Assembly: GCA_944382965.1 (NCBI GenBank)
Contig: CALWOA010000003.1
Coordinates: 1 to 64,000, forward strand
DNA: 64,000 nucleotides
Source: an uncultured Oscillospiraceae bacterium
GTDB taxonomy: Bacteria > Bacillota > Clostridia > Oscillospirales > Oscillospiraceae
Reading direction: 5' to 3'
The translations under genes and the position numbers were made by a program. This document shows positions 1-64,000 of this stretch, piece by piece; the stretch's first letter is position 1; every line of letters starts with the position of its first letter. The notes under the pieces are model-generated. The model ran no database searches. It worked only from the letters and a program-made list of their open reading frames with translations, and had not been told where the DNA came from.

Positions 1-56
1 GGTTCGGAATAGTGTAGTGCTGGCGGTCTATCTCTTGTTTTCGGTTGCTTGCTTCC

Positions 57-197
57 TTACCGTACATGAGCATTGGATGCAGGGTTGTCCTGGCCGTAGC
101 CTTCCAGCAGATTGATAACGCCCCAGATACCCAGACCTGCGCCCAGGGCGACTACCAGGGTTTGCAGTACACCGACTGCGCTCTGAAAAAATGCCAT
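57..197 (-). CDS. Maff2-like small membrane protein, apparently truncated
   Basis: A 46-residue frame starts with ATG at 197, preceded by a good AGGAGG-type site (205-210). It begins MAFFQSAVGVLQTLVVALG and continues with a hydrophobic glycine-rich helix and the stretch INLLEGYGQDNP. This matches from memory the Maff2 family, small membrane proteins encoded right after VirD4 in Tn1549/CTn-type conjugative elements. Family members usually run to about 65-75 residues with a second hydrophobic segment. Here the frame leaves the family pattern after DNP and stops at 57-59, so the C-terminal half is missing. It may be a broken gene or the point where another element begins. Family call is good; the cause of truncation is unknown. 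Confidence 0.7.
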   Translation of the reverse strand: MAFFQSAVGVLQTLVVALGAGLGIWGVINLLEGYGQDNPASNAHVR

Positions 198-224
198 TAA
201 ATAATTCCTCCTAAAAATGTTTTT

Positions 225-1826
225 TCATGTATTGATCTTGATTTCGTACACTTCAAAAACATCACCGGGCTTTGCCACGGTGCGCTGCCTTTTCATGTAC
301 CGTTCCATGTCAAAGACATTTTTAGGGTCGGCGTCGGCTGTGTATCGGTAATTGGGATGCTTGGTCAGGTCGTATTTCTCGGAGAGAAACGGCCGGACAC
401 CCCGGAGCATATAGATACACTTGCCTCCGTCCATAACTGCCAATTCGTCCTGGGACATCAACTCCTTTCCTAGTTTCTGATAATTGAGGCCATGGGAGAT
501 CTGACTGCCACGGTTTTCGGACTGGTTGTAGGAATCGATTGTTTCCCTACCCAGCAGCTCCGAAATTTCCTTGAGCGTCGATTTTTCCTTGCCTCCCAAA
601 AACAAGGTGCTGTCACAGTTACCCACGATGGTATCCGCTGCATCCTTGTAGATGGTCTTTAATTGGCTCTGGGACTGCAAAATGATGGAAGCCGAAATTT
701 CCCGGCTTCGGATCGTGGCGATCAGTTTGTCAAAGTTTGGTATCTGACCGATGTTGGCAAACTCGTCCAGAATTAGACGGACGTGGACAGGCAGCCGCCC
801 GCCGTAGAAATCGTCCGCTTTGTCACAGAGCAGATTGAATAACTGACTGTACATCAGCGCAGCCACAAAGTTAAAGGTCGAATCGGTATCTGACAATATT
901 ACAAACAGGGCGGTTTTCTCGTCGCCCAGGGTATCCAGTTCAAGTTCGTCATATTCCATGAGATCCCGTAGCTCCTTGATATCGAAGGGAGCAAGCCGGG
1001 CACCGCAGGAAATGAGGATGGATTTCAAAGTCTTGCCCGCCGCCATTTTGAATTTCTTATACTGCTTTACCGCAAAGTGTTCCGGTTCCCGTTTTTCAAG
1101 GTCAGCAAAGAGAATGTCAACAGGACTTTGGTAGTTCTCGTCATCCTCCCGTGCTTCACTGGCATTGATAAGATCCAGCAGCATAATGAAATTCTTTTCT
1201 TCCTCCGGGGCCTCGTACCAGATGTAGCCGATTAGGGCGCAGTAGTACAAGCGTTCTGCCTTGACCCAAAAATCTTCACCGGATTTTTCTCCTTCGCCCT
1301 TGGTATTTATAATCAGGGCATTCACCAGCTTCAGGATATCTTTCTCTGAGCGGATATAGGCCAGAGGGTTATATTTCATGGATTTCTTGAAGTTGATAAG
1401 ATTCAGGCATTTTATCCGGTATTTCTTTCTTCTCAGGAAGGTGCCGATTTCCGGTAAAAGTGTTCCTTTCGGATCGGTCACGACATACGAGGAATGAGCC
1501 TGCAAAAGGGATGGCTTACAGAAAAAGCGGGTCTTGCCTGAGCCGGAACCACCAATCACAAGGATATTCTTGTTTCGGGCGTACTTCGGCTGCTTCGGGC
1601 GGCTCGCCATGGTCAGGCGTTCCGTCATGGTCATGGGGATGTTCTGAAAGAAATCCGGGTCTATGTAAGGAGCAATGTCAGCGGCGGTACCCCAACGGGC
1701 GCTGCCGTATTCCATGCCGTGCCGGTATTTTTTGGCGTTCTGGCTTCGCAGATATACGGCCATGCGTAGCATAACGGCACCAGCAATACCCAGCAGCAGA
1801 TCCGTGGAGTGGAAGCTGGGCAGCAC
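225..1826 (-). CDS. VirD4/TraG-family type IV coupling protein of an integrative conjugative element
   Basis: This coupling ATPase would link relaxosome DNA to the conjugative secretion channel. The Walker A motif GGSGSGKT lies near residue 95 of the shortest form, followed by VVTDPKGT and, later, the Walker B region RLILDEFANIG; the C-terminal TraG/VirD4 domain is intact. The first standard start is GTG at 1826, but 53 further codons upstream (to 1985) stay open in the same frame and read like the normal hydrophobic N-terminus (KLILPNIPYAIVAYFC, then FRLAPGEDL). Only ATT at 1983-1985 is available there as a start. The gene follows the PcfB-like gene with its stop at 1979, so translational coupling or a mutated start are both possible. 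Core call is firm; the start is not. Confidence 0.92.
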   Translation of the reverse strand: MLPSFHSTDLLLGIAGAVMLRMAVYLRSQNAKKYRHGMEYGSARWGTAADIAPYIDPDFFQNIPMTMTERLTMASRPKQPKYARNKNILVIGGSGSGKTRFFCKPSLLQAHSSYVVTDPKGTLLPEIGTFLRRKKYRIKCLNLINFKKSMKYNPLAYIRSEKDILKLVNALIINTKGEGEKSGEDFWVKAERLYYCALIGYIWYEAPEEEKNFIMLLDLINASEAREDDENYQSPVDILFADLEKREPEHFAVKQYKKFKMAAGKTLKSILISCGARLAPFDIKELRDLMEYDELELDTLGDEKTALFVILSDTDSTFNFVAALMYSQLFNLLCDKADDFYGGRLPVHVRLILDEFANIGQIPNFDKLIATIRSREISASIILQSQSQLKTIYKDAADTIVGNCDSTLFLGGKEKSTLKEISELLGRETIDSYNQSENRGSQISHGLNYQKLGKELMSQDELAVMDGGKCIYMLRGVRPFLSEKYDLTKHPNYRYTADADPKNVFDMERYMKRQRTVAKPGDVFEVYEIKINT

Positions 1827-1978
1827 ATTGGAGAAGGCAGCAGAAAAGCCCTCCGAAATGGCAATGAGCCGGGCGGAAAGATCTTCGCCGGGCGCCAGAC
1901 GAAAGGCTTGGGATGCTTTGTTGCAGAAATACGCAACGATGGCATAGGGAATATTGGGAAGGATCAGCTTTTTTAGAT

Positions 1979-2455
1979 TTACAATTCAACACCTCGTTCC
2001 TTTTCCTTGACCTTCTTCCGGTCAAGTTCTCTGTGCTGCTTCCGGACCTGCTCCTTAGCAAGGGCAAGCCGTTTTCGGATGGAAGGCTTCCGGTGCAGCT
2101 TCTCGGCGGTAAACTCCTGGAAGGCTGCGGTGATGGCATCTGCATCCCGGCTTTTGAAAAATACCAAATACCGGGGTTGTTCCGCCGTGGTGTCCTTTTT
2201 CAGGGCAAAGTCCACATGGTACTTTTTTGCCACCTGGGTAAAAGCCTTGATATTTTTCTCGGTAATCTCGATATTGGCAAGTCCCGCGTTCTGCTGGGCA
2301 AGTTGTTTCAAAGACTGTTTGCCGTGGTAGATCTTAGGCTGCTTATTCTTTCGGGCATCCAGATAAGCGTTGATGGCCTTTTCAAGCACCTGCTCGCTTA
2401 TTCTGGCACCGTCAACGATTAGGGCAACGGACTTGCCGGTGACTTCCTCCTGCAT
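1979..2455 (-). CDS. PcfB/DUF3801-family conjugation protein
   Basis: The 158-residue product starts MQEEVTGKSVALIVDGARIS and ends with a long, strongly basic, probably helical tail rich in Lys and Arg (roughly residues 120-158). It resembles the PcfB/DUF3801 proteins found between the replication initiator and VirD4 in Gram-positive conjugative elements. The proteins are thought to assist DNA transfer; the exact role is not settled. ATG at 2455 overlaps the stop of the DUF6017 gene by one base, which indicates translational coupling. The 3' end runs into the N-terminal coding region of VirD4. Family call rests on sequence recall plus gene order. Confidence 0.85.
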   Translation of the reverse strand: MQEEVTGKSVALIVDGARISEQVLEKAINAYLDARKNKQPKIYHGKQSLKQLAQQNAGLANIEITEKNIKAFTQVAKKYHVDFALKKDTTAEQPRYLVFFKSRDADAITAAFQEFTAEKLHRKPSIRKRLALAKEQVRKQHRELDRKKVKEKERGVEL

Positions 2456-3333
2456 CAGTATCGCCTCCCTTGACCATCTGCGGCCATGTCATGCTGCACC
2501 AGGGCAGAATAGTAGCTCCCCATGGTGAAAGTCGCATTGTACAGGGCTGCAAGAAGATATTTCTTGATGTTTCGAATACGGGTGGTGTTCTCCTTCATGC
2601 AGGACATGACATACTGGATATGGGATGCGTTCAGCTTCAGGAACCGGGATTTGACCACCTCCGCCGGGAAGTCGTCACTGGAAATGCGGATCGTTTTCCG
2701 GGACGTGCAAATTGTATCAAGGATGATCTCCGTGATCTCGTCCAACTGTTCACGGTCCACCTGCGAATCTGCCGCAAGAATCTCATAGTCAATGTTCTCC
2801 AAAATGATTTGACGGTATATTTCTCTGGATTCCATCCCATCCTTTCCCATCCTCGTTCCCATGGGGGTAGGGGGATTTGATAGGATAGGATTTGATTCAT
2901 CAGTATTTGATAAGTTAGTATTTAATATATCTTTATTTAATTGCGTTGGAATTTCCTGCGTAGGAGAATCCAGCGTTGGTTTTACCTGCGTTGGATTTTC
3001 CAACATAGGTTTTTCCAATGTAGGCTTTTCTGGCTTGGGTTTAGGTTGTTCCAGTATCGTATACTCAACAGATCCCAACTGACCATTTGGCAGGCGGACA
3101 CGCTGGCGAACAAGGTAGCCTTGTGCTTCCAGCTCCTGTACACCTACTCGGATGCTGTCAATGCCGTCCTTACAGATTTTGGATAAGCCTCTCAGGGTAT
3201 AGTCCCAATCCTCAGGCAGGGACAGCATAAGCGACAGCAGCCCCTTGGCTTTTAGGGACAGTTCATTGTTACGCAGATGATGGTTCGACATGACGGTGTA
3301 GTCCTTGGTCTTTTCGATGCGGAAAACTGCCAT
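2455..3333 (-). CDS. DUF6017 replication-initiator-like protein of the conjugative element
   Basis: A 292-residue protein beginning MAVFRIEKTKDYTVMSNHHL. The start at 3333 has an excellent GGAAGGAGGT site about 5 bases upstream, so the open extension beyond it is ignored. Residues 1-95 form a winged-helix-like region (LSLKAKGLLSLMLSLP, then a DNA-recognition-like helix), as in RepA/DnaD-type initiators. A low-complexity Pro/Thr linker with repeated PT-x-x-x-PT units spans about 100-150. A C-terminal DUF6017 domain (EIYRQIILENIDYEIL to the end) follows. It is the first gene of the element fragment and lies upstream of the PcfB-like and VirD4 genes, the usual order in Tn1549-type elements. Probably directs element replication or maintenance; not proven. 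Confidence 0.85.
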   Translation of the reverse strand: MAVFRIEKTKDYTVMSNHHLRNNELSLKAKGLLSLMLSLPEDWDYTLRGLSKICKDGIDSIRVGVQELEAQGYLVRQRVRLPNGQLGSVEYTILEQPKPKPEKPTLEKPMLENPTQVKPTLDSPTQEIPTQLNKDILNTNLSNTDESNPILSNPPTPMGTRMGKDGMESREIYRQIILENIDYEILAADSQVDREQLDEITEIILDTICTSRKTIRISSDDFPAEVVKSRFLKLNASHIQYVMSCMKENTTRIRNIKKYLLAALYNATFTMGSYYSALVQHDMAADGQGRRY

Positions 3334-3488
3334 TGGAATGACCTCCTTCCATGCAAAATGAAGTGTTGATTTTCGTGGAATCGTTGGCTCAGAATCCCCG
3401 AATCTTTCACCATGAGAAAAGATATGGGCAGCATCCGATTCGCCGCTCACAGGGGAAAGAAAAGCCAAAATACCACCCGTTTTGATAC

Positions 3489-3525
3489 AAAAAATGAGCG
3501 ACCGCAAATTGCAATCGCTCATTCA
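3489..3525 (-). terminator. Rho-independent terminator, minus strand
   Basis: AATGAGCGA (3493-3501) pairs with TCGCTCATT (3515-3523) around a 13-base loop. On the minus strand the stem is followed by a run of six T. It would stop transcripts entering the element from the CapA side before the DUF6017 gene. Confidence 0.7.
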
Positions 3526-3630
3526 GAGTGATATTGTGAAGTAAAAAGAGGGAAATTTGTTGCTCTGAAATCCGAAAAACCGTTGGTATGACAGCGTTTT
3601 TTGAAAAGTCCTATAAGAACACTCGCACCA

Positions 3631-3666
3631 AAAGAGCAGATACTCATTCGAGTATCTGCTCTTTTG
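3631..3666. terminator. Bidirectional hairpin terminator downstream of the CapA-like gene
   Basis: A perfect 15-bp stem, AAAGAGCAGATACTC (3631-3645) with its complement (3650-3664), closes a 4-base ATTC loop. T-rich tracts flank it on both strands. It is the likely end of the CapA transcript on the minus strand. Confidence 0.8.
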
Positions 3667-3817
3667 TTTATTCCTGAGAGAAAGGGCCTGGAACCACCCA
3701 ATGCCGGTGTCCGGTGGACACCCGCCAACCACAGCCCGATGGCGGCAGCTTAATAAGAAAGTGCGTGTTCTGATTGGCTTGGATTGCCTGTCAGAACCCG
3801 CATTTTTCCGTCTATGC

Positions 3818-5356
3818 TTATGCTGCCTGGGTCGCTTCCGTCGTTGCCTCGGTCTGAGGCTGCTCTGCCCCATCCTGGCTCAGGTAGGTCTGGCATTTGG
3901 TCAGTCCCGGGGTAAGAATCTCCATTGTACGGTCATAGGACTTACAGGCGTTGGTATACTGCTCCTGGGTCAGATTAAACTGGGTTATCCACTGGTCCTG
4001 CTGCTCCTTGTCCAGAGGCAGTATGTTATACTCGTATTTCCAGTTGGCGTTGGTAAATTTGTTCACCCAAGTAGGCAGCACGTCCACCTCCGCCACCTTC
4101 ACGGTGCCGTCGGAATACTCTTCAAACGTGACGCTGAACACCACGCCATCCTCGGTATGACCGGTTTTCAGGTTCATTTCTTCAATACGCTGGTTGGAAA
4201 CTGCGTTGCCCAGGGAGTAAATACAAATGGTCTTATGCTCCGGATTCGTGGTGCTGGTAAGCAGATCCATAGGCTGCACCACATGGGGATGGCCGCCGAT
4301 GATTACATCCACGCCCATATCACAGATTTTCTGCGCCATAGCCCGCTGGGTGGCATTCTCCGTAATTTCGTACTCCGTACCCCAGTGGATGTAGACAATG
4401 GTTGCCTGGGCTCCGTCCTGCTTCATCTGCTGGCAGACGGATTCCAGTTCCGAATAGAAGGCGGGGAGATTTTCGGTGCTGAAGTAGTTCACCAGTTCCG
4501 GCTGCTCCACCTGGGAATTGTTGTTCAGCCGGGGCTTGCCTGCGTCCATAACCATGGTGTAGGTGTAGCAGGTAATTCCCAGCTGGATGCCATTCACATC
4601 CACCACCGCATACCGGGGTTCGTCAGAAGAAAGCCGGGTGCCTACTGCCGTCATCTCTGCCTTGCGCACCTGTTCCACCGTGCGTTTGAGGCCGGTCATC
4701 ACCGTGTCGTAGCAGTGGTTGTTGGCGGTGAGTAGCATGTCATACCCTGCTCCCTTCAGAGAGTCCAAAATCGCGTCGGGGCAGTTGAAGCTGGGATTGC
4801 CCTGGTAGGGGAAGCTGTCTCCACCCAGGGTGGTTTCCAGATTGGCTACCATGAAGTCTGCCTTGGAAGTGTAGGGGGAAATATACTGAAACAGGGAATC
4901 AAAATTGTATTTGCCGTCACCTACATAGCAGTTGCCATCCCATTTTTCTCCGAAGATGGTGGCGTGCATCAGCAGATCTCCCTGGGAGGCTATGGTTGCC
5001 CGGGCGGTTACGGTGATAGGCTGGGTTTCCTCCTGGTTTTCCATCTGCTCCGGCTGATCGGAGGAAGGGGTTTTTTCCTTGCCAAAAACACTCAGGCACA
5101 CCACCAACGCCAGCAATAGGACGCCTGCCGCTGCAGCAACGGGCAGCACGGACTTCCGGCGGCGCTGGCGGCGGGGCCGTCTGGGGGGCAAACTATTTTC
5201 TCCCCGGCTCCGGGATAAATTCTGTGGTTGTCCCTGCCGACGCTCCGGTGCAGGCCGAGGCGGTGCAGACCGGGTTGCTTCACGTCTGCGCTCCGCTGGC
5301 GCAGCAGCGGGGCTTCTGTCTTCCCGGCTGCGGGGCTTTTCAAATTTTCCTGCCAT
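3818..5356 (-). CDS. CapA-family (PGA_cap) membrane-anchored metallophosphoesterase-like protein
   Basis: The 512-residue product starts at ATG 5356 behind AGGAGA. Residues 1-69 are cytosolic, very rich in Arg and Pro. A single membrane segment spans about 70-91. The rest is an extracellular CapA/PGA_cap domain of the calcineurin-like fold with its usual blocks: TIASQGDLLMHATIFG, VANLETTLGG, LLTANNHCYDT, VYIHWGTEYE, IIGGHPHVVQPMDL and YSLGNA. The Asp, Asn and His residues of these blocks are the expected metal ligands. A Thr/Glu-rich tail closes the protein. Relatives act in poly-gamma-glutamate capsule synthesis, but the other cap genes are absent, so a general cell-surface role is more likely. 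Monocistronic, with its own terminator at 3631-3664. Confidence 0.88.
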   Translation of the reverse strand: MAGKFEKPRSREDRSPAAAPAERRREATRSAPPRPAPERRQGQPQNLSRSRGENSLPPRRPRRQRRRKSVLPVAAAAGVLLLALVVCLSVFGKEKTPSSDQPEQMENQEETQPITVTARATIASQGDLLMHATIFGEKWDGNCYVGDGKYNFDSLFQYISPYTSKADFMVANLETTLGGDSFPYQGNPSFNCPDAILDSLKGAGYDMLLTANNHCYDTVMTGLKRTVEQVRKAEMTAVGTRLSSDEPRYAVVDVNGIQLGITCYTYTMVMDAGKPRLNNNSQVEQPELVNYFSTENLPAFYSELESVCQQMKQDGAQATIVYIHWGTEYEITENATQRAMAQKICDMGVDVIIGGHPHVVQPMDLLTSTTNPEHKTICIYSLGNAVSNQRIEEMNLKTGHTEDGVVFSVTFEEYSDGTVKVAEVDVLPTWVNKFTNANWKYEYNILPLDKEQQDQWITQFNLTQEQYTNACKSYDRTMEILTPGLTKCQTYLSQDGAEQPQTEATTEATQAA

Positions 5357-5480
5357 AGGGTTTCTCCTGTTCTTTGCTGAGATGATTTCTGATTGATGAC
5401 AGTTTATCACAAAATCCTACAAAATGGAACAGGAGAAAACTTAAGATTTTCTTTTCTCTCCCACCGGCTGGGCATATGCA

Positions 5481-5509
5481 GTAAGCCGGACGCTTTGCGT
5501 CCGGCTTAC
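5481..5509 (-). terminator. Strong hairpin just downstream of larC
   Basis: GTAAGCCGGACGC (5481-5493) pairs perfectly with GCGTCCGGCTTAC (5497-5509) around a 3-base loop, 4 bases past the larC stop. There is no clear T-run on either strand. It probably ends or protects the cob-lar transcript. Confidence 0.6.
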
Positions 5510-5512
5510 TGG

Positions 5513-6670
5513 TTATAAATTGGTCAATATCTCTTCCAGGCTCATCTGACGCTGCCTTGCAATGGCCGCCAAATCCTCATATTCATACTTTTCCCGATGA
5601 ACACCGTAACCGGTGCTGACCTTCTTGTGTATCGTCCCGAAAGGCGTATCTACGGTTTGGATCTCCCGGTGCAGGGTATGGCGGTCACAGAGAACCTCCC
5701 GGACACCCAGAGTAGTGGTGTGACGAAACAGGGCTTCCACCAGTTTTTCCCGGTCAGACTCCCAGCACAGAACGCTGAGCAAAATCCCCGGCCGGGATTT
5801 TTTCATGCCGATGGGCACCGTAAAGGCATCCAGCGCCCCCAATTCCAGCAGGTTTTCCAAGGCAAAACCCACCGCTTCTCCGGTCATGTCGTCTACGTTG
5901 CATTGCAGTGACAAAATCCGCTCCGGTTTTTCTTCCGTTTCTCCCAGCAAAATCCGAACACAGTTGGCCCGTTCAAAATCCTTTTTGCCCATGCCGTAGC
6001 CCATGGCCTGCACCCGGATGGGGGGCATGTCGGAGAACTTGGTGACAAAATGCTTCAGCAGCGCTGCCCCGGTAGGGGTACATAGCTCCCCGGCAATTTC
6101 TCCGCCGTAGATGGGGATATCCCGCAGCAGCTCCGCCGTGGCAGGGGCCGGAACCGGCAGCACCCCATGGGCGCACCGAACACTTCCGCTGCCTACATGC
6201 ACCGGCGAGGCAAGTACCTGATCCGGTTTCAGCTGGTACATCAGCAGGCACACCGCCGTAATGTCCGCCAGAGCATCCAGGGTTCCCACTTCATGGAAGT
6301 GGATATTCTTCATCGCAACGCCGTGGACGCGGCTTTCCGCCTGGGCAATGAGCTGATATACCGCCAGCACATCCAGCTTTACCATGGTGGGAATAGGCAT
6401 GGACGCAACCATGGTTTCGATGTCCCCCAGGCCGGAATGGCTGTGGTGATGATGGTGGTGTCCTTCCTCCTCTCCGCCCACCACTACCCGGAAATGGGTG
6501 CCGGTGATGCCGCATTTTACCGCCTTTTCCAGGGAAACCGACACACCGGGCAGGCCCAGGCTGTTCATGGTGCGAAGAAATTCTTCCTTATCCGGCAGCA
6601 GCTCGCTCAGTGCCGCCGCCAGCATATCGCCCGCCGCACCCATGCCGCAGTCAATGTAAAGCGTTTTCAT
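5513..6670 (-). CDS. larC: LarC: nickel insertase for the nickel-pincer nucleotide cofactor
   Basis: LarC inserts nickel into pyridinium-3,5-bisthiocarboxylic acid mononucleotide, the last step in making the cofactor of lactate racemase and related LarA enzymes. The 385-residue protein has the LarC signature start MKTLYIDCGMGAAGDMLAAAL, a His-rich nickel-binding stretch (six His then SHS, about residues 71-79), IHFHEVGTLDALADI, and a C-terminal region with CNVDDMTGEAVGFA. In Lactobacillus plantarum the gene is read through a programmed frameshift as two parts; here it is one continuous frame. ATG at 6670 overlaps the larB stop, so larB and larC are coupled. No larA is in the window. Confidence 0.95.
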   Translation of the reverse strand: MKTLYIDCGMGAAGDMLAAALSELLPDKEEFLRTMNSLGLPGVSVSLEKAVKCGITGTHFRVVVGGEEEGHHHHHHSHSGLGDIETMVASMPIPTMVKLDVLAVYQLIAQAESRVHGVAMKNIHFHEVGTLDALADITAVCLLMYQLKPDQVLASPVHVGSGSVRCAHGVLPVPAPATAELLRDIPIYGGEIAGELCTPTGAALLKHFVTKFSDMPPIRVQAMGYGMGKKDFERANCVRILLGETEEKPERILSLQCNVDDMTGEAVGFALENLLELGALDAFTVPIGMKKSRPGILLSVLCWESDREKLVEALFRHTTTLGVREVLCDRHTLHREIQTVDTPFGTIHKKVSTGYGVHREKYEYEDLAAIARQRQMSLEEILTNL

Positions 6671-7422
6671 GCTTTCGCCTCCATGTGATTGATCCGGTTG
6701 GCCAGGAATCCTGCACCGAAGCCGTTGTCAATGTTCACTACGCTGACCCCGCTGGCGCAGGAATTGAGCATGCTCAGCAGCGCCGAAACACCGCCAAAGG
6801 ACGCGCCGTACCCCACGCTGGTGGGTACCGCAATTACCGGGCAGTCCGCAAGGCCGCCCACCACGCTGGCCAGAGCACCTTCCATTCCGGCAATGGCAAT
6901 AATCACGCTGGCATCCATAATCAGCTCCATATGAGCCAGCAGCCGGTGGACACCGGCAACGCCCACGTCATACAGCCGCACAACTTCACTTCCCAGAATT
7001 TCCGCAGTCAGGGCCGCCTCTTCCGCTACAGGAATGTCGCTGGTGCCGCCGGTGGCAATCACCACTTTCCCCAGTCCATCCGGCTCCGGGAAACCGCCGA
7101 TAATGCCCACTTTGGACAGGGGGCGGTAGTCTAGGTTGGCGGTTTTGCTGACAAAATCTGCCGCTTCCTGGGACATGCGGGTGATGAGAATCCGGTCTTG
7201 CCCATTTTTCTCCATGGTTGCCACAATCCCGGCAATCTGCTCCGGAGTTTTCCCTGCACCGTAAATTACCTCCGCCGCTCCCTGGCGGATTTTCCGGTGC
7301 AGATCCACCTTGGCATAGCCGATATCTTCAAAGGCCGACAATTTCAGCTTGTGCAGGGCATCGTCTACGCTGACTTCTCCCCCCTGAACCGCCTCCAACA
7401 GCTTTTTCACATCAGATTGCAT
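6667..7422 (-). CDS. larB: LarB: pyridinium-3,5-biscarboxylic acid mononucleotide synthase
   Basis: LarB carboxylates and hydrolyses nicotinic acid adenine dinucleotide to start nickel-pincer cofactor synthesis. The start MQSDVKKLLEAVQGG at 7422 sits behind GGAGGTGC. A small helical N-terminal domain (about 1-75) precedes an AIR-carboxylase-like (PurE-like) domain with VVIATGGTSDIPVAEEAA, YDVGVAGVHRLL, IIAIAGMEGALASVVGGL and PTSVGYGASFGG. The length, 251 residues, is normal for the family. The gene overlaps larE upstream by 11 bases and larC downstream by 4 bases, so the three are one translational unit. Confidence 0.95.
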   Translation of the reverse strand: MQSDVKKLLEAVQGGEVSVDDALHKLKLSAFEDIGYAKVDLHRKIRQGAAEVIYGAGKTPEQIAGIVATMEKNGQDRILITRMSQEAADFVSKTANLDYRPLSKVGIIGGFPEPDGLGKVVIATGGTSDIPVAEEAALTAEILGSEVVRLYDVGVAGVHRLLAHMELIMDASVIIAIAGMEGALASVVGGLADCPVIAVPTSVGYGASFGGVSALLSMLNSCASGVSVVNIDNGFGAGFLANRINHMEAKA

Positions 7423-8164
7423 GACGCACCTCCAAATCCAGCACAACAGCGTCATAGGACTGCCGTAACGTGTCCAAAATTTCCTGCCGATTTTCCATGA
7501 CCAAGGCTAAATCCTCTGCGCGCACCTGAATTTTCGCCTTGCCATGATCCAGCCGCACCCGGAAGTCCCGGAATCCCAGGGATGCCAGGAAATGTTCTGC
7601 CTGCTCCGTTTTTTCCAGCTTGTCCAGGGTGATCCGCTCCCCGGTGGGAATCCGGGTGGCAAGGCAGGCATAGGCGGGTTTATTGTGGGTAAACAGCCCG
7701 GCCTCTTTGGACAGCCGGCGGATTTCCTCCTTGGTCAGGCCGCACAGCCGCAGCGGTGACTGTACCTGCAGTTCCCGCAGGGCCTGAATCCCCGGACGGT
7801 CTGCATCATCGTCCGATGCGTTGGTGCCGTCCAGAATCAGGGAAAAACCATCGGCCTGAGCCGCCTCCAGAATCCGGGAAAACAGCGCCCTCTTGCAGAA
7901 ATAGCACCGGTTTGCCGGGTTGGAGGCAATCTCCTCCCGGCACAACACATCCATGGAGAGAGTCGCCATTTCCACCCCCAGCTGCCGGGCGAGATTTTGC
8001 GCGTCTTCATACTCAAATTGTGGCTGAAACGGGGTTTTCACATAATAGGCCCGGACATCTGCGCCGCTTTGCACAGCGGCATACAATAGGTACGCCGAAT
8101 CCACCCCGCCGGAGAAGGCAATGGCGGCTTTCGGATGGGCAGAAAAATACGCTGTTAATTCCAT
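7412..8164 (-). CDS. larE: LarE: ATP-dependent sulfur transferase for nickel-pincer cofactor
   Basis: LarE activates the cofactor precursor with ATP and replaces carboxylate oxygens by sulfur. The 250-residue protein starts at ATG 8164 behind GGAGG. It carries the PP-loop SGGVDS (residues 18-23). Cysteines at about 87 and 90 (CYFC) and 167 (YACLATRIP) are in the arrangement reported for LarE proteins that hold a 4Fe-4S cluster and recycle sulfur. This differs from the single-use sacrificial Cys type of L. plantarum; that assignment is inference from the Cys pattern. It is the first of three overlapping lar genes and is preceded by a structured leader (8165-8300) with alternative pairings. Confidence 0.95.
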   Translation of the reverse strand: MELTAYFSAHPKAAIAFSGGVDSAYLLYAAVQSGADVRAYYVKTPFQPQFEYEDAQNLARQLGVEMATLSMDVLCREEIASNPANRCYFCKRALFSRILEAAQADGFSLILDGTNASDDDADRPGIQALRELQVQSPLRLCGLTKEEIRRLSKEAGLFTHNKPAYACLATRIPTGERITLDKLEKTEQAEHFLASLGFRDFRVRLDHGKAKIQVRAEDLALVMENRQEILDTLRQSYDAVVLDLEVRHAI

Positions 8165-8300
8165 AGGTTCCTCCAAAGGAAACAGCGCAGACCCCAAGGC
8201 TCTGCGCTGTCATAATTCCTCATTGCGCTGTGGGACTTTTATCCCGCTGCGCCGCGCCGATTATCTCCATTTTACAGAAAGTCGGCGCATTTTGCAAGTG
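8165..8300 (-). promoter_or_regulatory. Structured leader with mutually exclusive hairpins before larE
   Basis: This 136-base gap between cobC and larE has three possible stems when read on the minus strand. One is GCGCCGA (8282-8288) with its partner at 8254-8260. The second is an imperfect stem, 8225-8252, closing TCCC/GGGA. The third is a perfect 10-bp stem, 8182-8191 with 8201-8210, ending 9 bases before the larE Shine-Dalgarno. The octamer ACAGCGCA occurs twice on the minus strand (8224-8231 and 8203-8210), and both copies can pair with TGCGCTGT (8182-8189). That is the layout of a switching leader. It matches no riboswitch class I recognise, and no T-run terminator is present. Confidence 0.5.
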
Positions 8301-8852
8301 CTACTTCCCCTGCTCCGGGATCGGCCAATAACGGCCCTGGGAAACGGCATAGCCATGACCGGGTTTGGGCTGCCACTGGTAGCGGCTTCTTCCCTCTTCC
8401 GGGAATAGATGCTCCATGATCGCGGCAATCACCCCTCCGTGGGCGATGATGACCGTATCTTTTTCGATCCGGGAAAAGGCCTCCAACACCCGCTGGCGCA
8501 TCTGCAGGCCGCTTTCTCCCTGAGGCGGGACATTGGCTTCATTGTCCCCAGTCAGCCATGCCTGGTAGACAGGGTCATCTTTCAGCATCTCATAGCTTTT
8601 CATCTCGAAGATGCCGAAATCCACTTCCCTCAGTCCCGGTTCCTGGGTGTGGGGCACAGAACCGAAGAGAATTTCCAGGGTCTGCTCCGTGCGCAGCATG
8701 CCGCTGGTGATGAATTTGGCTCCCTCGATGGCATAGTGCAGCTGCTTCAGCTCCTCCCGACCCTGGTTAGACAGGGGCAGATCGGTGCTGCCGCAGTACA
8801 GGTGCTGCAGATTTGCCTGGGTTTTGCCGTGGCGAATGAGATAGATGGTCAT
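8301..8852 (-). CDS. cobC: CobC-like alpha-ribazole phosphatase (histidine phosphatase family)
   Basis: The 183-residue protein belongs to the phosphoglycerate-mutase-like histidine phosphatases. The catalytic motif IRHGKT lies at residues 6-11, LSNQGREEL at about 28-36, a second conserved Arg and Glu in LREVDFGIFE near 74-83, and the second catalytic His in IIAHGGV near 137-143. Members in B12 loci dephosphorylate alpha-ribazole-5'-phosphate or adenosylcobalamin phosphate. The ATG overlaps the stop of the preceding cobU-like gene (ATGA). The specific substrate is inferred from its place in the cob operon, since the fold alone is not specific. Confidence 0.88.
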   Translation of the reverse strand: MTIYLIRHGKTQANLQHLYCGSTDLPLSNQGREELKQLHYAIEGAKFITSGMLRTEQTLEILFGSVPHTQEPGLREVDFGIFEMKSYEMLKDDPVYQAWLTGDNEANVPPQGESGLQMRQRVLEAFSRIEKDTVIIAHGGVIAAIMEHLFPEEGRSRYQWQPKPGHGYAVSQGRYWPIPEQGK

Positions 8853-9223
8853 TTCAGCTTTTGCTCCAATCCGCAGAAAATCCGGATCACCTGGTCAGCT
8901 TCCGATGCCAGATACTGGCACAGCCGGCCGGTGGCCTGCCGCCACTCCCGGACATCCGCACCCATGGGCACCACGCCGCAGAAAATATCCTGGCAAATCA
9001 GAATGCTGTTCTGAATCTCCTGCCGGTGCTTCCGGAAAAAGTCCGCCGGTTCTTCTCCTGCCTGGACGCAGGCAAAGCAGAATTCTTCCAAGGCATAGAC
9101 ACACTTTCTGGACAAGTCCACTTCCTTCCCGGTACAGGTGAAAATGTCCGAATCTTTCAATGAAAACGCAGCCTTTGCGTACTCCAGCTTTCCTTGATAC
9201 GCACCGCCGATAATCAAAATCAT
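8849..9223 (-). CDS. Short CobU-like protein with a degenerate P-loop
   Basis: The 124-residue product starts MILIIGGAYQGKLEYAK at 9223 behind AAGGAGA. The beginning resembles CobU (adenosylcobinamide kinase/guanylyltransferase), and the end (GVVPMGADVREWRQATGRLCQYLA) resembles the CobU block around GIVPENALARRFRD. The P-loop reads GGAYQGKL, with Leu where CobU has Ser or Thr, and about 50 middle residues are missing. A full-length CobU is encoded two genes upstream (9965-10510), so this is a second, reduced copy. It might keep only guanylyltransferase or a regulatory function, or it may be an inactive partner subunit. Overlaps cobC by 4 bases. Confidence 0.7.
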   Translation of the reverse strand: MILIIGGAYQGKLEYAKAAFSLKDSDIFTCTGKEVDLSRKCVYALEEFCFACVQAGEEPADFFRKHRQEIQNSILICQDIFCGVVPMGADVREWRQATGRLCQYLASEADQVIRIFCGLEQKLK

Positions 9224-9233
9224 ACGTTTCTCC

Positions 9234-9968
9234 TTACAGCAGAGCATAGACTCCCAGACCCCAAAGTTCTCCCAGGGTCAGGGCGTAGCCTGCAATATCT
9301 CCATTCATACCTTCCAGGGAGCGGTAGCCCCGGCGCAGTGCCCAGCCGTAGCCTGCCAGGCAGCCAATCAGTGCAACTCCCGTCCGGACGCTCACCAAAA
9401 AGCCCGCCGCCAAAGCAATGCACAGCATCAGCCCCAGCACCAGCACATGCTCTTTTGGGAAATGCTGGCTGGCGTACTGGCTGGTGGACATGGGTTTGAG
9501 TACCGTCACTGCCAAGGCCGAGCAGCACCGGCTGACCATGGGCAGCAGCACCAGCACCCCGATTCCCTGCTCTGCCGCAGCCACCAGGACAAATTGGCTC
9601 AGCAGCAGCATGGCGCAGGCAATCACCGCAAAGGAACCTACATGGGAATCCTTCAGAATCTCCCGCCGCCGCTGCAAATCCCGGCAGGATTTTACCGCAT
9701 CGGTCACATCCATAAACCCGTCCAGGTGCAAAAATCCGGTAGCAAGGTACGGGTACATGCTCACCGCCAATGCAATGACCAGCGGCGGCAGCCCCAGCTT
9801 CCCCAGCACCCAGGACAGCGCCCCCCAGATCAGGCCCATTTCCAGCCCCACCAGGGGCAGAAACAGCAGCATTTTGTCTCTTGCCTTTTCTTCCCAGACC
9901 CGGAAGGGGCTGGGAATGGCGCAGAACATACTCTGGCACATGGCAAATGCCTGCAAATACACTTTCAT
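9234..9968 (-). CDS. cobS: CobS: adenosylcobinamide-GDP ribazoletransferase
   Basis: CobS joins activated cobinamide to alpha-ribazole (phosphate) in the inner membrane, closing the lower loop of cobalamin. The 244-residue protein is polytopic and shows the conserved acidic motif GFLHLDGFMDVTDAV (about residues 78-92), PMVSRCCSALAVT and the C-terminal EGMNGDIAGYALT. Length is typical. The start codon overlaps the stop of cobU (ATGA), and the gene is followed 10 bases later by the short cobU-like gene. Confidence 0.95.
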   Translation of the reverse strand: MKVYLQAFAMCQSMFCAIPSPFRVWEEKARDKMLLFLPLVGLEMGLIWGALSWVLGKLGLPPLVIALAVSMYPYLATGFLHLDGFMDVTDAVKSCRDLQRRREILKDSHVGSFAVIACAMLLLSQFVLVAAAEQGIGVLVLLPMVSRCCSALAVTVLKPMSTSQYASQHFPKEHVLVLGLMLCIALAAGFLVSVRTGVALIGCLAGYGWALRRGYRSLEGMNGDIAGYALTLGELWGLGVYALL

Positions 9969-10510
9969 AGCGGCAACGCTCCCTTGTGGATGATATACTG
10001 ACCTGCCGACACCTCTACCACGGTATCACAGGCTCTTGCCAGCCGCCGGTCAATATCCGCCAGAATTTTCCGGTACTGCTCGGTAGTTTCGTCGTAGCGC
10101 CCGGCATCCGAAGCAATATAATCGCTGACAAAGACAGCGTTGCCCACGGTTTTGGCAAAGGTTTCCAAATCTTCCCCACAGCGCCGGGCAGCTTCCAGAT
10201 CCATCTGGTAACCCTGATCCTCCCGGAACAGTTCGTTCATCAGCAGCGCCGTCACGCTGTCCAGCAGGAAAGTTGCCTTTGGTTCGGCGTGCTCCAGGCA
10301 GGACAGGATGTTCCTGCCGCACTCCAAGGTGGTAAAGCCCAGTCCTTCCCGGTCTTCAATATGCCGCTGAATCCGCAGCCGGTCCTCGTCATCCACGGGA
10401 ATCATGGTGGCTACATAGTAGTGGGTCTTGCCCTTGGCCAGAGATACAGCCAAGTTCTGAGCCAGGGTGGACTTTCCGTTTTTTGCACCGCCGGAGATAA
10501 AGAAGGTCAT
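9965..10510 (-). CDS. cobU: CobU: adenosylcobinamide kinase/guanylyltransferase
   Basis: This bifunctional enzyme phosphorylates adenosylcobinamide and then attaches GMP. The 181-residue protein has the P-loop GGAKNGKS (residues 7-14), RIQRHIEDR near 46-54, LLDSVTALLMNELF near 81-94, and the CobU C-terminal block VFVSDYIASDAGRYDETTEQYRKI. Length equals that of typical CobU. It is translationally coupled on both sides, overlapping the cobT stop and the cobS start by 4 bases each. Confidence 0.93.
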   Translation of the reverse strand: MTFFISGGAKNGKSTLAQNLAVSLAKGKTHYYVATMIPVDDEDRLRIQRHIEDREGLGFTTLECGRNILSCLEHAEPKATFLLDSVTALLMNELFREDQGYQMDLEAARRCGEDLETFAKTVGNAVFVSDYIASDAGRYDETTEQYRKILADIDRRLARACDTVVEVSAGQYIIHKGALPL

Positions 10511-11601
10511 ACTTTCGCCTCCACGGTGAACTTATCCCCCTGGCGAATCTCGTCTAAGTAGCTGTCGTCAATGCCCGCCTGATCAAAGGTTGCCATATGG
10601 TTGATAATGGCGCAGGCGGCTTCCAGAACCTGGAAGGCAATGGGGCAGCCGCTGCCCTCTCCCAGCCGCATGCCCAGCAGCAGCATGGGCTGCAAGTCCA
10701 TGGCCTGCATGGCAAGCTTATAGCCGATTTCAAAGGAGGCATGGCTGGGAATCAGATAGCCCTGGACATTGGGACACAGCCGACAGGCACACAACGCTGC
10801 CACTGCGGAAATGAATCCGTCAATAACCATAGGCCGGTGGCTGGCTGCGCCGCCCAGGAAGGCTCCGCACATGGCCGCCACATCGAAGCCCCCCACCTTT
10901 GCCAGCACATCCACCACGTCCTCAAGATTGGGTTTGTGCAGGGCAATGGCCTGACGGATGACTTCCTTCTTTTTCCGGAAGCTTTCGTCGGTGATGCCGC
11001 CGCCCCGTCCGGTGACCGCTTCCACATCCACCCCCAGCAGCACTGCCAGGATGGCAGAAGAAGTGGTGGTGTTGCCGATGCCCATTTCTCCCACGCCCAT
11101 GACCTGCGCGTCGGTATCCAGGGCCAAGTGTACGCCGGTTAAAATGGCCTGCAATGCCTGCTCCCGGGTCATGGCAGGCTCTTTCGCCATGTTCCGGGTG
11201 CCGAAGGCAATTTTCCGGTTCAGCACCGCCGGTTCCCGGATGTTGGCATTGACGCCCACATCGCAGACGGTAATGCCGCAGCCAAAATGCTTTGCCAGAG
11301 TGGCAGCACCGGTTTTGGCTTTGGTCAGGTTGATGGTCTGCATCAAGGTCACGGACTGGGGAGAGCTGGACACACCCTCGGCTACCACGCCATTATCTGC
11401 GGCAAACACCAACAGGTGCTTTTTCTCCACCTGGTTATGTACCTGCCCGGTAATGCCCGCCAGCTGAATGGACAGATCTTCCAGCCGTCCCAGACTTCCG
11501 GGGGGCTTGGCAAGCTGGGCCTGCCGCTTCCGGGCCAGCTCCATAGCTGCTTCATCCAAAGGGGTGATGCTTGCCAGCAGGGACTTCAGTTCCGTTTCCA
11601 T
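10507..11601 (-). CDS. cobT: CobT: nicotinate-nucleotide-dimethylbenzimidazole phosphoribosyltransferase
   Basis: CobT makes alpha-ribazole-5'-phosphate from a lower-ligand base and nicotinate mononucleotide. The 364-residue protein contains KPPGSLGRLEDL, VFAADNGVVAEGVS, MGVGEMGIGNTTTSSA, GRGGGI and the C-terminal MRLGEGSGCPIAF, whose Glu is the expected catalytic base. Length is typical. It is followed by cobU with a 4-base overlap. The presence of cobT, cobU and cobS without the corrin-ring genes suggests salvage of imported cobinamide or lower-ligand exchange. Confidence 0.96.
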   Translation of the reverse strand: METELKSLLASITPLDEAAMELARKRQAQLAKPPGSLGRLEDLSIQLAGITGQVHNQVEKKHLLVFAADNGVVAEGVSSSPQSVTLMQTINLTKAKTGAATLAKHFGCGITVCDVGVNANIREPAVLNRKIAFGTRNMAKEPAMTREQALQAILTGVHLALDTDAQVMGVGEMGIGNTTTSSAILAVLLGVDVEAVTGRGGGITDESFRKKKEVIRQAIALHKPNLEDVVDVLAKVGGFDVAAMCGAFLGGAASHRPMVIDGFISAVAALCACRLCPNVQGYLIPSHASFEIGYKLAMQAMDLQPMLLLGMRLGEGSGCPIAFQVLEAACAIINHMATFDQAGIDDSYLDEIRQGDKFTVEAKV

Positions 11602-11614
11602 ATGCGTTTCCTCC

Positions 11615-12358
11615 CTAAAAAATATGTTCTTCCAACCAATGTACAGAAGGTTCCCCTTCCGGAATTTCCAAGGTCATTGTTGCCTGGGGGCACAGAGTCT
11701 CGGCTCTCTCCAGCAGCGCTTTCATGGGGATGGTGCCCTCTTGCAAATTCTGATGGCTGTCTTGGTCGCCAAAATTGTTGTGTATGTGAAAGTGCCGGAT
11801 GAAGCCTGCGCAGACTTCCAGCCACTCCATCATCGGCACCTGAGAGTAGGCGTTCACATGGCCCACATCCAGACATAGCCCCAGTCGGGGGTGATTGACC
11901 TCCCGAACAATCCGCAAAAGCATCTCCGGCTCCGGCTCCAATACGTTTTCCAAGCACACCGTCATGCCCTCGGGAATCTCAAATTCCCGCCAGAAGGCGA
12001 TGGACTGCTCCTGATACCACACCGGATAGTATAGCCAGGGATTGTAGCCGCCGTGGAGAATCACTTTATCAGCGCCGTAATACCGGGCCATATCCATGGC
12101 CTGCCGATAGCGAAACTTCGCCAGCTGCCGGGCTTTCTGGTCGATGGCACAGGGAAACAATTCGTTAAAGGGACCGTGGAGCACCCGGTGGGATATGCCC
12201 GCAAGGGTTTTCTCCAGGGTACGATCCGTTTCCGGAAAATGCTCGTCCAAGTTCCAGGCGGTGCAAAACTCCGCGATTTCCACCCCCAGGCCATGGGCCC
12301 TGGCAAGCGCTCCTGCTTGGGGATCGATGGTGGAAAGATAAAAACGCTGCCGCCGCAT
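11615..12358 (-). CDS. TIM-barrel sugar-phosphate isomerase/epimerase-like protein in the B12 locus
   Basis: The 247-residue product starts at the ATG 12356-12358, six bases past AGGAGG; the earlier in-frame ATG abuts that site. It belongs to the xylose isomerase-like TIM barrel superfamily (AP endonuclease family 2). Supporting blocks are VLHGPFNELFP, KVILHGGYNPWL, VCLENVLEPEP, LGLCLDVGHVNAYS, FIRHFHIHNNFGDQDSH and TMTLEIPEGE, with Glu, Asp and His at the usual metal-ligand positions. Its reaction is unknown. Its place between the ECF S component and cobT suggests a link to corrinoid or lower-ligand metabolism, but this is only contextual. Confidence 0.8.
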   Translation of the reverse strand: MRRQRFYLSTIDPQAGALARAHGLGVEIAEFCTAWNLDEHFPETDRTLEKTLAGISHRVLHGPFNELFPCAIDQKARQLAKFRYRQAMDMARYYGADKVILHGGYNPWLYYPVWYQEQSIAFWREFEIPEGMTVCLENVLEPEPEMLLRIVREVNHPRLGLCLDVGHVNAYSQVPMMEWLEVCAGFIRHFHIHNNFGDQDSHQNLQEGTIPMKALLERAETLCPQATMTLEIPEGEPSVHWLEEHIF

Positions 12359-12368
12359 ACGCATCCTC

Positions 12369-13064
12369 CTATCCGGCATCCATCATGCCGTATTTTCTCT
12401 TGAGCCGCTCCAGCTTGCTGAGCAGAGGTTTGGAAAACAGCAGCAACGTCACGGCGCAGGCAAGACCGTGCTGCACATTGTAGGCAAATCCTGCGGTAAA
12501 TACCGCCAGGGCGTATTTCCAGGTGATCCGGCTGCTGACGGTGAACACCGTGCAGCAGTCCAGCAGCGGGCCAATTACCAGCACGATGGTGAAAAATCCC
12601 CACACTGCCAGCGCTGCCGGATTGCGCAGGCGGAAACGTTTGTGAAACAGTCCCCCTGCCAGGAAGCCTGCAAAGCCGTAAGCCATCATCTGCCAAGGCG
12701 TCCAAGGTCCTTGGCTGAAAAAGAAGTTGCTGGCAAAGGCTCCTACCGCACCGCAGACAAAGCCGGACTGGGGCCCCAGGGCAATGCCGGTAATCATCAC
12801 AATGGCCGTCATGGGCTTGAAATTGGGAATCAGCATCACCACCCGGGAAGCAACCGCCAGAGCGCACATCACCGCCAACGTTACCAGTTCCCGGGCCTGG
12901 GGCCGCCGGGTCTCAAAAGCCAGGAAAAAGGGAATCATAATTTCCACAATCATCATGGTGCTGGTCAGATAGTACCATCTGCCGGACAACCGGGTTCCCA
13001 GAAACAACGTGCCCGGGATCAGCACAAACAGAAGCAGCAGATTGCAAATCGTGATCTTTCTCAC
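12369..13064 (-). CDS. ECF transporter substrate-binding (S) component, probably for a corrinoid
   Basis: A 231-residue hydrophobic protein with about six membrane segments. It starts at GTG 13064 behind GGAGGG, and this codon overlaps the TGA of the ATPase gene. The segment GPQSGFVCGAVGAFASNFFFSQGPWTPWQMMAYGFAGFLAG is typical of ECF S components. It lies with EcfA and EcfT under a cobalamin riboswitch and next to cobT, so the substrate is inferred to be cobalamin or cobinamide. The substrate is not visible in the protein sequence itself. Confidence 0.83.
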   Translation of the reverse strand: MRKITICNLLLLFVLIPGTLFLGTRLSGRWYYLTSTMMIVEIMIPFFLAFETRRPQARELVTLAVMCALAVASRVVMLIPNFKPMTAIVMITGIALGPQSGFVCGAVGAFASNFFFSQGPWTPWQMMAYGFAGFLAGGLFHKRFRLRNPAALAVWGFFTIVLVIGPLLDCCTVFTVSSRITWKYALAVFTAGFAYNVQHGLACAVTLLLFSKPLLSKLERLKRKYGMMDAG

Positions 13065-14719
13065 CTTGTTCCCTCCAGATTCTTCCGGTACAATTCCGAA
13101 ACATCCTCGGCGGTAACAGCATTCTGGAACACACACCGGCTCATCCGGTTGGCGGCGGTAGTATAAAAGCTGTTCTGGCCGAAAAAGCGGTGAGGGGTAT
13201 CGATGGTGACAATCTGCCCGTCGAAGAACATACCCACCAGATCGGCGTACTCTGCGCAGAACTCCACGTCGTGGGATACCAGGATGATGGTAATACCCTC
13301 CGCTTTCAGTTTTTTCAAAATTTCTGCAAATTTTCCCTTAAAGAAGCTGTCCAAGCCCTTGGTAGGCTCGTCCAGCAGCAGTAGCTTCGGATTGGTCAGC
13401 AGTACTTTCGCCAAAGCTGCCCGCTGCTGCTCGCCGCCGGAGAGGTCATAGGGGTGGGAATCCAGCAGGTGGGTAATCTCACAGGTTTCGGCCACGGCTT
13501 GAATCGGGCCTTCCTCCCGGCACATTTCCCGCAGGTCCTCCCGGAGGGTTTTGCCCACAAACAAGCTCTTGGGGTCCTGGGGCAACATGGCAACGCACCC
13601 CCGGTAAAGGCTGGCACCGTAACTTTTAATTGGTTTTCCAAAGATTTCCACTTTTCCCCGGTAGGGCTTGCAGATACCGCAAATGGTCTTTAAAGTGGTG
13701 GACTTTCCGGCACCGTTTCCACCCACAATGGCAAAAATACAGCCCTTCGGCACTTCCAGATTCACGCCCCGGAGTACGTCCTGTCCCTGCTTTTCATAGC
13801 GGAACCACCCTTCCTGAATCCGCAGGGCATTTTCCCGGGTTTTGGGTGCTTCCGGTTCCATGTCCGGCTCCAGGACGGTCAAGCTTCGGTTTTCAAAGGT
13901 TTTCGTCAGCCAGCTTCTGCCCTCGCGCACCGTCAGGGGGCACGCTCCTTCCGCGCCGGATTGGTAAAATACCCGGGTAGGAGTGGGCAGTGCGGCAAAC
14001 ATGGGAGAGTTCTGCTGCCACAGAAGGCTTCCCACCTGCCTGGGGCCGTCGCTGGCAATGACCCTTCCTTCTTCCATCACCACCACCCGGTCGGCGCTGT
14101 GGTAGATATCCTCCAGCCGGTGCTCGGTGATAATGATGGTGGTACCCAGCTCAATATTGATTTTCCGCACGGTGTTGAGGAAATCCGAAGCGGCAATGGG
14201 GTCCAGCTGGCTGGTAGGCTCGTCCAGAATCAGCACCTGGGGCTGCATGGCCATAATGGAGGCCAGATTCAGCAGCTGCTTCTGGCCGCCGGACAAGGTG
14301 GCAACCTCCCGGTCAAACCAGTCCTGCAGGCCAAAATAGCTGGCCATCTCCGCCACCCGCAGCCGGATGGTTTTCTGGTGCACCCCCAGATTTTCCAGTC
14401 CGAAGGCCAGTTCATGCCAGACTTTGTCCGTGACCAACTGCTCGTCGGGATTTTGCATCACAAAGCCGATTTTTCGGGATTGGTCGTACTGGCTCACCTG
14501 TTCCAGAGGCGTGCCGTCAAACAGCACCTGTCCGCTGCGGCTTCCATAGGGGGTCAGTACGGATTTCAAGTGCCGCAGCAGACTGGTCTTTCCGCTTCCG
14601 CTTTTGCCGCAGAGCACCACATATTCCCCTTTTTCGATGGTCAGATTCACGCCGCTCAAGGTAGGGCGGTTTGCGCCAGGATAGGAAAAGGTCAGATCCT
14701 GGATATGGAAATGTGCCAT
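13061..14719 (-). CDS. ecfA: ECF transporter energy-coupling ATPase, two ABC domains fused
   Basis: The 552-residue protein starts MAHFHIQDLTFSYPGANRP at 14719, behind GGAGGAGG; the frame open further upstream runs inside ecfT and is ignored. Domain 1 (about 1-230) has Walker A GKSGSGKTS, LSGGQKQLLNLASIM and VLILDEPTSQLD. Domain 2 (about 290-552) has GGNGAGKST, LSGGEQQRAALAKVL and LLLLDEPTKGLD. The two halves correspond to EcfA and EcfA', here one polypeptide. It powers the S component through EcfT. It overlaps ecfT by 28 bases and the S-component gene by 4 bases. Confidence 0.95.
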   Translation of the reverse strand: MAHFHIQDLTFSYPGANRPTLSGVNLTIEKGEYVVLCGKSGSGKTSLLRHLKSVLTPYGSRSGQVLFDGTPLEQVSQYDQSRKIGFVMQNPDEQLVTDKVWHELAFGLENLGVHQKTIRLRVAEMASYFGLQDWFDREVATLSGGQKQLLNLASIMAMQPQVLILDEPTSQLDPIAASDFLNTVRKINIELGTTIIITEHRLEDIYHSADRVVVMEEGRVIASDGPRQVGSLLWQQNSPMFAALPTPTRVFYQSGAEGACPLTVREGRSWLTKTFENRSLTVLEPDMEPEAPKTRENALRIQEGWFRYEKQGQDVLRGVNLEVPKGCIFAIVGGNGAGKSTTLKTICGICKPYRGKVEIFGKPIKSYGASLYRGCVAMLPQDPKSLFVGKTLREDLREMCREEGPIQAVAETCEITHLLDSHPYDLSGGEQQRAALAKVLLTNPKLLLLDEPTKGLDSFFKGKFAEILKKLKAEGITIILVSHDVEFCAEYADLVGMFFDGQIVTIDTPHRFFGQNSFYTTAANRMSRCVFQNAVTAEDVSELYRKNLEGTR

Positions 14720-15561
14720 TGAACAGCCTCCTCCAGATAAAGTACAATAGGGATCAGCAAAAACGCCCCGTAAGCAGCCAGGCCCCAGGTGGGCGGGGCA
14801 ATCCACAGTTCTGGGGTAAAGGTTGCTCCGGTGCCTCCTGCCAGCAGCACACCTCCGGCCAGCACCGCCATAGCGCCAATCAGCATCCAATCCCGGGCAG
14901 TCATCCGGTAAATCCGGAAACTGGTACGCTTTGCAGTGCCGTAGCCCCGGGAGCGCATGGCGTCGGCGGTGACAATGCTGCCTTCCAGCGCCCAGTCTGT
15001 CAAGGCAGACAACACCTGCATACCACCGGCAATCTTCTCTTTGGTAGAATTTCCCCCGGTGACACCTTTGCCGATACAGGTACGGGCATCGGCAATCTGC
15101 TTGCCTTTGCGGCCCAGATTGGGAATCATCCGCAGTACCATCACCAACAGCAGCGACAGCGCCGGGATCAGGCTGCCAAACAGGCAGACAAACTTGTCAC
15201 TGGTCAGCACCATACTGTAGCAGCGAAACCACAGGATCATCACCACAAACATCCCCGCTACCGCCATGCCGTAATACAGCGCTTCCAGAGTATAGGGTCT
15301 GTCAAACACCGTAAACAGCAGATGCTCACCGTAGGTGTTCAGCAGTGGGTTCAGCCCGGCAATCAAAAGAAATACCGGAATCAATCCGGCAATTTGCTTC
15401 CATCCGGCGTTCCCTTTGAGCAGCAGAAAATACCCACCGGCTCCCATCCCGCCCACTGCCAGGTACAGCGGGTGCTGAATCACCACGCAAAAGCCAATGG
15501 CCCCCAAAAAGAACAGAAAATTTGTCAGCGGGTGGCACTTGGAAAAGGCATCATAGCGCAT
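14692..15561 (-). CDS. ecfT: ECF transporter transmembrane component EcfT
   Basis: The likely start is ATG 15561 (MRYDAFSKCHPLTNFLFF), giving 289 residues with several membrane segments. EcfT coupling motifs are seen as GGMQVLSALTDWALEGSIVTADAMRSRGYG, which includes the A-x-x-x-R-G type coupling helix. The open frame extends farther upstream, but that region is the cobalamin riboswitch. The Shine-Dalgarno candidate AAAGGGGA lies inside the 3' arm of the riboswitch hairpin (15572-15589), 13 bases from the ATG, so folding would hide it. First gene of the cob-lar transcription unit. Confidence 0.9.
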   Translation of the reverse strand: MRYDAFSKCHPLTNFLFFLGAIGFCVVIQHPLYLAVGGMGAGGYFLLLKGNAGWKQIAGLIPVFLLIAGLNPLLNTYGEHLLFTVFDRPYTLEALYYGMAVAGMFVVMILWFRCYSMVLTSDKFVCLFGSLIPALSLLLVMVLRMIPNLGRKGKQIADARTCIGKGVTGGNSTKEKIAGGMQVLSALTDWALEGSIVTADAMRSRGYGTAKRTSFRIYRMTARDWMLIGAMAVLAGGVLLAGGTGATFTPELWIAPPTWGLAAYGAFLLIPIVLYLEEAVQWHISISRI

Positions 15562-15570
15562 AAACAGAAA

Positions 15571-15800
15571 ACGTCCCCTTTCGGGGACGAAAACGCATAT
15601 TGCCGCAAAAAGCCGGTAATCCTGAAAAACCAACCGCCAGACCGTCCCCAAGAGTCTTGCGCGCTGCGTCAAAGTCCGTATTCCGACTCCGGACGCTGTA
15701 TGCCGGGAACCTTCTCGGATTGCTCCAATGGCTTCCGGCGAGCCTATGTCCGTCTACGGCGGCTTGGTACCGTTGGGATTTTCCCATTCCAATTTTCTTT
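15571..15800 (-). promoter_or_regulatory. Cobalamin riboswitch with switching hairpin before ecfT
   Basis: Read on the minus strand, the region contains blocks resembling the cobalamin aptamer: GGGAAAATCCCAACGGTACC followed by GCCGCCGTAGA, then GCCATTGG with CCGAGAAGG, and near the 3' end GAGTCGGAATAC (15677-15690), the counterpart of the conserved end motif. The expression platform is clear. GGGGACG occurs at 15643-15649 and at 15572-15578, and both can pair with CGTCCCC (15583-15589). The second pairing makes a 7-bp GAAA-loop hairpin followed by TTTTC that also buries the ecfT Shine-Dalgarno. B12 would be expected to favour that OFF hairpin. The aptamer was identified by eye, so exact edges are approximate. 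Confidence 0.8.
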
Positions 15801-15825
15801 GACTGATTGTGTCATTGTTATGCGT

Positions 15826-15854
15826 ATTTTAGCACAGTTTCATTCCGCTGGCAA
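15826..15854 (-). promoter_or_regulatory. Sigma-A-type promoter of the ecf-cob-lar locus
   Basis: Minus strand: TTGCCA (15849-15854), 17-base spacer, TAAAAT (15826-15831), with TG one base before the -10. It lies just upstream of the cobalamin riboswitch. Confidence 0.75.
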
Positions 15855-15865
15855 TCCCTGATTCA

Positions 15866-15899
15866 CAGAAAAAAGCCGCCGGTGCAAAACCGGCGGCTT
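15866..15899 (-). terminator. Terminator of the nitroreductase gene
   Basis: A 10-bp G+C-rich stem (15873-15882 with 15890-15899) closes a 7-base loop and is followed on the minus strand by a run of T. It separates the nitroreductase transcript from the ecfT promoter. Confidence 0.88.
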
Positions 15900-15903
15900 G
15901 AGA

Positions 15904-16410
15904 TTACACTTTTACGATACGTCCCGGCACACGGGGTTTGGTCACCGGCTCTTCATCGGGATAGCCCAGAATGCAGTGGCCTACTCCCTTCAGGTGCTCC
16001 GGCAGTCCCCACTTTTTCAGCAGTTCCTTGCCCTCAGGACTGTCAAATTCCTGCTGTGCCCGGTGAATCCAGCAGCTGCCAATGCCCATTTCGCTGGCAG
16101 CCAGCATCAGATTGCCCATAACCAGGCTGCCGTCTTCCAGCCAGGTATTCCGCTCCGGGTCGGACAGGACCACCACCACGCAGGGGGCGCCGAAGAAGGG
16201 ATCACTGGTGGTGCCCAGAATCTCCGCATTCATCCGGGACAGCTGATCCCGGGTCTGCTTGTCCCGGACGGCAACCATCACGGTTTTCTGGCTGTTCTTG
16301 CCGCTGGCGGCATAGAGTCCTGCCTCCAAAATGGCATCCAGCTCTGCATCAGTGATCTGCTGGGGCTTGTACTTGCGGACGCTGCGGCGGTTTTTCAGTA
16401 GTTCGTGCAT
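15904..16410 (-). CDS. Nitroreductase-family FMN oxidoreductase
   Basis: The 168-residue protein starts MHELLKNRRSVRKYKPQQIT, the typical nitroreductase opening with the Arg-Arg-Ser-x-Arg FMN-phosphate site. It continues with ILEAGLYAASGKNSQKT, SLVMGNLMLAASEMGIGSCWIH and the C-terminal HCILGYPDEEP. Length suits the small subgroup of the family. These enzymes reduce nitro compounds, quinones or flavins with NAD(P)H; the natural substrate cannot be read from the sequence. It stands alone, with its own terminator at 15866-15899. Confidence 0.9.
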   Translation of the reverse strand: MHELLKNRRSVRKYKPQQITDAELDAILEAGLYAASGKNSQKTVMVAVRDKQTRDQLSRMNAEILGTTSDPFFGAPCVVVVLSDPERNTWLEDGSLVMGNLMLAASEMGIGSCWIHRAQQEFDSPEGKELLKKWGLPEHLKGVGHCILGYPDEEPVTKPRVPGRIVKV

Positions 16411-16427
16411 AACAAAATACCTCCTGT

Positions 16428-17573
16428 TTATTTCAGCGCATCCAGCGCTGCTTGAATCTGCGGGTCTTCCTCCCTGGGCAGGGAGTCAAAATAGATTTCC
16501 ATAGCAGTATCTTCATCCACGGTTACGGGAACATCCGGCTCAATGCCCACACCTTCCAGACAGACGCCCTTGGGGGTGTAGTATCTGCCGATGGACAGTG
16601 CCACGGCCGAGCCGTCGCTCAGCTGATAGGTCGTCTGGAAATGTCCTTTGCCACTGGTATGCTCGCCTACCACAATGGCAGCTTCATACTCCTGCAGGGC
16701 TGCGGCAAAAAACTCCGCAGCAGAGTAAGAATCCCCATTGACCAGCACCGCCATAGGCATATCCAGGAAGTTTTCGTCGGATACGTCAACGTCCTCATAT
16801 CCGTCATAGCGCTCTGTACGGAACAAATCGCCCTCCGGCAGCAGATAATCCAGCACCTTCACCAGTTCGTCAGCAAATCCGCCGGGATTATTCCGCACGT
16901 CAAAGATCAGCTTTTCAGCGCCTTGCTCCCGCAATGTCTCAATGGCGGCAATGGTTTCTTCGGAGCAGCGGGAGTCAAAATTCTCGATGGTCACCAATCC
17001 CACCTGATCTTCCAGCATGGTATACGTCGCCACCGGGGTTTCCATATGCCGCCGCTGCACCGTCAATTCCAGTTCCGTTTCCTCTCGCAAAAGAGTCAGG
17101 ACCACATCGGTGCCTTCTTCGCCCCGGACCAGATTACGCACCTGGCTGGCATCGCTTTGCCGGACGTCTTCCCCGTCCACGCCAATGAGCAAATCATCCA
17201 CCTGTACCCCTGCCTCTTCTGCAGGGCCGCCGGGGGTCACCGACATAATCTGAAATCCTTCCACCTCTTCCGAGGACAAGATGGTGATTCCCACGCCCAC
17301 ATAGGCGTTGGCCATGTTCTCCTGGTAGGTTTCGTATTCACTGGCCGGGATGTAATAACTCCAGCGATCGCCGGTGGCAGCTACCATGGCATTCGCCGCT
17401 GCATCTTCCAGGACTGTGGAGTCTGCCTCCTCGATATAGCGCTCCTCAATCAGAGATTGCAGCTGGGACAGCTTGCTTGTTTCCCCGGTGCCTCCCATTC
17501 CCGCCAGGGTCAACGCGGAGGCCAAAGCCGCTACCAGAATATACGAACCGATTTGCAGGACTTTCTGTTTCAA
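16428..17573 (-). CDS. S41-family C-terminal processing peptidase with PDZ domain
   Basis: The 381-residue protein has an N-terminal membrane anchor or signal (about residues 8-27), a helical region, a PDZ domain (about 90-170: GVGITILSSEEVEGFQIMSVTPGGPAEEAGVQVDDLL) and the S41 catalytic domain. The nucleophile is the Ser of NGDSYSAAEF and the general base the Lys of TSGKGHFQT. It is secreted or membrane-tethered on the outer face. It lies last in the ftsE-ftsX-M23-M23-S41 group, a common Clostridia arrangement in which such proteases trim cell-wall hydrolases. That functional link is inference. Confidence 0.93.
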   Translation of the reverse strand: MKQKVLQIGSYILVAALASALTLAGMGGTGETSKLSQLQSLIEERYIEEADSTVLEDAAANAMVAATGDRWSYYIPASEYETYQENMANAYVGVGITILSSEEVEGFQIMSVTPGGPAEEAGVQVDDLLIGVDGEDVRQSDASQVRNLVRGEEGTDVVLTLLREETELELTVQRRHMETPVATYTMLEDQVGLVTIENFDSRCSEETIAAIETLREQGAEKLIFDVRNNPGGFADELVKVLDYLLPEGDLFRTERYDGYEDVDVSDENFLDMPMAVLVNGDSYSAAEFFAAALQEYEAAIVVGEHTSGKGHFQTTYQLSDGSAVALSIGRYYTPKGVCLEGVGIEPDVPVTVDEDTAMEIYFDSLPREEDPQIQAALDALK

Positions 17574-17594
17574 AAAATCACCTCATTGCAAAGG

Positions 17595-17622
17595 TTCCCA
17601 CAGCCCCGAGGGGCTGTGGGAA
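17595..17622 (-). terminator. Hairpin between the M23 peptidase and S41 peptidase genes
   Basis: TTCCCACAGCCCC (17595-17607) pairs perfectly with 17611-17623 around a 3-base loop. The T content after the stem is low, so it may be a partial terminator or a processing hairpin that lowers S41 expression. Confidence 0.6.
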
Positions 17623-17629
17623 ACATCCA

Positions 17630-18913
17630 TTACAGTGCAACATAACTGCAGGGATTCACATAAACACCGTTCAGAGAAATGCCGAAGTGCAGGTGGTCGC
17701 CGGTAGCAATACCGCTTTTACCGGTAGCGCCAATGTACTGTCCGGTGCTGACAATCTGTCCTACAGACACACCAATGGAACTCAGGTGCATGTAAACCGA
17801 GCGGAAGCCGTCGCCATGGTCAATCTGAACATAGTTACCGGCAGCACTGGCAAAACCAGCAATGGTAACCACACCGCCCCGGGAAGCAACCACCGGCCAG
17901 CCGGTACCGGTATCCAGGTCAACGCCCTGATGGTAAGTAGAAGCACCGGCCGTGGGAGCTTCCCGGTAGCCGAAGGGGCTGGTGATGGATGTGTAGCTGC
18001 AGGGTACGACCCAGCCGCCGCCACCGCTGCTACCGCCGGTACCGCCGGAGGAGCCGCCGCTGGAACCAGCGCCTCCGGTAGTTTCCGGAGGAACGGAGGT
18101 AGCCAACCATGCCAGGAACTCTGCCTGCTTGGCTTCGTTGAACTCCACTTCCTTCTGAGCAATCTGCTTCAGGAACTCCTGCTCCTGGGCTTCAAACTCT
18201 GCCTGCAGAGCAGTCAGCTCATCGCCCTTGCTCAGCAGCTGCTGGAACAGGTCGTCGGCTTCCTGTCGCTTGGCATCCATTTCCACCTGGGCAGCGTCCA
18301 GTTCCTGCTTGACGGTTTCCATCTCTGCCTTCTCGGATTCCAGCTCCTGCTGGGCCACCACCACATTATTGGCGGCCTCCGCCAGCTCTTCCAGGCGGCG
18401 GTTATCGGAAGCGGCGATTTCTTCCACCATATTCAGCCGATCCAGAAGGTCGGAGAAGCTGTTGGCGTTGAACAGAACCTCCCAGTAGGACAGTTCGCCC
18501 TCTTCCTCCATGGTACGGATACGCAGCTTATTTTCATCGTTCAGGGTCTGATACCGCTCTTCAGCGTAGTCCAGTTCGTCCTGCTTGTCCGCAATCAGGG
18601 TATTGTAGGCTTTTAGCTGATTGTTGATGTTCTCAATCTGGGTATTCAGCAGCTGAATTTCCTGGTCAATGACATTTTTCTTGGAGATGATATCGTATAT
18701 TTCGTTTTCATTCTCCTCATATTGCTCCTGAACTTCAGCAATCTTTTCTTTGATCTGTTCCTTTTCTTCCTTCAGTGCGTTGATCTGCTTGCGAATCTCG
18801 CTGGAAGAAGCGGCACTTGCAGTGGTAGGCAGCAGGCTCAGAATCAGCGTCAGCAGCATCACTGCCGCCATGACACCTGCCAGAACGGATACCAGTTGTT
18901 TGCGTTTGTTCAT
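17630..18913 (-). CDS. Coiled-coil M23 peptidase (EnvC/PcsB-like), copy 1
   Basis: The 427-residue secreted protein starts MNKRKQLVSVLAGVMAAV at 18913 behind AAAAGGAGT; a signal peptide ends after about residue 35 (TTASAASSS). Residues 36-270 form a long coiled coil. A low-complexity Gly/Ser linker (about 285-305) precedes the LytM/M23 domain. Zinc ligands are in YHQGVDLD and DHLHFGI. It is thought to be activated across the membrane by FtsEX to cut septal peptidoglycan, as EnvC and PcsB do, and lies three genes downstream of ftsE. It closely resembles its upstream neighbour, suggesting a tandem duplication. Confidence 0.92.
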   Translation of the reverse strand: MNKRKQLVSVLAGVMAAVMLLTLILSLLPTTASAASSSEIRKQINALKEEKEQIKEKIAEVQEQYEENENEIYDIISKKNVIDQEIQLLNTQIENINNQLKAYNTLIADKQDELDYAEERYQTLNDENKLRIRTMEEEGELSYWEVLFNANSFSDLLDRLNMVEEIAASDNRRLEELAEAANNVVVAQQELESEKAEMETVKQELDAAQVEMDAKRQEADDLFQQLLSKGDELTALQAEFEAQEQEFLKQIAQKEVEFNEAKQAEFLAWLATSVPPETTGGAGSSGGSSGGTGGSSGGGGWVVPCSYTSITSPFGYREAPTAGASTYHQGVDLDTGTGWPVVASRGGVVTIAGFASAAGNYVQIDHGDGFRSVYMHLSSIGVSVGQIVSTGQYIGATGKSGIATGDHLHFGISLNGVYVNPCSYVAL

Positions 18914-18950
18914 AATGTACTCCTTTTCCAATGCGGGGGCATACACAGTG

Positions 18951-20168
18951 TTAGTAAATGTACGCCAATGGGTTTACATAAGTTCCAGCATAAGAAATGC
19001 CAAAATGGAGGTGGGGGCCGGTAGACAAGCCGGTGCTGCCTACATAGCCGATGAGCTGTCCCTGGGACACCGTCTGCCCCGCAGAGACAACATAGTTGGT
19101 CATGTGCATATAAATAGAAGCAAAGCCGTCCAGATGGTTGATGCTGACATAGTTGCCCGCACCGCCGGCCTGATAGGAAGCTACTGTAACCTTGCCTGCC
19201 CGGGTAGCGTAGATGGGCGTTCCCTGGGCACAGGCCATATCAATGCCGTTATGCATCCGGGAGGTTCCCAAAATGGGATGCACCCGCATACCAAAGGGGC
19301 TGGTCAGAGTATAGCCGGAAACCGGCGTGGTCCAGGAAGCATCTGAAGGAGGATTCTGTCCCTGCAGGGCCAGCTTTGCCAGATACTCATCGTACTTGGC
19401 CTCTTCCAGTTCCTTTTCCTTGGCGGCAATCTCCAGCATCAGTTCGTCCTGGAGTTCCTCGGACTGGGCCATCAGGATTTCATATTCTTCCGCCTTTTTC
19501 TCCAGCTCATAGAGCAGGTCATCGGATTCGCTGCGCTTTTCTTCCAGGACTTCCTCATCGGCAGCCAGCTGAACCCGGGTAGTTTCCAAGTCTTTCTTTT
19601 CCGATTCCAAGTTCATCTGGGTAGCGTTGACGATATCCGCAGCAATTCGCATTTGCTCAATCCGCTGCCGGTCAGAAGCGTTGATTTCCTCAATCATGTT
19701 CAGCCGATCCAGAAGCTGGGTAAAGCTGTTGGCCTCAAAAATGACTTCCCAGTACGACATCTTTCCCTGCTCTTCCATCACCCGAATCCGTTCCCGGTGC
19801 TGTTCGCTCAGGGTTCGCAGTTCTTCTTTGGCAGTATCCAGCTTCTCCTGGGTATCCGCGATCAACTGGCTGTAAGCAGAAATTTGCTGGTTTGTAGCTT
19901 CAATTTTGGTGCTCAGCAGGGTAATTTCCTGATCGATTGCACTTTTTTGCGCTACGATATCCTGCATATCACTGTAGTTAGCATCATACTGCCCCTGGAT
20001 GGCGTCGATCTCCTTCTGGATGGCAGCGTTTTTCTCTTCCAGCGCGTCAATTTCTTTCTGGATTTCCGAGGAAGAGGCCGCCTGGACGCTTACCGGCAGC
20101 GCACCGGCAAGCATCACGCCTACCAAAAGAAGGCAGATCAGGGAATGTGCTTTTTTGTTTTTACGCAT
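18951..20168 (-). CDS. Coiled-coil M23 peptidase (EnvC/PcsB-like), copy 2
   Basis: The 405-residue secreted protein has a signal peptide (about 1-30, ending SVQAASSS), a coiled coil (31-275) and a C-terminal M23 domain with the zinc-site motifs MHNGIDMA and PHLHFGI. It shares the layout and many blocks with copy 1, for example MSYWEVIFEANSF versus LSYWEVLFNANSF and LLDRLNM in both, but lacks the Gly/Ser linker. It lies directly downstream of ftsX. A periplasm-side amidase-activator or endopeptidase role controlled by FtsEX is the best inference. Both copies keep their zinc ligands, so both could be active enzymes. Confidence 0.92.
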   Translation of the reverse strand: MRKNKKAHSLICLLLVGVMLAGALPVSVQAASSSEIQKEIDALEEKNAAIQKEIDAIQGQYDANYSDMQDIVAQKSAIDQEITLLSTKIEATNQQISAYSQLIADTQEKLDTAKEELRTLSEQHRERIRVMEEQGKMSYWEVIFEANSFTQLLDRLNMIEEINASDRQRIEQMRIAADIVNATQMNLESEKKDLETTRVQLAADEEVLEEKRSESDDLLYELEKKAEEYEILMAQSEELQDELMLEIAAKEKELEEAKYDEYLAKLALQGQNPPSDASWTTPVSGYTLTSPFGMRVHPILGTSRMHNGIDMACAQGTPIYATRAGKVTVASYQAGGAGNYVSINHLDGFASIYMHMTNYVVSAGQTVSQGQLIGYVGSTGLSTGPHLHFGISYAGTYVNPLAYIY

Positions 20169-20198
20169 AAGCTAAGGGTCCTTCTTTTGATTTGGAAT

Positions 20199-21086
20199 TT
20201 ACACATCCATGAACTTGCGGATGGATGTCCAGCTGCCCACGATACCGACAAACATGCCTGCGGCACCAAACACCGCAACCATGGGGATCAGAACTTCCTG
20301 GAACGGAACGAAGGTAAACAGCTGCAGGGAGTCAACTTCCGTAATCTTGCGGATCATGGAGTCATATGCCACCCACTCCAAACCGAAGGCCAGCACTGCG
20401 CCAATCATACCCAGGGTAAAACCTTCCACCACGAAAGGCAGGCGGATAAAGCCGTTGGTAGCGCCCACCATTTTCATAATGGCGATCTCGTCCTTACGGT
20501 CGTACATGGCCAGCTTGACGGTGTTGGAAATAATCAGCAGCGACACCACCAGCAGCACTGCAATGATGGCGATAGAAACCATGTGCAGCACGTTCTGAAT
20601 GGTGGTAAAGCCCTCTGCCAGCTCGTAAGCTGCATCGGTCTTGGCTACGCCGGGCAGCTGCTTGAGCTGCTCGTCAGTCTGCTGCATCTTGGTGTTGTCC
20701 TCCAGCACCACCACATACCGGTGTCGCAGGTCCTGAGCTTGGACGCCGCTGAAGGCACTGTCCCCGTCATGGTCCGCGATGAAATCCTCCAGCGCCTGTT
20801 CCCGGGAGATGAACGTGGATTGCAGCACGTTATCCAGCAGATTGATTTTGGTTCCGATGCTCTTGGCCTCGGCATCGGACAGGTCGGTGTCTATGTAGAC
20901 AAGGATTTCACTGGTCTTGTTCAGTTCCTCTACCATGATATCCAGGTTGTAGGCCAGGATAGAGAAGCTGCCCACGATGACCAGACAGGCCACCGTAACA
21001 CACACAGCGGCGAAGGACATAAATCCATGGAGGAAAATACCCCGGAAGCCTTCTTTCAGCAGATATCCCAGATTATTCAGCTTCAT
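20199..21086 (-). CDS. ftsX: FtsX: permease-like cell-division protein
   Basis: The 295-residue protein has an N-terminal membrane segment (about 20-42: FMSFAAVCVTVACLVIVGSF), an extracellular domain (about 45-165) and a C-terminal FtsX/MacB-type domain with three more segments, including VSIAIIAVLLVVSLLIISNTVKLAM. The motif YDRKDEIAIMKMVGATNGFIRLPFVVEG is diagnostic. FtsX transmits FtsE ATPase cycling to wall hydrolases outside, here probably the two M23 proteins downstream. The start overlaps the ftsE 3' end by 14 bases. Confidence 0.96.
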   Translation of the reverse strand: MKLNNLGYLLKEGFRGIFLHGFMSFAAVCVTVACLVIVGSFSILAYNLDIMVEELNKTSEILVYIDTDLSDAEAKSIGTKINLLDNVLQSTFISREQALEDFIADHDGDSAFSGVQAQDLRHRYVVVLEDNTKMQQTDEQLKQLPGVAKTDAAYELAEGFTTIQNVLHMVSIAIIAVLLVVSLLIISNTVKLAMYDRKDEIAIMKMVGATNGFIRLPFVVEGFTLGMIGAVLAFGLEWVAYDSMIRKITEVDSLQLFTFVPFQEVLIPMVAVFGAAGMFVGIVGSWTSIRKFMDV

Positions 21087-21762
21087 CGACGTTTTCCTCC
21101 TCTGTTCCGTCCCGGACTACCAGGCCCTCGTCAATGGCGATGACCCGCTTGCCGAACAGCTCCACCAGGTTCTGGGCGTGGGTAACCACCAGGACGGTGG
21201 TGCCCAGGTTGTTGATTTCCTGCAGCAGAGCCATGATTTCAAAGGAGCGCTCCGGGTCCAGGTTACCGGTAGGCTCGTCGGCGATGATGGTGGAAGGGTT
21301 ATTCACCAGCGCCCGGGCAATGGCCAGACGCTGCTGCTCACCACCGGACATCTCATTGGGATGGCGGCTCATCTTGCCTTCCAGGCCAACCAGCTCCAGC
21401 ACATAGGGAACCCGTTCCTTGATTTCCTTTTCCTTGGCGCCAACCACACGCATGGCAAAGGCCACGTTCTCATAAACCGTCATCTTATCAATCAGGCGGA
21501 AGTCCTGGAACACAACGCCGACGGTACGGCGCAGGTAGGGAATCTCCCGGCGGCGAATCCGCTCCAGAGAGTAGCCGTTAACATGAACCGCACCGGAGGT
21601 GGGCTTGAGCTCACCGGTGATCAGCTTGATGATGGTGGACTTGCCGGAGCCGGAAGGCCCCACCAGAAAGCAAAATTCGCCATCCTCGATCTGCATGGTA
21701 ACGCCGTTGAGGGCATTGTTTCCTTGCTCGTAGGATTTTACGACATCAATAAATTGTATCAT
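21073..21762 (-). CDS. ftsE: FtsE: cell-division ATP-binding protein
   Basis: The chosen start is ATG 21762 (MIQFIDVVKSYEQG), about 9 bases past AGGAG; an ATG two codons earlier abuts that site. This gives 229 residues, the usual FtsE length. Walker A is GPSGSGKST, the signature MSGGEQQRLAIARALV, and Walker B TIIADEPTGNLD. It forms the ABC-like complex with FtsX at the division septum. Promoter at 21826-21854. Confidence 0.96.
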   Translation of the reverse strand: MIQFIDVVKSYEQGNNALNGVTMQIEDGEFCFLVGPSGSGKSTIIKLITGELKPTSGAVHVNGYSLERIRRREIPYLRRTVGVVFQDFRLIDKMTVYENVAFAMRVVGAKEKEIKERVPYVLELVGLEGKMSRHPNEMSGGEQQRLAIARALVNNPSTIIADEPTGNLDPERSFEIMALLQEINNLGTTVLVVTHAQNLVELFGKRVIAIDEGLVVRDGTEEENVDEAE

Positions 21763-21825
21763 ACGCATAATCTCCTGTATTTGGGCAGCACGGATTACAC
21801 CGAATTCTGCCCGCAGTGTAACCGA

Positions 21826-21854
21826 ATTGTAACACATTGACAGGTCAATGTCAA
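21826..21854 (-). promoter_or_regulatory. Promoter of the ftsEX locus, overlapped by a palindrome
   Basis: Minus strand: TTGACA (21849-21854), 17 bases, TACAAT (21826-21831). The spacer contains the palindrome CATTGAC-AG-GTCAATG (21835-21850), which also reaches the -35 box, so a regulator could block it. Confidence 0.75.
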
Positions 21855-21989
21855 TCGTAATTGGGGGAAAATCCGGTGAATTCAAAGAATTCACAAAAAT
21901 TCCACAATTTTTCAGTGGGAGAAATTGGAGAAATCCCGGTTCTTGTGGTTGCATTTTTTTATGGCCCGCTATCTTGTGTTTTGAAAATA

Positions 21990-22022
21990 CGCCAAAAGCG
22001 GGGCTGCGCAACGCAGCCCCGC
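21990..22022 (-). terminator. Terminator of the PucR/CdaR-type regulator gene
   Basis: GCGGGGCTGCG (21998-22008) pairs with CGCAGCCCCGC (22012-22022) around a 3-base loop, followed by TTTTGG on the minus strand. It lies 16 bases past the regulator's stop. Confidence 0.88.
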
Positions 22023-22037
22023 AAATGGATTACACAT

Positions 22038-23126
22038 TCAGCGATTTTCCCGGGAAGTCAGGTACTTGCGCACCATCAGCGCCACTTTAAAGACAATGGC
22101 GTGGTCGAACTGCCGCAGATCCAAACCGGTGAGCTTCTTGATCTTTTCCAGACGGTACACCAGGGTGTTGCGGTGGACGAACAGCTTCCGGGAGGTTTCC
22201 GACACGTTCAGGTTGTTCTCAAAGAACTTGTTGATGGTAAACAGGGTTTCCTGATCCAGAGAGTCGATGGAATTTTTCTTGAACACTTCGCTGAGGAAAA
22301 TCTCACACAGCGTGGTGGGCAGCTGGTAGATCAGACGGCCAATGCCCAGATTTTCATAGTTGATGATGCTCTTTTCGGTGTCAAAGACCTTGCCCACGTC
22401 AATGGCGGTCTGGGCATCTTTGTAAGAGTCTGCCAGTTCCCGCAGGTGCTCCGCTACGGTGCCGATGCCGATGACGGTCTTGATCCGCAGCTCATTTTTC
22501 AGGGTCTCTTCCATATCGGAAGCAATCTTCTCCAGCTCTTCACCGGTGGTGGAGAGGGTAATCTGCTTGACCACGGCAATGTCGTTTTCGTTGATGGACA
22601 GGACAAAATCCTGCATCTTGTCCGGGAACATGCCCATCAGCACATCCATGGTCGCCACATCGCTGTGTCCTACCTGGCGCACCAGGAACACTGCCCGGGG
22701 GGCGTCGGTGGCAAAGTGCAGCTCCTTGGCCCGGATGTAAATATCACCGGGCAGGATGTTGTCCATGATGATATTTTTAACAAAGGTGCCCCGGTCGTGC
22801 TTTTCCTCGTAGAAGGTCTTGGCATCGTTCAGGGCGATGTAGGCCATGGTGCAGAAGCTGCGGGCCATCTCGTCATCGCCGGTGCAGAACACGGCATACT
22901 CAAAATAGTTGGAGTTGCCTACAATAGCCTTGAAGGTCTTTTGAGCAAAGGTAACCATACTGTCGGAGGCATTGCCCACTTTCAGGGCAGCTTCCGTCCA
23001 GCGCTCACCAAGCATGGACATATCGGTGCAGGAAACCACGCTTCCCTCGGTGTCGATTACGCCAAAGGTACGGTCAGAAACATCTCTGAGCTGGACAATT
23101 ACGCTCTGAAAAACACTGTTGGACAT
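22038..23126 (-). CDS. PucR/CdaR-type transcriptional regulator
   Basis: The 362-residue protein ends in a PucR-type helix-turn-helix (about residues 300-355: FFENNLNVSETSRKLFVHRNTLVYRLEKIKKLTGLDL). The central part is a GGDEF-like CdaR domain (about 145-260). The N-terminal 130 residues could be a ligand-sensing domain. Related proteins control use of sugar diacids or purines, but the target here cannot be read from the sequence. It is monocistronic, with its own promoter (23184-23212) and terminator (21990-22022), and is not visibly tied to ftsEX. Confidence 0.87.
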   Translation of the reverse strand: MSNSVFQSVIVQLRDVSDRTFGVIDTEGSVVSCTDMSMLGERWTEAALKVGNASDSMVTFAQKTFKAIVGNSNYFEYAVFCTGDDEMARSFCTMAYIALNDAKTFYEEKHDRGTFVKNIIMDNILPGDIYIRAKELHFATDAPRAVFLVRQVGHSDVATMDVLMGMFPDKMQDFVLSINENDIAVVKQITLSTTGEELEKIASDMEETLKNELRIKTVIGIGTVAEHLRELADSYKDAQTAIDVGKVFDTEKSIINYENLGIGRLIYQLPTTLCEIFLSEVFKKNSIDSLDQETLFTINKFFENNLNVSETSRKLFVHRNTLVYRLEKIKKLTGLDLRQFDHAIVFKVALMVRKYLTSRENR

Positions 23127-23183
23127 CTTTCTGTCACTCCTTAGTATCTTGCATAAATGCGCATTTCACAAATTTGCCTTTTC

Positions 23184-23212
23184 ATTATACACAGCTTTTG
23201 CGCATATTGCAA
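23184..23212 (-). promoter_or_regulatory. Promoter of the PucR/CdaR-type regulator
   Basis: Minus strand: TTGCAA (23207-23212), 17-base spacer, TATAAT (23184-23189), with TG two bases before the -10. The flanks contain repeats of TGCGCA/GCGCAT, possible binding sites for autoregulation. Confidence 0.8.
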
Positions 23213-23343
23213 GTACCTTTTGACATTTTACTGCAAAATATGTCATGGTTTTTAGGTAATATTCCAACTGAGGCCCTGGCACAGCAGGAATTCAGGGAAA
23301 AACTACCAGCAAATTGACCGACAGGAAGGACTGACAGCCGTTT

Positions 23344-24045
23344 TTACAGTGCTTCCAACGCATCAATCTCCCTCTGCGTCAGCTGGCGCAGGCTTCCTCT
23401 TGGCAATTCTCCCAAGGAAAGTGGTCCTTCCTGCCGGCGTTCCAGGTACAATACCGTCATATTCCGGCTGGCCATCATCCGGCGAACCTGGTGATATTTG
23501 CCTTCGCAGACGGTAATCCTACTTTCTCCCGGCCCCAAAGGTTCCAGTTCGGCGCTTAAGCACCGGGTACCGTCCGCCAGAACCAGTCCTTCCCGGAAGG
23601 CACGGACATCTTCTTCCCCTGCCTGTCCTTCATGGCGGGCGTAGTAAACCTTGGGAACCTGGTTTTTCGGGGCAATCAGCCGGTGCAGCAGGTCACCGTC
23701 GTTGGTAAACAGCAGCAGTCCTTCCGTGGCCTTATCCAGCCGCCCCACAGGTTTCAAATCCAGATGCCGGATTTCCTGGGGGAGCAGTTCCATTACCGTA
23801 GGCTCTCTGGGATCTTCCGTTGCGGTAACGTAGCCCGCCGGTTTGTTCATCAGAAATACCGCCCGATATTTTCCTGCAAGGACTTCCCCATCCAGGGTAA
23901 TCTGCTGACTTTCCGGGTCAATTTTCCGGCTGCCGTCGGTTTCCGTCAGGCCATCCACCGCCACCCGCCCGGCTTTCAGAATGGTCTTTACTTGGCTGCG
24001 GGTGCCTGCGCCGCTGTCGCACAGGAATTTGTCCAATCGCTGCAT
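23344..24045 (-). CDS. RsuA/RluB-family ribosomal pseudouridine synthase
   Basis: The 233-residue protein has an N-terminal S4 RNA-binding domain (MQRLDKFLCDSGAGTRSQVKTILKAGRVAVDG, residues 1-45) and a pseudouridine synthase domain. The catalytic Asp is in PVGRLDKATEGLLL (about residues 99-112). Downstream blocks VYYARHEG and ITVCEGKYHQVRRMMAS are typical of the RsuA branch. It would modify a single uridine in 16S or 23S rRNA; which one is uncertain. It is transcribed divergently from the DUF4830 gene. Confidence 0.93.
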   Translation of the reverse strand: MQRLDKFLCDSGAGTRSQVKTILKAGRVAVDGLTETDGSRKIDPESQQITLDGEVLAGKYRAVFLMNKPAGYVTATEDPREPTVMELLPQEIRHLDLKPVGRLDKATEGLLLFTNDGDLLHRLIAPKNQVPKVYYARHEGQAGEEDVRAFREGLVLADGTRCLSAELEPLGPGESRITVCEGKYHQVRRMMASRNMTVLYLERRQEGPLSLGELPRGSLRQLTQREIDALEAL

Positions 24046-24117
24046 ACTTCCTCCGTTCTATCCTCGTCCCTCCCGGCATAGGCTGTAGCACCGATGGAAA
24101 ACAGGAGGGATCAATCT

Positions 24118-24690
24118 ATGATGGTTATGACCGCAAAGGTCGATATGAAAAAAATCATGCTGGCACTGGCGGCAGTGGCAGCGCTGGTTCTGTCGCTGAT
24201 TCTGCTGCTGGGCGGCGGCGATTCTACCCAGACCGCCGCTCCCGCCGCCAGCAACAACGACGCCCGGGTGGAATTTTTGAAAACCTTCGGCTGGGATGTG
24301 ACCACTTCCCCGGTACAATCCAGCCAGGTGAAAATTCCACAGGAAACCAGCGAAGTATTCGACCGCTACAACCAGCTGCAAAAGAGCCAGGGCTACGATC
24401 TGAGCAAATACGCCGGGAAAAACGTGATGCGTTATGTCTACCAGCTCAACAACTATCCCGGCGCCACCGAACCGGTATACGCCACGGTTCTGGTGTATAA
24501 AAACGAGATCATCGGCGGAGATGTAACGGACACCGCGGCAAAGGGTCACATTCGCGGCTTCAAAATGCCCCAGTCCGGCACCTCAGCCACCACCGCTTCG
24601 GCACCCACTGCGGCAACCACGGCTCCTACCTCCGCAGCTGCCGCCACTACCGTACCCCAGGCAACCGGCAATCCGGATACCGCCCGCTGA
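24118..24690 (+). CDS. DUF4830 family membrane-anchored protein
   Basis: The 190-residue protein starts at ATG 24118, 9 bases past AGGAGG. An N-terminal membrane segment (about 9-31: KKIMLALAAVAALVLSLILLL) is followed by an outside domain containing FLKTFGWDVTTSPVQSSQVKIP and VYATVLVYKNEIIGGDV. This matches from memory the DUF4830 family of Clostridia, whose function is unknown. The last 45 residues are Thr/Ala/Pro-rich low complexity. It stands alone between divergent rsuA-like and ribU, with a terminator at 24698-24740. Confidence 0.8.
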   Translation: MMVMTAKVDMKKIMLALAAVAALVLSLILLLGGGDSTQTAAPAASNNDARVEFLKTFGWDVTTSPVQSSQVKIPQETSEVFDRYNQLQKSQGYDLSKYAGKNVMRYVYQLNNYPGATEPVYATVLVYKNEIIGGDVTDTAAKGHIRGFKMPQSGTSATTASAPTAATTAPTSAAAATTVPQATGNPDTAR

Positions 24691-24697
24691 TACCCGC

Positions 24698-24740
24698 GCC
24701 CCAGACTGTCCCCGAAAAAGGGATGGTTTGGGGCTTTTTC
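24698..24740 (+). terminator. Terminator of the DUF4830 gene
   Basis: A 15-position stem with G-U pairs (24698-24712 with 24720-24733) closes a short A-rich loop and is followed by CTTTTTCGTTTTT. Confidence 0.85.
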
Positions 24741-24768
24741 GTTTTTATTCTACTACAGCGTCTCCCTC

Positions 24769-24797
24769 TTGACAAGAGGGGGACGCCGTGCTATCCT
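24769..24797 (+). promoter_or_regulatory. Promoter of ribU
   Basis: TTGACA (24769-24774), 17-base spacer, TATCCT (24792-24797), 17 bases before the FMN riboswitch. Confidence 0.75.
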
Positions 24798-24813
24798 GTA
24801 GGGGAACTGAACA

Positions 24814-24925
24814 GTATCTTCAGGGCGGGGCGCAATTCCCCACCGGCGGTATAGTCCGCGAGCGCTTAGGCGTTGATTCGGTGCAACTCCGGAACCGACA
24901 GTATAGTCTGGATGGAAGAAGATAC
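24814..24925 (+). promoter_or_regulatory. FMN riboswitch (RFN element)
   Basis: The closing stem GTATCTTC (24814-24821) pairs with GAAGATAC (24918-24925). Inside are the hallmark RFN blocks AGGGCGGGGCGCAATTCCCC, ACCGGCGGTATAGTCCGCGAG, GATTCGGTGCAACTCCGG and CCGACAGTATAGTCTGGATG. It controls ribU directly downstream; FMN binding would favour termination. Confidence 0.97.
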
Positions 24926-24998
24926 GCAAATGTGCCATATTGCACACAATTGCGTTTATTTTCGCGCCCTGGGTCTATCCCCAGGGCGTATTCTTTTT
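24924..24998 (+). terminator. Two successive hairpins of the ribU riboswitch expression platform
   Basis: The first stem, ACGCAA-TGTGC with GCACA-TTGCGT (24924-24956), starts inside the closing helix of the FMN aptamer and ends in TTTATTTT. The second, CGCCCTGGG (24965-24973) with 24980-24988, is followed by TATTCTTTTT and sits 12 bases before the ribU Shine-Dalgarno GAGGTG. Confidence 0.85.
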
Positions 24999-25013
24999 AC
25001 GAGGTGACCAATT

Positions 25014-25736
25014 ATGACAAACCTTTGGGAGCAGTTTCAGGGCAACGTAACGTTTGTGCTGATGTGTGTGGTGCTGGTTGTGGTTCTGACCTTGCTGGCC
25101 CATCTGGCGGAACGGTTCCTGCCCCAGAAACGCACCGTAACCCCTGCCCGGCGGGTGTGCCTGATCGGCATCTGCGCCGCCATTGCCGCCGTGCTGCACA
25201 TGCTGGATTTCCCTCTGCTGCTGATTGCGCCGGAATTCTACAAGCTGGACTTTTCGGAACTGCCGGTGCTGCTGTGCGGATTTTACTTAGGCCCCAGCGC
25301 TACGGTGGTCTGTGAAGGCGTGAAAATTCTGCTGAAACTGCTGCTGAAAGGCACTTCCACCGCCTTTGTAGGCGATCTTGCCAACTTTGTGGTGGGCTGC
25401 GCCTTTGTCCTGCCGGCTACCATCTGGTATCATGCCCACAAGAGCAAGCACAGCGCCATCATCGGCATGATCCTGGGCACCCTTTCCATGACCATTTTCG
25501 GCACTGCTTTCAATGCAGAGTATCTGCTGCCGAAATTTGCCGAACTGTACGGCATCCCCCTGGAAGCCATCCTGGCCATGGGTGCGGAAATCCGGGGCGG
25601 CGTCAACAGCGTCACCAGCTTCGTGATTCTCTGTGTGGCACCTTTGAACCTGATCAAAGGTGCGGTCATTTCCTTGCTGACGCTGCTGCTGTACAAGCGG
25701 GTGGCAAGGCCGCTGTTCGGGATACATCAATCTTAA
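25014..25736 (+). CDS. ribU: RibU: riboflavin-specific ECF transporter S component
   Basis: The 240-residue polytopic membrane protein binds riboflavin and works with a shared ECF module. Conserved blocks include IAAVLHMLDFPLLLIAPEFYKLDFSELPVLL, where the KLDFSE-type stretch is typical of RibU, then GVKILLKLLLKGTSTAFVGDLANFVVG and the C-terminal FVILCVAPLNLIKGAVISLL. An N-terminal extra membrane segment (about 13-32) is present. FMN riboswitch control directly upstream settles the substrate. The ECF ATPases encoded at 13061-14719 may or may not serve it. Confidence 0.94.
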   Translation: MTNLWEQFQGNVTFVLMCVVLVVVLTLLAHLAERFLPQKRTVTPARRVCLIGICAAIAAVLHMLDFPLLLIAPEFYKLDFSELPVLLCGFYLGPSATVVCEGVKILLKLLLKGTSTAFVGDLANFVVGCAFVLPATIWYHAHKSKHSAIIGMILGTLSMTIFGTAFNAEYLLPKFAELYGIPLEAILAMGAEIRGGVNSVTSFVILCVAPLNLIKGAVISLLTLLLYKRVARPLFGIHQS

Positions 25737-25742
25737 TTTTCC

Positions 25743-25777
25743 GAAAAAATGGGCACCAAAAGGTGTCCATTTTTTCG
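25743..25777. terminator. Terminator after ribU
   Basis: AAAAAATGGGCACC (25744-25757) pairs with GGTGTCCATTTTTT (25762-25775), one G-T wobble, 4-base loop, T-run at the 3' side and A-run at the 5' side. Confidence 0.9.
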
Positions 25778-25785
25778 TCTTCCTC

Positions 25786-25814
25786 TTTATTTTATTGTGG
25801 CCCGGTGCTATAAT
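25786..25814 (+). promoter_or_regulatory. Promoter of proBAC
   Basis: A consensus TATAAT (25809-25814) with a TG-C extension; the -35 region TTTATT (25786-25791) is poor. Probably an extended -10 promoter. It ends 36 bases before the proB start. Confidence 0.7.
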
Positions 25815-25849
25815 TGCAGAAAATTCTTTTTTCTCCGGGAGGGATGCGT

Positions 25850-26617
25850 ATGCGCATAGTAGTGAAAATTGGCACTTCCACCCTGGCTCACCCCACGGAC
25901 CATCTGAATATCCGCCGGGTGGAGGCGCTTTGCAAGGTCATGAGCGACATTAAAAATGCAGGCCACGAGCTGATCCTGGTCTCCTCCGGTGCCATCGGTA
26001 TGGGCGTTGGCAAGCTGGGACTGCGGCAGCGGCCCGCAGACATCCCAACCAAGCAGGCTGCCGCCGCTGTGGGACAGTGCGAGCTGATGTACTTCTACGA
26101 CAAGATTTTCGGAGAATATCACCACACTGTGGCCCAGCTGCTGATTACCGGCGACGATACCAAAAATGAGCGCCGCCACGCCAATTTTATCAACACCCTG
26201 AACCGGCTGCTGGAACTGGGTGCCCTGCCCATCCTGAACGAAAACGACACTGTAGCTACCGAAGAAATCGTCATCGGCGACAACGACACCCTGGCCGCCA
26301 TTGTAGCCCAGAGCATCGGGGCCGACCTTCTGATTCTGCTGTCGGATATTGACGGTCTTTACACCGCTGACCCCCACACCCATCCTGACGCTCAGCTGCT
26401 GCACCGGATTACCCGGCTGGATGACAGTGTCCGCCAACTGGCCGGGGTCAGCAGTTCCCGGCAGGGCACCGGCGGCATGGTCACCAAGCTTCGGGCCGCA
26501 GAAATCTGCCTGAGCTGCGGCTGCGATATGGTCATCGCCAACGGCAATGATCCGGAAAATCTCTACCGGATTCTGGACGGACAGAACATCGGCACAACCT
26601 TTACCCGGGAGGAATGA
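25850..26617 (+). CDS. proB: ProB: glutamate 5-kinase
   Basis: ProB phosphorylates glutamate as the first step of proline synthesis. The start chosen is the second of two in-frame ATGs, six bases past GGGAGGG. The 255-residue protein has the amino-acid-kinase fold: [67 protein letters not shown] and [12 protein letters not shown]. The PUA domain found in the long E. coli form is absent. The 3' end overlaps or abuts proA. Confidence 0.96.
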
Positions 26618-26619
26618 CT

Positions 26620-27858
26620 ATGAAAACCATGCTTAACCAAGCCAAGGCAGCAAAGGCCCAAATTGCCTGCCTGACATCCGAGCAAAAGAACGCCGCACTG
26701 AACGCCATGGCGGATGCCCTGCTGGACAACCAGGAAGCTATCCTGCAGGCCAATGCCCTGGATCTGGAAGCCGCCAAAGGCACCGTGTCCCAGGTCATGC
26801 TGGACCGGCTGCTGCTGACAAGCTCCCGGATTGCCGGGATGGCCCAGGGCATCCGGGAGGTAGCGGAGCTTCCCGACCCGGTTGGACTGGTGCTGGACGA
26901 ACACACCCGCAGCGACGGACTGCAGATTCAGAAAGTTTCCGTCCCCATGGGCGTGGTAGCCATTATTTATGAAAGCCGTCCCAACGTTACCAGCGACGCC
27001 GCTGCTCTGGCTCTGAAAAGCGGCAATGTGTGCATCCTGCGGGGCGGTAAGGAAGCCTTCCGCAGCGCCAATGCCATTGTCACCGCCCTTCGGGCGGGGC
27101 TGAAAAAGCAGGGCATTCCCGAAACGGCGGTGAACCTGGTGCAGGACACCTCCCGGGACAGCGCCACCGCTTTGATGACCGCCAACGGTTATGTAGATCT
27201 TTTGATTCCCAGAGGCGGCGCCGGCCTAATTAACACCTGCGTGCGCACCGCCACCGTTCCCTGCATCGCCACCGGCACCGGCATCTGCCATGTGTATGTG
27301 GAGAAAACCGCCGACCTGTCCATGGCGCTGAATATTGTGGAAAACGCCAAGACCAGCCGCCCCAGCGTGTGCAATGCCGAAGAAGTGCTGCTGGTGGACA
27401 AGGCCATCGCCCCCACCTTCCTTCCCATGCTCCATGACCGGCTGGTGGTGAACGCCGCCCATCCGGTGGAGCTCCGGCTGGACGAAACCGCCGCTGGCAT
27501 CATCCCCGGCAAGGCAGCGGGAGAACTGGATTTTGACACGGAATTTCTCGACTACATTCTGGCAGTCAAATGCGTGGACGACGTTCAGGAAGCCGTTTCC
27601 CACATTGCCGCCCACTCCACCGGTCACAGCGAGGCCATCGTGACCCAAAGCCCGGAAGCGGAGCGGATGTTCACCGCCGGGGTTGACAGCGCGGCGGTTT
27701 ATGTCAACGCATCTACCCGCTTCACCGACGGCGGAGAATTCGGCCTGGGCTGTGAAATGGGCATTTCCACCCAGAAGCTCCACGCCCGGGGTCCCATGGG
27801 TCTGCGGGAACTGACCACCTACAAATATATCATCCACGGCACCGGACACATCCGGTAA
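26620..27858 (+). CDS. proA: ProA: glutamate-5-semialdehyde dehydrogenase
   Basis: ProA reduces gamma-glutamyl phosphate to the semialdehyde with NADPH. The start at 26620 follows GGAGGA by 7 bases; an earlier ATG at 26614 sits too close to that site. The 412-residue protein has [44 protein letters not shown], the catalytic Cys in [14 protein letters not shown], and the C-terminal [24 protein letters not shown]. It is cotranscribed with proB and proC. Confidence 0.97.
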
Positions 27859-27868
27859 GGAGGCTGCC

Positions 27869-28654
27869 ATGAAATACGGATTTATCGGCTGCGGCAATAT
27901 GGGCGGCGCTGTCGCCCGGGCACTGAGCCGCAGCAGCAAAGACATTCTGGTTTCCGACCGCTCCGGCAAGGCCAAAGCTCTGGCGGAGGAACTGGGGATT
28001 TCCTACGGCGACAACCAAACCATTGCCCAGTCCTGCCAGCGCCTTTTCCTGGCAGTCAAGCCCCATATGGTAGCCGGTGTGCTGGCCCCTCTGGCACCGG
28101 TGCTGGCCCAGCGCAAGCCTGTGCTGATTACCATGGCGGCAGGTCTGACCATGGCCCAGATTCAAGAGTTTGTGGGAGCGGAGCTTCCCATCATCCGCAT
28201 CATGCCCAACACCCCAACCGCTGTGGGCAAGGGTGTTATCCCCTATTGCGCCAATGGGCTGGTTCCGGAAGACGTTCTGTCCGACTGGCTGAAGGATATG
28301 GCCCCCTGCGGTCTTCTGGACCCGTTGGAAGAGCGGCTCATTGACGCCGCCAGCGCCCTGTCCGGCAGCGGCCCGGCCTATGCCTATGTCTTGCTGGAAG
28401 CCCTGGCTGACGGCGCTGTTGCCTGCGGCCTTCCCCGTGCCAAAGCCATGGCTTACGCTGCCATGATGCTCTCCGGCTCTGCCGAAATGTTCCTGTCCTC
28501 CGGTCAGCACCCCGGTGCTTTAAAAGATGCCGTTTGCTCTCCCGGGGGCAGCACCATCGAAGGCATCCGGGTTCTGGAGCAGCGAGGCTTCCGGAGCGCC
28601 GCCATGGACTGCGTGATTGCCGCCTACCGGAAAAACCTGGAGTTGGGGAAATAA
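27869..28654 (+). CDS. proC: ProC: pyrroline-5-carboxylate reductase
   Basis: ProC makes proline from pyrroline-5-carboxylate. The 261-residue protein has the Rossmann start MKYGFIGCGNMGGAVARAL, LAVKPHMVAGVLAPL, IIRIMPNTPTAVGKGVIPY and the C-terminal ALSGSGPAYAYVLLEALADGAVACGLPRAKA. It starts 11 bases after the proA stop, behind AAGGAGG, as the last gene of proB-proA-proC. Confidence 0.96.
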   Translation: MKYGFIGCGNMGGAVARALSRSSKDILVSDRSGKAKALAEELGISYGDNQTIAQSCQRLFLAVKPHMVAGVLAPLAPVLAQRKPVLITMAAGLTMAQIQEFVGAELPIIRIMPNTPTAVGKGVIPYCANGLVPEDVLSDWLKDMAPCGLLDPLEERLIDAASALSGSGPAYAYVLLEALADGAVACGLPRAKAMAYAAMMLSGSAEMFLSSGQHPGALKDAVCSPGGSTIEGIRVLEQRGFRSAAMDCVIAAYRKNLELGK

Positions 28655-28658
28655 AAAC

Positions 28659-28692
28659 ATAGCCGGACTGGTTACTGCAGTCCGGCTATTGT
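28659..28692. terminator. Shared terminator of proBAC and the convergent membrane-protein gene
   Basis: A 12-bp stem (28659-28670 with 28678-28689) closes a 7-base loop. On the minus strand it is followed by TTTTTATTT; on the plus strand the T tract is weaker. Confidence 0.85.
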
Positions 28693-28695
28693 CTG

Positions 28696-30021
28696 TTATG
28701 TTTCCTGTTCCAATGGAGATTCCAGTTTCTTTACAGGACGTGTACCGAGCAGATATTGCACATATATCCCAACTCCCCAATAGGTCAGCACGATACTCCG
28801 ATACTGGAAGTAGGCATGAATGGCGACGGGCTGAATGGTAACCAAAAACCATATAAACGGCATAGCTGCCAGAAACATCAGCGGCAGCCCCCGACGCATG
28901 TGTGCCAACGCCACATGCTTTTTCCCGATCTGAACCAATACTACGATCACTACCAACGCCAGCATCAGCAAGTAGACGATCTTCCCCGTTTGATCCGAGA
29001 AAATTGCCTCTCCCAAAGCATCCAATGCAGCCTTAACGGAATTATATTTTTCCAGGTGGGCTTCCTTCTTTATCCCGACTCTCACCGCAAAGGAACTCAA
29101 TCCCTGTGCCAGGCCATTTACCGAAGTCAGCAGTGACGTCAGCGTGAGTTTTGCTATCCACATCAATCCATATCCCGCCGCCCAAGCAGCAAAGCGCTTC
29201 AGTACCGCTCTGACGGATATTCGCTCACCGCCTTCCAGACGCAGCAAGCACAGGTAAAGCATAGGAAAACCAAACGTTATCAGAGGAACCGTATAGAAGT
29301 CGAAATACATGGTGACCATTCCTACTTCCATAAAAAACAGCCCTTCATACCGGGGATGACGGTACAGCCATGGAATCAGCAGCATGGCCGCAAACGCAAT
29401 CAGAAAGCAGCAAGTAAACTGCATGGATGAAGCAATCACATGAGGCCGTACCAGAATGACACTGAGCGCAAATAAAAACCCATTTCTGAGATTGCTGTGT
29501 TTTGCAACCGAAGTCATCACCAGGGCAAACAAGGTGAAAAATATCACTGCCAAGTACCGTTTTATCTGTGCATAGTTGAATAACGTCAGCGCAAGCCGCA
29601 GGATAACACGAAAGCCCATCCAATACCGGGCATATAACCACACACCGTCGTGAGGAATATCGTAGGCCTGTCTGGCTATAACTTCGTGCAGATCCTCCCA
29701 ATCAGGCAAGTCACTATAGGTATAAATCGGATTTGTCAGCACAGCGCCTAAGTACCTGTTATTGGTTGAGATACTTGCCTGAAGCATTAGAACATCTGTT
29801 CCAACATCCGCTTTTGATGCTGCGCTGCGGTCAAATATATACTGATCCCGTGTGTCCCGTTCTACCGTGCCAACGGAATCGGCAAGATGTTCGCAAATCA
29901 ACTCCTGAGGTAACAAAGCGCAGCCAATTAACAAGATCAACGCCAGCAACATTGTCACGGCAAAGGCACCTAGATATGTTGCCCATCTCAACCGCATCGG
30001 CTGTATAATATGTTCCTTCAT
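28696..30021 (-). CDS. Uncharacterised polytopic membrane protein
   Basis: The 441-residue protein starts MKEHIIQPMRLRWATYLGAF. A first membrane segment (about 16-38) is followed by an outside domain of roughly 100 residues (40-145), then 9-10 further hydrophobic segments. The pattern of an outside loop after the first segment and many later segments recalls GT-C glycosyltransferases, but no diagnostic motif is visible, so no function is assigned. Its A+T content is higher than that of neighbours, which hints at recent transfer. It has its own promoter (30053-30081) and a terminator shared with proC. Confidence 0.7.
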   Translation of the reverse strand: MKEHIIQPMRLRWATYLGAFAVTMLLALILLIGCALLPQELICEHLADSVGTVERDTRDQYIFDRSAASKADVGTDVLMLQASISTNNRYLGAVLTNPIYTYSDLPDWEDLHEVIARQAYDIPHDGVWLYARYWMGFRVILRLALTLFNYAQIKRYLAVIFFTLFALVMTSVAKHSNLRNGFLFALSVILVRPHVIASSMQFTCCFLIAFAAMLLIPWLYRHPRYEGLFFMEVGMVTMYFDFYTVPLITFGFPMLYLCLLRLEGGERISVRAVLKRFAAWAAGYGLMWIAKLTLTSLLTSVNGLAQGLSSFAVRVGIKKEAHLEKYNSVKAALDALGEAIFSDQTGKIVYLLMLALVVIVVLVQIGKKHVALAHMRRGLPLMFLAAMPFIWFLVTIQPVAIHAYFQYRSIVLTYWGVGIYVQYLLGTRPVKKLESPLEQET

Positions 30022-30052
30022 ATTTCTCGTTATCCTTTCTTCGACTCGTTTT

Positions 30053-30081
30053 ATTATAACAAATCCTGTTATTTTTGTAAA
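30053..30081 (-). promoter_or_regulatory. Promoter of the orphan membrane protein
   Basis: Minus strand: TTTACA (30076-30081), 17-base spacer, TATAAT (30053-30058). Confidence 0.75.
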
Positions 30082-30086
30082 GCGCA

Positions 30087-30138
30087 TGTTATCCTCAATG
30101 GATGATTCAAATTGTTATCCTCAATGGATGATTCAAAT
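30087..30138. repeat. Perfect 26-bp tandem duplication
   Basis: The unit TGTTATCCTCAATGGATGAT plus TCAAAT occurs at 30087-30112 and again without change at 30113-30138. It lies between two divergent promoters, five bases upstream of the -35 box of the membrane-protein gene. Confidence 0.95.
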
Positions 30139-30186
30139 AAACCTAAGAAAGAGTAAATTTACATCTCCAAATTCCAACAACGGATA

Positions 30187-30215
30187 TTGCATTTGTTTTT
30201 TCCCTTCGCTATAAT
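30187..30215 (+). promoter_or_regulatory. Promoter of the aldo/keto reductase gene
   Basis: TTGCAT (30187-30192), 17-base spacer, TATAAT (30210-30215). Confidence 0.85.
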
Positions 30216-30259
30216 GACAGAAGATACATATCACATATAGATTTTAGGAGGTAGATTCC

Positions 30260-31267
30260 ATGGAATATCGTATTTTGGGCAAAACCGGCCTGAAGATTTC
30301 CCGTCTGGGCTTCGGCGGCATTCCCATCCAGCGTATTGATGCCGAAGGGACCAACACCCTGATTCACCAGCTGAAGGACGCCGGCGTCAACTATATCGAC
30401 ACCGCCCGTGGCTACACCGTCAGCGAAGAATACTTAGGCTACGCCCTGGAGGGCATCCGGGAGGATTTTGTCCTGGCCACCAAGAGCATGTCCAGAACCC
30501 GGGAGGCTATGGCAAAGGACATCGAAACCAGTCTGAAAAACCTGCGCACCGATCACATCGACCTGTATCAGATTCACAACCCCACTACCGCCCAGCTGGA
30601 GCAGGTTGTCGCTACCGGCGGCGCCCTGGAAGCATTGCTGGAAGCCAAGGCTGCCGGAAAAGTCGGTCACCTGGGCGTTACCGCTCACTCTCTGGACACC
30701 TTCAAGATGGCTCTGGAAATGGACTGGGTGGAAACCATTATGTTCCCCTACAACATTGTGGAGAGCCAGGGCCAGGATCTGATTCATCAATGTGCCGAGA
30801 AGAACATTGCCTTCATCTGCATGAAGCCTCTGGCCGGCGGTGCCATTGAAGATGCCACCCTGGCCCTGCGCTACGTCTGCGCCAATGACGACGTGACCGT
30901 GGTCATTCCCGGTATGGCGGAGCCCAAGGAGCTGGAGCAGAATCTGGCCGCCGTTTCCAACACCGCTCCTCTGACCGAGGAGGAAACGGCCAAATTCCAG
31001 CAGGTCCGGGATCAGCTGGGCACCCAGTTCTGCCGCCGCTGCAATTACTGCCAGCCCTGCACCGTGGGCATCAGTATCTCCAACGTATTCCTGTTTGAGG
31101 GTTACCTCCAGCGCTACGGTCTGGCCGGTTGGGCCAAGGACCGCTACGCAGGTCTGGAGAAAAAGGCCTCCGACTGTGTCGGCTGCGGCGCCTGTGAAGA
31201 GCGCTGCCCCTACCACCTGCCCATCCGGGAAATGCTGAAGCAGGCTGTAAAGGACTTTGGTGAATAA
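30260..31267 (+). CDS. Aldo/keto reductase with C-terminal 4Fe-4S ferredoxin-like clusters
   Basis: The 335-residue protein combines an aldo/keto reductase barrel (about 1-250) with a Cys-rich tail. Catalytic Asp and Tyr lie in YIDTARGYTVSEEYLG, the Lys in FVLATKS and the His in YQIHNP. The tail has CRRCNYCQPC near residue 257 and CVGCGACEERCP near 307, fitting one or two iron-sulfur clusters. This architecture is common in anaerobes; the substrate is unknown, and electron transfer with ferredoxin is inferred. Monocistronic, with a clear promoter (30187-30215), AGGAGG site and terminator (31280-31314). Confidence 0.9.
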   Translation: MEYRILGKTGLKISRLGFGGIPIQRIDAEGTNTLIHQLKDAGVNYIDTARGYTVSEEYLGYALEGIREDFVLATKSMSRTREAMAKDIETSLKNLRTDHIDLYQIHNPTTAQLEQVVATGGALEALLEAKAAGKVGHLGVTAHSLDTFKMALEMDWVETIMFPYNIVESQGQDLIHQCAEKNIAFICMKPLAGGAIEDATLALRYVCANDDVTVVIPGMAEPKELEQNLAAVSNTAPLTEEETAKFQQVRDQLGTQFCRRCNYCQPCTVGISISNVFLFEGYLQRYGLAGWAKDRYAGLEKKASDCVGCGACEERCPYHLPIREMLKQAVKDFGE

Positions 31268-31279
31268 TTCAAAAAGCAC

Positions 31280-31314
31280 AATTCTGCCAGGCAATACTGC
31301 CTGGCAGAATTTTT
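31280..31314. terminator. Terminator after the aldo/keto reductase gene
   Basis: ATTCTGCCAGGCA (31281-31293) pairs perfectly with 31298-31310 around a 4-base loop, followed by TTTTTAAT on the plus strand. It also lies at the 3' end of the convergent HTH gene. Confidence 0.9.
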
Positions 31315-31576
31315 AATATCGCAAAAAACGCCTCAGTTTCCTTTCTGCTCGTTTCAGCGTACGGCAGACGGTGCTTTTGTTCACCCCCCGCTCCCGGGCA
31401 AATTCCACCTGGGATTTTTTCTCAAAGTAACAGGCCATCAGGGTTTCCCGCTGCAGCGGGGTGAGTTCCTCCTGCATCACCTGCCGGATGCGGCTCAGCT
31501 GCACCTGCCGGGGCAGTCGGGGGCCGCGGTAGCCTTCATAAGGTGTATTTTTCACTTCTCCAATACCCCCTGTCAT
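31313..31576 (-). CDS. Small sigma-region-4-like helix-turn-helix protein
   Basis: Up to 87 residues. The C-terminal half (LTPLQRETLMACYFEKKSQVEFARERGVNKSTVCRTLKRAERKL) is a sigma-70 region-4/Xre-like HTH; there is no region 2, so it is not a complete sigma factor. The start is unsure: ATG at 31576 overlaps the upstream gene by about 40 bases without a visible Shine-Dalgarno, whereas GTG (VKNTPYEG) at about 31555 has GGAG close by. It is the last gene of a three-gene mini-operon. Such proteins occur as positive control factors in prophages and as host regulators; the target is unknown. Confidence 0.75.
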   Translation of the reverse strand: MTGGIGEVKNTPYEGYRGPRLPRQVQLSRIRQVMQEELTPLQRETLMACYFEKKSQVEFARERGVNKSTVCRTLKRAERKLRRFLRY

Positions 31577-31769
31577 AGTAATGGGCCGTCAGTTCCGCCA
31601 GTTCGTTCATCTGGGTCAGCATAGGCGTCAGCTCCTGAATCCTGCGTTTGATGTGAAAGATCTCCTCCGGGTCCTGAGTTTGGGCCAGCATCAGCCGCAG
31701 CTGCCGCAATCGAAGCCGCAGAGGAACCGCCGCCGCTTCATACATGGGGCTTAATTCCGCCAGAGTCAT
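31536..31769 (-). CDS. Small helical protein of unknown function
   Basis: The 77-residue protein (MTLAELSPMYEAAAVPLRLR at the start) is almost entirely helical, with regular Leu/Ile spacing (RLRQLRLMLAQT, IFHIKRRIQELTPMLTQMNELAELTAHYYDRGYW), suggesting a coiled coil. It starts at ATG 31769, overlapping the stop of the zinc-ribbon gene (ATGA) behind AAAGGAGAAGCCC. It overlaps the HTH gene downstream. I do not recognise a characterised family; proteins of this shape are often coded beside small HTH proteins in Clostridia. Confidence 0.65.
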   Translation of the reverse strand: MTLAELSPMYEAAAVPLRLRLRQLRLMLAQTQDPEEIFHIKRRIQELTPMLTQMNELAELTAHYYDRGYWRSEKYTL

Positions 31770-31900
31770 GGGCTTCTCCTTTCACAGCGCAGACAGTGCA
31801 GCCCGGGGGCGTAGCACTCACAGCCGCATATTTTGCAGAATCCCCCGGGAATGGCTGCCTGTTCATCGTAAAATAGCGTATAAGGAAATTCCAGGTACAT
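31766..31900 (-). CDS. 44-residue zinc-ribbon-like protein
   Basis: ATG at 31900 follows GGGAGGAG by 3-5 bases. The product MYLEFPYTLFYDEQAAIPGG continues with six Cys: C22-x2-C25, C27, C29, then C36-x2-C39, which fits a zinc ribbon, and ends ERRSP. The stop overlaps the next start as ATGA, so it is translationally coupled with the 77-residue protein and probably with the HTH protein after it. A promoter was not identified with confidence. Coding status rests on the ribosome-binding site, coupling and the Cys pattern. Confidence 0.65.
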   Translation of the reverse strand: MYLEFPYTLFYDEQAAIPGGFCKICGCECYAPGLHCLRCERRSP

Positions 31901-32079
31901 GGACTCCTCCCTTTCTTCCGTTTTGGTTCCCCAGCTGCCGGATTTTTCCGGGGCAAGGGGACGTGGTTCAACAAAATTTCTTCCCCCGCTGTGCTATACT
32001 GGGAGCCGCAGAGCAAGGGAAAATTCTTCTTTTCACAGATGGATTTTTAGGGTATGATATCGGCAAAGGAGCTGATATC

Positions 32080-32568
32080 ATGGATGATCTGTACTTTATG
32101 GACGAGGCCCTGAAACTGGCCAAAGAAGCTTTCGACGCCGGAGAAGTGCCGGTGGGCTGTGTGGTTGTCCGGGGAAATGAAATTGTGGGCCGGGGCCGCA
32201 ACCGCCGAGAAGGAGACAAATCCGCCCTGGCTCACGCGGAATTGGAGGCCATTGCGGAAAGCTGCCGGAATCTGGGGGGCTGGCGGCTGTGGGAGTGCAC
32301 CTTGTATGTGACCTTGGAGCCCTGCCCCATGTGCGCCGGCGCCATCATCAACGCCCGGATTCCCCGGGTGGTGTATGGTGCCAGCGACGCCAAGTGCGGC
32401 GCCGCCGGGTCCGTGTGCAGCCTGTTTTCCATGGCTTTTAACCACCATCCCCAGGTGGAAATGGGTGTGCGGGAAGAAGAATGCCGGACCTTGCTTACGG
32501 AGTTTTTCCAGCAGCTGCGAATCCAGCTGCGTACCCGCCCAAAATGGCGGCCGAAAAATCCCGGCTGA
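32080..32568 (+). CDS. tadA: TadA: tRNA-specific adenosine deaminase
   Basis: TadA converts A34 of tRNA-Arg(ACG) to inosine. The start is ATG 32080 behind AAAGGAG, though the frame is open far upstream. The 162-residue protein has the zinc/catalytic motif HAELEAI (His and Glu), PCPMCAGAIINARIPRVVYGASD, and the family start YFMDEALKLAKEAFDAGEVPVGCVVV. It is followed 30 bases later by spoIIP, so the two are probably cotranscribed. Confidence 0.95.
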   Translation: MDDLYFMDEALKLAKEAFDAGEVPVGCVVVRGNEIVGRGRNRREGDKSALAHAELEAIAESCRNLGGWRLWECTLYVTLEPCPMCAGAIINARIPRVVYGASDAKCGAAGSVCSLFSMAFNHHPQVEMGVREEECRTLLTEFFQQLRIQLRTRPKWRPKNPG

Positions 32569-32598
32569 CCGGACATTTACCAAAGGAGGCAGGGGAAT

Positions 32599-33573
32599 TT
32601 GAATCAGCAGCACAGATCCCTACGGGTGGGGCTGGCAGCCCTGGCCTGTGCCATTGTATTTCGGATGTTTGCCATGGGGCTGCCGGAAAAGCTTCTGCTT
32701 TGGCTGATTCAGCCCGATACCGCCGCATTTCTTACATACCTGGAAACCGGACGTGACGTCCGGTTTCCGTCGTCTAAGGCCAGTTTTTCGCCGGATTTCA
32801 TGGAATCTCCCCCGGCTGCCCCTTCTTTACCGGATTTGGTTCCCGCTGCGGCCTTTTCCGAGCCGGAAGCCCTGGAAATTACCTACGCCGCCAACAAAGA
32901 TCCGGATATTGCCGCGCTGCTTTCCCAGCCGCTGCAATGGGATCTCACCGGCCTGGAACCCACCGTCCTGATTGTCCATACCCATACCACGGAAAGCTAC
33001 ACCAAAGCCGGAGAAGATTACACGGAGACCGCCGGCTGGCGAACCCTGGACGAAAACTACAACATGCTCTCCATCGGCGCGCAGGTGGTGCAGATTCTGG
33101 CGCAGTACGGCATCACCGCCATCCAGGACCGGGAAATCCATGATTACCCATCCTACAACGGCTCCTATGTCCACGCCCGGGAGTCTATCGCCGCGTATCT
33201 GGAGCAATACCCCAGCATCCAGCTGGTTCTGGATCTGCACCGGGATGCCGCCGGTGACGGTTCCGGTCAGCTGCGAACCCTGGCCCAGGTAAACGGGGAA
33301 TCCTCGGCCCAGCTGATGATTGTCCTGGGTACCAACCACGAGCAGTATGAGCAGAACCTGTCTGTGGCGCTGAAGCTCCACACCCAGCTGCAATACCAGG
33401 CCCCCGGACTGATGCGCCCGCTGCAGCTGCGTTCCTCCCGGTTCAATCAGGATCTTTGCCCCGGCGGGCTGCTGATTGAAGTGGGTGCCGCCGGAAATAC
33501 CCACGGGGAAGCCTTGATTGCCGCCCGGCAGCTGGCTCTGGCCATTGCCGCATTGGCCAAAGGCACCGCATAA
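32599..33573 (+). CDS. spoIIP: SpoIIP: stage II sporulation autolysin
   Basis: SpoIIP degrades septal peptidoglycan with SpoIID and SpoIIM during engulfment. The start is TTG 32599, behind AAAGGAGG. The 324-residue protein has a membrane segment (about 9-38) and a C-terminal amidase/endopeptidase domain with VLIVHTHTTESYT, ESIAAYLEQYPSIQLVLDLHRDA and LLIEVGAAGNTHGEA, which carry the zinc-binding His and Glu residues. It marks the organism as an endospore former or a recent descendant of one. Converges tail to tail with the Spo0A-like gene, with only 2 bases between stops. Confidence 0.93.
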   Translation: MNQQHRSLRVGLAALACAIVFRMFAMGLPEKLLLWLIQPDTAAFLTYLETGRDVRFPSSKASFSPDFMESPPAAPSLPDLVPAAAFSEPEALEITYAANKDPDIAALLSQPLQWDLTGLEPTVLIVHTHTTESYTKAGEDYTETAGWRTLDENYNMLSIGAQVVQILAQYGITAIQDREIHDYPSYNGSYVHARESIAAYLEQYPSIQLVLDLHRDAAGDGSGQLRTLAQVNGESSAQLMIVLGTNHEQYEQNLSVALKLHTQLQYQAPGLMRPLQLRSSRFNQDLCPGGLLIEVGAAGNTHGEALIAARQLALAIAALAKGTA

Positions 33574-33575
33574 TC

Positions 33576-34055
33576 TCACGCCGCTTCCTCCAGGCGCTGG
33601 CGCACCACATTGGCAATCCGGGCTACAAACTCCCCGTTGGTGGGCTTGCCCCGGTCCTGGCTGATGGTGTTGCCGAAATACCGGCCCAGCACCTGCCAGT
33701 CTCCCCGGCTCCAGGTCACCTCGATCAGGTGGCGCAACGCCCGCTCCACCCGGGCAGCGGTGGTATCGAAATGGGCCGCCACCTGCGGGTACAGGCCGAA
33801 AGTAATGTTGTGAATGTAGGTCCGGTTCTCCACCACCAGCAGAATGGCCTGAATCATGTACGGATGTCCTACCAGATGATCCGGCGCTCCCAGTTCCAGC
33901 AAAATCTGACGGATCAGCTTCTCCGGGTCAGTTCCCCTGGGTTGTTCCCCGGCCATCAGATTCCGCAGCTCCTCTCGCAAAGCCGTCCGCTCCGCTTCAT
34001 TCCGGGCTGTACACAGCCGCATCAGGGTATTGACCTGCATCTGTAATGTATCCAT
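33576..34055 (-). CDS. Spo0A C-terminal-domain protein without receiver domain
   Basis: The 159-residue protein starts at ATG 34055 behind AAGGAGG. Residues about 50-155 match the Spo0A DNA-binding domain: IRQILLELGAPDHLVGHPYMIQAILLVVE, ITFGLYPQVAAHF, TTAARVERALRHLIEVTWSRGD and KPTNGEFVARIANVVRQRL. The N-terminal phosphoacceptor domain is missing; a short helical segment takes its place. It may bind 0A boxes without phosphorylation control, or regulate other genes. Whether a full Spo0A exists elsewhere cannot be told. Confidence 0.88.
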   Translation of the reverse strand: MDTLQMQVNTLMRLCTARNEAERTALREELRNLMAGEQPRGTDPEKLIRQILLELGAPDHLVGHPYMIQAILLVVENRTYIHNITFGLYPQVAAHFDTTAARVERALRHLIEVTWSRGDWQVLGRYFGNTISQDRGKPTNGEFVARIANVVRQRLEEAA

Positions 34056-34374
34056 CGTTTTTCCTCCTTGATGATTTGATGATATTGTATTGTACCCGTT
34101 TTGTTGGACGGAATTTCTGGTATCCTGGGGATGCGGCATCCCTTACCAGAATTTCGTCCTTTTCTTGTGCAAGCCTACAGAAGTATCCGTAGAATGTTGA
34201 CGAAAGTAAGCAAATATGGTATATTATTTGCGTATTCAGATTACTTCAATCACATTCGATTACTTAAGTAACTTGCTTGCCTGCATTATATCGCTACTTT
34301 AGTCATCTGTCAAGATACAGTAGGCTACTTTTGTAATCTTCTGTGAATTGCACAAATGGTAAGGGGGAACTTTT
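34056..34374. other. Intergenic region with divergent promoters and operator repeats
   Basis: No gene is seen. The left part holds the Spo0A-like leader and its Shine-Dalgarno. The A+T-rich right part (34200-34345) holds the operator repeats listed separately. No clear -10/-35 pair was identified with certainty for either gene. Confidence 0.5.
34239..34338. promoter_or_regulatory. Repeated operator-like sites upstream of the XRE regulator
   Basis: Four copies of a TTACTT/CTACTT core occur: GATTACTTCAATC (34239-34251), the perfect palindrome TTACTTAAGTAA (34260-34271), CTACTTTAGTCAT (34294-34306) and CTACTTTTGTAATC (34325-34338). Centres are about 19, 33 and 32 bases apart. They are probable binding sites of the HTH protein encoded at 34375. 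Confidence 0.6.
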
Positions 34375-34722
34375 GTGTTTTTTAACAGATTCAAAGCCTT
34401 GTGTGACGAAAAAGGCATCAGCGTCTACCGTGCCTGCACCGACATCGGTCTGAACCGCTCGGCGGTTGCCAAGTGGAAAACCGGCGGAAAACCCAACGGT
34501 TCCACCGCCGGAAAGCTGGCAGAATATTTCGGAGTCAGCACCGACTACCTTTTGGGCCAGACAGACGAAAAACTCCCCGGGAATTCTTCCCAGGGAGTCA
34601 GCGACGAGCAGATTAAATTTGCGCTTTTTGGAGGCGACGGGGAAATCACCGACGCCATGTACGAGGAGGTAAAGCAATTTGCCGCCTTCGTCAAGCAAAG
34701 AGAGGCAGAAAAGAAGGAGTAA
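34375..34722 (+). CDS. XRE-family transcriptional regulator (ImmR-like)
   Basis: The 115-residue protein starts at GTG 34375 behind AAGGGGG. Residues 1-62 are a Cro/C1-type HTH (FNRFKALCDEKGISVYRACTDIGLNRSAVAKWKTGGKPNGSTAGKLAEYFGVSTDYLLGQ). The rest is a charged helical tail. It lies two bases before an ImmA-type metallopeptidase gene, the classic ImmR/ImmA pairing in which the protease destroys the repressor on a signal. No phage or conjugative element surrounds it, so this may be a domesticated or free-standing switch. Confidence 0.87.
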   Translation: MFFNRFKALCDEKGISVYRACTDIGLNRSAVAKWKTGGKPNGSTAGKLAEYFGVSTDYLLGQTDEKLPGNSSQGVSDEQIKFALFGGDGEITDAMYEEVKQFAAFVKQREAEKKE

Positions 34723-34724
34723 CC

Positions 34725-35153
34725 ATGCACACCCAAGCCCTCTATGACATTGCCAAACAACAGCATATAGAGGTTTTGCCCTTTCCCCTGCCGGAAAACG
34801 GCTCCATGTCCGTGATGCGGGAAGATGGTGCCTGCTTTGTGGGTATGGACCCGGCGGTTTGTGACGGGGATGTCCAGGAACGGGTGCACCTGAGCCACGA
34901 ACTGGGGCACTGCATCACCGGCAGTTTCTACAACATCTATGCCGCCATCGACTATCGCCGCCGTCACGAAAACCGGGCGGACAAGTGGGCGATCACCACT
35001 CTGATTCCCGTGGATGATCTGGACGATGCGGTGGCTCAGGGCTGTACGGAGGTATGGGAGCTGGCGGAGCGGTTCGGTGTAACGGAGGACTTTGTCCGCA
35101 AAGCCGTGTGCTACTATGTCCACGGCAATCTGGCTACGGAACTGTATTTTTAA
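34725..35153 (+). CDS. ImmA/IrrE-family metallopeptidase
   Basis: The 142-residue protein has the zinc-protease motif HLSHELGHCITG (about residues 54-65) and a downstream RRHENRADKWAI block providing the third ligand, as in ImmA/IrrE proteins. The final third is a small helical domain (LAERFGVTEDFVRKAVCYY). It probably cleaves the XRE regulator encoded just upstream. It starts at 34725, 2 bases after the regulator stop, with AAGAAGGAG as ribosome-binding site. Confidence 0.9.
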   Translation: MHTQALYDIAKQQHIEVLPFPLPENGSMSVMREDGACFVGMDPAVCDGDVQERVHLSHELGHCITGSFYNIYAAIDYRRRHENRADKWAITTLIPVDDLDDAVAQGCTEVWELAERFGVTEDFVRKAVCYYVHGNLATELYF

Positions 35154-35158
35154 AAAAT

Positions 35159-35184
35159 CCCGGCTGCGTTGCTTCGCAGCCGGG
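35159..35184. terminator. Hairpin shared by the ImmA-like gene and the convergent repeat-protein gene
   Basis: CCCGGCTGCG (35159-35168) pairs with CGCAGCCGGG (35175-35184) around a 6-base loop. The minus strand continues into GATTTTTTAA, a good T-run for the repeat-protein gene. Confidence 0.85.
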
Positions 35185-35219
35185 CATTTCATCTTCATTT
35201 CTCCTGCCAAAAAGAAGGC

Positions 35220-35429
35220 TTACTTATCCTGCCCCAGGCAGTTCATGTCATCCAGAGCGCAGGTGGTATCGTCATCTTCCCCAACGGCATTCATGTCACT
35301 GAGTGCGTATTTCTTTTCCTCTTGGGTATCCAGGCAATTCATGTCATTGAGGCCGCAGGTACGATCATCTTCTTCGGTAATTCCATTCATATTGGTCAGG
35401 CCCAGGCTGCGTTTGTTTTCGTCCTTCAT
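35220..35429 (-). CDS. Small acidic protein of four tandem 16-residue repeats, unknown function
   Basis: ATG at 35429 follows AGGAGG by 10 bases; a consensus promoter lies at 35502-35530. After a 6-residue head (MKDENK), the 69-residue protein is four units of exactly 16 residues, with Met-Asn at 14-15, 30-31, 46-47 and 62-63. The unit pattern is x-x-(C/L/Y)-(G/A)-L-x-(D/N)-M-N-x-(I/L/V) followed by an acidic run. Units 2 and 4 carry a Cys pair seven residues apart (25/32 and 57/64); units 1 and 3 do not. The DNA repeats with a strict 48-base period. No signal peptide and no recognised family; no modifying enzyme is next to it. Confidence 0.75.
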   Translation of the reverse strand: MKDENKRSLGLTNMNGITEEDDRTCGLNDMNCLDTQEEKKYALSDMNAVGEDDDTTCALDDMNCLGQDK

Positions 35430-35501
35430 ACTGCATACTCCTCCTTTGTGGATTTCCTGTTTTTGAAAAAGGAGCTGATTCCATCCTACCCCTTTTCTTG
35501 G

Positions 35502-35530
35502 AGTATACCAACGGAAAAGGAAAAAAGCAA
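35502..35530 (-). promoter_or_regulatory. Promoter of the four-repeat protein gene
   Basis: Minus strand: TTGCTT (35525-35530), 17-base spacer, TATACT (35502-35507). Confidence 0.8.
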
Positions 35531-35604
35531 GGGATTTTCCCCCTGCTTTTGACACTGCTTTAAAAGTGACAAAGGCCCATTCCAGATTTTGGCGCTATCC
35601 ACCC

Positions 35605-35633
35605 TTGCGCCAATTCTCGCCTGCGGATATAAT
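35605..35633 (+). promoter_or_regulatory. Promoter of the peroxiredoxin gene
   Basis: TTGCGC (35605-35610), 17-base spacer, TATAAT (35628-35633). Confidence 0.85.
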
Positions 35634-35668
35634 AGCAGTATCCAAACTAAACTGAAAGGAGCACTGCT

Positions 35669-36235
35669 ATGACCAATCTGATTCGAAAGCCCCTGGAGCC
35701 CTTCTGCGTTTACGGCTACTGCCAGGGAAGCAGCCGGCAATATACCCAGGACGACCTGTTGGGCCGGTGGAGCGTACTGTTCTTCTACCCCGCCGACTTT
35801 ACCTTCGTCTGTCCCACAGAACTGAAAGAGCTGGGGCAGCTGCATCCGGAATTTCAGCGGGAAGGCTGCCAGATTTTCTCCGTCAGCGAGGATACCCATT
35901 TCGTACACAAGGCCTGGGCAGATGCTTCCGAGACCATCCGGGAGCTGCCCTTTGTGATGCTGGCAGACCCGGCAGGGGTGCTGGCCCGCCAATTCGGCGT
36001 GCTGATTGAAGCGGAAGGCCAGGCTCTGCGGGCCACGTTCCTGCTCAATCCCGCCGGAGAAGTGGTGCTGTATGAAATCCATGACCTGGGCATCGGCCGC
36101 AGCGGCAAGGAACTGCTGCGCAAAGTTCAGGCTGCCAAGTTTGTTGCCGAACATGGTGACCAGGTCTGCCCCGCCAGCTGGGAACCCGGCGCGGAAACCC
36201 TGACCCCCAGTCTGGATCTGGTGGGTCTGCTGTAA
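35669..36235 (+). CDS. ahpC: AhpC-family peroxiredoxin
   Basis: A typical 2-Cys peroxiredoxin of 188 residues that reduces hydrogen peroxide and organic peroxides. The peroxidatic Cys is in FYPADFTFVCPTEL (about residue 48) and the resolving Cys in QVCPASWEPG (about residue 167). The conserved Arg of the active site and the C-terminal helix are present. It is followed 11 bases later by a separate AhpF N-terminal-like protein, probably its electron donor. Promoter at 35605-35633; no operator was identified. Confidence 0.95.
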   Translation: MTNLIRKPLEPFCVYGYCQGSSRQYTQDDLLGRWSVLFFYPADFTFVCPTELKELGQLHPEFQREGCQIFSVSEDTHFVHKAWADASETIRELPFVMLADPAGVLARQFGVLIEAEGQALRATFLLNPAGEVVLYEIHDLGIGRSGKELLRKVQAAKFVAEHGDQVCPASWEPGAETLTPSLDLVGLL

Positions 36236-36246
36236 GGAGGAAAAGC

Positions 36247-36888
36247 ATGGAACGAAGCCCGCTGATTTCCCCCGAGCTGGAATCCCAGCTGACGCTTCTG
36301 CTGCAAAAGCTGACCGCCCCGGTAGAACTGACCTGCTTTGCCGGAACCGATGAGAAAAGCCGGGAAATGGTCTGCTTTTTGAATCACCTTGCTTCCCTGT
36401 CTCCAAAACTCAGCTGCACTTTCCCTGATCCTGCTCAGGAATCGGAACTGGCGGACAAACTGGACGCCTCCCTGCTGCCGGCTACCGGTGTAGCCCCTGC
36501 CGGTGAAATGCCCCGGATGATTTTCCACGGCATCCCCGGCGGGAAGGAAATCACCGCCTTTGCCGCCGCTGTGCTGGCCGCTGGACAGGCAGCCAAGCCC
36601 CTGGACAAGCCCACCCTGAAAGACATCGGCAAGCTGAAAAAGCCCATGGTGCTGCAGGTGTGCGTTTCCTTAAGCTGCCAGCACTGTGCCCAACTGGTGG
36701 CCCATGCCCAGCGCGTCGCCTGGGAAAACCCATTGGTCACCACCCACATGATCGACGCAAACCTCTATCCCCAGCTGGTAAGCGCCTACAACATCACCCG
36801 GGTTCCCCTGATGGTTATCGACGGCAGCACTGCCATTCCCGGCGGAAAAACCATGGCGGAACTGACCACATTGCTTGCAAAATACTGA
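36247..36888 (+). CDS. Free-standing AhpF N-terminal-domain-like disulfide reductase
   Basis: The 213-residue protein has two thioredoxin-like folds. The N-terminal one (about 20-110) lacks a CxxC; the C-terminal one carries CVSLSCQHCAQLV (about residues 138-150) with an active CxxC. This equals the N-terminal domain of AhpF, which passes electrons to AhpC, but the FAD/NADH reductase part of AhpF is absent. A separate thioredoxin-reductase-like flavoprotein would be needed to complete the chain; none is next to it. Cotranscribed with ahpC; terminator at 36897-36935. Confidence 0.85.
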   Translation: MERSPLISPELESQLTLLLQKLTAPVELTCFAGTDEKSREMVCFLNHLASLSPKLSCTFPDPAQESELADKLDASLLPATGVAPAGEMPRMIFHGIPGGKEITAFAAAVLAAGQAAKPLDKPTLKDIGKLKKPMVLQVCVSLSCQHCAQLVAHAQRVAWENPLVTTHMIDANLYPQLVSAYNITRVPLMVIDGSTAIPGGKTMAELTTLLAKY

Positions 36889-36896
36889 ATTCTATC

Positions 36897-36935
36897 GAAA
36901 ACGCTCAAAAAGCAACTTGCTTTTTGAGCGTTTTT
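36897..36935 (+). terminator. Terminator of the peroxiredoxin operon
   Basis: A stem of about 17 bp, AACGCTCAAAAAGCAA (36900-36915) with its complement (36917-36932), one-base to three-base loop, followed by TTTTTC. Also symmetric enough to act on both strands. Confidence 0.9.
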
Positions 36936-37028
36936 CAGCATTATCACCGCTATTTATAAATTTTAACCAAATTTTGTAAAATCTATGTACAATTTTCGAC
37001 ATTTTTTACAAATGCCGAAATGTGTCAA

Positions 37029-37057
37029 ATGACTTTTCCGTCAAGATGCGTTACACT
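37029..37057 (+). promoter_or_regulatory. Possible promoter of the glycerol operon
   Basis: ATGACT (37029-37034), 17-base spacer, TACACT (37052-37057). Both boxes deviate from consensus. Confidence 0.5.
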
Positions 37058-37069
37058 GAATACAAGGCG

Positions 37070-37092
37070 CTTGGTTTGGTATCGGAACCAAG
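37070..37092 (+). promoter_or_regulatory. Inverted repeat in the glpK leader
   Basis: CTTGGTT (37070-37076) and AACCAAG (37086-37092) flank a 9-base spacer, about 13 bases after the predicted -10 box and 37 bases before the glpK start. It could be an operator or an RNA hairpin. Confidence 0.55.
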
Positions 37093-37110
37093 CAAAACAA
37101 ACCAGCATAA

Positions 37111-38625
<1,515 letters not shown>

Positions 38626-38690
38626 TTTCCTGTTGCGCATTCTGATCGGAAATTCATTCACCACAACGAGGAATAAAGGAGGATATTCTT

Positions 38691-39401
38691 ATGTTACCAT
38701 ACATTGCGGAATTTATCGGTACGATGCTTCTGATCCTGTTGGGCGACGGCGTTGTTGCCAACGTCACGCTGAATAAGTCCGGCATGAAGGGCGCGGGCTC
38801 CGTCCAGATCACCTTTGCCTGGGGCCTTGCAGTTATGCTGCCCGCCTTTATCTTCGGTGCTGCTTCCGGTGCTCACTTTAATCCCGCCGTTACCATCGCC
38901 CTGGCCCTGGACGGCACCCTGGCCTGGGGCCTGGTTCCCGGCTACATCATCGCCCAGTTCGCCGGTGCCTTCGTCGGTGCCTGCCTGGTCTACATCATGT
39001 TCAAGGATCACTTCGACGCAACCGAAGATCCCGGCACCAAGCTGGGTGTATTCTCCACCGGCGCTTCCATCCCCAACAAGGGCCGCAACCTGATCTGCGA
39101 AGCCATCGCCACCTTCGTTCTGGTCTTTGCCATTAAGGGCATGGGTCAGGTGGCTGGCCTCAACGGTGCTCAGGGCAACTTCCTGGTCTTCGGCGTCATC
39201 GTATCCATCGGTATGTCTCTGGGCGGCCTGACCGGCTATGCTCTGAACCCCGCCCGTGACATTGGCCCCCGTATTGCCCACGCTCTGCTGCCCATCAAGG
39301 GCAAAGGCTCCTCCCACTGGGATTACGCCATCGTTCCTCTGTTGGGACCCATCCTGGGCGGTATCGTTGCTGTGCTGCTGTACCAAATCATCCCCTGGTA
39401 A
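38691..39401 (+). CDS. glpF: GlpF: glycerol facilitator (aquaglyceroporin)
   Basis: The 236-residue protein has six membrane segments and the two MIP pore motifs HFNPAVT (about residue 63) and LNPARD (about residue 184), with the Asp-Arg pair of glycerol channels. It starts 65 bases after glpK, behind AAAGGAGG. It carries glycerol across the membrane for trapping by GlpK. Confidence 0.96.
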   Translation: MLPYIAEFIGTMLLILLGDGVVANVTLNKSGMKGAGSVQITFAWGLAVMLPAFIFGAASGAHFNPAVTIALALDGTLAWGLVPGYIIAQFAGAFVGACLVYIMFKDHFDATEDPGTKLGVFSTGASIPNKGRNLICEAIATFVLVFAIKGMGQVAGLNGAQGNFLVFGVIVSIGMSLGGLTGYALNPARDIGPRIAHALLPIKGKGSSHWDYAIVPLLGPILGGIVAVLLYQIIPW

Positions 39402-39469
39402 CTCTATTCTTCCTCTGAGCCGGCGGCTGTGGATTCCCGGATTCATGGCCCCGGCGTGAGGAACTGCAC

Positions 39470-39516
39470 ACCGGGCTGCCCTGCGTTCCTGTCGGGAGGG
39501 GGCAAGCCCGGTTTTT
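39470..39516 (+). terminator. Intra-operon terminator/attenuator between glpF and the GlpA-like gene
   Basis: ACCGGGCTGCC (39470-39480) pairs with GGCAAGCCCGGT (39501-39512), one bulged A, and is followed by TTTTTC. It would lower expression of the dehydrogenase genes relative to glpK-glpF. Confidence 0.75.
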
Positions 39517-39544
39517 CTTCATCGATGAAAGGAGTGGTCGTTTC

Positions 39545-40975
39545 GTGTACGATGTAATCATAATCGGCGCAGGTGTCTCCGGCTGCGCCATTGCCCGGGA
39601 ACTGTCCCGCAAGAAGGGAAAGATTCTGGTTGTCGAGCGTGCCGAAGACGTGTGCTGCGGCACTTCCAAAGCCAATTCCGCCATTGTCCATGCAGGTTAC
39701 GATGCCAAGCACGGCACCCTGATGGCAAAACTAAATGTTCAAGGCAGCCGGATGATGCCGAAGCTTGCCAAGGAGCTGGATTTCCACTACGAAAACAACG
39801 GCTCTCTGGTGGTGATGATGAGCGAAGAAGACCGTCCGGCGCTGATGGCTCTGTATGAAAACGGTCTGAAAAACGGCGTGGAGCAGCTGCAGATTCTGGA
39901 GCGGGACGCCCTGCGGGCCATGGAACCCAACATCTCCGACAATGCGGTGGCAGCTCTCTATGCCCCCACCGGTGCCATCGTCTGTCCCTTCGGTCTGACC
40001 TTTGCTCTGGCGGAAAACGCCGCCAAGAATGGGGTGCAGTTCCAGTTTGACAGCGAAGTGACCGATGTTCAGAAAATCGATGGCGGCTGGAAGGTTGTCA
40101 CCGCCAAGGGCACCTTGGAAACCAAAGCCGTTGTCAACGCCGCCGGTGTCTACGCCGACAAAATTCACAACATGGTGTCTTCCGAAACCATGACCATCAC
40201 CCCCCGGCGGGGCGATTACTTCCTGCTGGATCGGGCAACCCAGGGCTTTGTAAAAAATACCATCTTCCAGCTTCCCGGAAAATACGGCAAGGGCGTTCTG
40301 GTTGCCCCCACGGTACACGGCAATACCATTGTCGGCCCCACCGCCATTGACATAGAGGACAAAGACGGCACCGCCACCACCCAGGCAGGACTGGACGACG
40401 TGCGCAGCAAGTCCGGCATTGCCGTAAAGAACCTGCCTCTGCGGCAGACCATCACCAGCTTTGCCGGTCTGCGCGCCCATGAAGCCCGGCACGAATTCTT
40501 CATCGGGGAAATCGCCCCCGGTTTTGTGGACTGCGCCGCCATTGAATCTCCCGGCCTATCCAGCGCCCCCGCCATTGGCGTGATGGTTGCGGATATTGTT
40601 AACGGTATCCTCCACCTGGAGGACAACCCCAACTTTGACGGTACCCGCAAAGGCATCCTCGACCCCAAGACCTTGAGCCCGGAAGACCACGCTGCTCTGA
40701 TTCGAGAAAATCCCGCTTACGGCAACGTGATCTGCCGCTGCGAAACCATCACCGAAGGGGAGATTGTGGATGCCATCCACCGCACCCCCGGCGCCCGGAG
40801 CCTGGATGGTGTCAAGCGCCGCACCCGAGCTGGCATGGGCCGGTGCCAGGGTGGATTCTGCAGCCCCAGAGTCATGGAAATTCTGTCCCGGGAACTGGGA
40901 ATCCCCATGGATCAGGTCACCAAATCCGGTGGTAACTCCAAGCTCATTGTGGGCACCAACAAAGATTCCCTGTAA
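39545..40975 (+). CDS. GlpA-like FAD-dependent glycerol-3-phosphate dehydrogenase with BFD-type Fe-S domain
   Basis: The 476-residue protein starts at GTG 39545, 10 bases past AAAGGAG. It has the FAD-binding start YDVIIIGAGVSGCAIAREL, the DAO-fold core with TPRRGDYFLLD and PTVHGNTIVGPTA, and a C-terminal BFD-like [2Fe-2S] domain with ICRCETITEGE and GRCQGGFCSPR. This is the architecture of the anaerobic GlpA subunit. Together with the next two genes it would form a three-part glycerol-3-phosphate dehydrogenase passing electrons to the quinone pool or another carrier. The substrate is inferred from the adjoining glpK and glpF. Confidence 0.9.
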   Translation: MYDVIIIGAGVSGCAIARELSRKKGKILVVERAEDVCCGTSKANSAIVHAGYDAKHGTLMAKLNVQGSRMMPKLAKELDFHYENNGSLVVMMSEEDRPALMALYENGLKNGVEQLQILERDALRAMEPNISDNAVAALYAPTGAIVCPFGLTFALAENAAKNGVQFQFDSEVTDVQKIDGGWKVVTAKGTLETKAVVNAAGVYADKIHNMVSSETMTITPRRGDYFLLDRATQGFVKNTIFQLPGKYGKGVLVAPTVHGNTIVGPTAIDIEDKDGTATTQAGLDDVRSKSGIAVKNLPLRQTITSFAGLRAHEARHEFFIGEIAPGFVDCAAIESPGLSSAPAIGVMVADIVNGILHLEDNPNFDGTRKGILDPKTLSPEDHAALIRENPAYGNVICRCETITEGEIVDAIHRTPGARSLDGVKRRTRAGMGRCQGGFCSPRVMEILSRELGIPMDQVTKSGGNSKLIVGTNKDSL

Positions 40976-40987
40976 GGAGGCTCCGCT

Positions 40988-42253
40988 ATGAAAGAATATG
41001 ATCTTGTTATCATCGGCGGCGGCCCCGCCGGACTGGCTGCGGCAGTGGCCGCCAGAAAAGCAGGTGTGGAAAGCATCCTGATTCTGGAACGGGACAACGA
41101 ACTGGGCGGCATTCTGAACCAGTGCATCCACAGCGGCTTCGGCCTGCACACCTTCCAGGAAGAATTGACCGGCCCGGAATACGCCGGACGGTTCATTGAC
41201 CAGGTAAAGCAGCTGCAGATTCCCTACAAGCTGAAAACCATGGTACTGGATCTGGCGCCGGACAAAACCGTTACCGCCATGAACGCCGAGGACGGTCTGT
41301 TCCAGATTCATCCCAAGGCTGTAATCCTCGCCATGGGCTGCCGAGAACGGCCCCGGGGCGCACTGAATATTCCCGGTTTCCGTCCTGCCGGCATCTACAC
41401 CGCAGGTACTGCCCAGCGGCTGGTGAATATGGAAGGCTATCTGCCCGGACGGAATGTGGTGATCCTGGGCTCCGGCGATATTGGCCTGATCATGGCCCGG
41501 CGTATGACCCTGGAAGGTGCCAAAGTCCATGTGGTTGCCGAATTGATGCCCTACTCTGGCGGTCTGAAACGGAACATCGTCCAATGTCTGGATGACTTTG
41601 GCATCCCGCTGAAACTGAGCCACACCGTAGTGGACATTCAGGGCAAAGAGCGGGTGGAAGGGGTGACCCTGGCCCGAGTGGAAAACGGCAAGCCCGTCCC
41701 CGGCACGGAAGAACACTACCCCTGTGACACGTTGCTTCTGTCCTGCGGACTGATTCCGGAAAACGAACTGAGCCGCAGCGCAGGCGTCACCATTAATCCT
41801 GTGACCAACGGCCCCGCTGTTAACGAATCTCTGGAAACCAGCATTCCCGGCGTATTCGCCGCCGGCAACGTGCTCCACGTTCACGATCTGGTGGACTACG
41901 TTTCCGAAGAAGCCGCCGCTGCTGGCGTCCACGCCGCCCGGTACATTTCCCAGGGCCAGTCTCCCGCCGGAAAGGAAATTCCCATTCGCTGTGAAGGCGG
42001 CGTGCGGTATACCGTCCCTGTATCCATTCGCCCCCAGGAACTGGAAACGGATGCAGTGGTTCCCCTGCGCTTCCGGGTAGGCAATGTCTACCAGAACAAA
42101 CGGATTGTGGTATACGCCGGAGAAACCCAGATTTTCCAGCGCAAAGCCCGGGTTCTGGCTCCCGGCGAAATGGAAACCGTGAATCTGAAGGCCAGCGTGC
42201 TGCAAGAGCATGGGGATGCTCCGGAAATTCTTGTGAAGTTGGAGGATGCCTGA
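40988..42253 (+). CDS. GlpB-like NAD(P)/FAD-dependent oxidoreductase subunit
   Basis: The 421-residue protein has two dinucleotide-binding sites: LVIIGGGPAGLAAAVAARKAG near the start and VVILGSGDIGLIMARRM near residue 157. Other blocks are NQCIHSGFGLHTF, ILAMGCRERPRGALNIPGFRPAGIYTAGTAQ and FAAGNVLHVHDLVDYVSEEA. The sequence is closest to the thioredoxin-reductase-like flavoproteins that accompany GlpA and DUF1667 in Clostridia. It takes the place of GlpB, though it is not homologous over its length to E. coli GlpB as far as I can judge. Starts 12 bases after the GlpA-like stop. Confidence 0.87.
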   Translation: MKEYDLVIIGGGPAGLAAAVAARKAGVESILILERDNELGGILNQCIHSGFGLHTFQEELTGPEYAGRFIDQVKQLQIPYKLKTMVLDLAPDKTVTAMNAEDGLFQIHPKAVILAMGCRERPRGALNIPGFRPAGIYTAGTAQRLVNMEGYLPGRNVVILGSGDIGLIMARRMTLEGAKVHVVAELMPYSGGLKRNIVQCLDDFGIPLKLSHTVVDIQGKERVEGVTLARVENGKPVPGTEEHYPCDTLLLSCGLIPENELSRSAGVTINPVTNGPAVNESLETSIPGVFAAGNVLHVHDLVDYVSEEAAAAGVHAARYISQGQSPAGKEIPIRCEGGVRYTVPVSIRPQELETDAVVPLRFRVGNVYQNKRIVVYAGETQIFQRKARVLAPGEMETVNLKASVLQEHGDAPEILVKLEDA

Positions 42254-42254
42254 T

Positions 42255-42620
42255 ATGAAAAAGGTAAATTTAATCTGCATCGGCTGTCCTCTGGGCTGTC
42301 CTCTTACCGTGGAAATGGAAGGGGATCAGGTTCTGTCCGTCACAGGCAATACCTGCAAAAACGGCGATAAATACGCCCGGAAAGAGATGACCAATCCCAC
42401 CCGCGTGATTACCAGCACTGTCCGGGTCACCGGAGGCAAACTGGCGATGGTCTCGGTAAAAACCGCATCCGATGTACCCAAAGGAAAGATTTTCGACTGC
42501 GTAAAGGCGCTAAAAAGTGTGGACATTCCGGCCCCGGTTCATATGGGGCAGGTCATCGTTGCTGACATTGCCGGAACCGGCGTTCCGGTGATTGCCACAA
42601 AGAATGTAGACGCTTGTTGA
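42255..42620 (+). CDS. DUF1667 Cys-rich protein of the glycerol-3-phosphate dehydrogenase cluster
   Basis: The 121-residue protein starts at ATG 42255, 9 bases past GGAGGA; an alternative ATG at 42246 abuts that site. Cys residues in ICIGCPLGCPLTV (residues about 7-16), CKNGDKYARKE and the C-terminal NVDAC fit a small iron-sulfur or zinc protein. DUF1667 proteins accompany GlpA/GlpB-like pairs and are thought to be an electron-transfer subunit. A terminator follows at 42624-42647. Confidence 0.88.
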   Translation: MKKVNLICIGCPLGCPLTVEMEGDQVLSVTGNTCKNGDKYARKEMTNPTRVITSTVRVTGGKLAMVSVKTASDVPKGKIFDCVKALKSVDIPAPVHMGQVIVADIAGTGVPVIATKNVDAC

Positions 42621-42623
42621 GAA

Positions 42624-42647
42624 AAGCCCGGCTTCTGCCGGGCTTTC
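42624..42647 (+). terminator. Terminator of the glycerol operon
   Basis: AAAGCCCGGC (42624-42633) pairs with GCCGGGCTTT (42638-42647) around TTCT; a short T-containing tail follows. Confidence 0.85.
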
Positions 42648-42724
42648 CTTCCGGTCTTTTTGCTAAATTTTACCATGTTTGTTTGTGCATCCCAGGGATT
42701 TACACAAAGCTGACCTGGATTTGC

Positions 42725-42753
42725 TTGCAATTAACTGTGCATTTTGGTATAAT
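42725..42753 (+). promoter_or_regulatory. Promoter of the TetR-family regulator
   Basis: TTGCAA (42725-42730), 17-base spacer, TATAAT (42748-42753), 44 bases before the start codon. Confidence 0.85.
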
Positions 42754-42797
42754 TCCTTTACTGTGTGTATTCTCGAATCCCTGTAAAGGAGCAGCCT

Positions 42798-43325
42798 ATG
42801 TGCAACAACACCAAACAAAAAATTGCGGCGACCCTTCGTCGGATGATGAAGAAACACCCTTTTCAAAAAATCAGCGTCCAGAGCCTGATGGACGAAACCA
42901 ATATGAAGCGGCAAAGCTTTTACTACCACTTTCAGGACACCCGGGATGTGCTGGCCTGGATCTGCCGTCAGGAACTAGGAAAAAAGCTGGAAGCCTGCCA
43001 GGCGCCGTTTTCCGAGCGGATTTTATATGCTTTGCAGCTTCTCAATGAAGACCGGGTCTTTTATCGGCAAGTAATCAATGCAGCCATGCCGGAATTTGTC
43101 CAGGAATTCGGAGAAAACATTTTCCGCCCCTGGATCGTCCAGCGGCTGTATCCGGACAAAAGCCAGCTGTCGGAAAATGAAACCTTTGTGGTCTCTTTCA
43201 TTACCCATGCCAGTGTGAACTATTTTGTCCACTTTGTTCGTTCCCGGGACCCCTTTGACCCGGAAGTAGCCCGGGAGCAGATTGCTGCGCTGCTGGGGGC
43301 TTTGGGGCTTTCCGATCCGGTTTGA
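42798..43325 (+). CDS. TetR/AcrR-family regulator (DhaS-like)
   Basis: The 175-residue protein starts MCNNTKQKIAATLRRMMKKH at 42798 behind AAAGGAG. Residues 5-50 are a TetR HTH (FQKISVQSLMDETNMKRQSFYYHFQDTRDVLAW). The C-terminal part (ILYALQLLNEDRVFYRQVINAAM and VVSFITHASVNYFVHFV) resembles the DhaS/TetR-like group that controls dihydroxyacetone or glycerol genes. Regulation of the adjacent glycerol operon is likely but inferred from position only. Confidence 0.83.
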   Translation: MCNNTKQKIAATLRRMMKKHPFQKISVQSLMDETNMKRQSFYYHFQDTRDVLAWICRQELGKKLEACQAPFSERILYALQLLNEDRVFYRQVINAAMPEFVQEFGENIFRPWIVQRLYPDKSQLSENETFVVSFITHASVNYFVHFVRSRDPFDPEVAREQIAALLGALGLSDPV

Positions 43326-43350
43326 TTTATCTCTCCCTTTTCCGAAAAAT

Positions 43351-43383
43351 AGCGCCGATTCGATTGATTTCCGAATCGGCGCT
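43351..43383. terminator. Shared terminator of the TetR gene and citXG
   Basis: AGCGCCGATTCG (43351-43362) pairs perfectly with CGAATCGGCGCT (43372-43383) around a 9-base loop; the minus strand continues ATTTTTC, the plus strand TGTATTTTC. Confidence 0.9.
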
Positions 43384-43393
43384 TGTATTTTCA

Positions 43394-44764
43394 TTATGCT
43401 TCCTGGCTGCACCAGTCGTGCAGAAACAGCGTCACTGCCAGCAGGTCCGCACAGCCTCCAGGGGATAGGTTTTTCTGGACAAAGGCCCTGTCCAGCTGCC
43501 GGATTTGTTCCGGCTTCGGCATGGGATTTTGTTTCAGCAAATTCTTCACCTGCTCCATGGCCTCCCGGGCCAGTTTCATACCGCCCCGGGCAATCATATT
43601 GGTATCCGTAACCGCCCCAATCAGGTGCAGCAAGGCTATGGCAGCAGCATCGTTCCGGCTGTTTCCCCTAGCCAGAGCTTTGCAGAATGCGGGAAGGCCC
43701 ACTTTCTCCACGGAAGGCAAGCCTGCGGCAGCTTCTCCCCGGATGCCCGTCAGGCCGTGTTCCAAGTAAAGCCGCTGTCCCACCGTCACTCCCTGACCGG
43801 AAGCACGCATTGCCGAAAAATCCTGCTCCACTGCTTCTTTCGTCATCTGGGCGCAGACTTCCAAAATTTTTTTCAGGTCCCGGCAGGGCAACTCCGGCGT
43901 CCACAGCCGACCCACTGCGCCGCACACGGTACCCAAAGTAAAAATGGCCCCTTTGTGGGTATTGACGCCCCCAGTGGCAGCAAACATGCTCTGCTCCGCC
44001 TGGATTCCCGCGGCCCGCAATGCCTGGAAGGTATGTTCCGGCGGTTGGGTACGGGTATCCTGACCGATGGCGGCGCACTGCAAAAAGTACGGTGCCAGGG
44101 CGCTGGCACTGGCGGTAAAGGTAAAGATATCCATATCTCGGTGACTGCCGCTGTTTTCCCGGTCCACCAACCCCGGTTTGGGGGTGGTGCAGACCTCATC
44201 CAACAAACTCCGCAGCGCCAGGGTCCCAATTTTCTGCGCGTCCCGCTGCTGAAAATGATCGGAAAGGATGCGCTGGGTTACTTGCTGAAGCTCCTGTACG
44301 GAATGAACTCTCCGGGAGGCACACCCCCGGCCAGGGGCGCCGCAGACGATGCAGCCTCGTTCCTGTCTGCCCACGGTCTGGCGCCGCAGCTGCTCGCCCC
44401 GAGGGCTCAGCACATCCATATCAAACAAGCGGCCCAGCTGGCAGGAATCTTCCACTTTGGCGCACAGGCTTTTGATTCGCTCCGAATTGCCCTGCACCAC
44501 ATAGAAGGCTTCGCACCCGGTCACTTCCTGGCGGATTTGCTGGTGCACCACAGGCATTTTTTCCCGTTTCAGCGCTTCTTTCAGCATGCAGCAGCCTTCC
44601 TGAAAGCCCCGGCGAATCAGGGGCGTGTCTTTTTCCGGGCCGGCAATGTTCATGGTGAAGCTGATCAGCGGCAGATTGTATTGCCGCAGCAGCGCTTGCT
44701 GCTCCCCAGCTCTGCGCTCCCGGGCAAAGAGCATCTGGGGCAAGGTAACCTCCACGAAACGCAC
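43394..44764 (-). CDS. citXG: CitX-CitG fusion: citrate lyase prosthetic-group enzymes
   Basis: The 456-residue protein joins two activities. Residues 1-165 are CitX (holo-ACP synthase), which attaches the prosthetic group to CitD; a block EGCCMLKEAL and the pair CGAPGRGCASRRVHS lie here. Residues 175-456 are CitG, which makes 2'-(5''-triphosphoribosyl)-3'-dephospho-CoA; it shows LRSLLDEVCTTPKPGLVDRENSGSHRDMD, FAATGGVNTHKGAIFTLG and RNDAAAIALLHLIGAVTDTNMIARGG. Such fusions are known in several bacteria. It starts 5 bases after the citC stop, behind AGGAGG within the citC end. Confidence 0.93.
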   Translation of the reverse strand: MRFVEVTLPQMLFARERRAGEQQALLRQYNLPLISFTMNIAGPEKDTPLIRRGFQEGCCMLKEALKREKMPVVHQQIRQEVTGCEAFYVVQGNSERIKSLCAKVEDSCQLGRLFDMDVLSPRGEQLRRQTVGRQERGCIVCGAPGRGCASRRVHSVQELQQVTQRILSDHFQQRDAQKIGTLALRSLLDEVCTTPKPGLVDRENSGSHRDMDIFTFTASASALAPYFLQCAAIGQDTRTQPPEHTFQALRAAGIQAEQSMFAATGGVNTHKGAIFTLGTVCGAVGRLWTPELPCRDLKKILEVCAQMTKEAVEQDFSAMRASGQGVTVGQRLYLEHGLTGIRGEAAAGLPSVEKVGLPAFCKALARGNSRNDAAAIALLHLIGAVTDTNMIARGGMKLAREAMEQVKNLLKQNPMPKPEQIRQLDRAFVQKNLSPGGCADLLAVTLFLHDWCSQEA

Positions 44765-44768
44765 CTCC

Positions 44769-45809
44769 TTAGTGGTGGATCAGATTGGTGGCTGCTTTCA
44801 GTGCGGCTACGGTTTTTTCCCCTTCCGCTCCGGCAAAATAGGCATAGGTACTTGGGGGCAGCATATCCCGCACCGCTTCCAATTGGCCATCGTGGATGGC
44901 TTGCCGGACGGTGCTGGCGCTGATAATCTGCCCGTTCGTACACAGCCGGGGGATGATGCAGCATTCCAGCCCCATTTGGGGCATTTGTTTTGCCATGACT
45001 TGATTATACAGGCTGGTGGTATGGCTGTTGGGTTCTTCCCCTACATACCGCCGCTGGATGCCCAGAGTTTTGGCGATTTTCTCAAACACCGCCAGATCCA
45101 GCGCCGCCTGGGTCTGGATCACCTCGTCCGCATCTTTGAGGAAATAGCTGGGGAAGGTGGCGCTGCTGATCATATACGCGTCGGAATCGTAGCACACCAC
45201 ATTGGGCAAATCTGCCACTCCCGCCTGTACCAGCTGTTTGCGGACGGCAAAGGGGATGGGCCCCGCCTCTTCACTGAGTACGAACAGGTGTACCACGTCA
45301 TTTTCCGCCGCCGCCTGTTCCACCAAATGCCGGTGTCCCAGGGTGAAGGGGTTGGCATTCATCACGATTGCTCCAATCCGCTCCCCATCCCGGCGGATTT
45401 TGGCAAGATTTGCGCAATAACCGGCAAACCCATTGCGGCGGTTTTCCATAAAAACCAGCTTACCGTCCACCCGGGCGATCTCATAGAATCCCAAATCCGA
45501 CATAAACTTCGATGCTTTGACTTTGGTGTAGAGGAACAGCCGGAAATTGCCCCGCATTGCCTGGTACTCCGTCAGATGGCTGACAATGCGGTTCATCAGT
45601 CCTTCCCCCTGGTGGCTGCCGGAAACCGCCAGACAGCGCAGGGTATTCTGAAAGCAGCTTCCCGTGGCAATCAGCTTGCCGTCATCGTCAAAGATGCCGC
45701 AGGTGTAGTCCAGATTGCCGTCCAGGCGAATGCCTTCCTGCTCCAGCAGGGCTTCTACCTGGGCCATGTCCCGGCTTTTGGAAGAGATGGATTCTACTAC
45801 GTCGCTCAT
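44769..45809 (-). CDS. citC: CitC: [citrate (pro-3S)-lyase] ligase
   Basis: CitC acetylates the prosthetic group on CitD to activate citrate lyase. The 346-residue protein has an N-terminal GNAT-like domain (VSGSHQGEGLMNRIVSHLTEYQ, about 60-85) and a C-terminal nucleotidyltransferase fold with GAIVMNANPFTLGHRHLVEQA and the conserved ISASTVRQAI. ATG 45809 is 9 bases past GGAG; a TTG one codon earlier is the alternative. It is separated from citDEF by the CitMHS transporter and chromate-transporter genes. Confidence 0.94.
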   Translation of the reverse strand: MSDVVESISSKSRDMAQVEALLEQEGIRLDGNLDYTCGIFDDDGKLIATGSCFQNTLRCLAVSGSHQGEGLMNRIVSHLTEYQAMRGNFRLFLYTKVKASKFMSDLGFYEIARVDGKLVFMENRRNGFAGYCANLAKIRRDGERIGAIVMNANPFTLGHRHLVEQAAAENDVVHLFVLSEEAGPIPFAVRKQLVQAGVADLPNVVCYDSDAYMISSATFPSYFLKDADEVIQTQAALDLAVFEKIAKTLGIQRRYVGEEPNSHTTSLYNQVMAKQMPQMGLECCIIPRLCTNGQIISASTVRQAIHDGQLEAVRDMLPPSTYAYFAGAEGEKTVAALKAATNLIHH

Positions 45810-45834
45810 CAAGTGTTTCTCCTTTCCGCTTACG

Positions 45835-46380
45835 TTATGCCAGGTGCAGCACCCCGAACAGAATCAGTCCGGCGCCACAGCTCAGCAGCAGAATTTTGGG
45901 AATGCTGATTTTGTATTTCAGAAGCAGCACGCTGTCCACAATGCCGATGGCCAGACTGGGCAGCCGCAGTGTCCCGGCGGAAATATAATTGCTCATGCTC
46001 AAAGAAATCAAAACCCCTAGTACCATGCCGAAGCAGGCAGGCCGAACGCCTACCAGAATCCGCTGCATCAGGCGGCTGTCTTTGAATTTCTGGAAGCAGA
46101 TGGCCGCCAGAGCGCACAAAGTCAGCGTGGGTGTCAGCACCCCCAGGTTGGCAGCTACTGCACCGAAAATGCCCGCTGCCTGCATTCCGGCAAAGGTGGC
46201 GCAGTTCAGTCCCAAGGGGCCGGGTGTCATTTCCGCAATGGCCACAATGTCCGTTACCTCGTTCACCGTCATCCAGCCATTGCTGATTACCTGATTGGAA
46301 ATCTGGGGAATCATAGACAGGCCGCCGAAACTGCCGAACCCGATCAGCAGAAAGCTCCAGTACAATTTAAGCAGCACCAT
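45835..46380 (-). CDS. Chromate-transporter (CHR) family protein, half-size, second subunit
   Basis: The 181-residue polytopic protein has the CHR motifs FGSFGGLSMIP near the start and EMTPGPLGLNCATFAG (about residues 49-64). Half-size CHR proteins work as pairs; the partner is encoded just upstream with a 14-base overlap. The family is named for chromate efflux in resistant bacteria, but many members are not involved in chromate. The position inside the citrate cluster suggests an anion role tied to citrate use; this is unproven. Confidence 0.9.
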   Translation of the reverse strand: MVLLKLYWSFLLIGFGSFGGLSMIPQISNQVISNGWMTVNEVTDIVAIAEMTPGPLGLNCATFAGMQAAGIFGAVAANLGVLTPTLTLCALAAICFQKFKDSRLMQRILVGVRPACFGMVLGVLISLSMSNYISAGTLRLPSLAIGIVDSVLLLKYKISIPKILLLSCGAGLILFGVLHLA

Positions 46381-46948
46381 GCTTCTCTGCCTCCCTCCGC
46401 TCGTAAATACCGCTGATTACCAAACCGGATACCACTCCCAGAACCACCAACAATACCGGGTTCACAGAAGTAAACAGATAGATTCCCAGGCAGGCAACTA
46501 CCACCAGCAGGCAAGGCGGATATTTCACACTGCCCTTTGCCAGTCCCAGGGCGGCGCACAGAATAATCGGCACCACCGCCGCCTGCATACCGGACATGGC
46601 TGCATGTACCCAGGGATTCTGCCGGAAGGCATTATAGGCAAAGCTAATGGCAATCAGCACTGCCATGGGCGGAAAACACATGCCGAAAACACAGGTCAAA
46701 CCTCCCAGAATTCCCCCCACCCGGTAGCCGTAGAGCATTGCCACGTTGGCAATCATCGTCCCCGGCAGGCTCTTGGCAACACTGGTCAAATCCAGCAGTT
46801 CCTGGGAGGTAATCACCTTCTTCTTTTCCACGTACAGCTGCTGCATCTGGGCAATGATGCTCCACCCCCCGCCAAAGGTAAAGACCCCAAAGCGGAGAAA
46901 TTCCAGCAAGAGCGTGCCATATTTGTTTTGTTTCTTCGTAAATATCAC
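46367..46948 (-). CDS. Chromate-transporter (CHR) family protein, half-size, first subunit
   Basis: The paired half of the next gene. It is a polytopic protein of about 193 residues with FGVFTFGGGWSIIAQMQQLYVEKKKVI and SLPGTMIANVAMLYGYRVGG, the CHR N-half motifs. The start is uncertain: GTG 46948 (VIFTKKQNKYGTLLL) is the best, though its Shine-Dalgarno is weak; the frame stays open another 12 codons upstream. A terminator of the preceding CitMHS gene lies at 47012-47050, so this pair has its own promoter or relies on readthrough. Confidence 0.88.
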   Translation of the reverse strand: MIFTKKQNKYGTLLLEFLRFGVFTFGGGWSIIAQMQQLYVEKKKVITSQELLDLTSVAKSLPGTMIANVAMLYGYRVGGILGGLTCVFGMCFPPMAVLIAISFAYNAFRQNPWVHAAMSGMQAAVVPIILCAALGLAKGSVKYPPCLLVVVACLGIYLFTSVNPVLLVVLGVVSGLVISGIYERREAEKHGAA

Positions 46949-47011
46949 CTCAAAACCATAGAAAGCACCTGGATTATACCACAATTTTTAAAAAAGCACA
47001 ATATAGAATGC

Positions 47012-47050
47012 GCCCCGGTTTCCCCAAACGGCATTCAGGGAAACCGGGGC
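47012..47050 (-). terminator. Terminator after the CitMHS transporter gene
   Basis: GCCCCGGTTTCCC (47012-47024) pairs perfectly with GGGAAACCGGGGC (47038-47050) around a 13-base loop. The T-run comes about 20 bases later on the minus strand, so it may be only partly effective. Confidence 0.7.
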
Positions 47051-47134
47051 AAAGAGAGGAAAGATCAGGCCCTTAGAAAGCACCTTGGGCAGTTGCTCCA
47101 TCCGAAGGTCCCGTGGTTACGCCGGAGAGAAAGA

Positions 47135-48526
47135 TTACTTCATCAGCGGGACAACACCGGTAACGGCAGCAGTCAGGATGAAGATCACAAAGATGCCAAC
47201 GGCCCACTTTGCAGATTCTCTCTGCCACTCGCCCATATCCAGACCGGTCAGGTTCAGCAGCAGGTAGATGAAAGCGACCAGGGGGCTCAGCAGGTGGAAT
47301 GCCTGGCCCAGCAGGGATGCGGTGCCGATTTCCAGAGCGGTAAAGCCGTAGGAATAACCAGCCTCAGCAAATACAGGCAGAACACCATAGTAGAATGCGT
47401 CGTTGGACAGCAGGAAGGTGCCGGGTGCGGAAACGATTGCCATGATAAGGCCCCAGAACCGGCCCAGCTGAGGCGGAATCAGGGAGATCAGGCTGGAAGC
47501 CAGGGCATCGGACATGCCGGAGTTGGTGAACAGGCCCATGAAGATACCGGCAGCGAAGACCAGGATAACCACCTGCAGGGCATCGCCGGCATTGTCGGAG
47601 ATACGAGCCTTCTGCTCTTTGATGGTCCTGTAGTTGATCATCAGCGCCAGGCCGGTGCCAACCAGGAACAGGAACATGGAGGGGAAGGTACCCAGAACCA
47701 GCATCACCACAATGGCGATGGTCATAATAGCATTGATCCATACGTTCTTCGGACGCTTCAGAGCGGCATCCTCTTCGGACTCAGGAGCCATCAGGGCAGT
47801 CAGTTCGTCATTGGACAGATGCTGAATGCCAACTCTCTTGCGCTCTCTCATGCCCAGGAACACAGCCACACCCAGCATGTAGATGACGGACAGCACCATG
47901 CCGGGAATCAGAGCCCGCAGGATGGTCTGCTCGTCCACACCAGGCTGACCCTGCAGCACGGAGATAACACGAGCGGTGGGGCCACCCCAGGGCAGCAGGT
48001 TCATGATGGTGTTCATCAGAATCACCAGAACGCCCAGGTTCATCATCTTCAGATTCAGCTTCTTGTAGATGGGAATGAAGGCAGTGCAGCAGATCAGGGT
48101 AGTGGTGGTACCGTCGCCGTTCAGGGAAACGCAGGCAGCCACAATGGCGGTACCCAGCAGAACCTTCACCGGGTCGCCCTTAGCGAAGCGGATCATGGCA
48201 CGGGTCACCGGATCAAACAGGCCGGCATTGAGCATGATGGCGAAGTACAAAATAGCGAACAACAGCATGATGCCGGTGTTGGCAGTCTGGCCTACGCCAG
48301 CTACGGTCCAGTCACCGATAATCTTGATTTGATCCCACAGCGTTACGCTGGCGGCATCCACGCCGTTGGCAGCAGCTACCAGATCGGTATACTGTCCCAG
48401 GAAGGCGCCCAGCAGGGTAAATGCCAGCGGAACCAGCAGCAACGCAGTGAAGGGCTGCATTTTCTTGGTCATGACCAGTGCCAGGAACACAATGATCATT
48501 GCCCAGGCGATAATCGTCATTGTCAT
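47135..48526 (-). CDS. CitMHS-family citrate transporter
   Basis: The 463-residue protein has about 12 membrane segments and matches the CitMHS/CitM family of citrate-metal:proton symporters. Diagnostic blocks are CVSLNGDGTTTTLICCTAFIPIYKKLNLKMMNLGVLVILMNTIMNLLPWGGPTAR and SAPGTFLLSNDAFYYGVLPVFAEAG. The start is ATG 48526, near GGGGGAA; the codons upstream are ignored. It lies 240 bases downstream of citF and supplies citrate to the lyase. The metal ion carried with citrate is not known. Confidence 0.93.
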   Translation of the reverse strand: MTMTIIAWAMIIVFLALVMTKKMQPFTALLLVPLAFTLLGAFLGQYTDLVAAANGVDAASVTLWDQIKIIGDWTVAGVGQTANTGIMLLFAILYFAIMLNAGLFDPVTRAMIRFAKGDPVKVLLGTAIVAACVSLNGDGTTTTLICCTAFIPIYKKLNLKMMNLGVLVILMNTIMNLLPWGGPTARVISVLQGQPGVDEQTILRALIPGMVLSVIYMLGVAVFLGMRERKRVGIQHLSNDELTALMAPESEEDAALKRPKNVWINAIMTIAIVVMLVLGTFPSMFLFLVGTGLALMINYRTIKEQKARISDNAGDALQVVILVFAAGIFMGLFTNSGMSDALASSLISLIPPQLGRFWGLIMAIVSAPGTFLLSNDAFYYGVLPVFAEAGYSYGFTALEIGTASLLGQAFHLLSPLVAFIYLLLNLTGLDMGEWQRESAKWAVGIFVIFILTAAVTGVVPLMK

Positions 48527-48767
48527 AGGTTTGTAGTTCCCCCTTGTGAATTTGTGTATCGGCAACTTGTACAAACAGCTCCGGCATTTCTGTTCTTCCA
48601 AGTTAACTCTCTTCTTGTTGTTGCTTCCGGAACAGGAAGAAGCAAGCAGTTGGCTTAAAGTGACAAAATTGAATACTTATTATAAAGTTAGGAATGCACC
48701 AACCGCTTTTTCTTCCCCGGCAAGCAGCCGGTATTTTCCACCGGGAATTTCCCGGTAAGAAATTATG

Positions 48768-50324
48768 TTACAGCTCCAAAGGCTTGACTTTGCGGACTAC
48801 ATCCAGAATGGTACCATCCCGGGCTTCCAGCACCGCAACCACCTGGTCTTCCCACTGAAGGTCGTCGGGACGTCCCACCAGGGAGTAGGCCTTATCCTTC
48901 AGGCTCTCAATGCTGACATGGGGAATTCCTGCTTTGTCCAGGCATTCCACCAGGTCGGGCCGCAGAGGATTGACGGCAATGCCGTAGTCGGTAACCAGCA
49001 CATCCACGCAGTCGCCGGGAGTGGTAACGGTGACAACCTTCTCGCAGACCGTTGCCATCCGACCGCGGATCAGGGGTGTAACGATGATGCACACCTTGCT
49101 GCCTGCGGCGGTATCGGGGTGGCCGCCGGGAGCGCCCCGGAGAACACCGTCGGAGCCGGTCAGAACGTTGACGTTGAAGTCCGTGTCAATTTCCAGTGCG
49201 GCCAGCACAACAAAGTCCAGTTTGTTGACAAAAGCGCCCTTGTTGGCGGGGTTTGCGTACTGAGAAGCGGACATTTCAAAGTGACCGGGCGTCTGGTTGA
49301 TGGAGTTGACCGCATCCAGGTCAAAGTCCTGCACGTCTACTGCGGCACGAACCTTGCCCTTTTTCAGCAGCTCCACCATGGGCTTGCAGATGCCGCCTAC
49401 AGCCAGTCCCATCTGGATATTCCGCTCATCCATATACTTTTCCAGGAACAGGTTGGCAGCCAGAGAAGGACCACCCACACCGGTCTGGAATACGAATCCG
49501 TCCTTGAAATACGGGGTAGAGGCAATCACCTTTGCCACATTTTCCGCCATCATCAGATCCCGTGGGTTCTGGCTGATCCGGGCAGCGGCAGAAGCAATCT
49601 TCTTGGGGTTGCCGATGGAATCCACCACAACCACTGCATCCACGTCGATGGCCTCCACGGAAGCGGGGAAATTGGGGAAATCCACCAGGCAGTCCGTCAC
49701 AACCACCACGTAGTCAGCAAACCGGGAGTCGGTAATGGCATAACCCAGGCTGCCGCAGTTGGACTTGCCGCCGATACCCCGGCAGTTGCCCACGCAGTCA
49801 GAAGTGGGAGCCGCCACAAAAGCGATGTCAATGTGGACTTCTCCGGCCTCAATCGCCCGGGGACGACCGCCATGGCTGCGGATAATGGCAGGGGTTTTCA
49901 GCTTACCGGCGGAAACCACTTCACCCATCCGGCCGCGAATGCCGGAGGTCTGGATGCCGATTACTTTTCCCTGCTCGATGTAATCGGCAATGGGGTCATT
50001 GGCATCACCCAGAGAAGTGGCAGCAATGGTCAGATCTTTCAGGCCCATTTCCTCAATGGCGGCTTTCATTACCATGTTGGCCACGAAGTCGCCGTTACGC
50101 AGGGCATGGTGGAAAGAGAAGGTCATACCATCTCTGGCACCACACAGCTTCAGCGCATCCACCAGGGAGGCAACCACTTTGGTTTCCTGGGGGGTTTCAT
50201 AGCGGCGGGTACGGGGTCCAACTTTCTGGATGTACTTGCCATCCATATACTGTTTTCCCTGGTAAACTTCCTTGCCGTCAACCAGCAGGAAATCCGGGAT
50301 TTCACGTCCTACTGCATTTTTCAT
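48768..50324 (-). CDS. citF: CitF: citrate lyase alpha subunit
   Basis: CitF is the citrate:acetyl-ACP transferase subunit. The 518-residue protein starts MKNAVGREIPDFLLVDGKEV and carries the family blocks FSFHHALRNGDFVANMVM, TSGIRGRMGEVVSAG, RSHGGRPRAIEAGEVHIDIAFVAAPTSD, GPSLAANLFLEKYM and SDGVLRGAPGGHPDTAAG. Length is normal. It overlaps citE by 4 bases; citD, citE and citF form a tight unit. Confidence 0.96.
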   Translation of the reverse strand: MKNAVGREIPDFLLVDGKEVYQGKQYMDGKYIQKVGPRTRRYETPQETKVVASLVDALKLCGARDGMTFSFHHALRNGDFVANMVMKAAIEEMGLKDLTIAATSLGDANDPIADYIEQGKVIGIQTSGIRGRMGEVVSAGKLKTPAIIRSHGGRPRAIEAGEVHIDIAFVAAPTSDCVGNCRGIGGKSNCGSLGYAITDSRFADYVVVVTDCLVDFPNFPASVEAIDVDAVVVVDSIGNPKKIASAAARISQNPRDLMMAENVAKVIASTPYFKDGFVFQTGVGGPSLAANLFLEKYMDERNIQMGLAVGGICKPMVELLKKGKVRAAVDVQDFDLDAVNSINQTPGHFEMSASQYANPANKGAFVNKLDFVVLAALEIDTDFNVNVLTGSDGVLRGAPGGHPDTAAGSKVCIIVTPLIRGRMATVCEKVVTVTTPGDCVDVLVTDYGIAVNPLRPDLVECLDKAGIPHVSIESLKDKAYSLVGRPDDLQWEDQVVAVLEARDGTILDVVRKVKPLEL

Positions 50325-51235
50325 ACCAGATCCCCCTCATACATACCGCAGGCTTTTGCCAGCTTCAGTGTCCGCTTTGCGCCGGGAACGAAGGCGATGT
50401 CCAGCATCTTGCCATCCACGGTGAAAACACCAATACCCAGTTTGGCCTGCTCTTCAATGGCCCGCACGATTTTCTCTGCCTGCCGAACTTCCTTTTCGGT
50501 GGGCGTAAACACCTGGTGTACCAGGCGAATCTGCTTGGGGTTAATCAGGCTCTTGCCGTCAAAGCCCATAGCCTTGTTCTGGCGGACTTCGGCTTCAAAT
50601 CCGGCATCGTCATCCAGATCGGTAAACACCGTGTCAAAGCACTGAATGCCGGCAGCTCTTGCAGCCAGCAGCATCTGTCCCCGGGCAGCCAGCATATCCA
50701 CGCCGTCGGGCTGGAAGGTGGTCTGCATGCACTTGCGGAAGTCACCGCCGGAAATGGCCACGCCAAACATCCGATCAGAAGCAGAACAGATTTCGTAAGC
50801 GTTGAGAATGCCCTTGGGGCTTTCCAGGGCTGCCATCAGCAGGGTCCGGCCCACTTCCACGCCGAATTCCTTTTCCGCTGCTTCCACGGCAGCTTCTACG
50901 GTGCGGACATCCTGGGCGCTTTCACACTTGGCAATGCGGATGCCATCGGCACCGCCTGCCACGCAGACCCGGATATCTTCCTGCCAGTGGGGGGTGTCCA
51001 GACCGTTGATCCGGACGATTACCTCGGTACTGCCATAGTCAATGGTGGTCAAGGCATGGTACAGGCTGAATCGGGCGGCGTCCTTCTGGTTTTCTGCCAC
51101 CGCGTCCTCCAGGTCCAGCATAATGGAGTCACAGCCGTAAATATAGGCGTCTTTGATCAGGCCCGGCTTCTGGGCGTTCATGAACATCATGGTCCGGCGC
51201 AGGCGGAACCGTTCGGGCTTGGGTCTTTTGATCAT
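50321..51235 (-). CDS. citE: CitE: citrate lyase beta subunit
   Basis: CitE cleaves citryl-ACP to acetyl-ACP and oxaloacetate. The 304-residue HpcH/HpaI-fold protein starts MIKRPKPERFRLRRTMMFMN at 51235, overlapping the citD stop (ATGA). It contains DSIMLDLEDAVAENQKDAAR, VIVRINGLDTPHW, GIRIAKCESAQDV, LMAALESPKGILNAYEI and GKSLINPKQIRLVHQVFTPTEKEV, with the Glu and Asp metal ligands in place. Confidence 0.96.
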   Translation of the reverse strand: MIKRPKPERFRLRRTMMFMNAQKPGLIKDAYIYGCDSIMLDLEDAVAENQKDAARFSLYHALTTIDYGSTEVIVRINGLDTPHWQEDIRVCVAGGADGIRIAKCESAQDVRTVEAAVEAAEKEFGVEVGRTLLMAALESPKGILNAYEICSASDRMFGVAISGGDFRKCMQTTFQPDGVDMLAARGQMLLAARAAGIQCFDTVFTDLDDDAGFEAEVRQNKAMGFDGKSLINPKQIRLVHQVFTPTEKEVRQAEKIVRAIEEQAKLGIGVFTVDGKMLDIAFVPGAKRTLKLAKACGMYEGDLV

Positions 51236-51531
51236 CTGACAATACCTCCCCAGGGGATATTTTCCGCAGATGCGTCGCAGCTGCGGAACACGGCACACTC
51301 AACCCGGGCTTTCAGAGTGCAGTCCAGTGCTCCCTTGTCCACCACGGTCACAGCCGCATTCTCCACTCCCAGCCGCTGCAGGGTTTCCAGCACCGTGGCC
51401 TTGATCTGGCGGCCGTACTGGTTCATCACACTGCTGCTCAATTCCAAGGAAATGCCGTTGCCGGGTTCCACTGTTACCAGGCAGTCGCTGGATTCCAGAG
51501 TTCCGGCTGATGCAGTTTTACAAATTTCCAT
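51232..51531 (-). CDS. citD: CitD: citrate lyase acyl carrier protein (gamma subunit)
   Basis: The 99-residue carrier starts MEICKTASAGTLESSDCLVT at 51531 behind TGGAGGAG. The Ser of GTLESSD (residue 14) is the expected attachment site for the phosphoribosyl-dephospho-CoA group made by CitG and placed by CitX. First gene of the citDEF unit, with a promoter at 51574-51602 and a palindrome at 51561-51573. Confidence 0.95.
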   Translation of the reverse strand: MEICKTASAGTLESSDCLVTVEPGNGISLELSSSVMNQYGRQIKATVLETLQRLGVENAAVTVVDKGALDCTLKARVECAVFRSCDASAENIPWGGIVR

Positions 51532-51560
51532 TTGGTTCTCCTCCATTCCAATTTTTTCAC

Positions 51561-51602
51561 GTCGTTTGACGACAGTTTACTATGTTCCCCTCACAAACGC
51601 AA
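51561..51602 (-). promoter_or_regulatory. Promoter and palindrome of the citrate operon
   Basis: Minus strand: TTGCGT (51597-51602), 17-base spacer, TAAACT (51574-51579). The palindrome GTCGT-TTG-ACGAC (51561-51573) directly follows the -10 box, overlapping the likely start point, and may be an operator. Confidence 0.65.
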
Positions 51603-51656
51603 ATATATATTCTTGAATCTTTACCATAACGTAGGGCCTATATATCGACATAATTC

Positions 51657-51684
51657 TTGACTTTCATAAGGGCAATGTTATAAT
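51657..51684 (+). promoter_or_regulatory. Promoter of the LysR-family regulator
   Basis: TTGACT (51657-51662), 16-base spacer, TATAAT (51679-51684). It is divergent from the citD promoter, the usual layout for a LysR regulator and its target operon. Confidence 0.8.
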
Positions 51685-51743
51685 GCAGATAGAGTACCCA
51701 TAATATCTTTTGTGCAACATCTCTAATCAGGAAGGGAAATTTT

Positions 51744-52652
51744 ATGAACCTGAAGCAAGCCCAGTACGTCAAAACCATTGCCGAATGCGGCAGCATCACC
51801 GCCGCTGCCAAGAAGCTGTTTGTCAGTCAGCCCTCCCTGAGCCAGATGCTGCGGCAGCTGGAGCAAGAAATCGGGCTGCCTATTTTTGACCGCAGCACCT
51901 CCCCTCTTCGTCTGACATATGCCGGTGAAAAATACCTGTATGCCGCCGAGCGCATTCTGGCTGCCAACAGCGAACTGGAAAGTCAGCTGCGGGAAATCAA
52001 GCAGCAGCACGCCGGACGGCTCCGGCTGGGCATCAGCGTCACCCGTGCCATGCAGGTGATGCCCCTGGTTCTTCCCCTGTTTGTCAACCAATATCCCAAC
52101 GTCACCCTGGAGCTCACGGAAAGCGGTTCGGCCACCTTGGAGGAACTTTTGCAGGCAGGCAGCATTGACCTGGCTTTGGCAGCCCTGGAATCCACCAGCA
52201 CCAACCTTGCCTATGAGTTGATTGAGAAGGAATCCATCGGCATACTGGCAGGACGGGACTCCAACACCGCCAAACGGTTCCGCTCCGGCACCCATCTTTC
52301 CCTGGATCGGGTGGAAGGTGACAGTTTCGTGTACCTGACCAAGGGCCATTCTTCCCGGGTGATCCAGGACAAGCTGTTCCGCCGCTATGGTTTCTCCCCC
52401 AATGTCCTGCTGGAGACAGATTCCCTGGAGGTAGGCCGTCGGGTAGCCATCGAATCCGGTGCCTGTATGATTCTGTCCGATATCTATGTGGATGAGTACG
52501 TCCACCAGCGCAAGGCAGAGTTTTTCCCCCTGCGGGATTTTGAAAACAACCGGCATTTCTACGCCTGCTACCGCAAGGATGAGTTTGTCCCCCGCTATGT
52601 CCGGGACTTCATCCAGATCAGCACAAAGGTGCTGATGCAGCAGCATGGTTAA
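51744..52652 (+). CDS. LysR-family transcriptional regulator, probable regulator of citrate genes
   Basis: The 302-residue protein has an N-terminal winged HTH (MNLKQAQYVKTIAECGSITAAAKKLFVSQPSLSQMLRQLEQEIGLPIFDR, residues 1-50), a linker helix and a type-2 periplasmic-binding-like effector domain (about 90-295). It is transcribed divergently from citDEF, which points to control of that operon, with citrate or a metabolite as likely effector. That function is inferred from position. Terminator at 52763-52804. Confidence 0.9.
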   Translation: MNLKQAQYVKTIAECGSITAAAKKLFVSQPSLSQMLRQLEQEIGLPIFDRSTSPLRLTYAGEKYLYAAERILAANSELESQLREIKQQHAGRLRLGISVTRAMQVMPLVLPLFVNQYPNVTLELTESGSATLEELLQAGSIDLALAALESTSTNLAYELIEKESIGILAGRDSNTAKRFRSGTHLSLDRVEGDSFVYLTKGHSSRVIQDKLFRRYGFSPNVLLETDSLEVGRRVAIESGACMILSDIYVDEYVHQRKAEFFPLRDFENNRHFYACYRKDEFVPRYVRDFIQISTKVLMQQHG

Positions 52653-52762
52653 CGTATTCCCTGTAGCCACACGCCCCAAGCGTATTGTTTTAATCATCCC
52701 ATTTTTTGTGGGAAACACAGCGTCAGCGGTGCCGTTCCTGTATTGGTTTTATAAAAAAGCAG

Positions 52763-52808
52763 CAACCCCTGTATAGGTTTGTTTTCCTATACAGGGGTTG
52801 TTTTATTT
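52763..52808. terminator. Shared terminator of the LysR gene and metG
   Basis: CAACCCCTGTATAGG (52763-52777) pairs perfectly with 52786-52800 around an 8-base loop. The plus strand continues TTTTATTT; the minus strand continues CTGCTTTTTTA. Confidence 0.93.
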
Positions 52809-52860
52809 GTTGCCCATTCTAACTGGACTTGTTCAATTATTCAGCGGGGATATTTTGAAG

Positions 52861-54810
52861 TTACACCAACCGGGAACCGGCAGGGATGTTGTCGCTGAGC
52901 ATTACCAGATTCAGCTTGTCCCCCCGCTCGGCGGACAGCAGCATGCCGCAGCTCATCTGGCCCATCATCTTCCGGGGGGCCAAGTTGGTCACCGCCACCA
53001 GGGTTTTGCCCACCAGCTCTTCCGGCTGGTAGTACTTGGCAATTCCGGACAGAATCTGCCGGGGCTCCTTGGTGCCGTCGTCCAGGGTAAACTTCAGCAG
53101 CTTGTCGGACTTCTTTACCTTCTCACAGTCAAGAACCTTCACCACCGTCATTTCCACCTTCTCAAACTGATCGAAGGTAATCTCCGGCAGCGGTTCGGGC
53201 AGGGGATCTTCCTGAGGTTCGGCGGAAGCCTTTTGCAGCTCTTCCAGAGCCGCCAGTTCCTTTTCCAGATCAATTCTGGGGAACAGGGGATTTCCGGCTA
53301 CCGTTGCCACATCCGCAGGCAGGGTGCCGAAAGCCTTCAGGCTGTCCCAGTCCATAGCGGCGCCGCCCAGACGCTTGCCGATTTCGGCAGCAGTGTCGGG
53401 CATGAAGGGGCTGAGCAGGCCGCCGCAGATGCGGACAGTCTCCAGCAGGTTGTACAGAACTCTTGCCAGCCGGGGCTTGTTCTCCTCGCTCTTGGCCAGC
53501 ACCCAGGGAGCGTTCTCGTCAATATACTTGTTGGCCCGGGAAATCACCTTGAACACCTCTGCCAGGGCGTTCTGGAAAGCGTACTTTTCCATCTGGGTTT
53601 CGTATGCATCCCGCAGACCGGAAACCATGGCAATCAGCTCGGCGTCCTTTTCCTCGTCTGCCAGCTGCTCGGCAGGCAGGTGCTCGCCAAAGTACTTCTG
53701 GGCCATGGCCACGGTACGGGACACCAGGTTGCCCAGGTCGTTGGCCAGATCCACGTTGATGGTGTTGATCAGCAGCTCATTGGAGAAGTTGCCGTCGGAG
53801 CCGAAGGGGAAGGACCGCAGCAGGAAGAACCGCAGAGCGTCCACGCCGAACCGCTCGGACAGCACATAGGGGTCCACCACGTTGCCCTTGGACTTGCTCA
53901 TCTTGCCGCCGTCCAACAGCAGCCAGCCGTGGCCGTAGACCTTCTTGGGCAGGGGCAGATTCAGGCTCATCAGCATTGCGGGCCAGATGATGGAGTGGAA
54001 GCGGACAATCTCCTTGCCGATGAAATGCACGTCGGCGGGCCAGAACTTGTCCAGGTCGTTGTACTTATCGTTCTCAAAGCCCAGGGCGGTCATGTAGTTG
54101 AACAGAGCGTCAATCCAGACGTAGACCACATGGCCCGGGTCAAAGTCCACCGGCACGCCCCAGGTGAAGCTGGTACGGGAGACGCACAGATCCTCCAGAC
54201 CGGGCTTGATGAAGTTGTTCACCATTTCGCTGACCCGGCTCCGGGGCTCCAGGAAGTCGGTATTTTCCAGCAGATCCTGCACCCGGTCGGCATACTTGCT
54301 CAGCCGGAAGAAGTAGGCTTCTTCCTCAGCATCCTGCACTTCTCTGCCGCAGTCGGGGCACTTGCCGTCCACCAGCTGGCTTTCCGTCCAGAAGGACTCA
54401 CAGGGCTTGCAATACTTACCGGTGTACTTGCCCTTGTAGATGTCCCCGTTTTCGTACATCTTCTTGAAAATCTTCTGGATGGCAGCCACATGGTAATCGT
54501 CGGTGGTGCGGATGAACCGGTCATAGGAAATGTTCATCAGCTTCCACAGATCCAGCACGCCCTTTTCGCCGGTGACAATGTTGTCCACGAACTGCTGGGG
54601 GGTCACGCCGGCTTCCTTGGCCTTGTCCTCAATCTTCTGGCCATGCTCGTCGGTGCCGGTAAGGAACATCACATCGTAACCCTGCAGCCGCTTGAACCGA
54701 GCCATAGTATCCGTAGCTACGGTGCAGTAGGCGTGACCGATATGGAGTTTGGCAGAGGGGTAGTAGATGGGAGTGGTAATGTAATATTTACCCTTGCATT
54801 TTTCGCACAT
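52861..54810 (-). CDS. metG: MetG: methionyl-tRNA synthetase
   Basis: The 649-residue class I synthetase starts MCEKCKGKYYITTPIYYPSA at 54810 behind TTAGGAGG. The HIGH motif appears as KLHIGHAYC, the zinc-knuckle as CKPCESF and CPDCGRE, and the KMSKS motif as GGKMSKSKGNVV. A C-terminal tRNA-binding domain (about residues 545-649: FEKVEMTVVKVLDCEKVKKSDKLLKF) is present, as in dimeric MetG. Expression is controlled by the Met T-box at 54829-55065. Confidence 0.98.
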   Translation of the reverse strand: MCEKCKGKYYITTPIYYPSAKLHIGHAYCTVATDTMARFKRLQGYDVMFLTGTDEHGQKIEDKAKEAGVTPQQFVDNIVTGEKGVLDLWKLMNISYDRFIRTTDDYHVAAIQKIFKKMYENGDIYKGKYTGKYCKPCESFWTESQLVDGKCPDCGREVQDAEEEAYFFRLSKYADRVQDLLENTDFLEPRSRVSEMVNNFIKPGLEDLCVSRTSFTWGVPVDFDPGHVVYVWIDALFNYMTALGFENDKYNDLDKFWPADVHFIGKEIVRFHSIIWPAMLMSLNLPLPKKVYGHGWLLLDGGKMSKSKGNVVDPYVLSERFGVDALRFFLLRSFPFGSDGNFSNELLINTINVDLANDLGNLVSRTVAMAQKYFGEHLPAEQLADEEKDAELIAMVSGLRDAYETQMEKYAFQNALAEVFKVISRANKYIDENAPWVLAKSEENKPRLARVLYNLLETVRICGGLLSPFMPDTAAEIGKRLGGAAMDWDSLKAFGTLPADVATVAGNPLFPRIDLEKELAALEELQKASAEPQEDPLPEPLPEITFDQFEKVEMTVVKVLDCEKVKKSDKLLKFTLDDGTKEPRQILSGIAKYYQPEELVGKTLVAVTNLAPRKMMGQMSCGMLLSAERGDKLNLVMLSDNIPAGSRLV

Positions 54811-54828
54811 AAAAATCCTCCTAACATA

Positions 54829-55065
54829 TGAAAAATCGCCCCGGGATAACCCAAGGGCGACAAAAATTGACGCGGTACCACCTTGTTTCGCGGAAAAGCC
54901 TTTCCGCCTCACAAATACGCTGTAACGGGCGTCCCCGGGAGCGGCTACCTATCGACGCTCCGGCTCCGAGACCATGTTCCGCTTCCGCAGCCGTACCCCC
55001 TCTCACCTGCCGGGGCTCTCTGAACGGGGCGCAAAGCCTACTCTTCTCTTCACAGCCTTCTACCT
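54829..55065 (-). promoter_or_regulatory. T-box leader (methionine) of metG
   Basis: On the minus strand the T-box sequence AGGTGGTACCGCG lies at 54871-54883. The terminator follows: TCGCCC (54855-54860) with GGGCGA (54836-54841), then TTTTT. Upstream lie Stem I features: GAGAAGAGTAGG (55034-55047, the AG-bulge region) and a specifier loop with ATG (54973-54975) in GGAACATGGTC. Uncharged tRNA-Met would favour the antiterminator and read through into metG. Confidence 0.94.
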
Positions 55066-55074
55066 ATTTTGGTT

Positions 55075-55104
55075 ATTATATCCCGAAATGGGGCATTTTG
55101 TCAA
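55075..55104 (-). promoter_or_regulatory. Promoter of the metG T-box transcript
   Basis: Minus strand: TTGACA (55099-55104), 18-base spacer, TATAAT (55075-55080). It lies in the 35-base gap after the eutH stop; no terminator separates eutH from it. Confidence 0.88.
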
Positions 55105-55110
55105 CACCCA

Positions 55111-56190
55111 TTATCCTTCTTCTTTCCGGGTCAGCCACAGCGCCACCGCAATGGCACTGACGCCTCCTGCCAGCTTGCCCGCAATCATGGCCCCCATGAT
55201 TTCCGGCGCAAACCCGGCGGCAAAACCCAGATGATCGCCGAATACAAAGGCTGCCGACACGGCGAAGGCAATGTTGACCACCTTGCCTCGGTAGTTCATT
55301 TCCTTCACTAGGCCGAAGGTGGCAATGGAATTGGCAAGGCTGGCAATCAGTCCCGCCGCGGCGGCATCATTGATGCCCAGGGTTTTCCCCACCGCCATCA
55401 GCGGCTTTCGCAGCAGTTTGGTGATGACGAACACCAGGGGGAAGGCTCCCGCCAGCACAATGGCAATGGTTCCCACGGTGGCAAAGCCTTCCGAAATCGG
55501 GGCCATCCCGGGAATCAGGGCAAATCCGGTCAGCGCCTCCACAATGGCAGCCGCCAGACCGATGGTCACCAGGGCCACAACCCCTTTGCCGAATACCGCA
55601 AAGCCCCGGACCATGGCGCTTTCCGCCTTCCAAAGTCCCAAGGCAATCAGCGCCGCCAGAATCACAATGGGCAGCAGATTTCGCAGCACCATCATAATGG
55701 GATACCCTGCCACCAAACCACCCACCAGGATGCCCACTGGGATGGTCACAATGCCGCACAGGATTCCCTTGGCCATCACCGGGCGGTCGGATTCTTCCAG
55801 AATTCCCATGGCAACGGGAATGGTAAACACAATGGTCGCCCCCAGCATGGAGCCGGTAATCACGCCCCCCAGCAATGCCGCCTGGGGATTGTCCGTCATC
55901 TGCTGGGCCAGAGCGCCGCCGCCCATGTCACAGGCCAGCAAGGACCCGGCGAACATAGCAGGGTCTGCCCCCAGAAGCCGGAACACCGGTACCACCACCG
56001 GCCGCAGAATCGCCGCCAGTACCGGCGCCAGGGACACAATTCCCACCATGGCCAGGGCCAGGGAGCCCATGGCCAGAATGCCGTTTTCAAACTCCTGCCC
56101 CAGTCCAAATCGATTGCCCAGAATCCGGTCAATGGCACCCAGCACCGCAAAAGCCGCCATTACCGCAATGAGTATTTCGTGAAAGGACAT
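55111..56190 (-). CDS. eutH: EutH: ethanolamine permease
   Basis: The 359-residue protein has about ten membrane segments and the EutH family blocks DRILGNRFGLGQEFENGILAMGSLALAMVGI, LLACDMGGGALAQQM, GIPVAMGIL-type segment, and NSIATFGLVKEMNYRGKVVNIAFAVSAAFVFGDHLGFAAGF near the end. EutH supports ethanolamine uptake when the amine is scarce or protonated. It is the last gene of the eut operon in the window. Confidence 0.95.
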   Translation of the reverse strand: MSFHEILIAVMAAFAVLGAIDRILGNRFGLGQEFENGILAMGSLALAMVGIVSLAPVLAAILRPVVVPVFRLLGADPAMFAGSLLACDMGGGALAQQMTDNPQAALLGGVITGSMLGATIVFTIPVAMGILEESDRPVMAKGILCGIVTIPVGILVGGLVAGYPIMMVLRNLLPIVILAALIALGLWKAESAMVRGFAVFGKGVVALVTIGLAAAIVEALTGFALIPGMAPISEGFATVGTIAIVLAGAFPLVFVITKLLRKPLMAVGKTLGINDAAAAGLIASLANSIATFGLVKEMNYRGKVVNIAFAVSAAFVFGDHLGFAAGFAPEIMGAMIAGKLAGGVSAIAVALWLTRKEEG

Positions 56191-56211
56191 ATCCTTTCCC
56201 TCCTCCGGATT

Positions 56212-56442
56212 CTATTTTTCGTCCACAATGGCCACCACTGCCGCATCCACCGGAGCGTCCATACAGTACTTCGATGCTACCGTGCCGGTAGCCAGCAGCA
56301 CCCGGTCGCCGGTTCCGGCTCCCACCTGGTCTGCCGCTACAATGGTCTGCCCGTCGGCTTCCACCACCAGGAAAGTCTGCCCTTGCAGACATGCCGCTTT
56401 CCGGGTGGCCCAGATGGCGCCGATCACATTTCCTACCTTCAT
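56212..56442 (-). CDS. eutN: EutN/CcmL-family microcompartment vertex protein
   Basis: The 76-residue protein (MKVGNVIGAIWATRKAACLQ at the start, then GQTFLVVEADGQ and GAGTGDRVLLATGTVASKY) belongs to the pentameric BMC vertex proteins that close the corners of the shell. It starts at ATG 56442, overlapping the stop of the upstream gene by 4 bases. Length is slightly under the usual 85-95. Confidence 0.93.
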   Translation of the reverse strand: MKVGNVIGAIWATRKAACLQGQTFLVVEADGQTIVAADQVGAGTGDRVLLATGTVASKYCMDAPVDAAVVAIVDEK

Positions 56443-56837
56443 TTTGTTCCCTCCATAATTTCCCTGGCCAGGGGGGTCAATACCGCCCCGGGGCTGGGCT
56501 GCTGCCCGGTAGAGCGCAAAATCCGGGCTTCTTCCGCCGTAATCAGTTTTTTCCGACCGCCGTCGGTAAACAGAACGCCCCAGTTTTTCAGCTCCCGCTG
56601 GGCAGCAGTGAGACTTCCGGACAGTGCCCGGTTTTTGGGAGCCTCCGGCAGTCCGGGAGTGTACAGGTACACCGGCTTTCCCTCCGCCAGGGCCTGCAAT
56701 ACCCGTTCTTCCTGAAACCGCAACAGCTGGGAAAGGCTCAGCGAGCCGATCACCACCGCATCATAGGGTTCTTCCGTTACATATTGATAGCCCAGCTGCG
56801 CCATGGGCTCCTTGCCCATCAGCAGCGCCCGGGTCAT
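56439..56837 (-). CDS. Eut-operon-associated protein of unknown function
   Basis: The 132-residue protein reads as an alpha/beta fold (PYDAVVIGSLSLSQLLRF, GKPVYLYTPGLPEAP, WGVLFTDGGRKKLITAEEARIL). It resembles, from memory, a TIGRFAM-defined Eut-associated family found only in ethanolamine operons outside Proteobacteria, though those members tend to be longer. No catalytic motif is apparent. It overlaps pduL upstream and eutN downstream by 4 bases each, so it is tightly coupled to the microcompartment genes. Confidence 0.7.
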   Translation of the reverse strand: MTRALLMGKEPMAQLGYQYVTEEPYDAVVIGSLSLSQLLRFQEERVLQALAEGKPVYLYTPGLPEAPKNRALSGSLTAAQRELKNWGVLFTDGGRKKLITAEEARILRSTGQQPSPGAVLTPLAREIMEGTK

Positions 56838-57436
56838 GGAACAATCCTCCCCAGATCGCCCTTGCGGAAGCCACAGGCGTTGGCTTCGTCATAGTCCAGA
56901 TGGGCAAAACTGGCAAACTCCGGGCTGACCCGCACCGCCACGTCGGAGAACATCAAAGGCCGGTCGGTAAGGACTTGCAGCTTCACAACCTGCTTGTCCC
57001 GCACCCCGAACCGGGCAGCATCCTCCGGGGTCAGGTGGATGTGCCGCTTGGCGGCAACCACCCCCTGGGTCAGTTCCACCCGTCCCCGGGGACCAACCAG
57101 AACCGCTCCCGGACTGCCCGCCACATCCCCGGACAGCCGCACCGGCGGATCAATGCCCAGTGTCCGTCCATCGGTCAGGGAAATCTCCACCTGGGCCTCT
57201 TTCCGTTCCGGCCCCAAAACCGCCACATTTTCAAATTTTCCCTTGGGGCCAATCACTGTGACCCGTTCCTCCGCCAAATACTGGCCCGGCTGGGAAAGGG
57301 GCCGTTTGGGAGTCAGGGGGTGTCCAAATAGGGCCAGGGCCTGTTCTTTTGTCACATGCACATGCCGTCCGGAAGCTTCCAGCTCCACAAACAGCCGCTT
57401 TACCACGCTTTGCACCAGCGCGTCCAATTCCTGCAT
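56834..57436 (-). CDS. pduL: PduL-type phosphotransacylase (EutD role)
   Basis: The 200-residue protein interconverts acetyl-CoA and acetyl phosphate. It shows the two PduL half-domains with zinc-binding His clusters: RHVHVTKE near residue 24, AKRHIHLTPEDAARFGV near residue 130, and the C-terminal HLDYDEANACGF. Together with EutE it recycles CoA inside the compartment and yields acetyl phosphate for ATP. It starts at ATG 57436 behind GGAGGTTGG, 16 bases after eutE. Confidence 0.94.
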   Translation of the reverse strand: MQELDALVQSVVKRLFVELEASGRHVHVTKEQALALFGHPLTPKRPLSQPGQYLAEERVTVIGPKGKFENVAVLGPERKEAQVEISLTDGRTLGIDPPVRLSGDVAGSPGAVLVGPRGRVELTQGVVAAKRHIHLTPEDAARFGVRDKQVVKLQVLTDRPLMFSDVAVRVSPEFASFAHLDYDEANACGFRKGDLGRIVP

Positions 57437-57451
57437 GGGTACCCAACCTCC

Positions 57452-58882
57452 TTATCCCAGCCGCTGCAGAATTTTCTCCGTCAGCAGCTGCACCAACTCG
57501 TCATTCACCGTCAGCGACTTCTGGGCGGGCTGCTCCCCCGTGTCCCAGGCCACCCGGCGAATGTTAATCAGATCCATGGGAGAAATGTTATTGGAGGAGC
57601 TGCTGCCGCCCACAGCCCCGCAGCCCAGGGTCAGCGCCGGGAACAGTCCCGTAGTAGCGCCGATGCCCCCCAGTGCCGCCGGTGTATTCACCAGGAACCG
57701 GGACACGGGGATTTTCGCTGCGAAGCGCCGGATTACCCCTTCGTCGGTGGCGTGCATGGCAAAGGTGTGCCCGCTTCCTTCGTGGGTCAGAATTTTGACG
57801 CACATATTCAGCACTGCTTCCTCGTTCTCCATCACATAAAACGCCAGCACCGGGCAGAGCTTTTCCATGGAGTAAGGCTGGGCAGGGCCGGCCTCTTCCT
57901 CCCGGGCTACCAGAATCTTCGTCCCCTGAGGTACGGAGAATCCTGCCAGTTTGGCAAGGTATTCCGCCGGTTTTCCCACAATCTCCGGATTCAGTGCACC
58001 GGAGGGCCGGAACAGCAGCTTTGCCAGCTTCCCCGCCTGCTCCGCATCCATAAAATAGAATCCCTGGCGCTGGGCTTCCGCTTTTACCTGAGTTTCCAGG
58101 GCTTTTTCCACAATGATGCTCTGCTCCGAAGCGCAGACCGTACCGTTATCGAAGGTTTTCGACCGGGTGATGCAGGACAGGGCCTGGGAAATGTCCGCAC
58201 TGTGGTGGATATACGCCGGGCCGTTGCCCGCTCCCACGCCGATGGCAGGCTTTCCGGAGGAGTAGGCCGCCTTCACCATTCCCGGCCCGCCGGTGGCGAG
58301 AATCAGCCGCACCGGCTCCGCTTTCATCAGTTCCTGGCATCCGTCCAGAGAAGGAATGCTCAGGCAGGCCACGCTGCCTTTGGGTGCTCCGGCCCTTTCC
58401 GCTGCCGAAGCCACAATCTCCGCCGCCCTCCGGGTACAGGCCAGAGCCTTGGGATGGGGGGAAAAGACAATGCTGTTTCCCGCTTTCAGGGCGATGATGG
58501 CCTTGTAGCAGACGGTGGAGGTTGGGTTGGTGCTGGGCACAATGGCGGCAATCACCCCCACCGGCACACCGATTTCCCAGAGCTTATCCTGCTGGTTTTC
58601 CTTCAGCAACCCCACAGTTTTCATCCCCCGAATGGCTGTTGCCAGGGTTTCGGAAGCGAAGCGGTTTTTGGTAATTTTGTCCTCCACATTGCCAAAGCCC
58701 GTTTCCTTTACCGCCATTTCCGCAAGGGCCGCCGCTTCCCCGGCAAAGGCCTTGGCTACCGCTTCTACGATGGCGTCCAGGGCTTCCTGGGGCATTGCGG
58801 CCAGCTCCTGCTGGGCAATCTGGGCCTGGCGGGCAGCACTGCGGGCTTCCTGCCGGGCAGCCAAATCCTTGTCAAATTCCAT
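57452..58882 (-). CDS. eutE: EutE: acetylating acetaldehyde dehydrogenase
   Basis: The 476-residue protein oxidises acetaldehyde to acetyl-CoA. It has PVGVIAAIVPSTNPTSTVCYKAIIALKAGN, LATGGPGMVKAAYSSGKPAIGVGAGN, the catalytic Cys in KTFDNGTVCASEQSII, and the Gly/Ser-rich C-terminal block GCGAVGGSSSSNNISPMDLIN typical of EutE/PduP. The helical, Ala-rich N-terminus (residues 1-45) could serve as an encapsulation peptide. It lies directly downstream of eutB. Confidence 0.95.
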   Translation of the reverse strand: MEFDKDLAARQEARSAARQAQIAQQELAAMPQEALDAIVEAVAKAFAGEAAALAEMAVKETGFGNVEDKITKNRFASETLATAIRGMKTVGLLKENQQDKLWEIGVPVGVIAAIVPSTNPTSTVCYKAIIALKAGNSIVFSPHPKALACTRRAAEIVASAAERAGAPKGSVACLSIPSLDGCQELMKAEPVRLILATGGPGMVKAAYSSGKPAIGVGAGNGPAYIHHSADISQALSCITRSKTFDNGTVCASEQSIIVEKALETQVKAEAQRQGFYFMDAEQAGKLAKLLFRPSGALNPEIVGKPAEYLAKLAGFSVPQGTKILVAREEEAGPAQPYSMEKLCPVLAFYVMENEEAVLNMCVKILTHEGSGHTFAMHATDEGVIRRFAAKIPVSRFLVNTPAALGGIGATTGLFPALTLGCGAVGGSSSSNNISPMDLINIRRVAWDTGEQPAQKSLTVNDELVQLLTEKILQRLG

Positions 58883-58898
58883 ATTTTTCTCCCCTTCC

Positions 58899-60263
58899 CT
58901 AGAACAGCAGACTGGAACCGTCTCCGGCCTTTTTCGTCAGCTTTCCGTTTTCCACGAAACCCATGGTTTCCAGCCAGCGCTGGAATTCCGGGATGGCGGT
59001 TTTCCCCGTCAGCTCCCGCAGGGCCGCCGTTTCCCGGAAGCCGGTGGTCTGGTAGTTGAGCATGATATCGTCTCCATGGGGAATGCCCATGAAGTAATTG
59101 CACCCCGCCAGGGTCAGCAGACTTGCCAGATTCTCAATATCGTTCTGGTCGGCCTTCATGTGGTTGGTGTAGCAGCAGTCGCAGCCCATGGAAATGCCGG
59201 TAAGCTTGCCCATAAAGTGGTCTTCCAGTCCCGCCCGGGTGACCTGCCGGGCATCGTACAGGTATTCCGGCCCGATAAAGCCCACCACGGTATTCACCAG
59301 GAAGGGCTGGAACCGCTTGGCAAAGCCGTAGCACCGGGCCTCCATGGTCACCTGGTCGGTGTTGTGGTGGGCGTTGGAGCTAAGCTCGGAGCCCTGCCCG
59401 GTTTCAAAGTACATCACATTCGGCCCTTCGGCGGTGCCTTCTTTCAGCAGCAGCTGTCGGGCTTCCTCCAATGTTGCCGCCGAGAAGCCAAAGGCTTCGT
59501 TGCCCTTCTGGCTGCCGGCAATGGACTGGAAAATCAGGTCACAGGGCGCTCCCGCCCGGACAGCCTTCATCTGGGCCGTCACATGGGCCAGAACACAGAT
59601 CTGAGTGGGAATCTGCCAATGTTCCTTGATCTCCTGGAACCGGCGCAATACCTTGCCCACCTGCTCCGGGCTGTCCGTCACCGGGTTCAGGCCAATCACC
59701 GCATCACCGGCACCGAAGCTCAGCCCTTCCAGAGTAGAGGCCGTGATGCCCTCGGGGTCATCGGTGGTGTGGTTGGGCTGAAGCCGGCAGCTCAAGGTGC
59801 CAGGCAGGCCGATGGTGGTATTGCAGTGGGCGGTGACGGTGATTTTCTGGGCAGCGTAAATCAGATCCAGGTTGCCCATGATCTTGCACACCGCCGCCAC
59901 CATTTCCGCCGTCAGTCCCCGGCTGAGTTTGCGGATATCCGCGCCGGTTGTGGACTCGCTGAGAATCCACTCCCGCAGGTCGGACACCGTCCAACCCCGG
60001 ATTTTGTTGTAGACGGTTTCGTTCACGTCATCCTGAATGATCCGGGTTACCTCGTCCTCTTCATAAGGTACCGCTGGGCTTTCCCGGAGGTCACCCAGGG
60101 TCAGTGCCGACAGTACCACCTTGGCAGCCACCCGCTCCTGGGCGCTTTCCGCCGCCAATCCCGCCAGCTTGTCTCCGGTTTTCTCCTCATTGGCCTTAGC
60201 CAGTACCTCTTTGATATCCCGGAATGTGTAAGTTTTCCCCAACAGGGTGGTTTTCAGCTTCAT
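58899..60263 (-). CDS. eutB: EutB: ethanolamine ammonia-lyase large subunit
   Basis: EutB is the catalytic subunit of the adenosylcobalamin-dependent lyase that splits ethanolamine to acetaldehyde and ammonia. The start is ATG 60263 (MKLKTTLLGKTYTFRDIKEV), 8 bases past AAAGGA, giving 454 residues, the normal length. Typical blocks are HCNTTIGLPGTLSCRLQPNHTTDDPEGI, GAGDAVIGLNPVTDS, YFETGQGSELSSNAHHN and GISMGCDCCYTNHMKADQND. It is separated from eutC by eutL, eutM and eutT, an unusual order. Confidence 0.97.
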   Translation of the reverse strand: MKLKTTLLGKTYTFRDIKEVLAKANEEKTGDKLAGLAAESAQERVAAKVVLSALTLGDLRESPAVPYEEDEVTRIIQDDVNETVYNKIRGWTVSDLREWILSESTTGADIRKLSRGLTAEMVAAVCKIMGNLDLIYAAQKITVTAHCNTTIGLPGTLSCRLQPNHTTDDPEGITASTLEGLSFGAGDAVIGLNPVTDSPEQVGKVLRRFQEIKEHWQIPTQICVLAHVTAQMKAVRAGAPCDLIFQSIAGSQKGNEAFGFSAATLEEARQLLLKEGTAEGPNVMYFETGQGSELSSNAHHNTDQVTMEARCYGFAKRFQPFLVNTVVGFIGPEYLYDARQVTRAGLEDHFMGKLTGISMGCDCCYTNHMKADQNDIENLASLLTLAGCNYFMGIPHGDDIMLNYQTTGFRETAALRELTGKTAIPEFQRWLETMGFVENGKLTKKAGDGSSLLF

Positions 60264-60310
60264 AGTGTTCATCCTTTTGTCCATGGGGCGTCCGGGCATT
60301 CCGGACACGG

Positions 60311-61006
60311 TCAGACCGTGCCCGGATGTTCCGCTTTTTTACGCACCATCAAAATATAGAGCATACTGCTCATCCGATTCAGCGCCCGGAGAAGATCCAC
60401 CCGTGTGGGGTTGCCCTCCCGGTCGGAAAAGGCCGTCACCGCCGAGAGTTCTGCTTCCCGGGCAGCGCACCGGGCCCGGTTCAGCCGGGCAATCACCGGC
60501 CCATCCCCAGCCTCCGGCATAAAGTGGGGCTGACCGTAGTACTCCTGGGGAAAGTGACTGCGTCTGCGCTGCTCCTGCTCCGTAAGGCCGCACAGGGTAT
60601 CCCACTGCAGCTTCTCTTCTAGCACGTCACAGCGAATAATCTGCCGGGCCAGTGCCAGGATCTCCCCCACCGGATTTTCCAAGTCTTTGTCCGCCTGCTG
60701 GCACAGAATCAGCTCTGCCTCCAGGGTGTCCATCTTTCCCCGGAAGAGAATCCGACTGTGGTTTTTTGGCACCAATACCTGGGCGTTGAGATGGGTCATA
60801 TGCTCCGGCTTTTCTTCCAGAAATCCCCCGCTCAGCAGCCGGTAGCGTTCGACCTTGGCCTGCTCCGCCGGTAAAATGGCGATCCGCTCCCGGCTTAAAT
60901 AGTCCCTTGCCCCGCTGGTGAGCTGGTCCCCTTTGCCCAGGTAGTAGACCCGTTTTCCGTCCCGGTTGCGAATATTGGCCCGGACGGCCTGCTCATCCAG
61001 CAGCAT
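60311..61006 (-). CDS. eutT: EutT: corrinoid adenosyltransferase
   Basis: EutT makes adenosylcobalamin for the ammonia-lyase. The 231-residue protein resembles the Firmicutes EutT group: VYYLGKGDQLTSGARDYLSRERI at the start, LFRGKMDTLEAELILCQQADKDLENPVGEILALARQIIRCDVLEE in the middle, and a PduO-like C-terminal helix (LLRALNRMSSMLYILMV). The double-Cys metal motif of Salmonella EutT is absent, fitting the metal-independent class. Start overlaps the eutM stop. Confidence 0.88.
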   Translation of the reverse strand: MLLDEQAVRANIRNRDGKRVYYLGKGDQLTSGARDYLSRERIAILPAEQAKVERYRLLSGGFLEEKPEHMTHLNAQVLVPKNHSRILFRGKMDTLEAELILCQQADKDLENPVGEILALARQIIRCDVLEEKLQWDTLCGLTEQEQRRRSHFPQEYYGQPHFMPEAGDGPVIARLNRARCAAREAELSAVTAFSDREGNPTRVDLLRALNRMSSMLYILMVRKKAEHPGTV

Positions 61007-61305
61007 TACTTACTGGCGGGAGGGTTGGTGCGGCCCTTGGGCAAAATGGCGTCCACTTCCATGTGGGGCCGGGCAATGACGTGGACGGAGATCAGCTCGC
61101 CCACCTTCTCTGCCGCAGCTGCGCCGGCATCGGTGGCAGCTTTTACCGCGCCCACATCACCGCGGACCATCACGGTCACCAGACCGCCGCCTACCTGCTC
61201 TTTGCCCACCAGCTGCACGTTGGCGGATTTGACCATGGCATCCGCTGCTTCAATAGCGCCGATCAGGCCTTTGGTTTCGATCATACCCAGAGAATTCGTA
61301 TCCAT
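61006..61305 (-). CDS. eutM: EutM-type BMC shell hexamer protein
   Basis: The 99-residue BMC-domain protein has the standard pattern [75 protein letters not shown], written here as its key residues: the Lys/Gly pore segment and the final Val-His-Val-Ile-Ala-Arg-Pro-His strand. It forms the facets of the microcompartment. A 10-residue tail follows. It lies between eutL and eutT. Confidence 0.95.
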
Positions 61306-61343
61306 ATTGTTCCATCCTTTTCAAAATAGTGGTATCATCCCGA

Positions 61344-61973
61344 TTATCCCCGGGTGGGAGCCGCCGCCACTTCTGCCACCGCTGCAGCAAAGGCAGCGCA
61401 GGCTGCATCGCAAGCACTTTGGGTGCCTGAGAGCAATCCGCCGCCGAAGTTGGTTTCACTGGGCGGGCCGTAGAATTTGCACAGCCGCACATCCGCCGCC
61501 TTCAGCGCCGCATCCAGGGCATACATCCCTTCCAAGGGCGGGGCAATGAGATAGGCCAGCGCCGATCCCACCGGTACCCCTGCTTCCCGGGACAGGAAAG
61601 AACCGGCACTGCTTACAGTGTGCGCAAGATAAGGAACCTTATTCGTTTCTTCAAATCCCAGCCGCTCCAGTGACCGGACAGCAGCCTCCATGCCGCTTCT
61701 GACTGCCCCGGGGGTCTGCCCCGCCAGGATGCCGATGACCTCCCCGGCGTTGGGGGTAGAGGCATTGGACGCTCCTGCATAGAAGCTGCGACCGTAAGCT
61801 ACCTCCACCTCCGCTGCCTTGGTCGCCTCGTCCAGGGCAATATAGGTAGCGTCGTCACAGTCAGTAGTCAGCAGCGCCAGAGCAGGATATCCTTTCGGCG
61901 CACCCAGGGCTTTGCACAGAGCGGGACTGGCATTGGCCAGATACCGCACCGCCAGAACCTTCACGGGAATCAT
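61344..61973 (-). CDS. eutL: EutL: tandem-BMC trimeric shell protein
   Basis: The 209-residue protein has two BMC domains that form a trimer with a gated pore. Typical blocks are ALLTTDCDDATYIALDEATKAAEVEVAYGRSFYAGASNASTPNAGEVIGILAG and LSREAGVPVGSALAYLIAPPLEGMYALDAALKAADVRL, the latter in the second domain with FYGPPSETNFGGGLL. ATG 61973 overlaps the eutC stop (ATGA). Confidence 0.96.
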   Translation of the reverse strand: MIPVKVLAVRYLANASPALCKALGAPKGYPALALLTTDCDDATYIALDEATKAAEVEVAYGRSFYAGASNASTPNAGEVIGILAGQTPGAVRSGMEAAVRSLERLGFEETNKVPYLAHTVSSAGSFLSREAGVPVGSALAYLIAPPLEGMYALDAALKAADVRLCKFYGPPSETNFGGGLLSGTQSACDAACAAFAAAVAEVAAAPTRG

Positions 61974-62878
61974 ACGGCTCCCTCCAGATGCAGTCCCACG
62001 CCGGAAACCTTCTTCTGCAGAATGGTCTCAATCAGCCCGGCAATGTGAGCGCCGGCCTCCACCGCTGGGGTGCCTTGGGCGTGGATATTGGAAACCACCG
62101 TCCGAGCGGATTCGGAAACCCCGGTGTGGGGCTGATAGGTGATATAGGCGGACATGCTTTTATCCGTCACCAGACCGGGCCGCTCTCCCACCAGCATGCA
62201 CACCAATTCGCAGCCGGTCACGTCTCCGATGGCGTCTCCGGCACCCACCCGGCAGTAGCGGACAAAAATGGGCGTTCCCGGGTCAATGCCCCGGATTTGC
62301 AGTCCCTCCCGAATGGCCTGGAGGCAATCCATGGCATTGGCGGTAATGGCGGCAGAACTGAGCCCGTCCCCCACCACAATCTGCACCTTGGGCTTGCCTG
62401 GGATGGCGGCACGGATTTTCTGCTGGTTTTCCGCGTCAAAGCACCGGCCATGATCCGGACGGGTCAGGTATTCGTCCTTGTCCTTGCACCGGGTCTGCAC
62501 CTCCACCATGCCGTTCTGGGAAGCAAAATCCGGACTGACCTGGGAAAATACCGCATCCTGAGCCGCTGCATGGTCCGCCCGGAAGCGGAGCATGGTCAGG
62601 GTTTTGTACCGGGGGCCTGCCCGACCGCTGCCCAGCCGGGCGGGGGTTCGCTCCTTCATGCTCCGGAATTTCTCCCCGTTTTCCGGATTTTCCGTCAGGT
62701 ACAGCTTTCGTAAATCCAAAGCCGTTACATCCGGCACAAAGTCCCCGTCGCCATAGCCGGTTTCCTTTGCCTCCGGCTGGGGGGCGGTGGGATGGTACTC
62801 CCCGGCCTTGACCATGGGCGGCATGTCCATGGTTCCCAGAATCTGGGCAACCATGGCAGCCAATTCCTGTTTGTTCAT
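61970..62878 (-). CDS. eutC: EutC: ethanolamine ammonia-lyase small subunit
   Basis: EutC pairs with EutB and helps bind adenosylcobalamin. The start is ATG 62878 (MNKQELAAMVAQILG) behind GAGGAG, giving 302 residues. Family blocks include MLRFRADHAAAQDAVF, MVEVQTRCKDKDEYLTRPDHGRCF, VQIVVGDGLSSAAITANAMDCL, YCRVGAGDAIGDVTGCELVCMLVGERPGL and MSAYITYQPHTG. The N-terminal 60 residues may carry the encapsulation signal. It lies between eutA and eutL. Confidence 0.97.
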   Translation of the reverse strand: MNKQELAAMVAQILGTMDMPPMVKAGEYHPTAPQPEAKETGYGDGDFVPDVTALDLRKLYLTENPENGEKFRSMKERTPARLGSGRAGPRYKTLTMLRFRADHAAAQDAVFSQVSPDFASQNGMVEVQTRCKDKDEYLTRPDHGRCFDAENQQKIRAAIPGKPKVQIVVGDGLSSAAITANAMDCLQAIREGLQIRGIDPGTPIFVRYCRVGAGDAIGDVTGCELVCMLVGERPGLVTDKSMSAYITYQPHTGVSESARTVVSNIHAQGTPAVEAGAHIAGLIETILQKKVSGVGLHLEGAV

Positions 62879-62907
62879 ACGCATCTCCTCATCCAATCCA
62901 ATTTCTC

Positions 62908-64000
62908 CTACTGTTCCAGAACCAGGGTTTTCACCACCACCGGCAAGGCGCTGGCCACCGGAGCCCCGATGTCCAGATAGCTTCCGGCGCTGACCTTCAC
63001 CCGGTCAATGCACAGAATCTGGGCCTGCGGGGGTGTCCGGACCGCCAGGGCCTGACCCAGAGCTTTGGCCATGTCCTGTTCCAGGCACAGCAGCACCGGC
63101 GCTTGGGTCTGCCCCAAAATCTCCTCCGCCAAGGCCGTGACTTCTCGGTAGGAAGGAGCAGCCTTGCCCTGCATGGCTAGAATCGCCGTGCCTTCCTGCT
63201 TGCGCAGTTCTCGGCCAATGTCCTGGGGATTCCGGATGTTCACCACCGGAACATTTTTCAGGGGAAATTGTACATTTTGGTAAAACACTGTACTGCCGGA
63301 CAGCTGGGTGCTGTGGCAGCCCGCCCCGATCACCGTGGCCCGGATGGTTTCGCTGCCAAGGCGAAACTGCCCCTGGCACAGTCGGCTCCGGCGAATCGCC
63401 TGCCCCAATATCGGCCCCATGTCCCCGAATTGGGGCCAGGGGAAGTCGTTTCCGATGCAGTCTGCCACTCCGCCGGAGAAAGACAGTACCACCGATTCTT
63501 GGGGCGGGGCAAATCCGCCGGAAGCTTCCGCCGTGGTCAGTTTGTCCAGCAGCTGCGTCTTTTCCCGCAGTCCCGCCGCCATTTCCAGGGCCTGGGTCAG
63601 CATGTCCGCTACCGGTTCCAGGTCCTCCTGGGTGACCCTGTCCCCCACTTTCAGGTTACATAACCCGGAAAGCACCGGGGAAACGTAGGAAATAATCCCA
63701 TCTTCCCCGAATTTGACCAGCCGTCCGCCCACATTCAGGCATCCGGTGTTCACAATCTGCCCTTTGCGAATCAAAGCAAGATTGCTGGTGCCGCCGCCAA
63801 TGTCCATGTGCAGCACGGTTTTTCCTTCCTGCTCGGAATAAGCCGCGGCCCCCGCTCCTTTGGCTGCCAGTACGCTTTCCAGATCCGGCCCGGCGGTAGC
63901 TACCACAAACTCCCCGGCGAAATCCGACAAAGCATCCAACACCGCCCGGGCATTTTCCTTGCGGCTGGTTTCGCCGGTGATGATAATGGCCCCGGTGTCC
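62908..64000 (-). CDS. eutA: EutA: reactivase of ethanolamine ammonia-lyase (5' end outside window)
   Basis: EutA is a Hsp70-fold chaperone that removes damaged cobalamin from the lyase with ATP. The frame is open from the right edge (reading AIIITGETSRKENARAVLDAL) to the stop at 62908; at least 364 residues are inside. Motifs are HMDIGGGTSNLALI (phosphate-binding loop), LSFSGGVADCIG and VIGAGCHST. Roughly the first 100 residues lie beyond the window. First visible gene of the eut operon; the regulators usually upstream (EutV/EutW) are not in view. Confidence 0.96.
   Translation of the reverse strand, partial: DTGAIIITGETSRKENARAVLDALSDFAGEFVVATAGPDLESVLAAKGAGAAAYSEQEGKTVLHMDIGGGTSNLALIRKGQIVNTGCLNVGGRLVKFGEDGIISYVSPVLSGLCNLKVGDRVTQEDLEPVADMLTQALEMAAGLREKTQLLDKLTTAEASGGFAPPQESVVLSFSGGVADCIGNDFPWPQFGDMGPILGQAIRRSRLCQGQFRLGSETIRATVIGAGCHSTQLSGSTVFYQNVQFPLKNVPVVNIRNPQDIGRELRKQEGTAILAMQGKAAPSYREVTALAEEILGQTQAPVLLCLEQDMAKALGQALAVRTPPQAQILCIDRVKVSAGSYLDIGAPVASALPVVVKTLVLEQ

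Follow-up and report, generated by a model that had tools for sequence, protein, structure and literature searches.

A repeat protein encoded beside ahpC and a standalone protein disulfide oxidoreductase: a possible third component of a split AhpF-type peroxidase

Reactivation of a peroxiredoxin by a protein disulfide oxidoreductase (PDO) has been reported for Sulfolobus solfataricus (PMC7278568). AhpC with a PDO-type reductant is already known; a third component of the type presented below is undescribed in the databases and literature searched. How strict anaerobes of the gut defend themselves against peroxide is only partly understood. The window, i.e. the whole stretch of DNA analysed (64,000 nucleotides, positions 1 to 64,000 of contig CALWOA010000003.1, forward strand), was taken from an uncultured Oscillospiraceae bacterium (GCA_944382965.1); it carries a gene for a small repeat protein (REP) next to ahpC and a standalone PDO gene. 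Loci are denoted below by L and genomes by G.

The REP open reading frame (35429..35220, minus strand) encodes 69 aa (MKDENKRSLGLTNMNG...NCLGQDK) arranged in four 16-residue units. As stated in the preliminary description, Met-Asn recurs at positions 14, 30, 46 and 62 with a strict 16-residue period and Cys-x6-Cys is confined to units 2 and 4; the self-match at lag 16 amounted to 17 residues, a value reached by 0 of 20,000 residue shuffles at lags 8–32. The 48-base DNA repeat claimed there stood in part: self-identity (lags 10–109) peaked at lag 96 (0.57) and lag 48 (0.55), the next value being 0.39, but TRF gave no tandem array at the gene, and the DNA is thus not a clean tandem. The ribosome-binding site described earlier is a good one (AAAGGAGG, 35440..35447, minus strand) and is located 10 nt before the ATG; the same sequence precedes the ATG in L024–L027. 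The terminator was likewise recovered, as an intrinsic terminator-like hairpin at 35159..35184 (minus strand; listed on both strands) between REP and a convergent M78/IrrE-like gene. The consensus promoter was not: a scan at REP returned 0 sigma-70-type sites (0.7 expected), and just a TGnTATACT extended −10-like string was spotted nearby by eye. Rfam models gave no match at gathering scores over 33500–38000. Among 50 upstream regions, none had fewer than three mismatches to a PerR-box consensus; three mismatches were found in L035, L051 and L055, and L035 alone was rare among shuffles (1%). No PerR-like box is supported upstream, and these regions thus lend no support to control of REP by peroxide. 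Elsewhere in the window, an HTH gene is followed by the IrrE/M78-like gene converging on REP (34375–35153, plus strand), with one terminator-like hairpin between this gene and REP; a 26-bp unit stands twice in exact tandem at 30087–30138, and tandem arrays of 15-bp period lie at 2875–3030.

REP had been described as standing alone, which is wrong: it is divergent from an ahpC-PDO pair, and this neighbourhood is kept across genomes. The peroxiredoxin gene ahpC (35669..36235, plus strand; PF00578; TIGR03137 239.6 bits, below the 272 cut-off) is followed by PDO (36247..36888, plus strand). Downstream on the same strand are an FGGY kinase gene assigned to glycerol kinase (GlpK) by sequence recognition (37129..38625), a MIP channel gene (GlpF-like, 38691..39401), a gene for an FAD oxidoreductase with a BFD [2Fe-2S] domain (GlpA/GlpO-like, 39545..40975; best NCBIfam model NF033460, type 2 glycerol-3-phosphate oxidase, below cut-off), a Pyr_redox_2 flavoprotein gene (40988..42253), whose product we take to be GlpB-like, and a DUF1667 protein gene (42246..42620); the kinase, the flavoprotein and the DUF1667 protein are frequent neighbours of REP. 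Conservation of neighbours, proposed earlier as a check, was confirmed by tblastn over 54 REP loci (the window, 50 pattern-scan loci and three more; flank lengths vary): PDO sequence was present in 48 (a few copies cut or broken) and AhpC in 43. The six loci without PDO had at most 1.2 kb upstream (L029, L031, L041) or at least 5.5 kb (L035, L042, L057); L031 (109 bp upstream) and L057 (a 7.4-kb contig with two tandem REP copies) were the only loci matched by none of the neighbour queries. Two copies per genome were also seen in L058, ~8.4 kb apart. Gene orders differ: REP is divergent from ahpC in e.g. the window, L051 and L064–L073, ends an ahpC-PDO-glp operon in e.g. L030 and L036, and directly follows PDO in L046 and L047. 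Such repeated linkage in differing orders favours function over inherited order. When crude ORFs (at least 80 aa) of 51 loci were clustered, those clusters recurring in at least 12 were without exception AhpC, PDO, glp/dha genes or DUF1667, one of them lying antisense to DUF1667; the radical SAM gene recognised among the recurrent clusters (10 loci) is HemW-like.

Relatives were collected with six peptide patterns against 84,980 species genomes, a search by which distant members are missed; 64 matching stretches yielded 50 REP loci, and genome samples added more. The relatives (more than 50) come mostly from genomes titled Lachnospiraceae or related names, with a few Oscillospiraceae. In 391 genomes of the class samples the REP protein query matched the window's own genome alone, and the REP profile this genome and G396. 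The family is under purifying selection, synonymous changes dominating: of 22 pairs selected, the 17 whose dS was finite (some of them saturated) gave dN/dS values of 0.008–0.222. Neither the absence of homologues nor the absence of purifying selection, named in the preliminary description as grounds for rejection, was encountered. Pfam, NCBIfam and PHROGs held no family with a meaningful score, PDB gave no match, and no open-licence paper showing the family was found, a motif-string search included; the earlier remark that nothing described by name came to mind thus holds for these sources. A mobile or phage gene was rejected as an identity, tblastn giving no match in phages or plasmids (plasmids only for the Cys-type query); viral_contigs searched with the family patterns gave no match. 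A degenerate NMNG-repeat pattern matched 113 contigs, with no REP relative among the ORFs listed by the filter, and weak matches in same-genus genomes (E 0.03–0.9, mostly long frames) were taken as chance. A weak relative with NMNG units (L181:5963-6154, plus strand, G396) lies 1.4–1.8 kb upstream of genes for an EncFtn-like protein and encapsulin; a second example was not found among 32 genomes of G396's family. Two LNxMNG units also occur in a 61-aa ORF (L120:4955-5137, minus strand), which matched the REP family profile with E 2e-4.

The window PDO aligned to residues 344–553 of 555 of TIGR03143 (AhpF_homolog), i.e. its C-terminal half, with 130.7 bits against a whole-fusion cut-off of 687.65, and to TIGR02187 (PDO) with 119 bits against 185; judged by these alignments, it is related to both families and a formal member of neither. 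A single thioredoxin domain was recognised by Pfam, in the C-terminal half of the protein; the N-terminal half is presumably a second thioredoxin fold, as in known PDO and the AhpF N-terminal domain. The flavoprotein (thioredoxin-reductase) half of AhpF is missing from the window REP locus; elsewhere in the host genome a TrxA-TrxR-like gene pair is present, by sequence recognition.

Co-occurrence was followed in two sets of genomes. Within the genus of the window, REP (E below 1e-20) was found in three of 37 genomes (G000, G007, G020). The search for the close standalone PDO covered 41 genomes, four of them outside the REP search, and recovered it from these three alone, in G020 as a 39-aa fragment at the end of a contig. 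Among 299 genomes of G456's family, Cys-type REP was found in G456, G457, G649 and G701, which gave the four best PDO matches, all standalone (43–100% identity, frames of 226–253 aa); a fifth REP match (G770) is of the arsenic type described below. PDO-like matches occurred in 54 of these 299 genomes, and in the 50 without Cys-type REP the frame is mostly as long (~490–700 aa) as is usual for AhpF fusions. Three genomes depart from this: G514 with a standalone frame of 231 aa, G704 with a shortened fusion, and G717, whose fusion frame is interrupted. In G514 and G704 ahpC adjoins the PDO-like frame, and no REP was found within 3.6 kb or by genome profile search. The AhpC-linked frame of G704 (L145) resembles an AhpF fusion without most of the flavoprotein half and possibly represents an independent route to standalone PDO. 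Across 49 REP genomes, standalone PDO was present in 46 (including broken G459 and cut G475 and G494); G461 and G468 have the fused AhpF-type PDO only, and G483 has no PDO. In an unrooted tree of 74 PDO domains obtained by a quick method, 44 REP-linked sequences fell on one side of a branch and 30 others, the PDO halves of AhpF-type fusions among them, on the opposite side (SH-aLRT 99), and REP linkage required 1 change against a shuffled mean of 23.7; a usable PDO was lacking in 10 of the 54 loci (absent from six, cut or broken in four), the rows without REP comprised 26 from the 299-genome matches and four of the same genus (G448 and G450 not REP-searched), and G457 was left out. REP thus combines genomic linkage with co-inheritance, as an AhpC-PDO component would, the exceptions being G461, G468 and G483; its association with ahpC and standalone split-AhpF PDO is well supported.

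The unit count covered 59 proteins of the Cys type (the window and pattern-scan loci supplied 53, later searches six; near-copies included). Four units were present in 57, five in L042, and L045 is cut by a contig end; the unit number, for whose variation in 48-bp steps a check had been proposed, thus does not vary freely and is nearly fixed. Spacing was 16 residues in 150 of 177 steps. The 236 units contained both Cys (159) or neither (77), never a single one (0); the pair was found in unit 1 never, in unit 2 of 59/59, in unit 3 of 42/59 and in unit 4 of 57/58 proteins. The 32-residue super-repeat proposed earlier is therefore not general, unit 3 carrying a pair in most proteins; it is lineage-specific. 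The residue before MN is D in 142 of 159 Cys units and N in 67 of 77 Cys-free units. For a PDO tree of 44 rows, parsimony gave 3 changes of the unit-3 pair (bootstrap 5–95% range 3–4), 2 of them forced by well-supported branches, with L052 as a long branch; an AhpC tree of 42 rows likewise gave 3. By hydropathy and charge, the four proteins tested plot as disordered relative to the Uversky line. REP does not fit a thioredoxin or glutaredoxin (CxxC in 0/59, no Pfam or PDB match), and an EF-hand/dockerin calcium loop (D-x-N-x-M-N-G, by eye) was set aside with the glycine one place off.

Profile searches revealed a second type of REP, with four units of the same 16-residue design and no Cys-x6-Cys, in five genomes (G770, G482, G815, G816, G804), of which one genus contributes four. 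In both L123 and L119 its gene lies between those for an SBF-type (ACR3-like) permease and ArsD, with ArsR, ArsA and a LMW-phosphatase-type ArsC around it (Pfam: five L123 genes, two L119 genes); by inspection L178 and L179 have the same ars gene order, L178 with DUF2703 and ArsD in one frame. The gene is directly upstream of ArsD or DUF2703-ArsD. In L180 an intact ars-type REP is found beside apparent remnants of arsR and ACR3, the ACR3-like piece having no Pfam match. The dN/dS values were 0.21–0.44 in six of ten pairs; the other four were saturated. The L178 protein (5914-6099, minus strand) ends with C-G-K-C (CxxC), which is absent from the other four. The L123 operon is flanked by reverse-transcriptase-, relaxase- and recombinase-like genes (4395-16673, sequence recognition) and for this reason may sit on a mobile element. 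Because ArsD and DUF2703 belong to the thioredoxin-like clan (PMC3091736), the partner type common to both REP types may be a tandem thioredoxin-fold protein, a suggestion based on four operons, three from one genus.

REP is tentatively proposed to be the third component of the AhpC-PDO peroxidase, a reading that is plausible but falls a little short of probable. It would act as a small, acidic, cytosolic and, by its composition, probably disordered protein in a clade whose AhpF-like disulfide oxidoreductase half is a protein on its own, lacking the flavoprotein half. The core [C/L/Y]-x-[LI]-x-[ND]-M-N-[C/G], with its Lx[ND]MN motif, would dock a tandem thioredoxin-fold partner, i.e. PDO in the peroxide branch and DUF2703/ArsD in arsenic operons. 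In the peroxide branch the Cys-x6-Cys of most units would cycle between dithiol and intra-unit disulfide, and REP would pass electrons to, or buffer disulfides from, PDO and AhpC during peroxide reduction, the direction being presumptive. Of the roles suggested earlier, the disulfide-binding part of a "metal- or disulfide-binding repeat" fits best, the Cys of a unit coming and going together amid thiol-redox neighbours. As the general thioredoxin system is a possible reductant of PDO, an extra carrier such as REP is not required. Redox cycling of Cys-x6-Cys pairs cannot be an ancestral function shared with the ars-type proteins, since these have none; a pairless branch and a unit 1 free of Cys point to binding as the older function, to which redox was added later. 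A broader and speculative extension, rather unlikely as a whole, would make NMN-repeat proteins a new multivalent class docking on tandem thioredoxin-fold enzymes, in which the Cys branch of gut anaerobes replaces the lost AhpF flavoprotein half as a multi-site dithiol electron carrier and the pairless branch serves ArsD/DUF2703 in detoxifying arsenic.

A docking or scaffold function alone, with LxNMN motifs holding thioredoxin-fold enzymes and the Cys forming structural disulfides or a binding switch, would accommodate the persistence of the motif without Cys in unit 1 of 59/59 proteins and in the ars type, and the thioredoxin-fold partners in both peroxide and arsenic contexts; however, retention of the pair in units 2 and 4 is at odds with it, and we regard it as unlikely, if worth keeping in mind. 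Buffering or chaperoning of a metal (zinc, iron or copper) by Cys pairs and acidic linkers is improbable: the chains hold mostly 4 or 6 Cys (range 2–8) and many Asp/Glu, and both Cys of a unit are needed together, but no metal gene was recognised among the clusters in at least 12 of 51 loci, CC, CxC and CxxC occur in 0/59 Cys-type proteins, and Cys-x6-Cys is missing in arsenic operons, the very setting in which a ligand for a metalloid should be of most use.

Glycerol metabolism has to be weighed, as the tblastn census of 54 loci gave GlpK in 36, GlpF in 36, DUF1667 in 35, GlpA and GlpB in 34 each, GlpP in 26 and DhaK in 23, and on the GlpK and DhaK counts REP could belong to it; it would serve a glycerol-3-phosphate oxidation operon as carrier or regulator for GlpA/GlpB/DUF1667, the peroxidase merely removing H2O2 that the operon might make. 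L035 and L042, with glycerol genes and no ahpC/PDO in the available stretch (genomes G461 and G468, fused PDO only), agree with such a service, but in 14 of 54 loci ahpC-PDO is present and the available stretch contains none of the glycerol query genes (one of the 14, L025, is on a 4.6-kb contig), which makes the peroxidase pair the core link of REP, and co-occurrence follows standalone PDO; this role is decidedly improbable. The multi-core peptide precursor suggested in the preliminary description, a RiPP whose cores are modified by an enzyme encoded elsewhere, is very improbable, for although REP is small and repeated with a conserved core and paired Cys, no maturase, protease or exporter was recognised among the clusters (ORFs of at least 80 aa) in at least 12 of 51 loci, no leader/core boundary is evident, and the core number is nearly fixed (four units in 57/59).

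If the proposal of a third peroxidase component is true, a conserved repeat-built AhpC component tied to the split-AhpF clade would constitute new electron (or docking) wiring to a peroxiredoxin. Testable predictions on a motif proposed to recognise thioredoxin-fold proteins follow from Cys pairs that are either complete or absent and from the pairless arsenic paralogue.

Metallothioneins are, as REP is, small and Cys-containing; REP differs from these in having a single C-x6-C spacing per unit, with Cys lacking in whole units or, in the ars type, in all pairs, and a metallothionein-like identity was disfavoured with CC or CxC in none of the 59 Cys-type proteins. Multi-core RiPP precursors, e.g. 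ranthipeptides, have short repeats with Cys and Asp/Asn, as REP has; unlike them, REP has no recognised maturase nearby, a nearly fixed unit number and a thiol-redox neighbourhood. Archaeal TrxR-PDO-peroxiredoxin relays (S. solfataricus) resemble the REP loci in a standalone PDO able to pass electrons to a peroxiredoxin and differ from them in that the relay, as described in the available part of the source, mentions no repeat protein (PMC7278568). With the AhpC-AhpF/AhpF_homolog (TIGR03143) alkyl hydroperoxide reductases the locus shares AhpC and a PDO module whose homologue is the C-terminal half of AhpF_homolog; it differs from them in that the flavoprotein half is missing, PDO is encoded separately, and REP is added as a third protein, one with Cys repeats.
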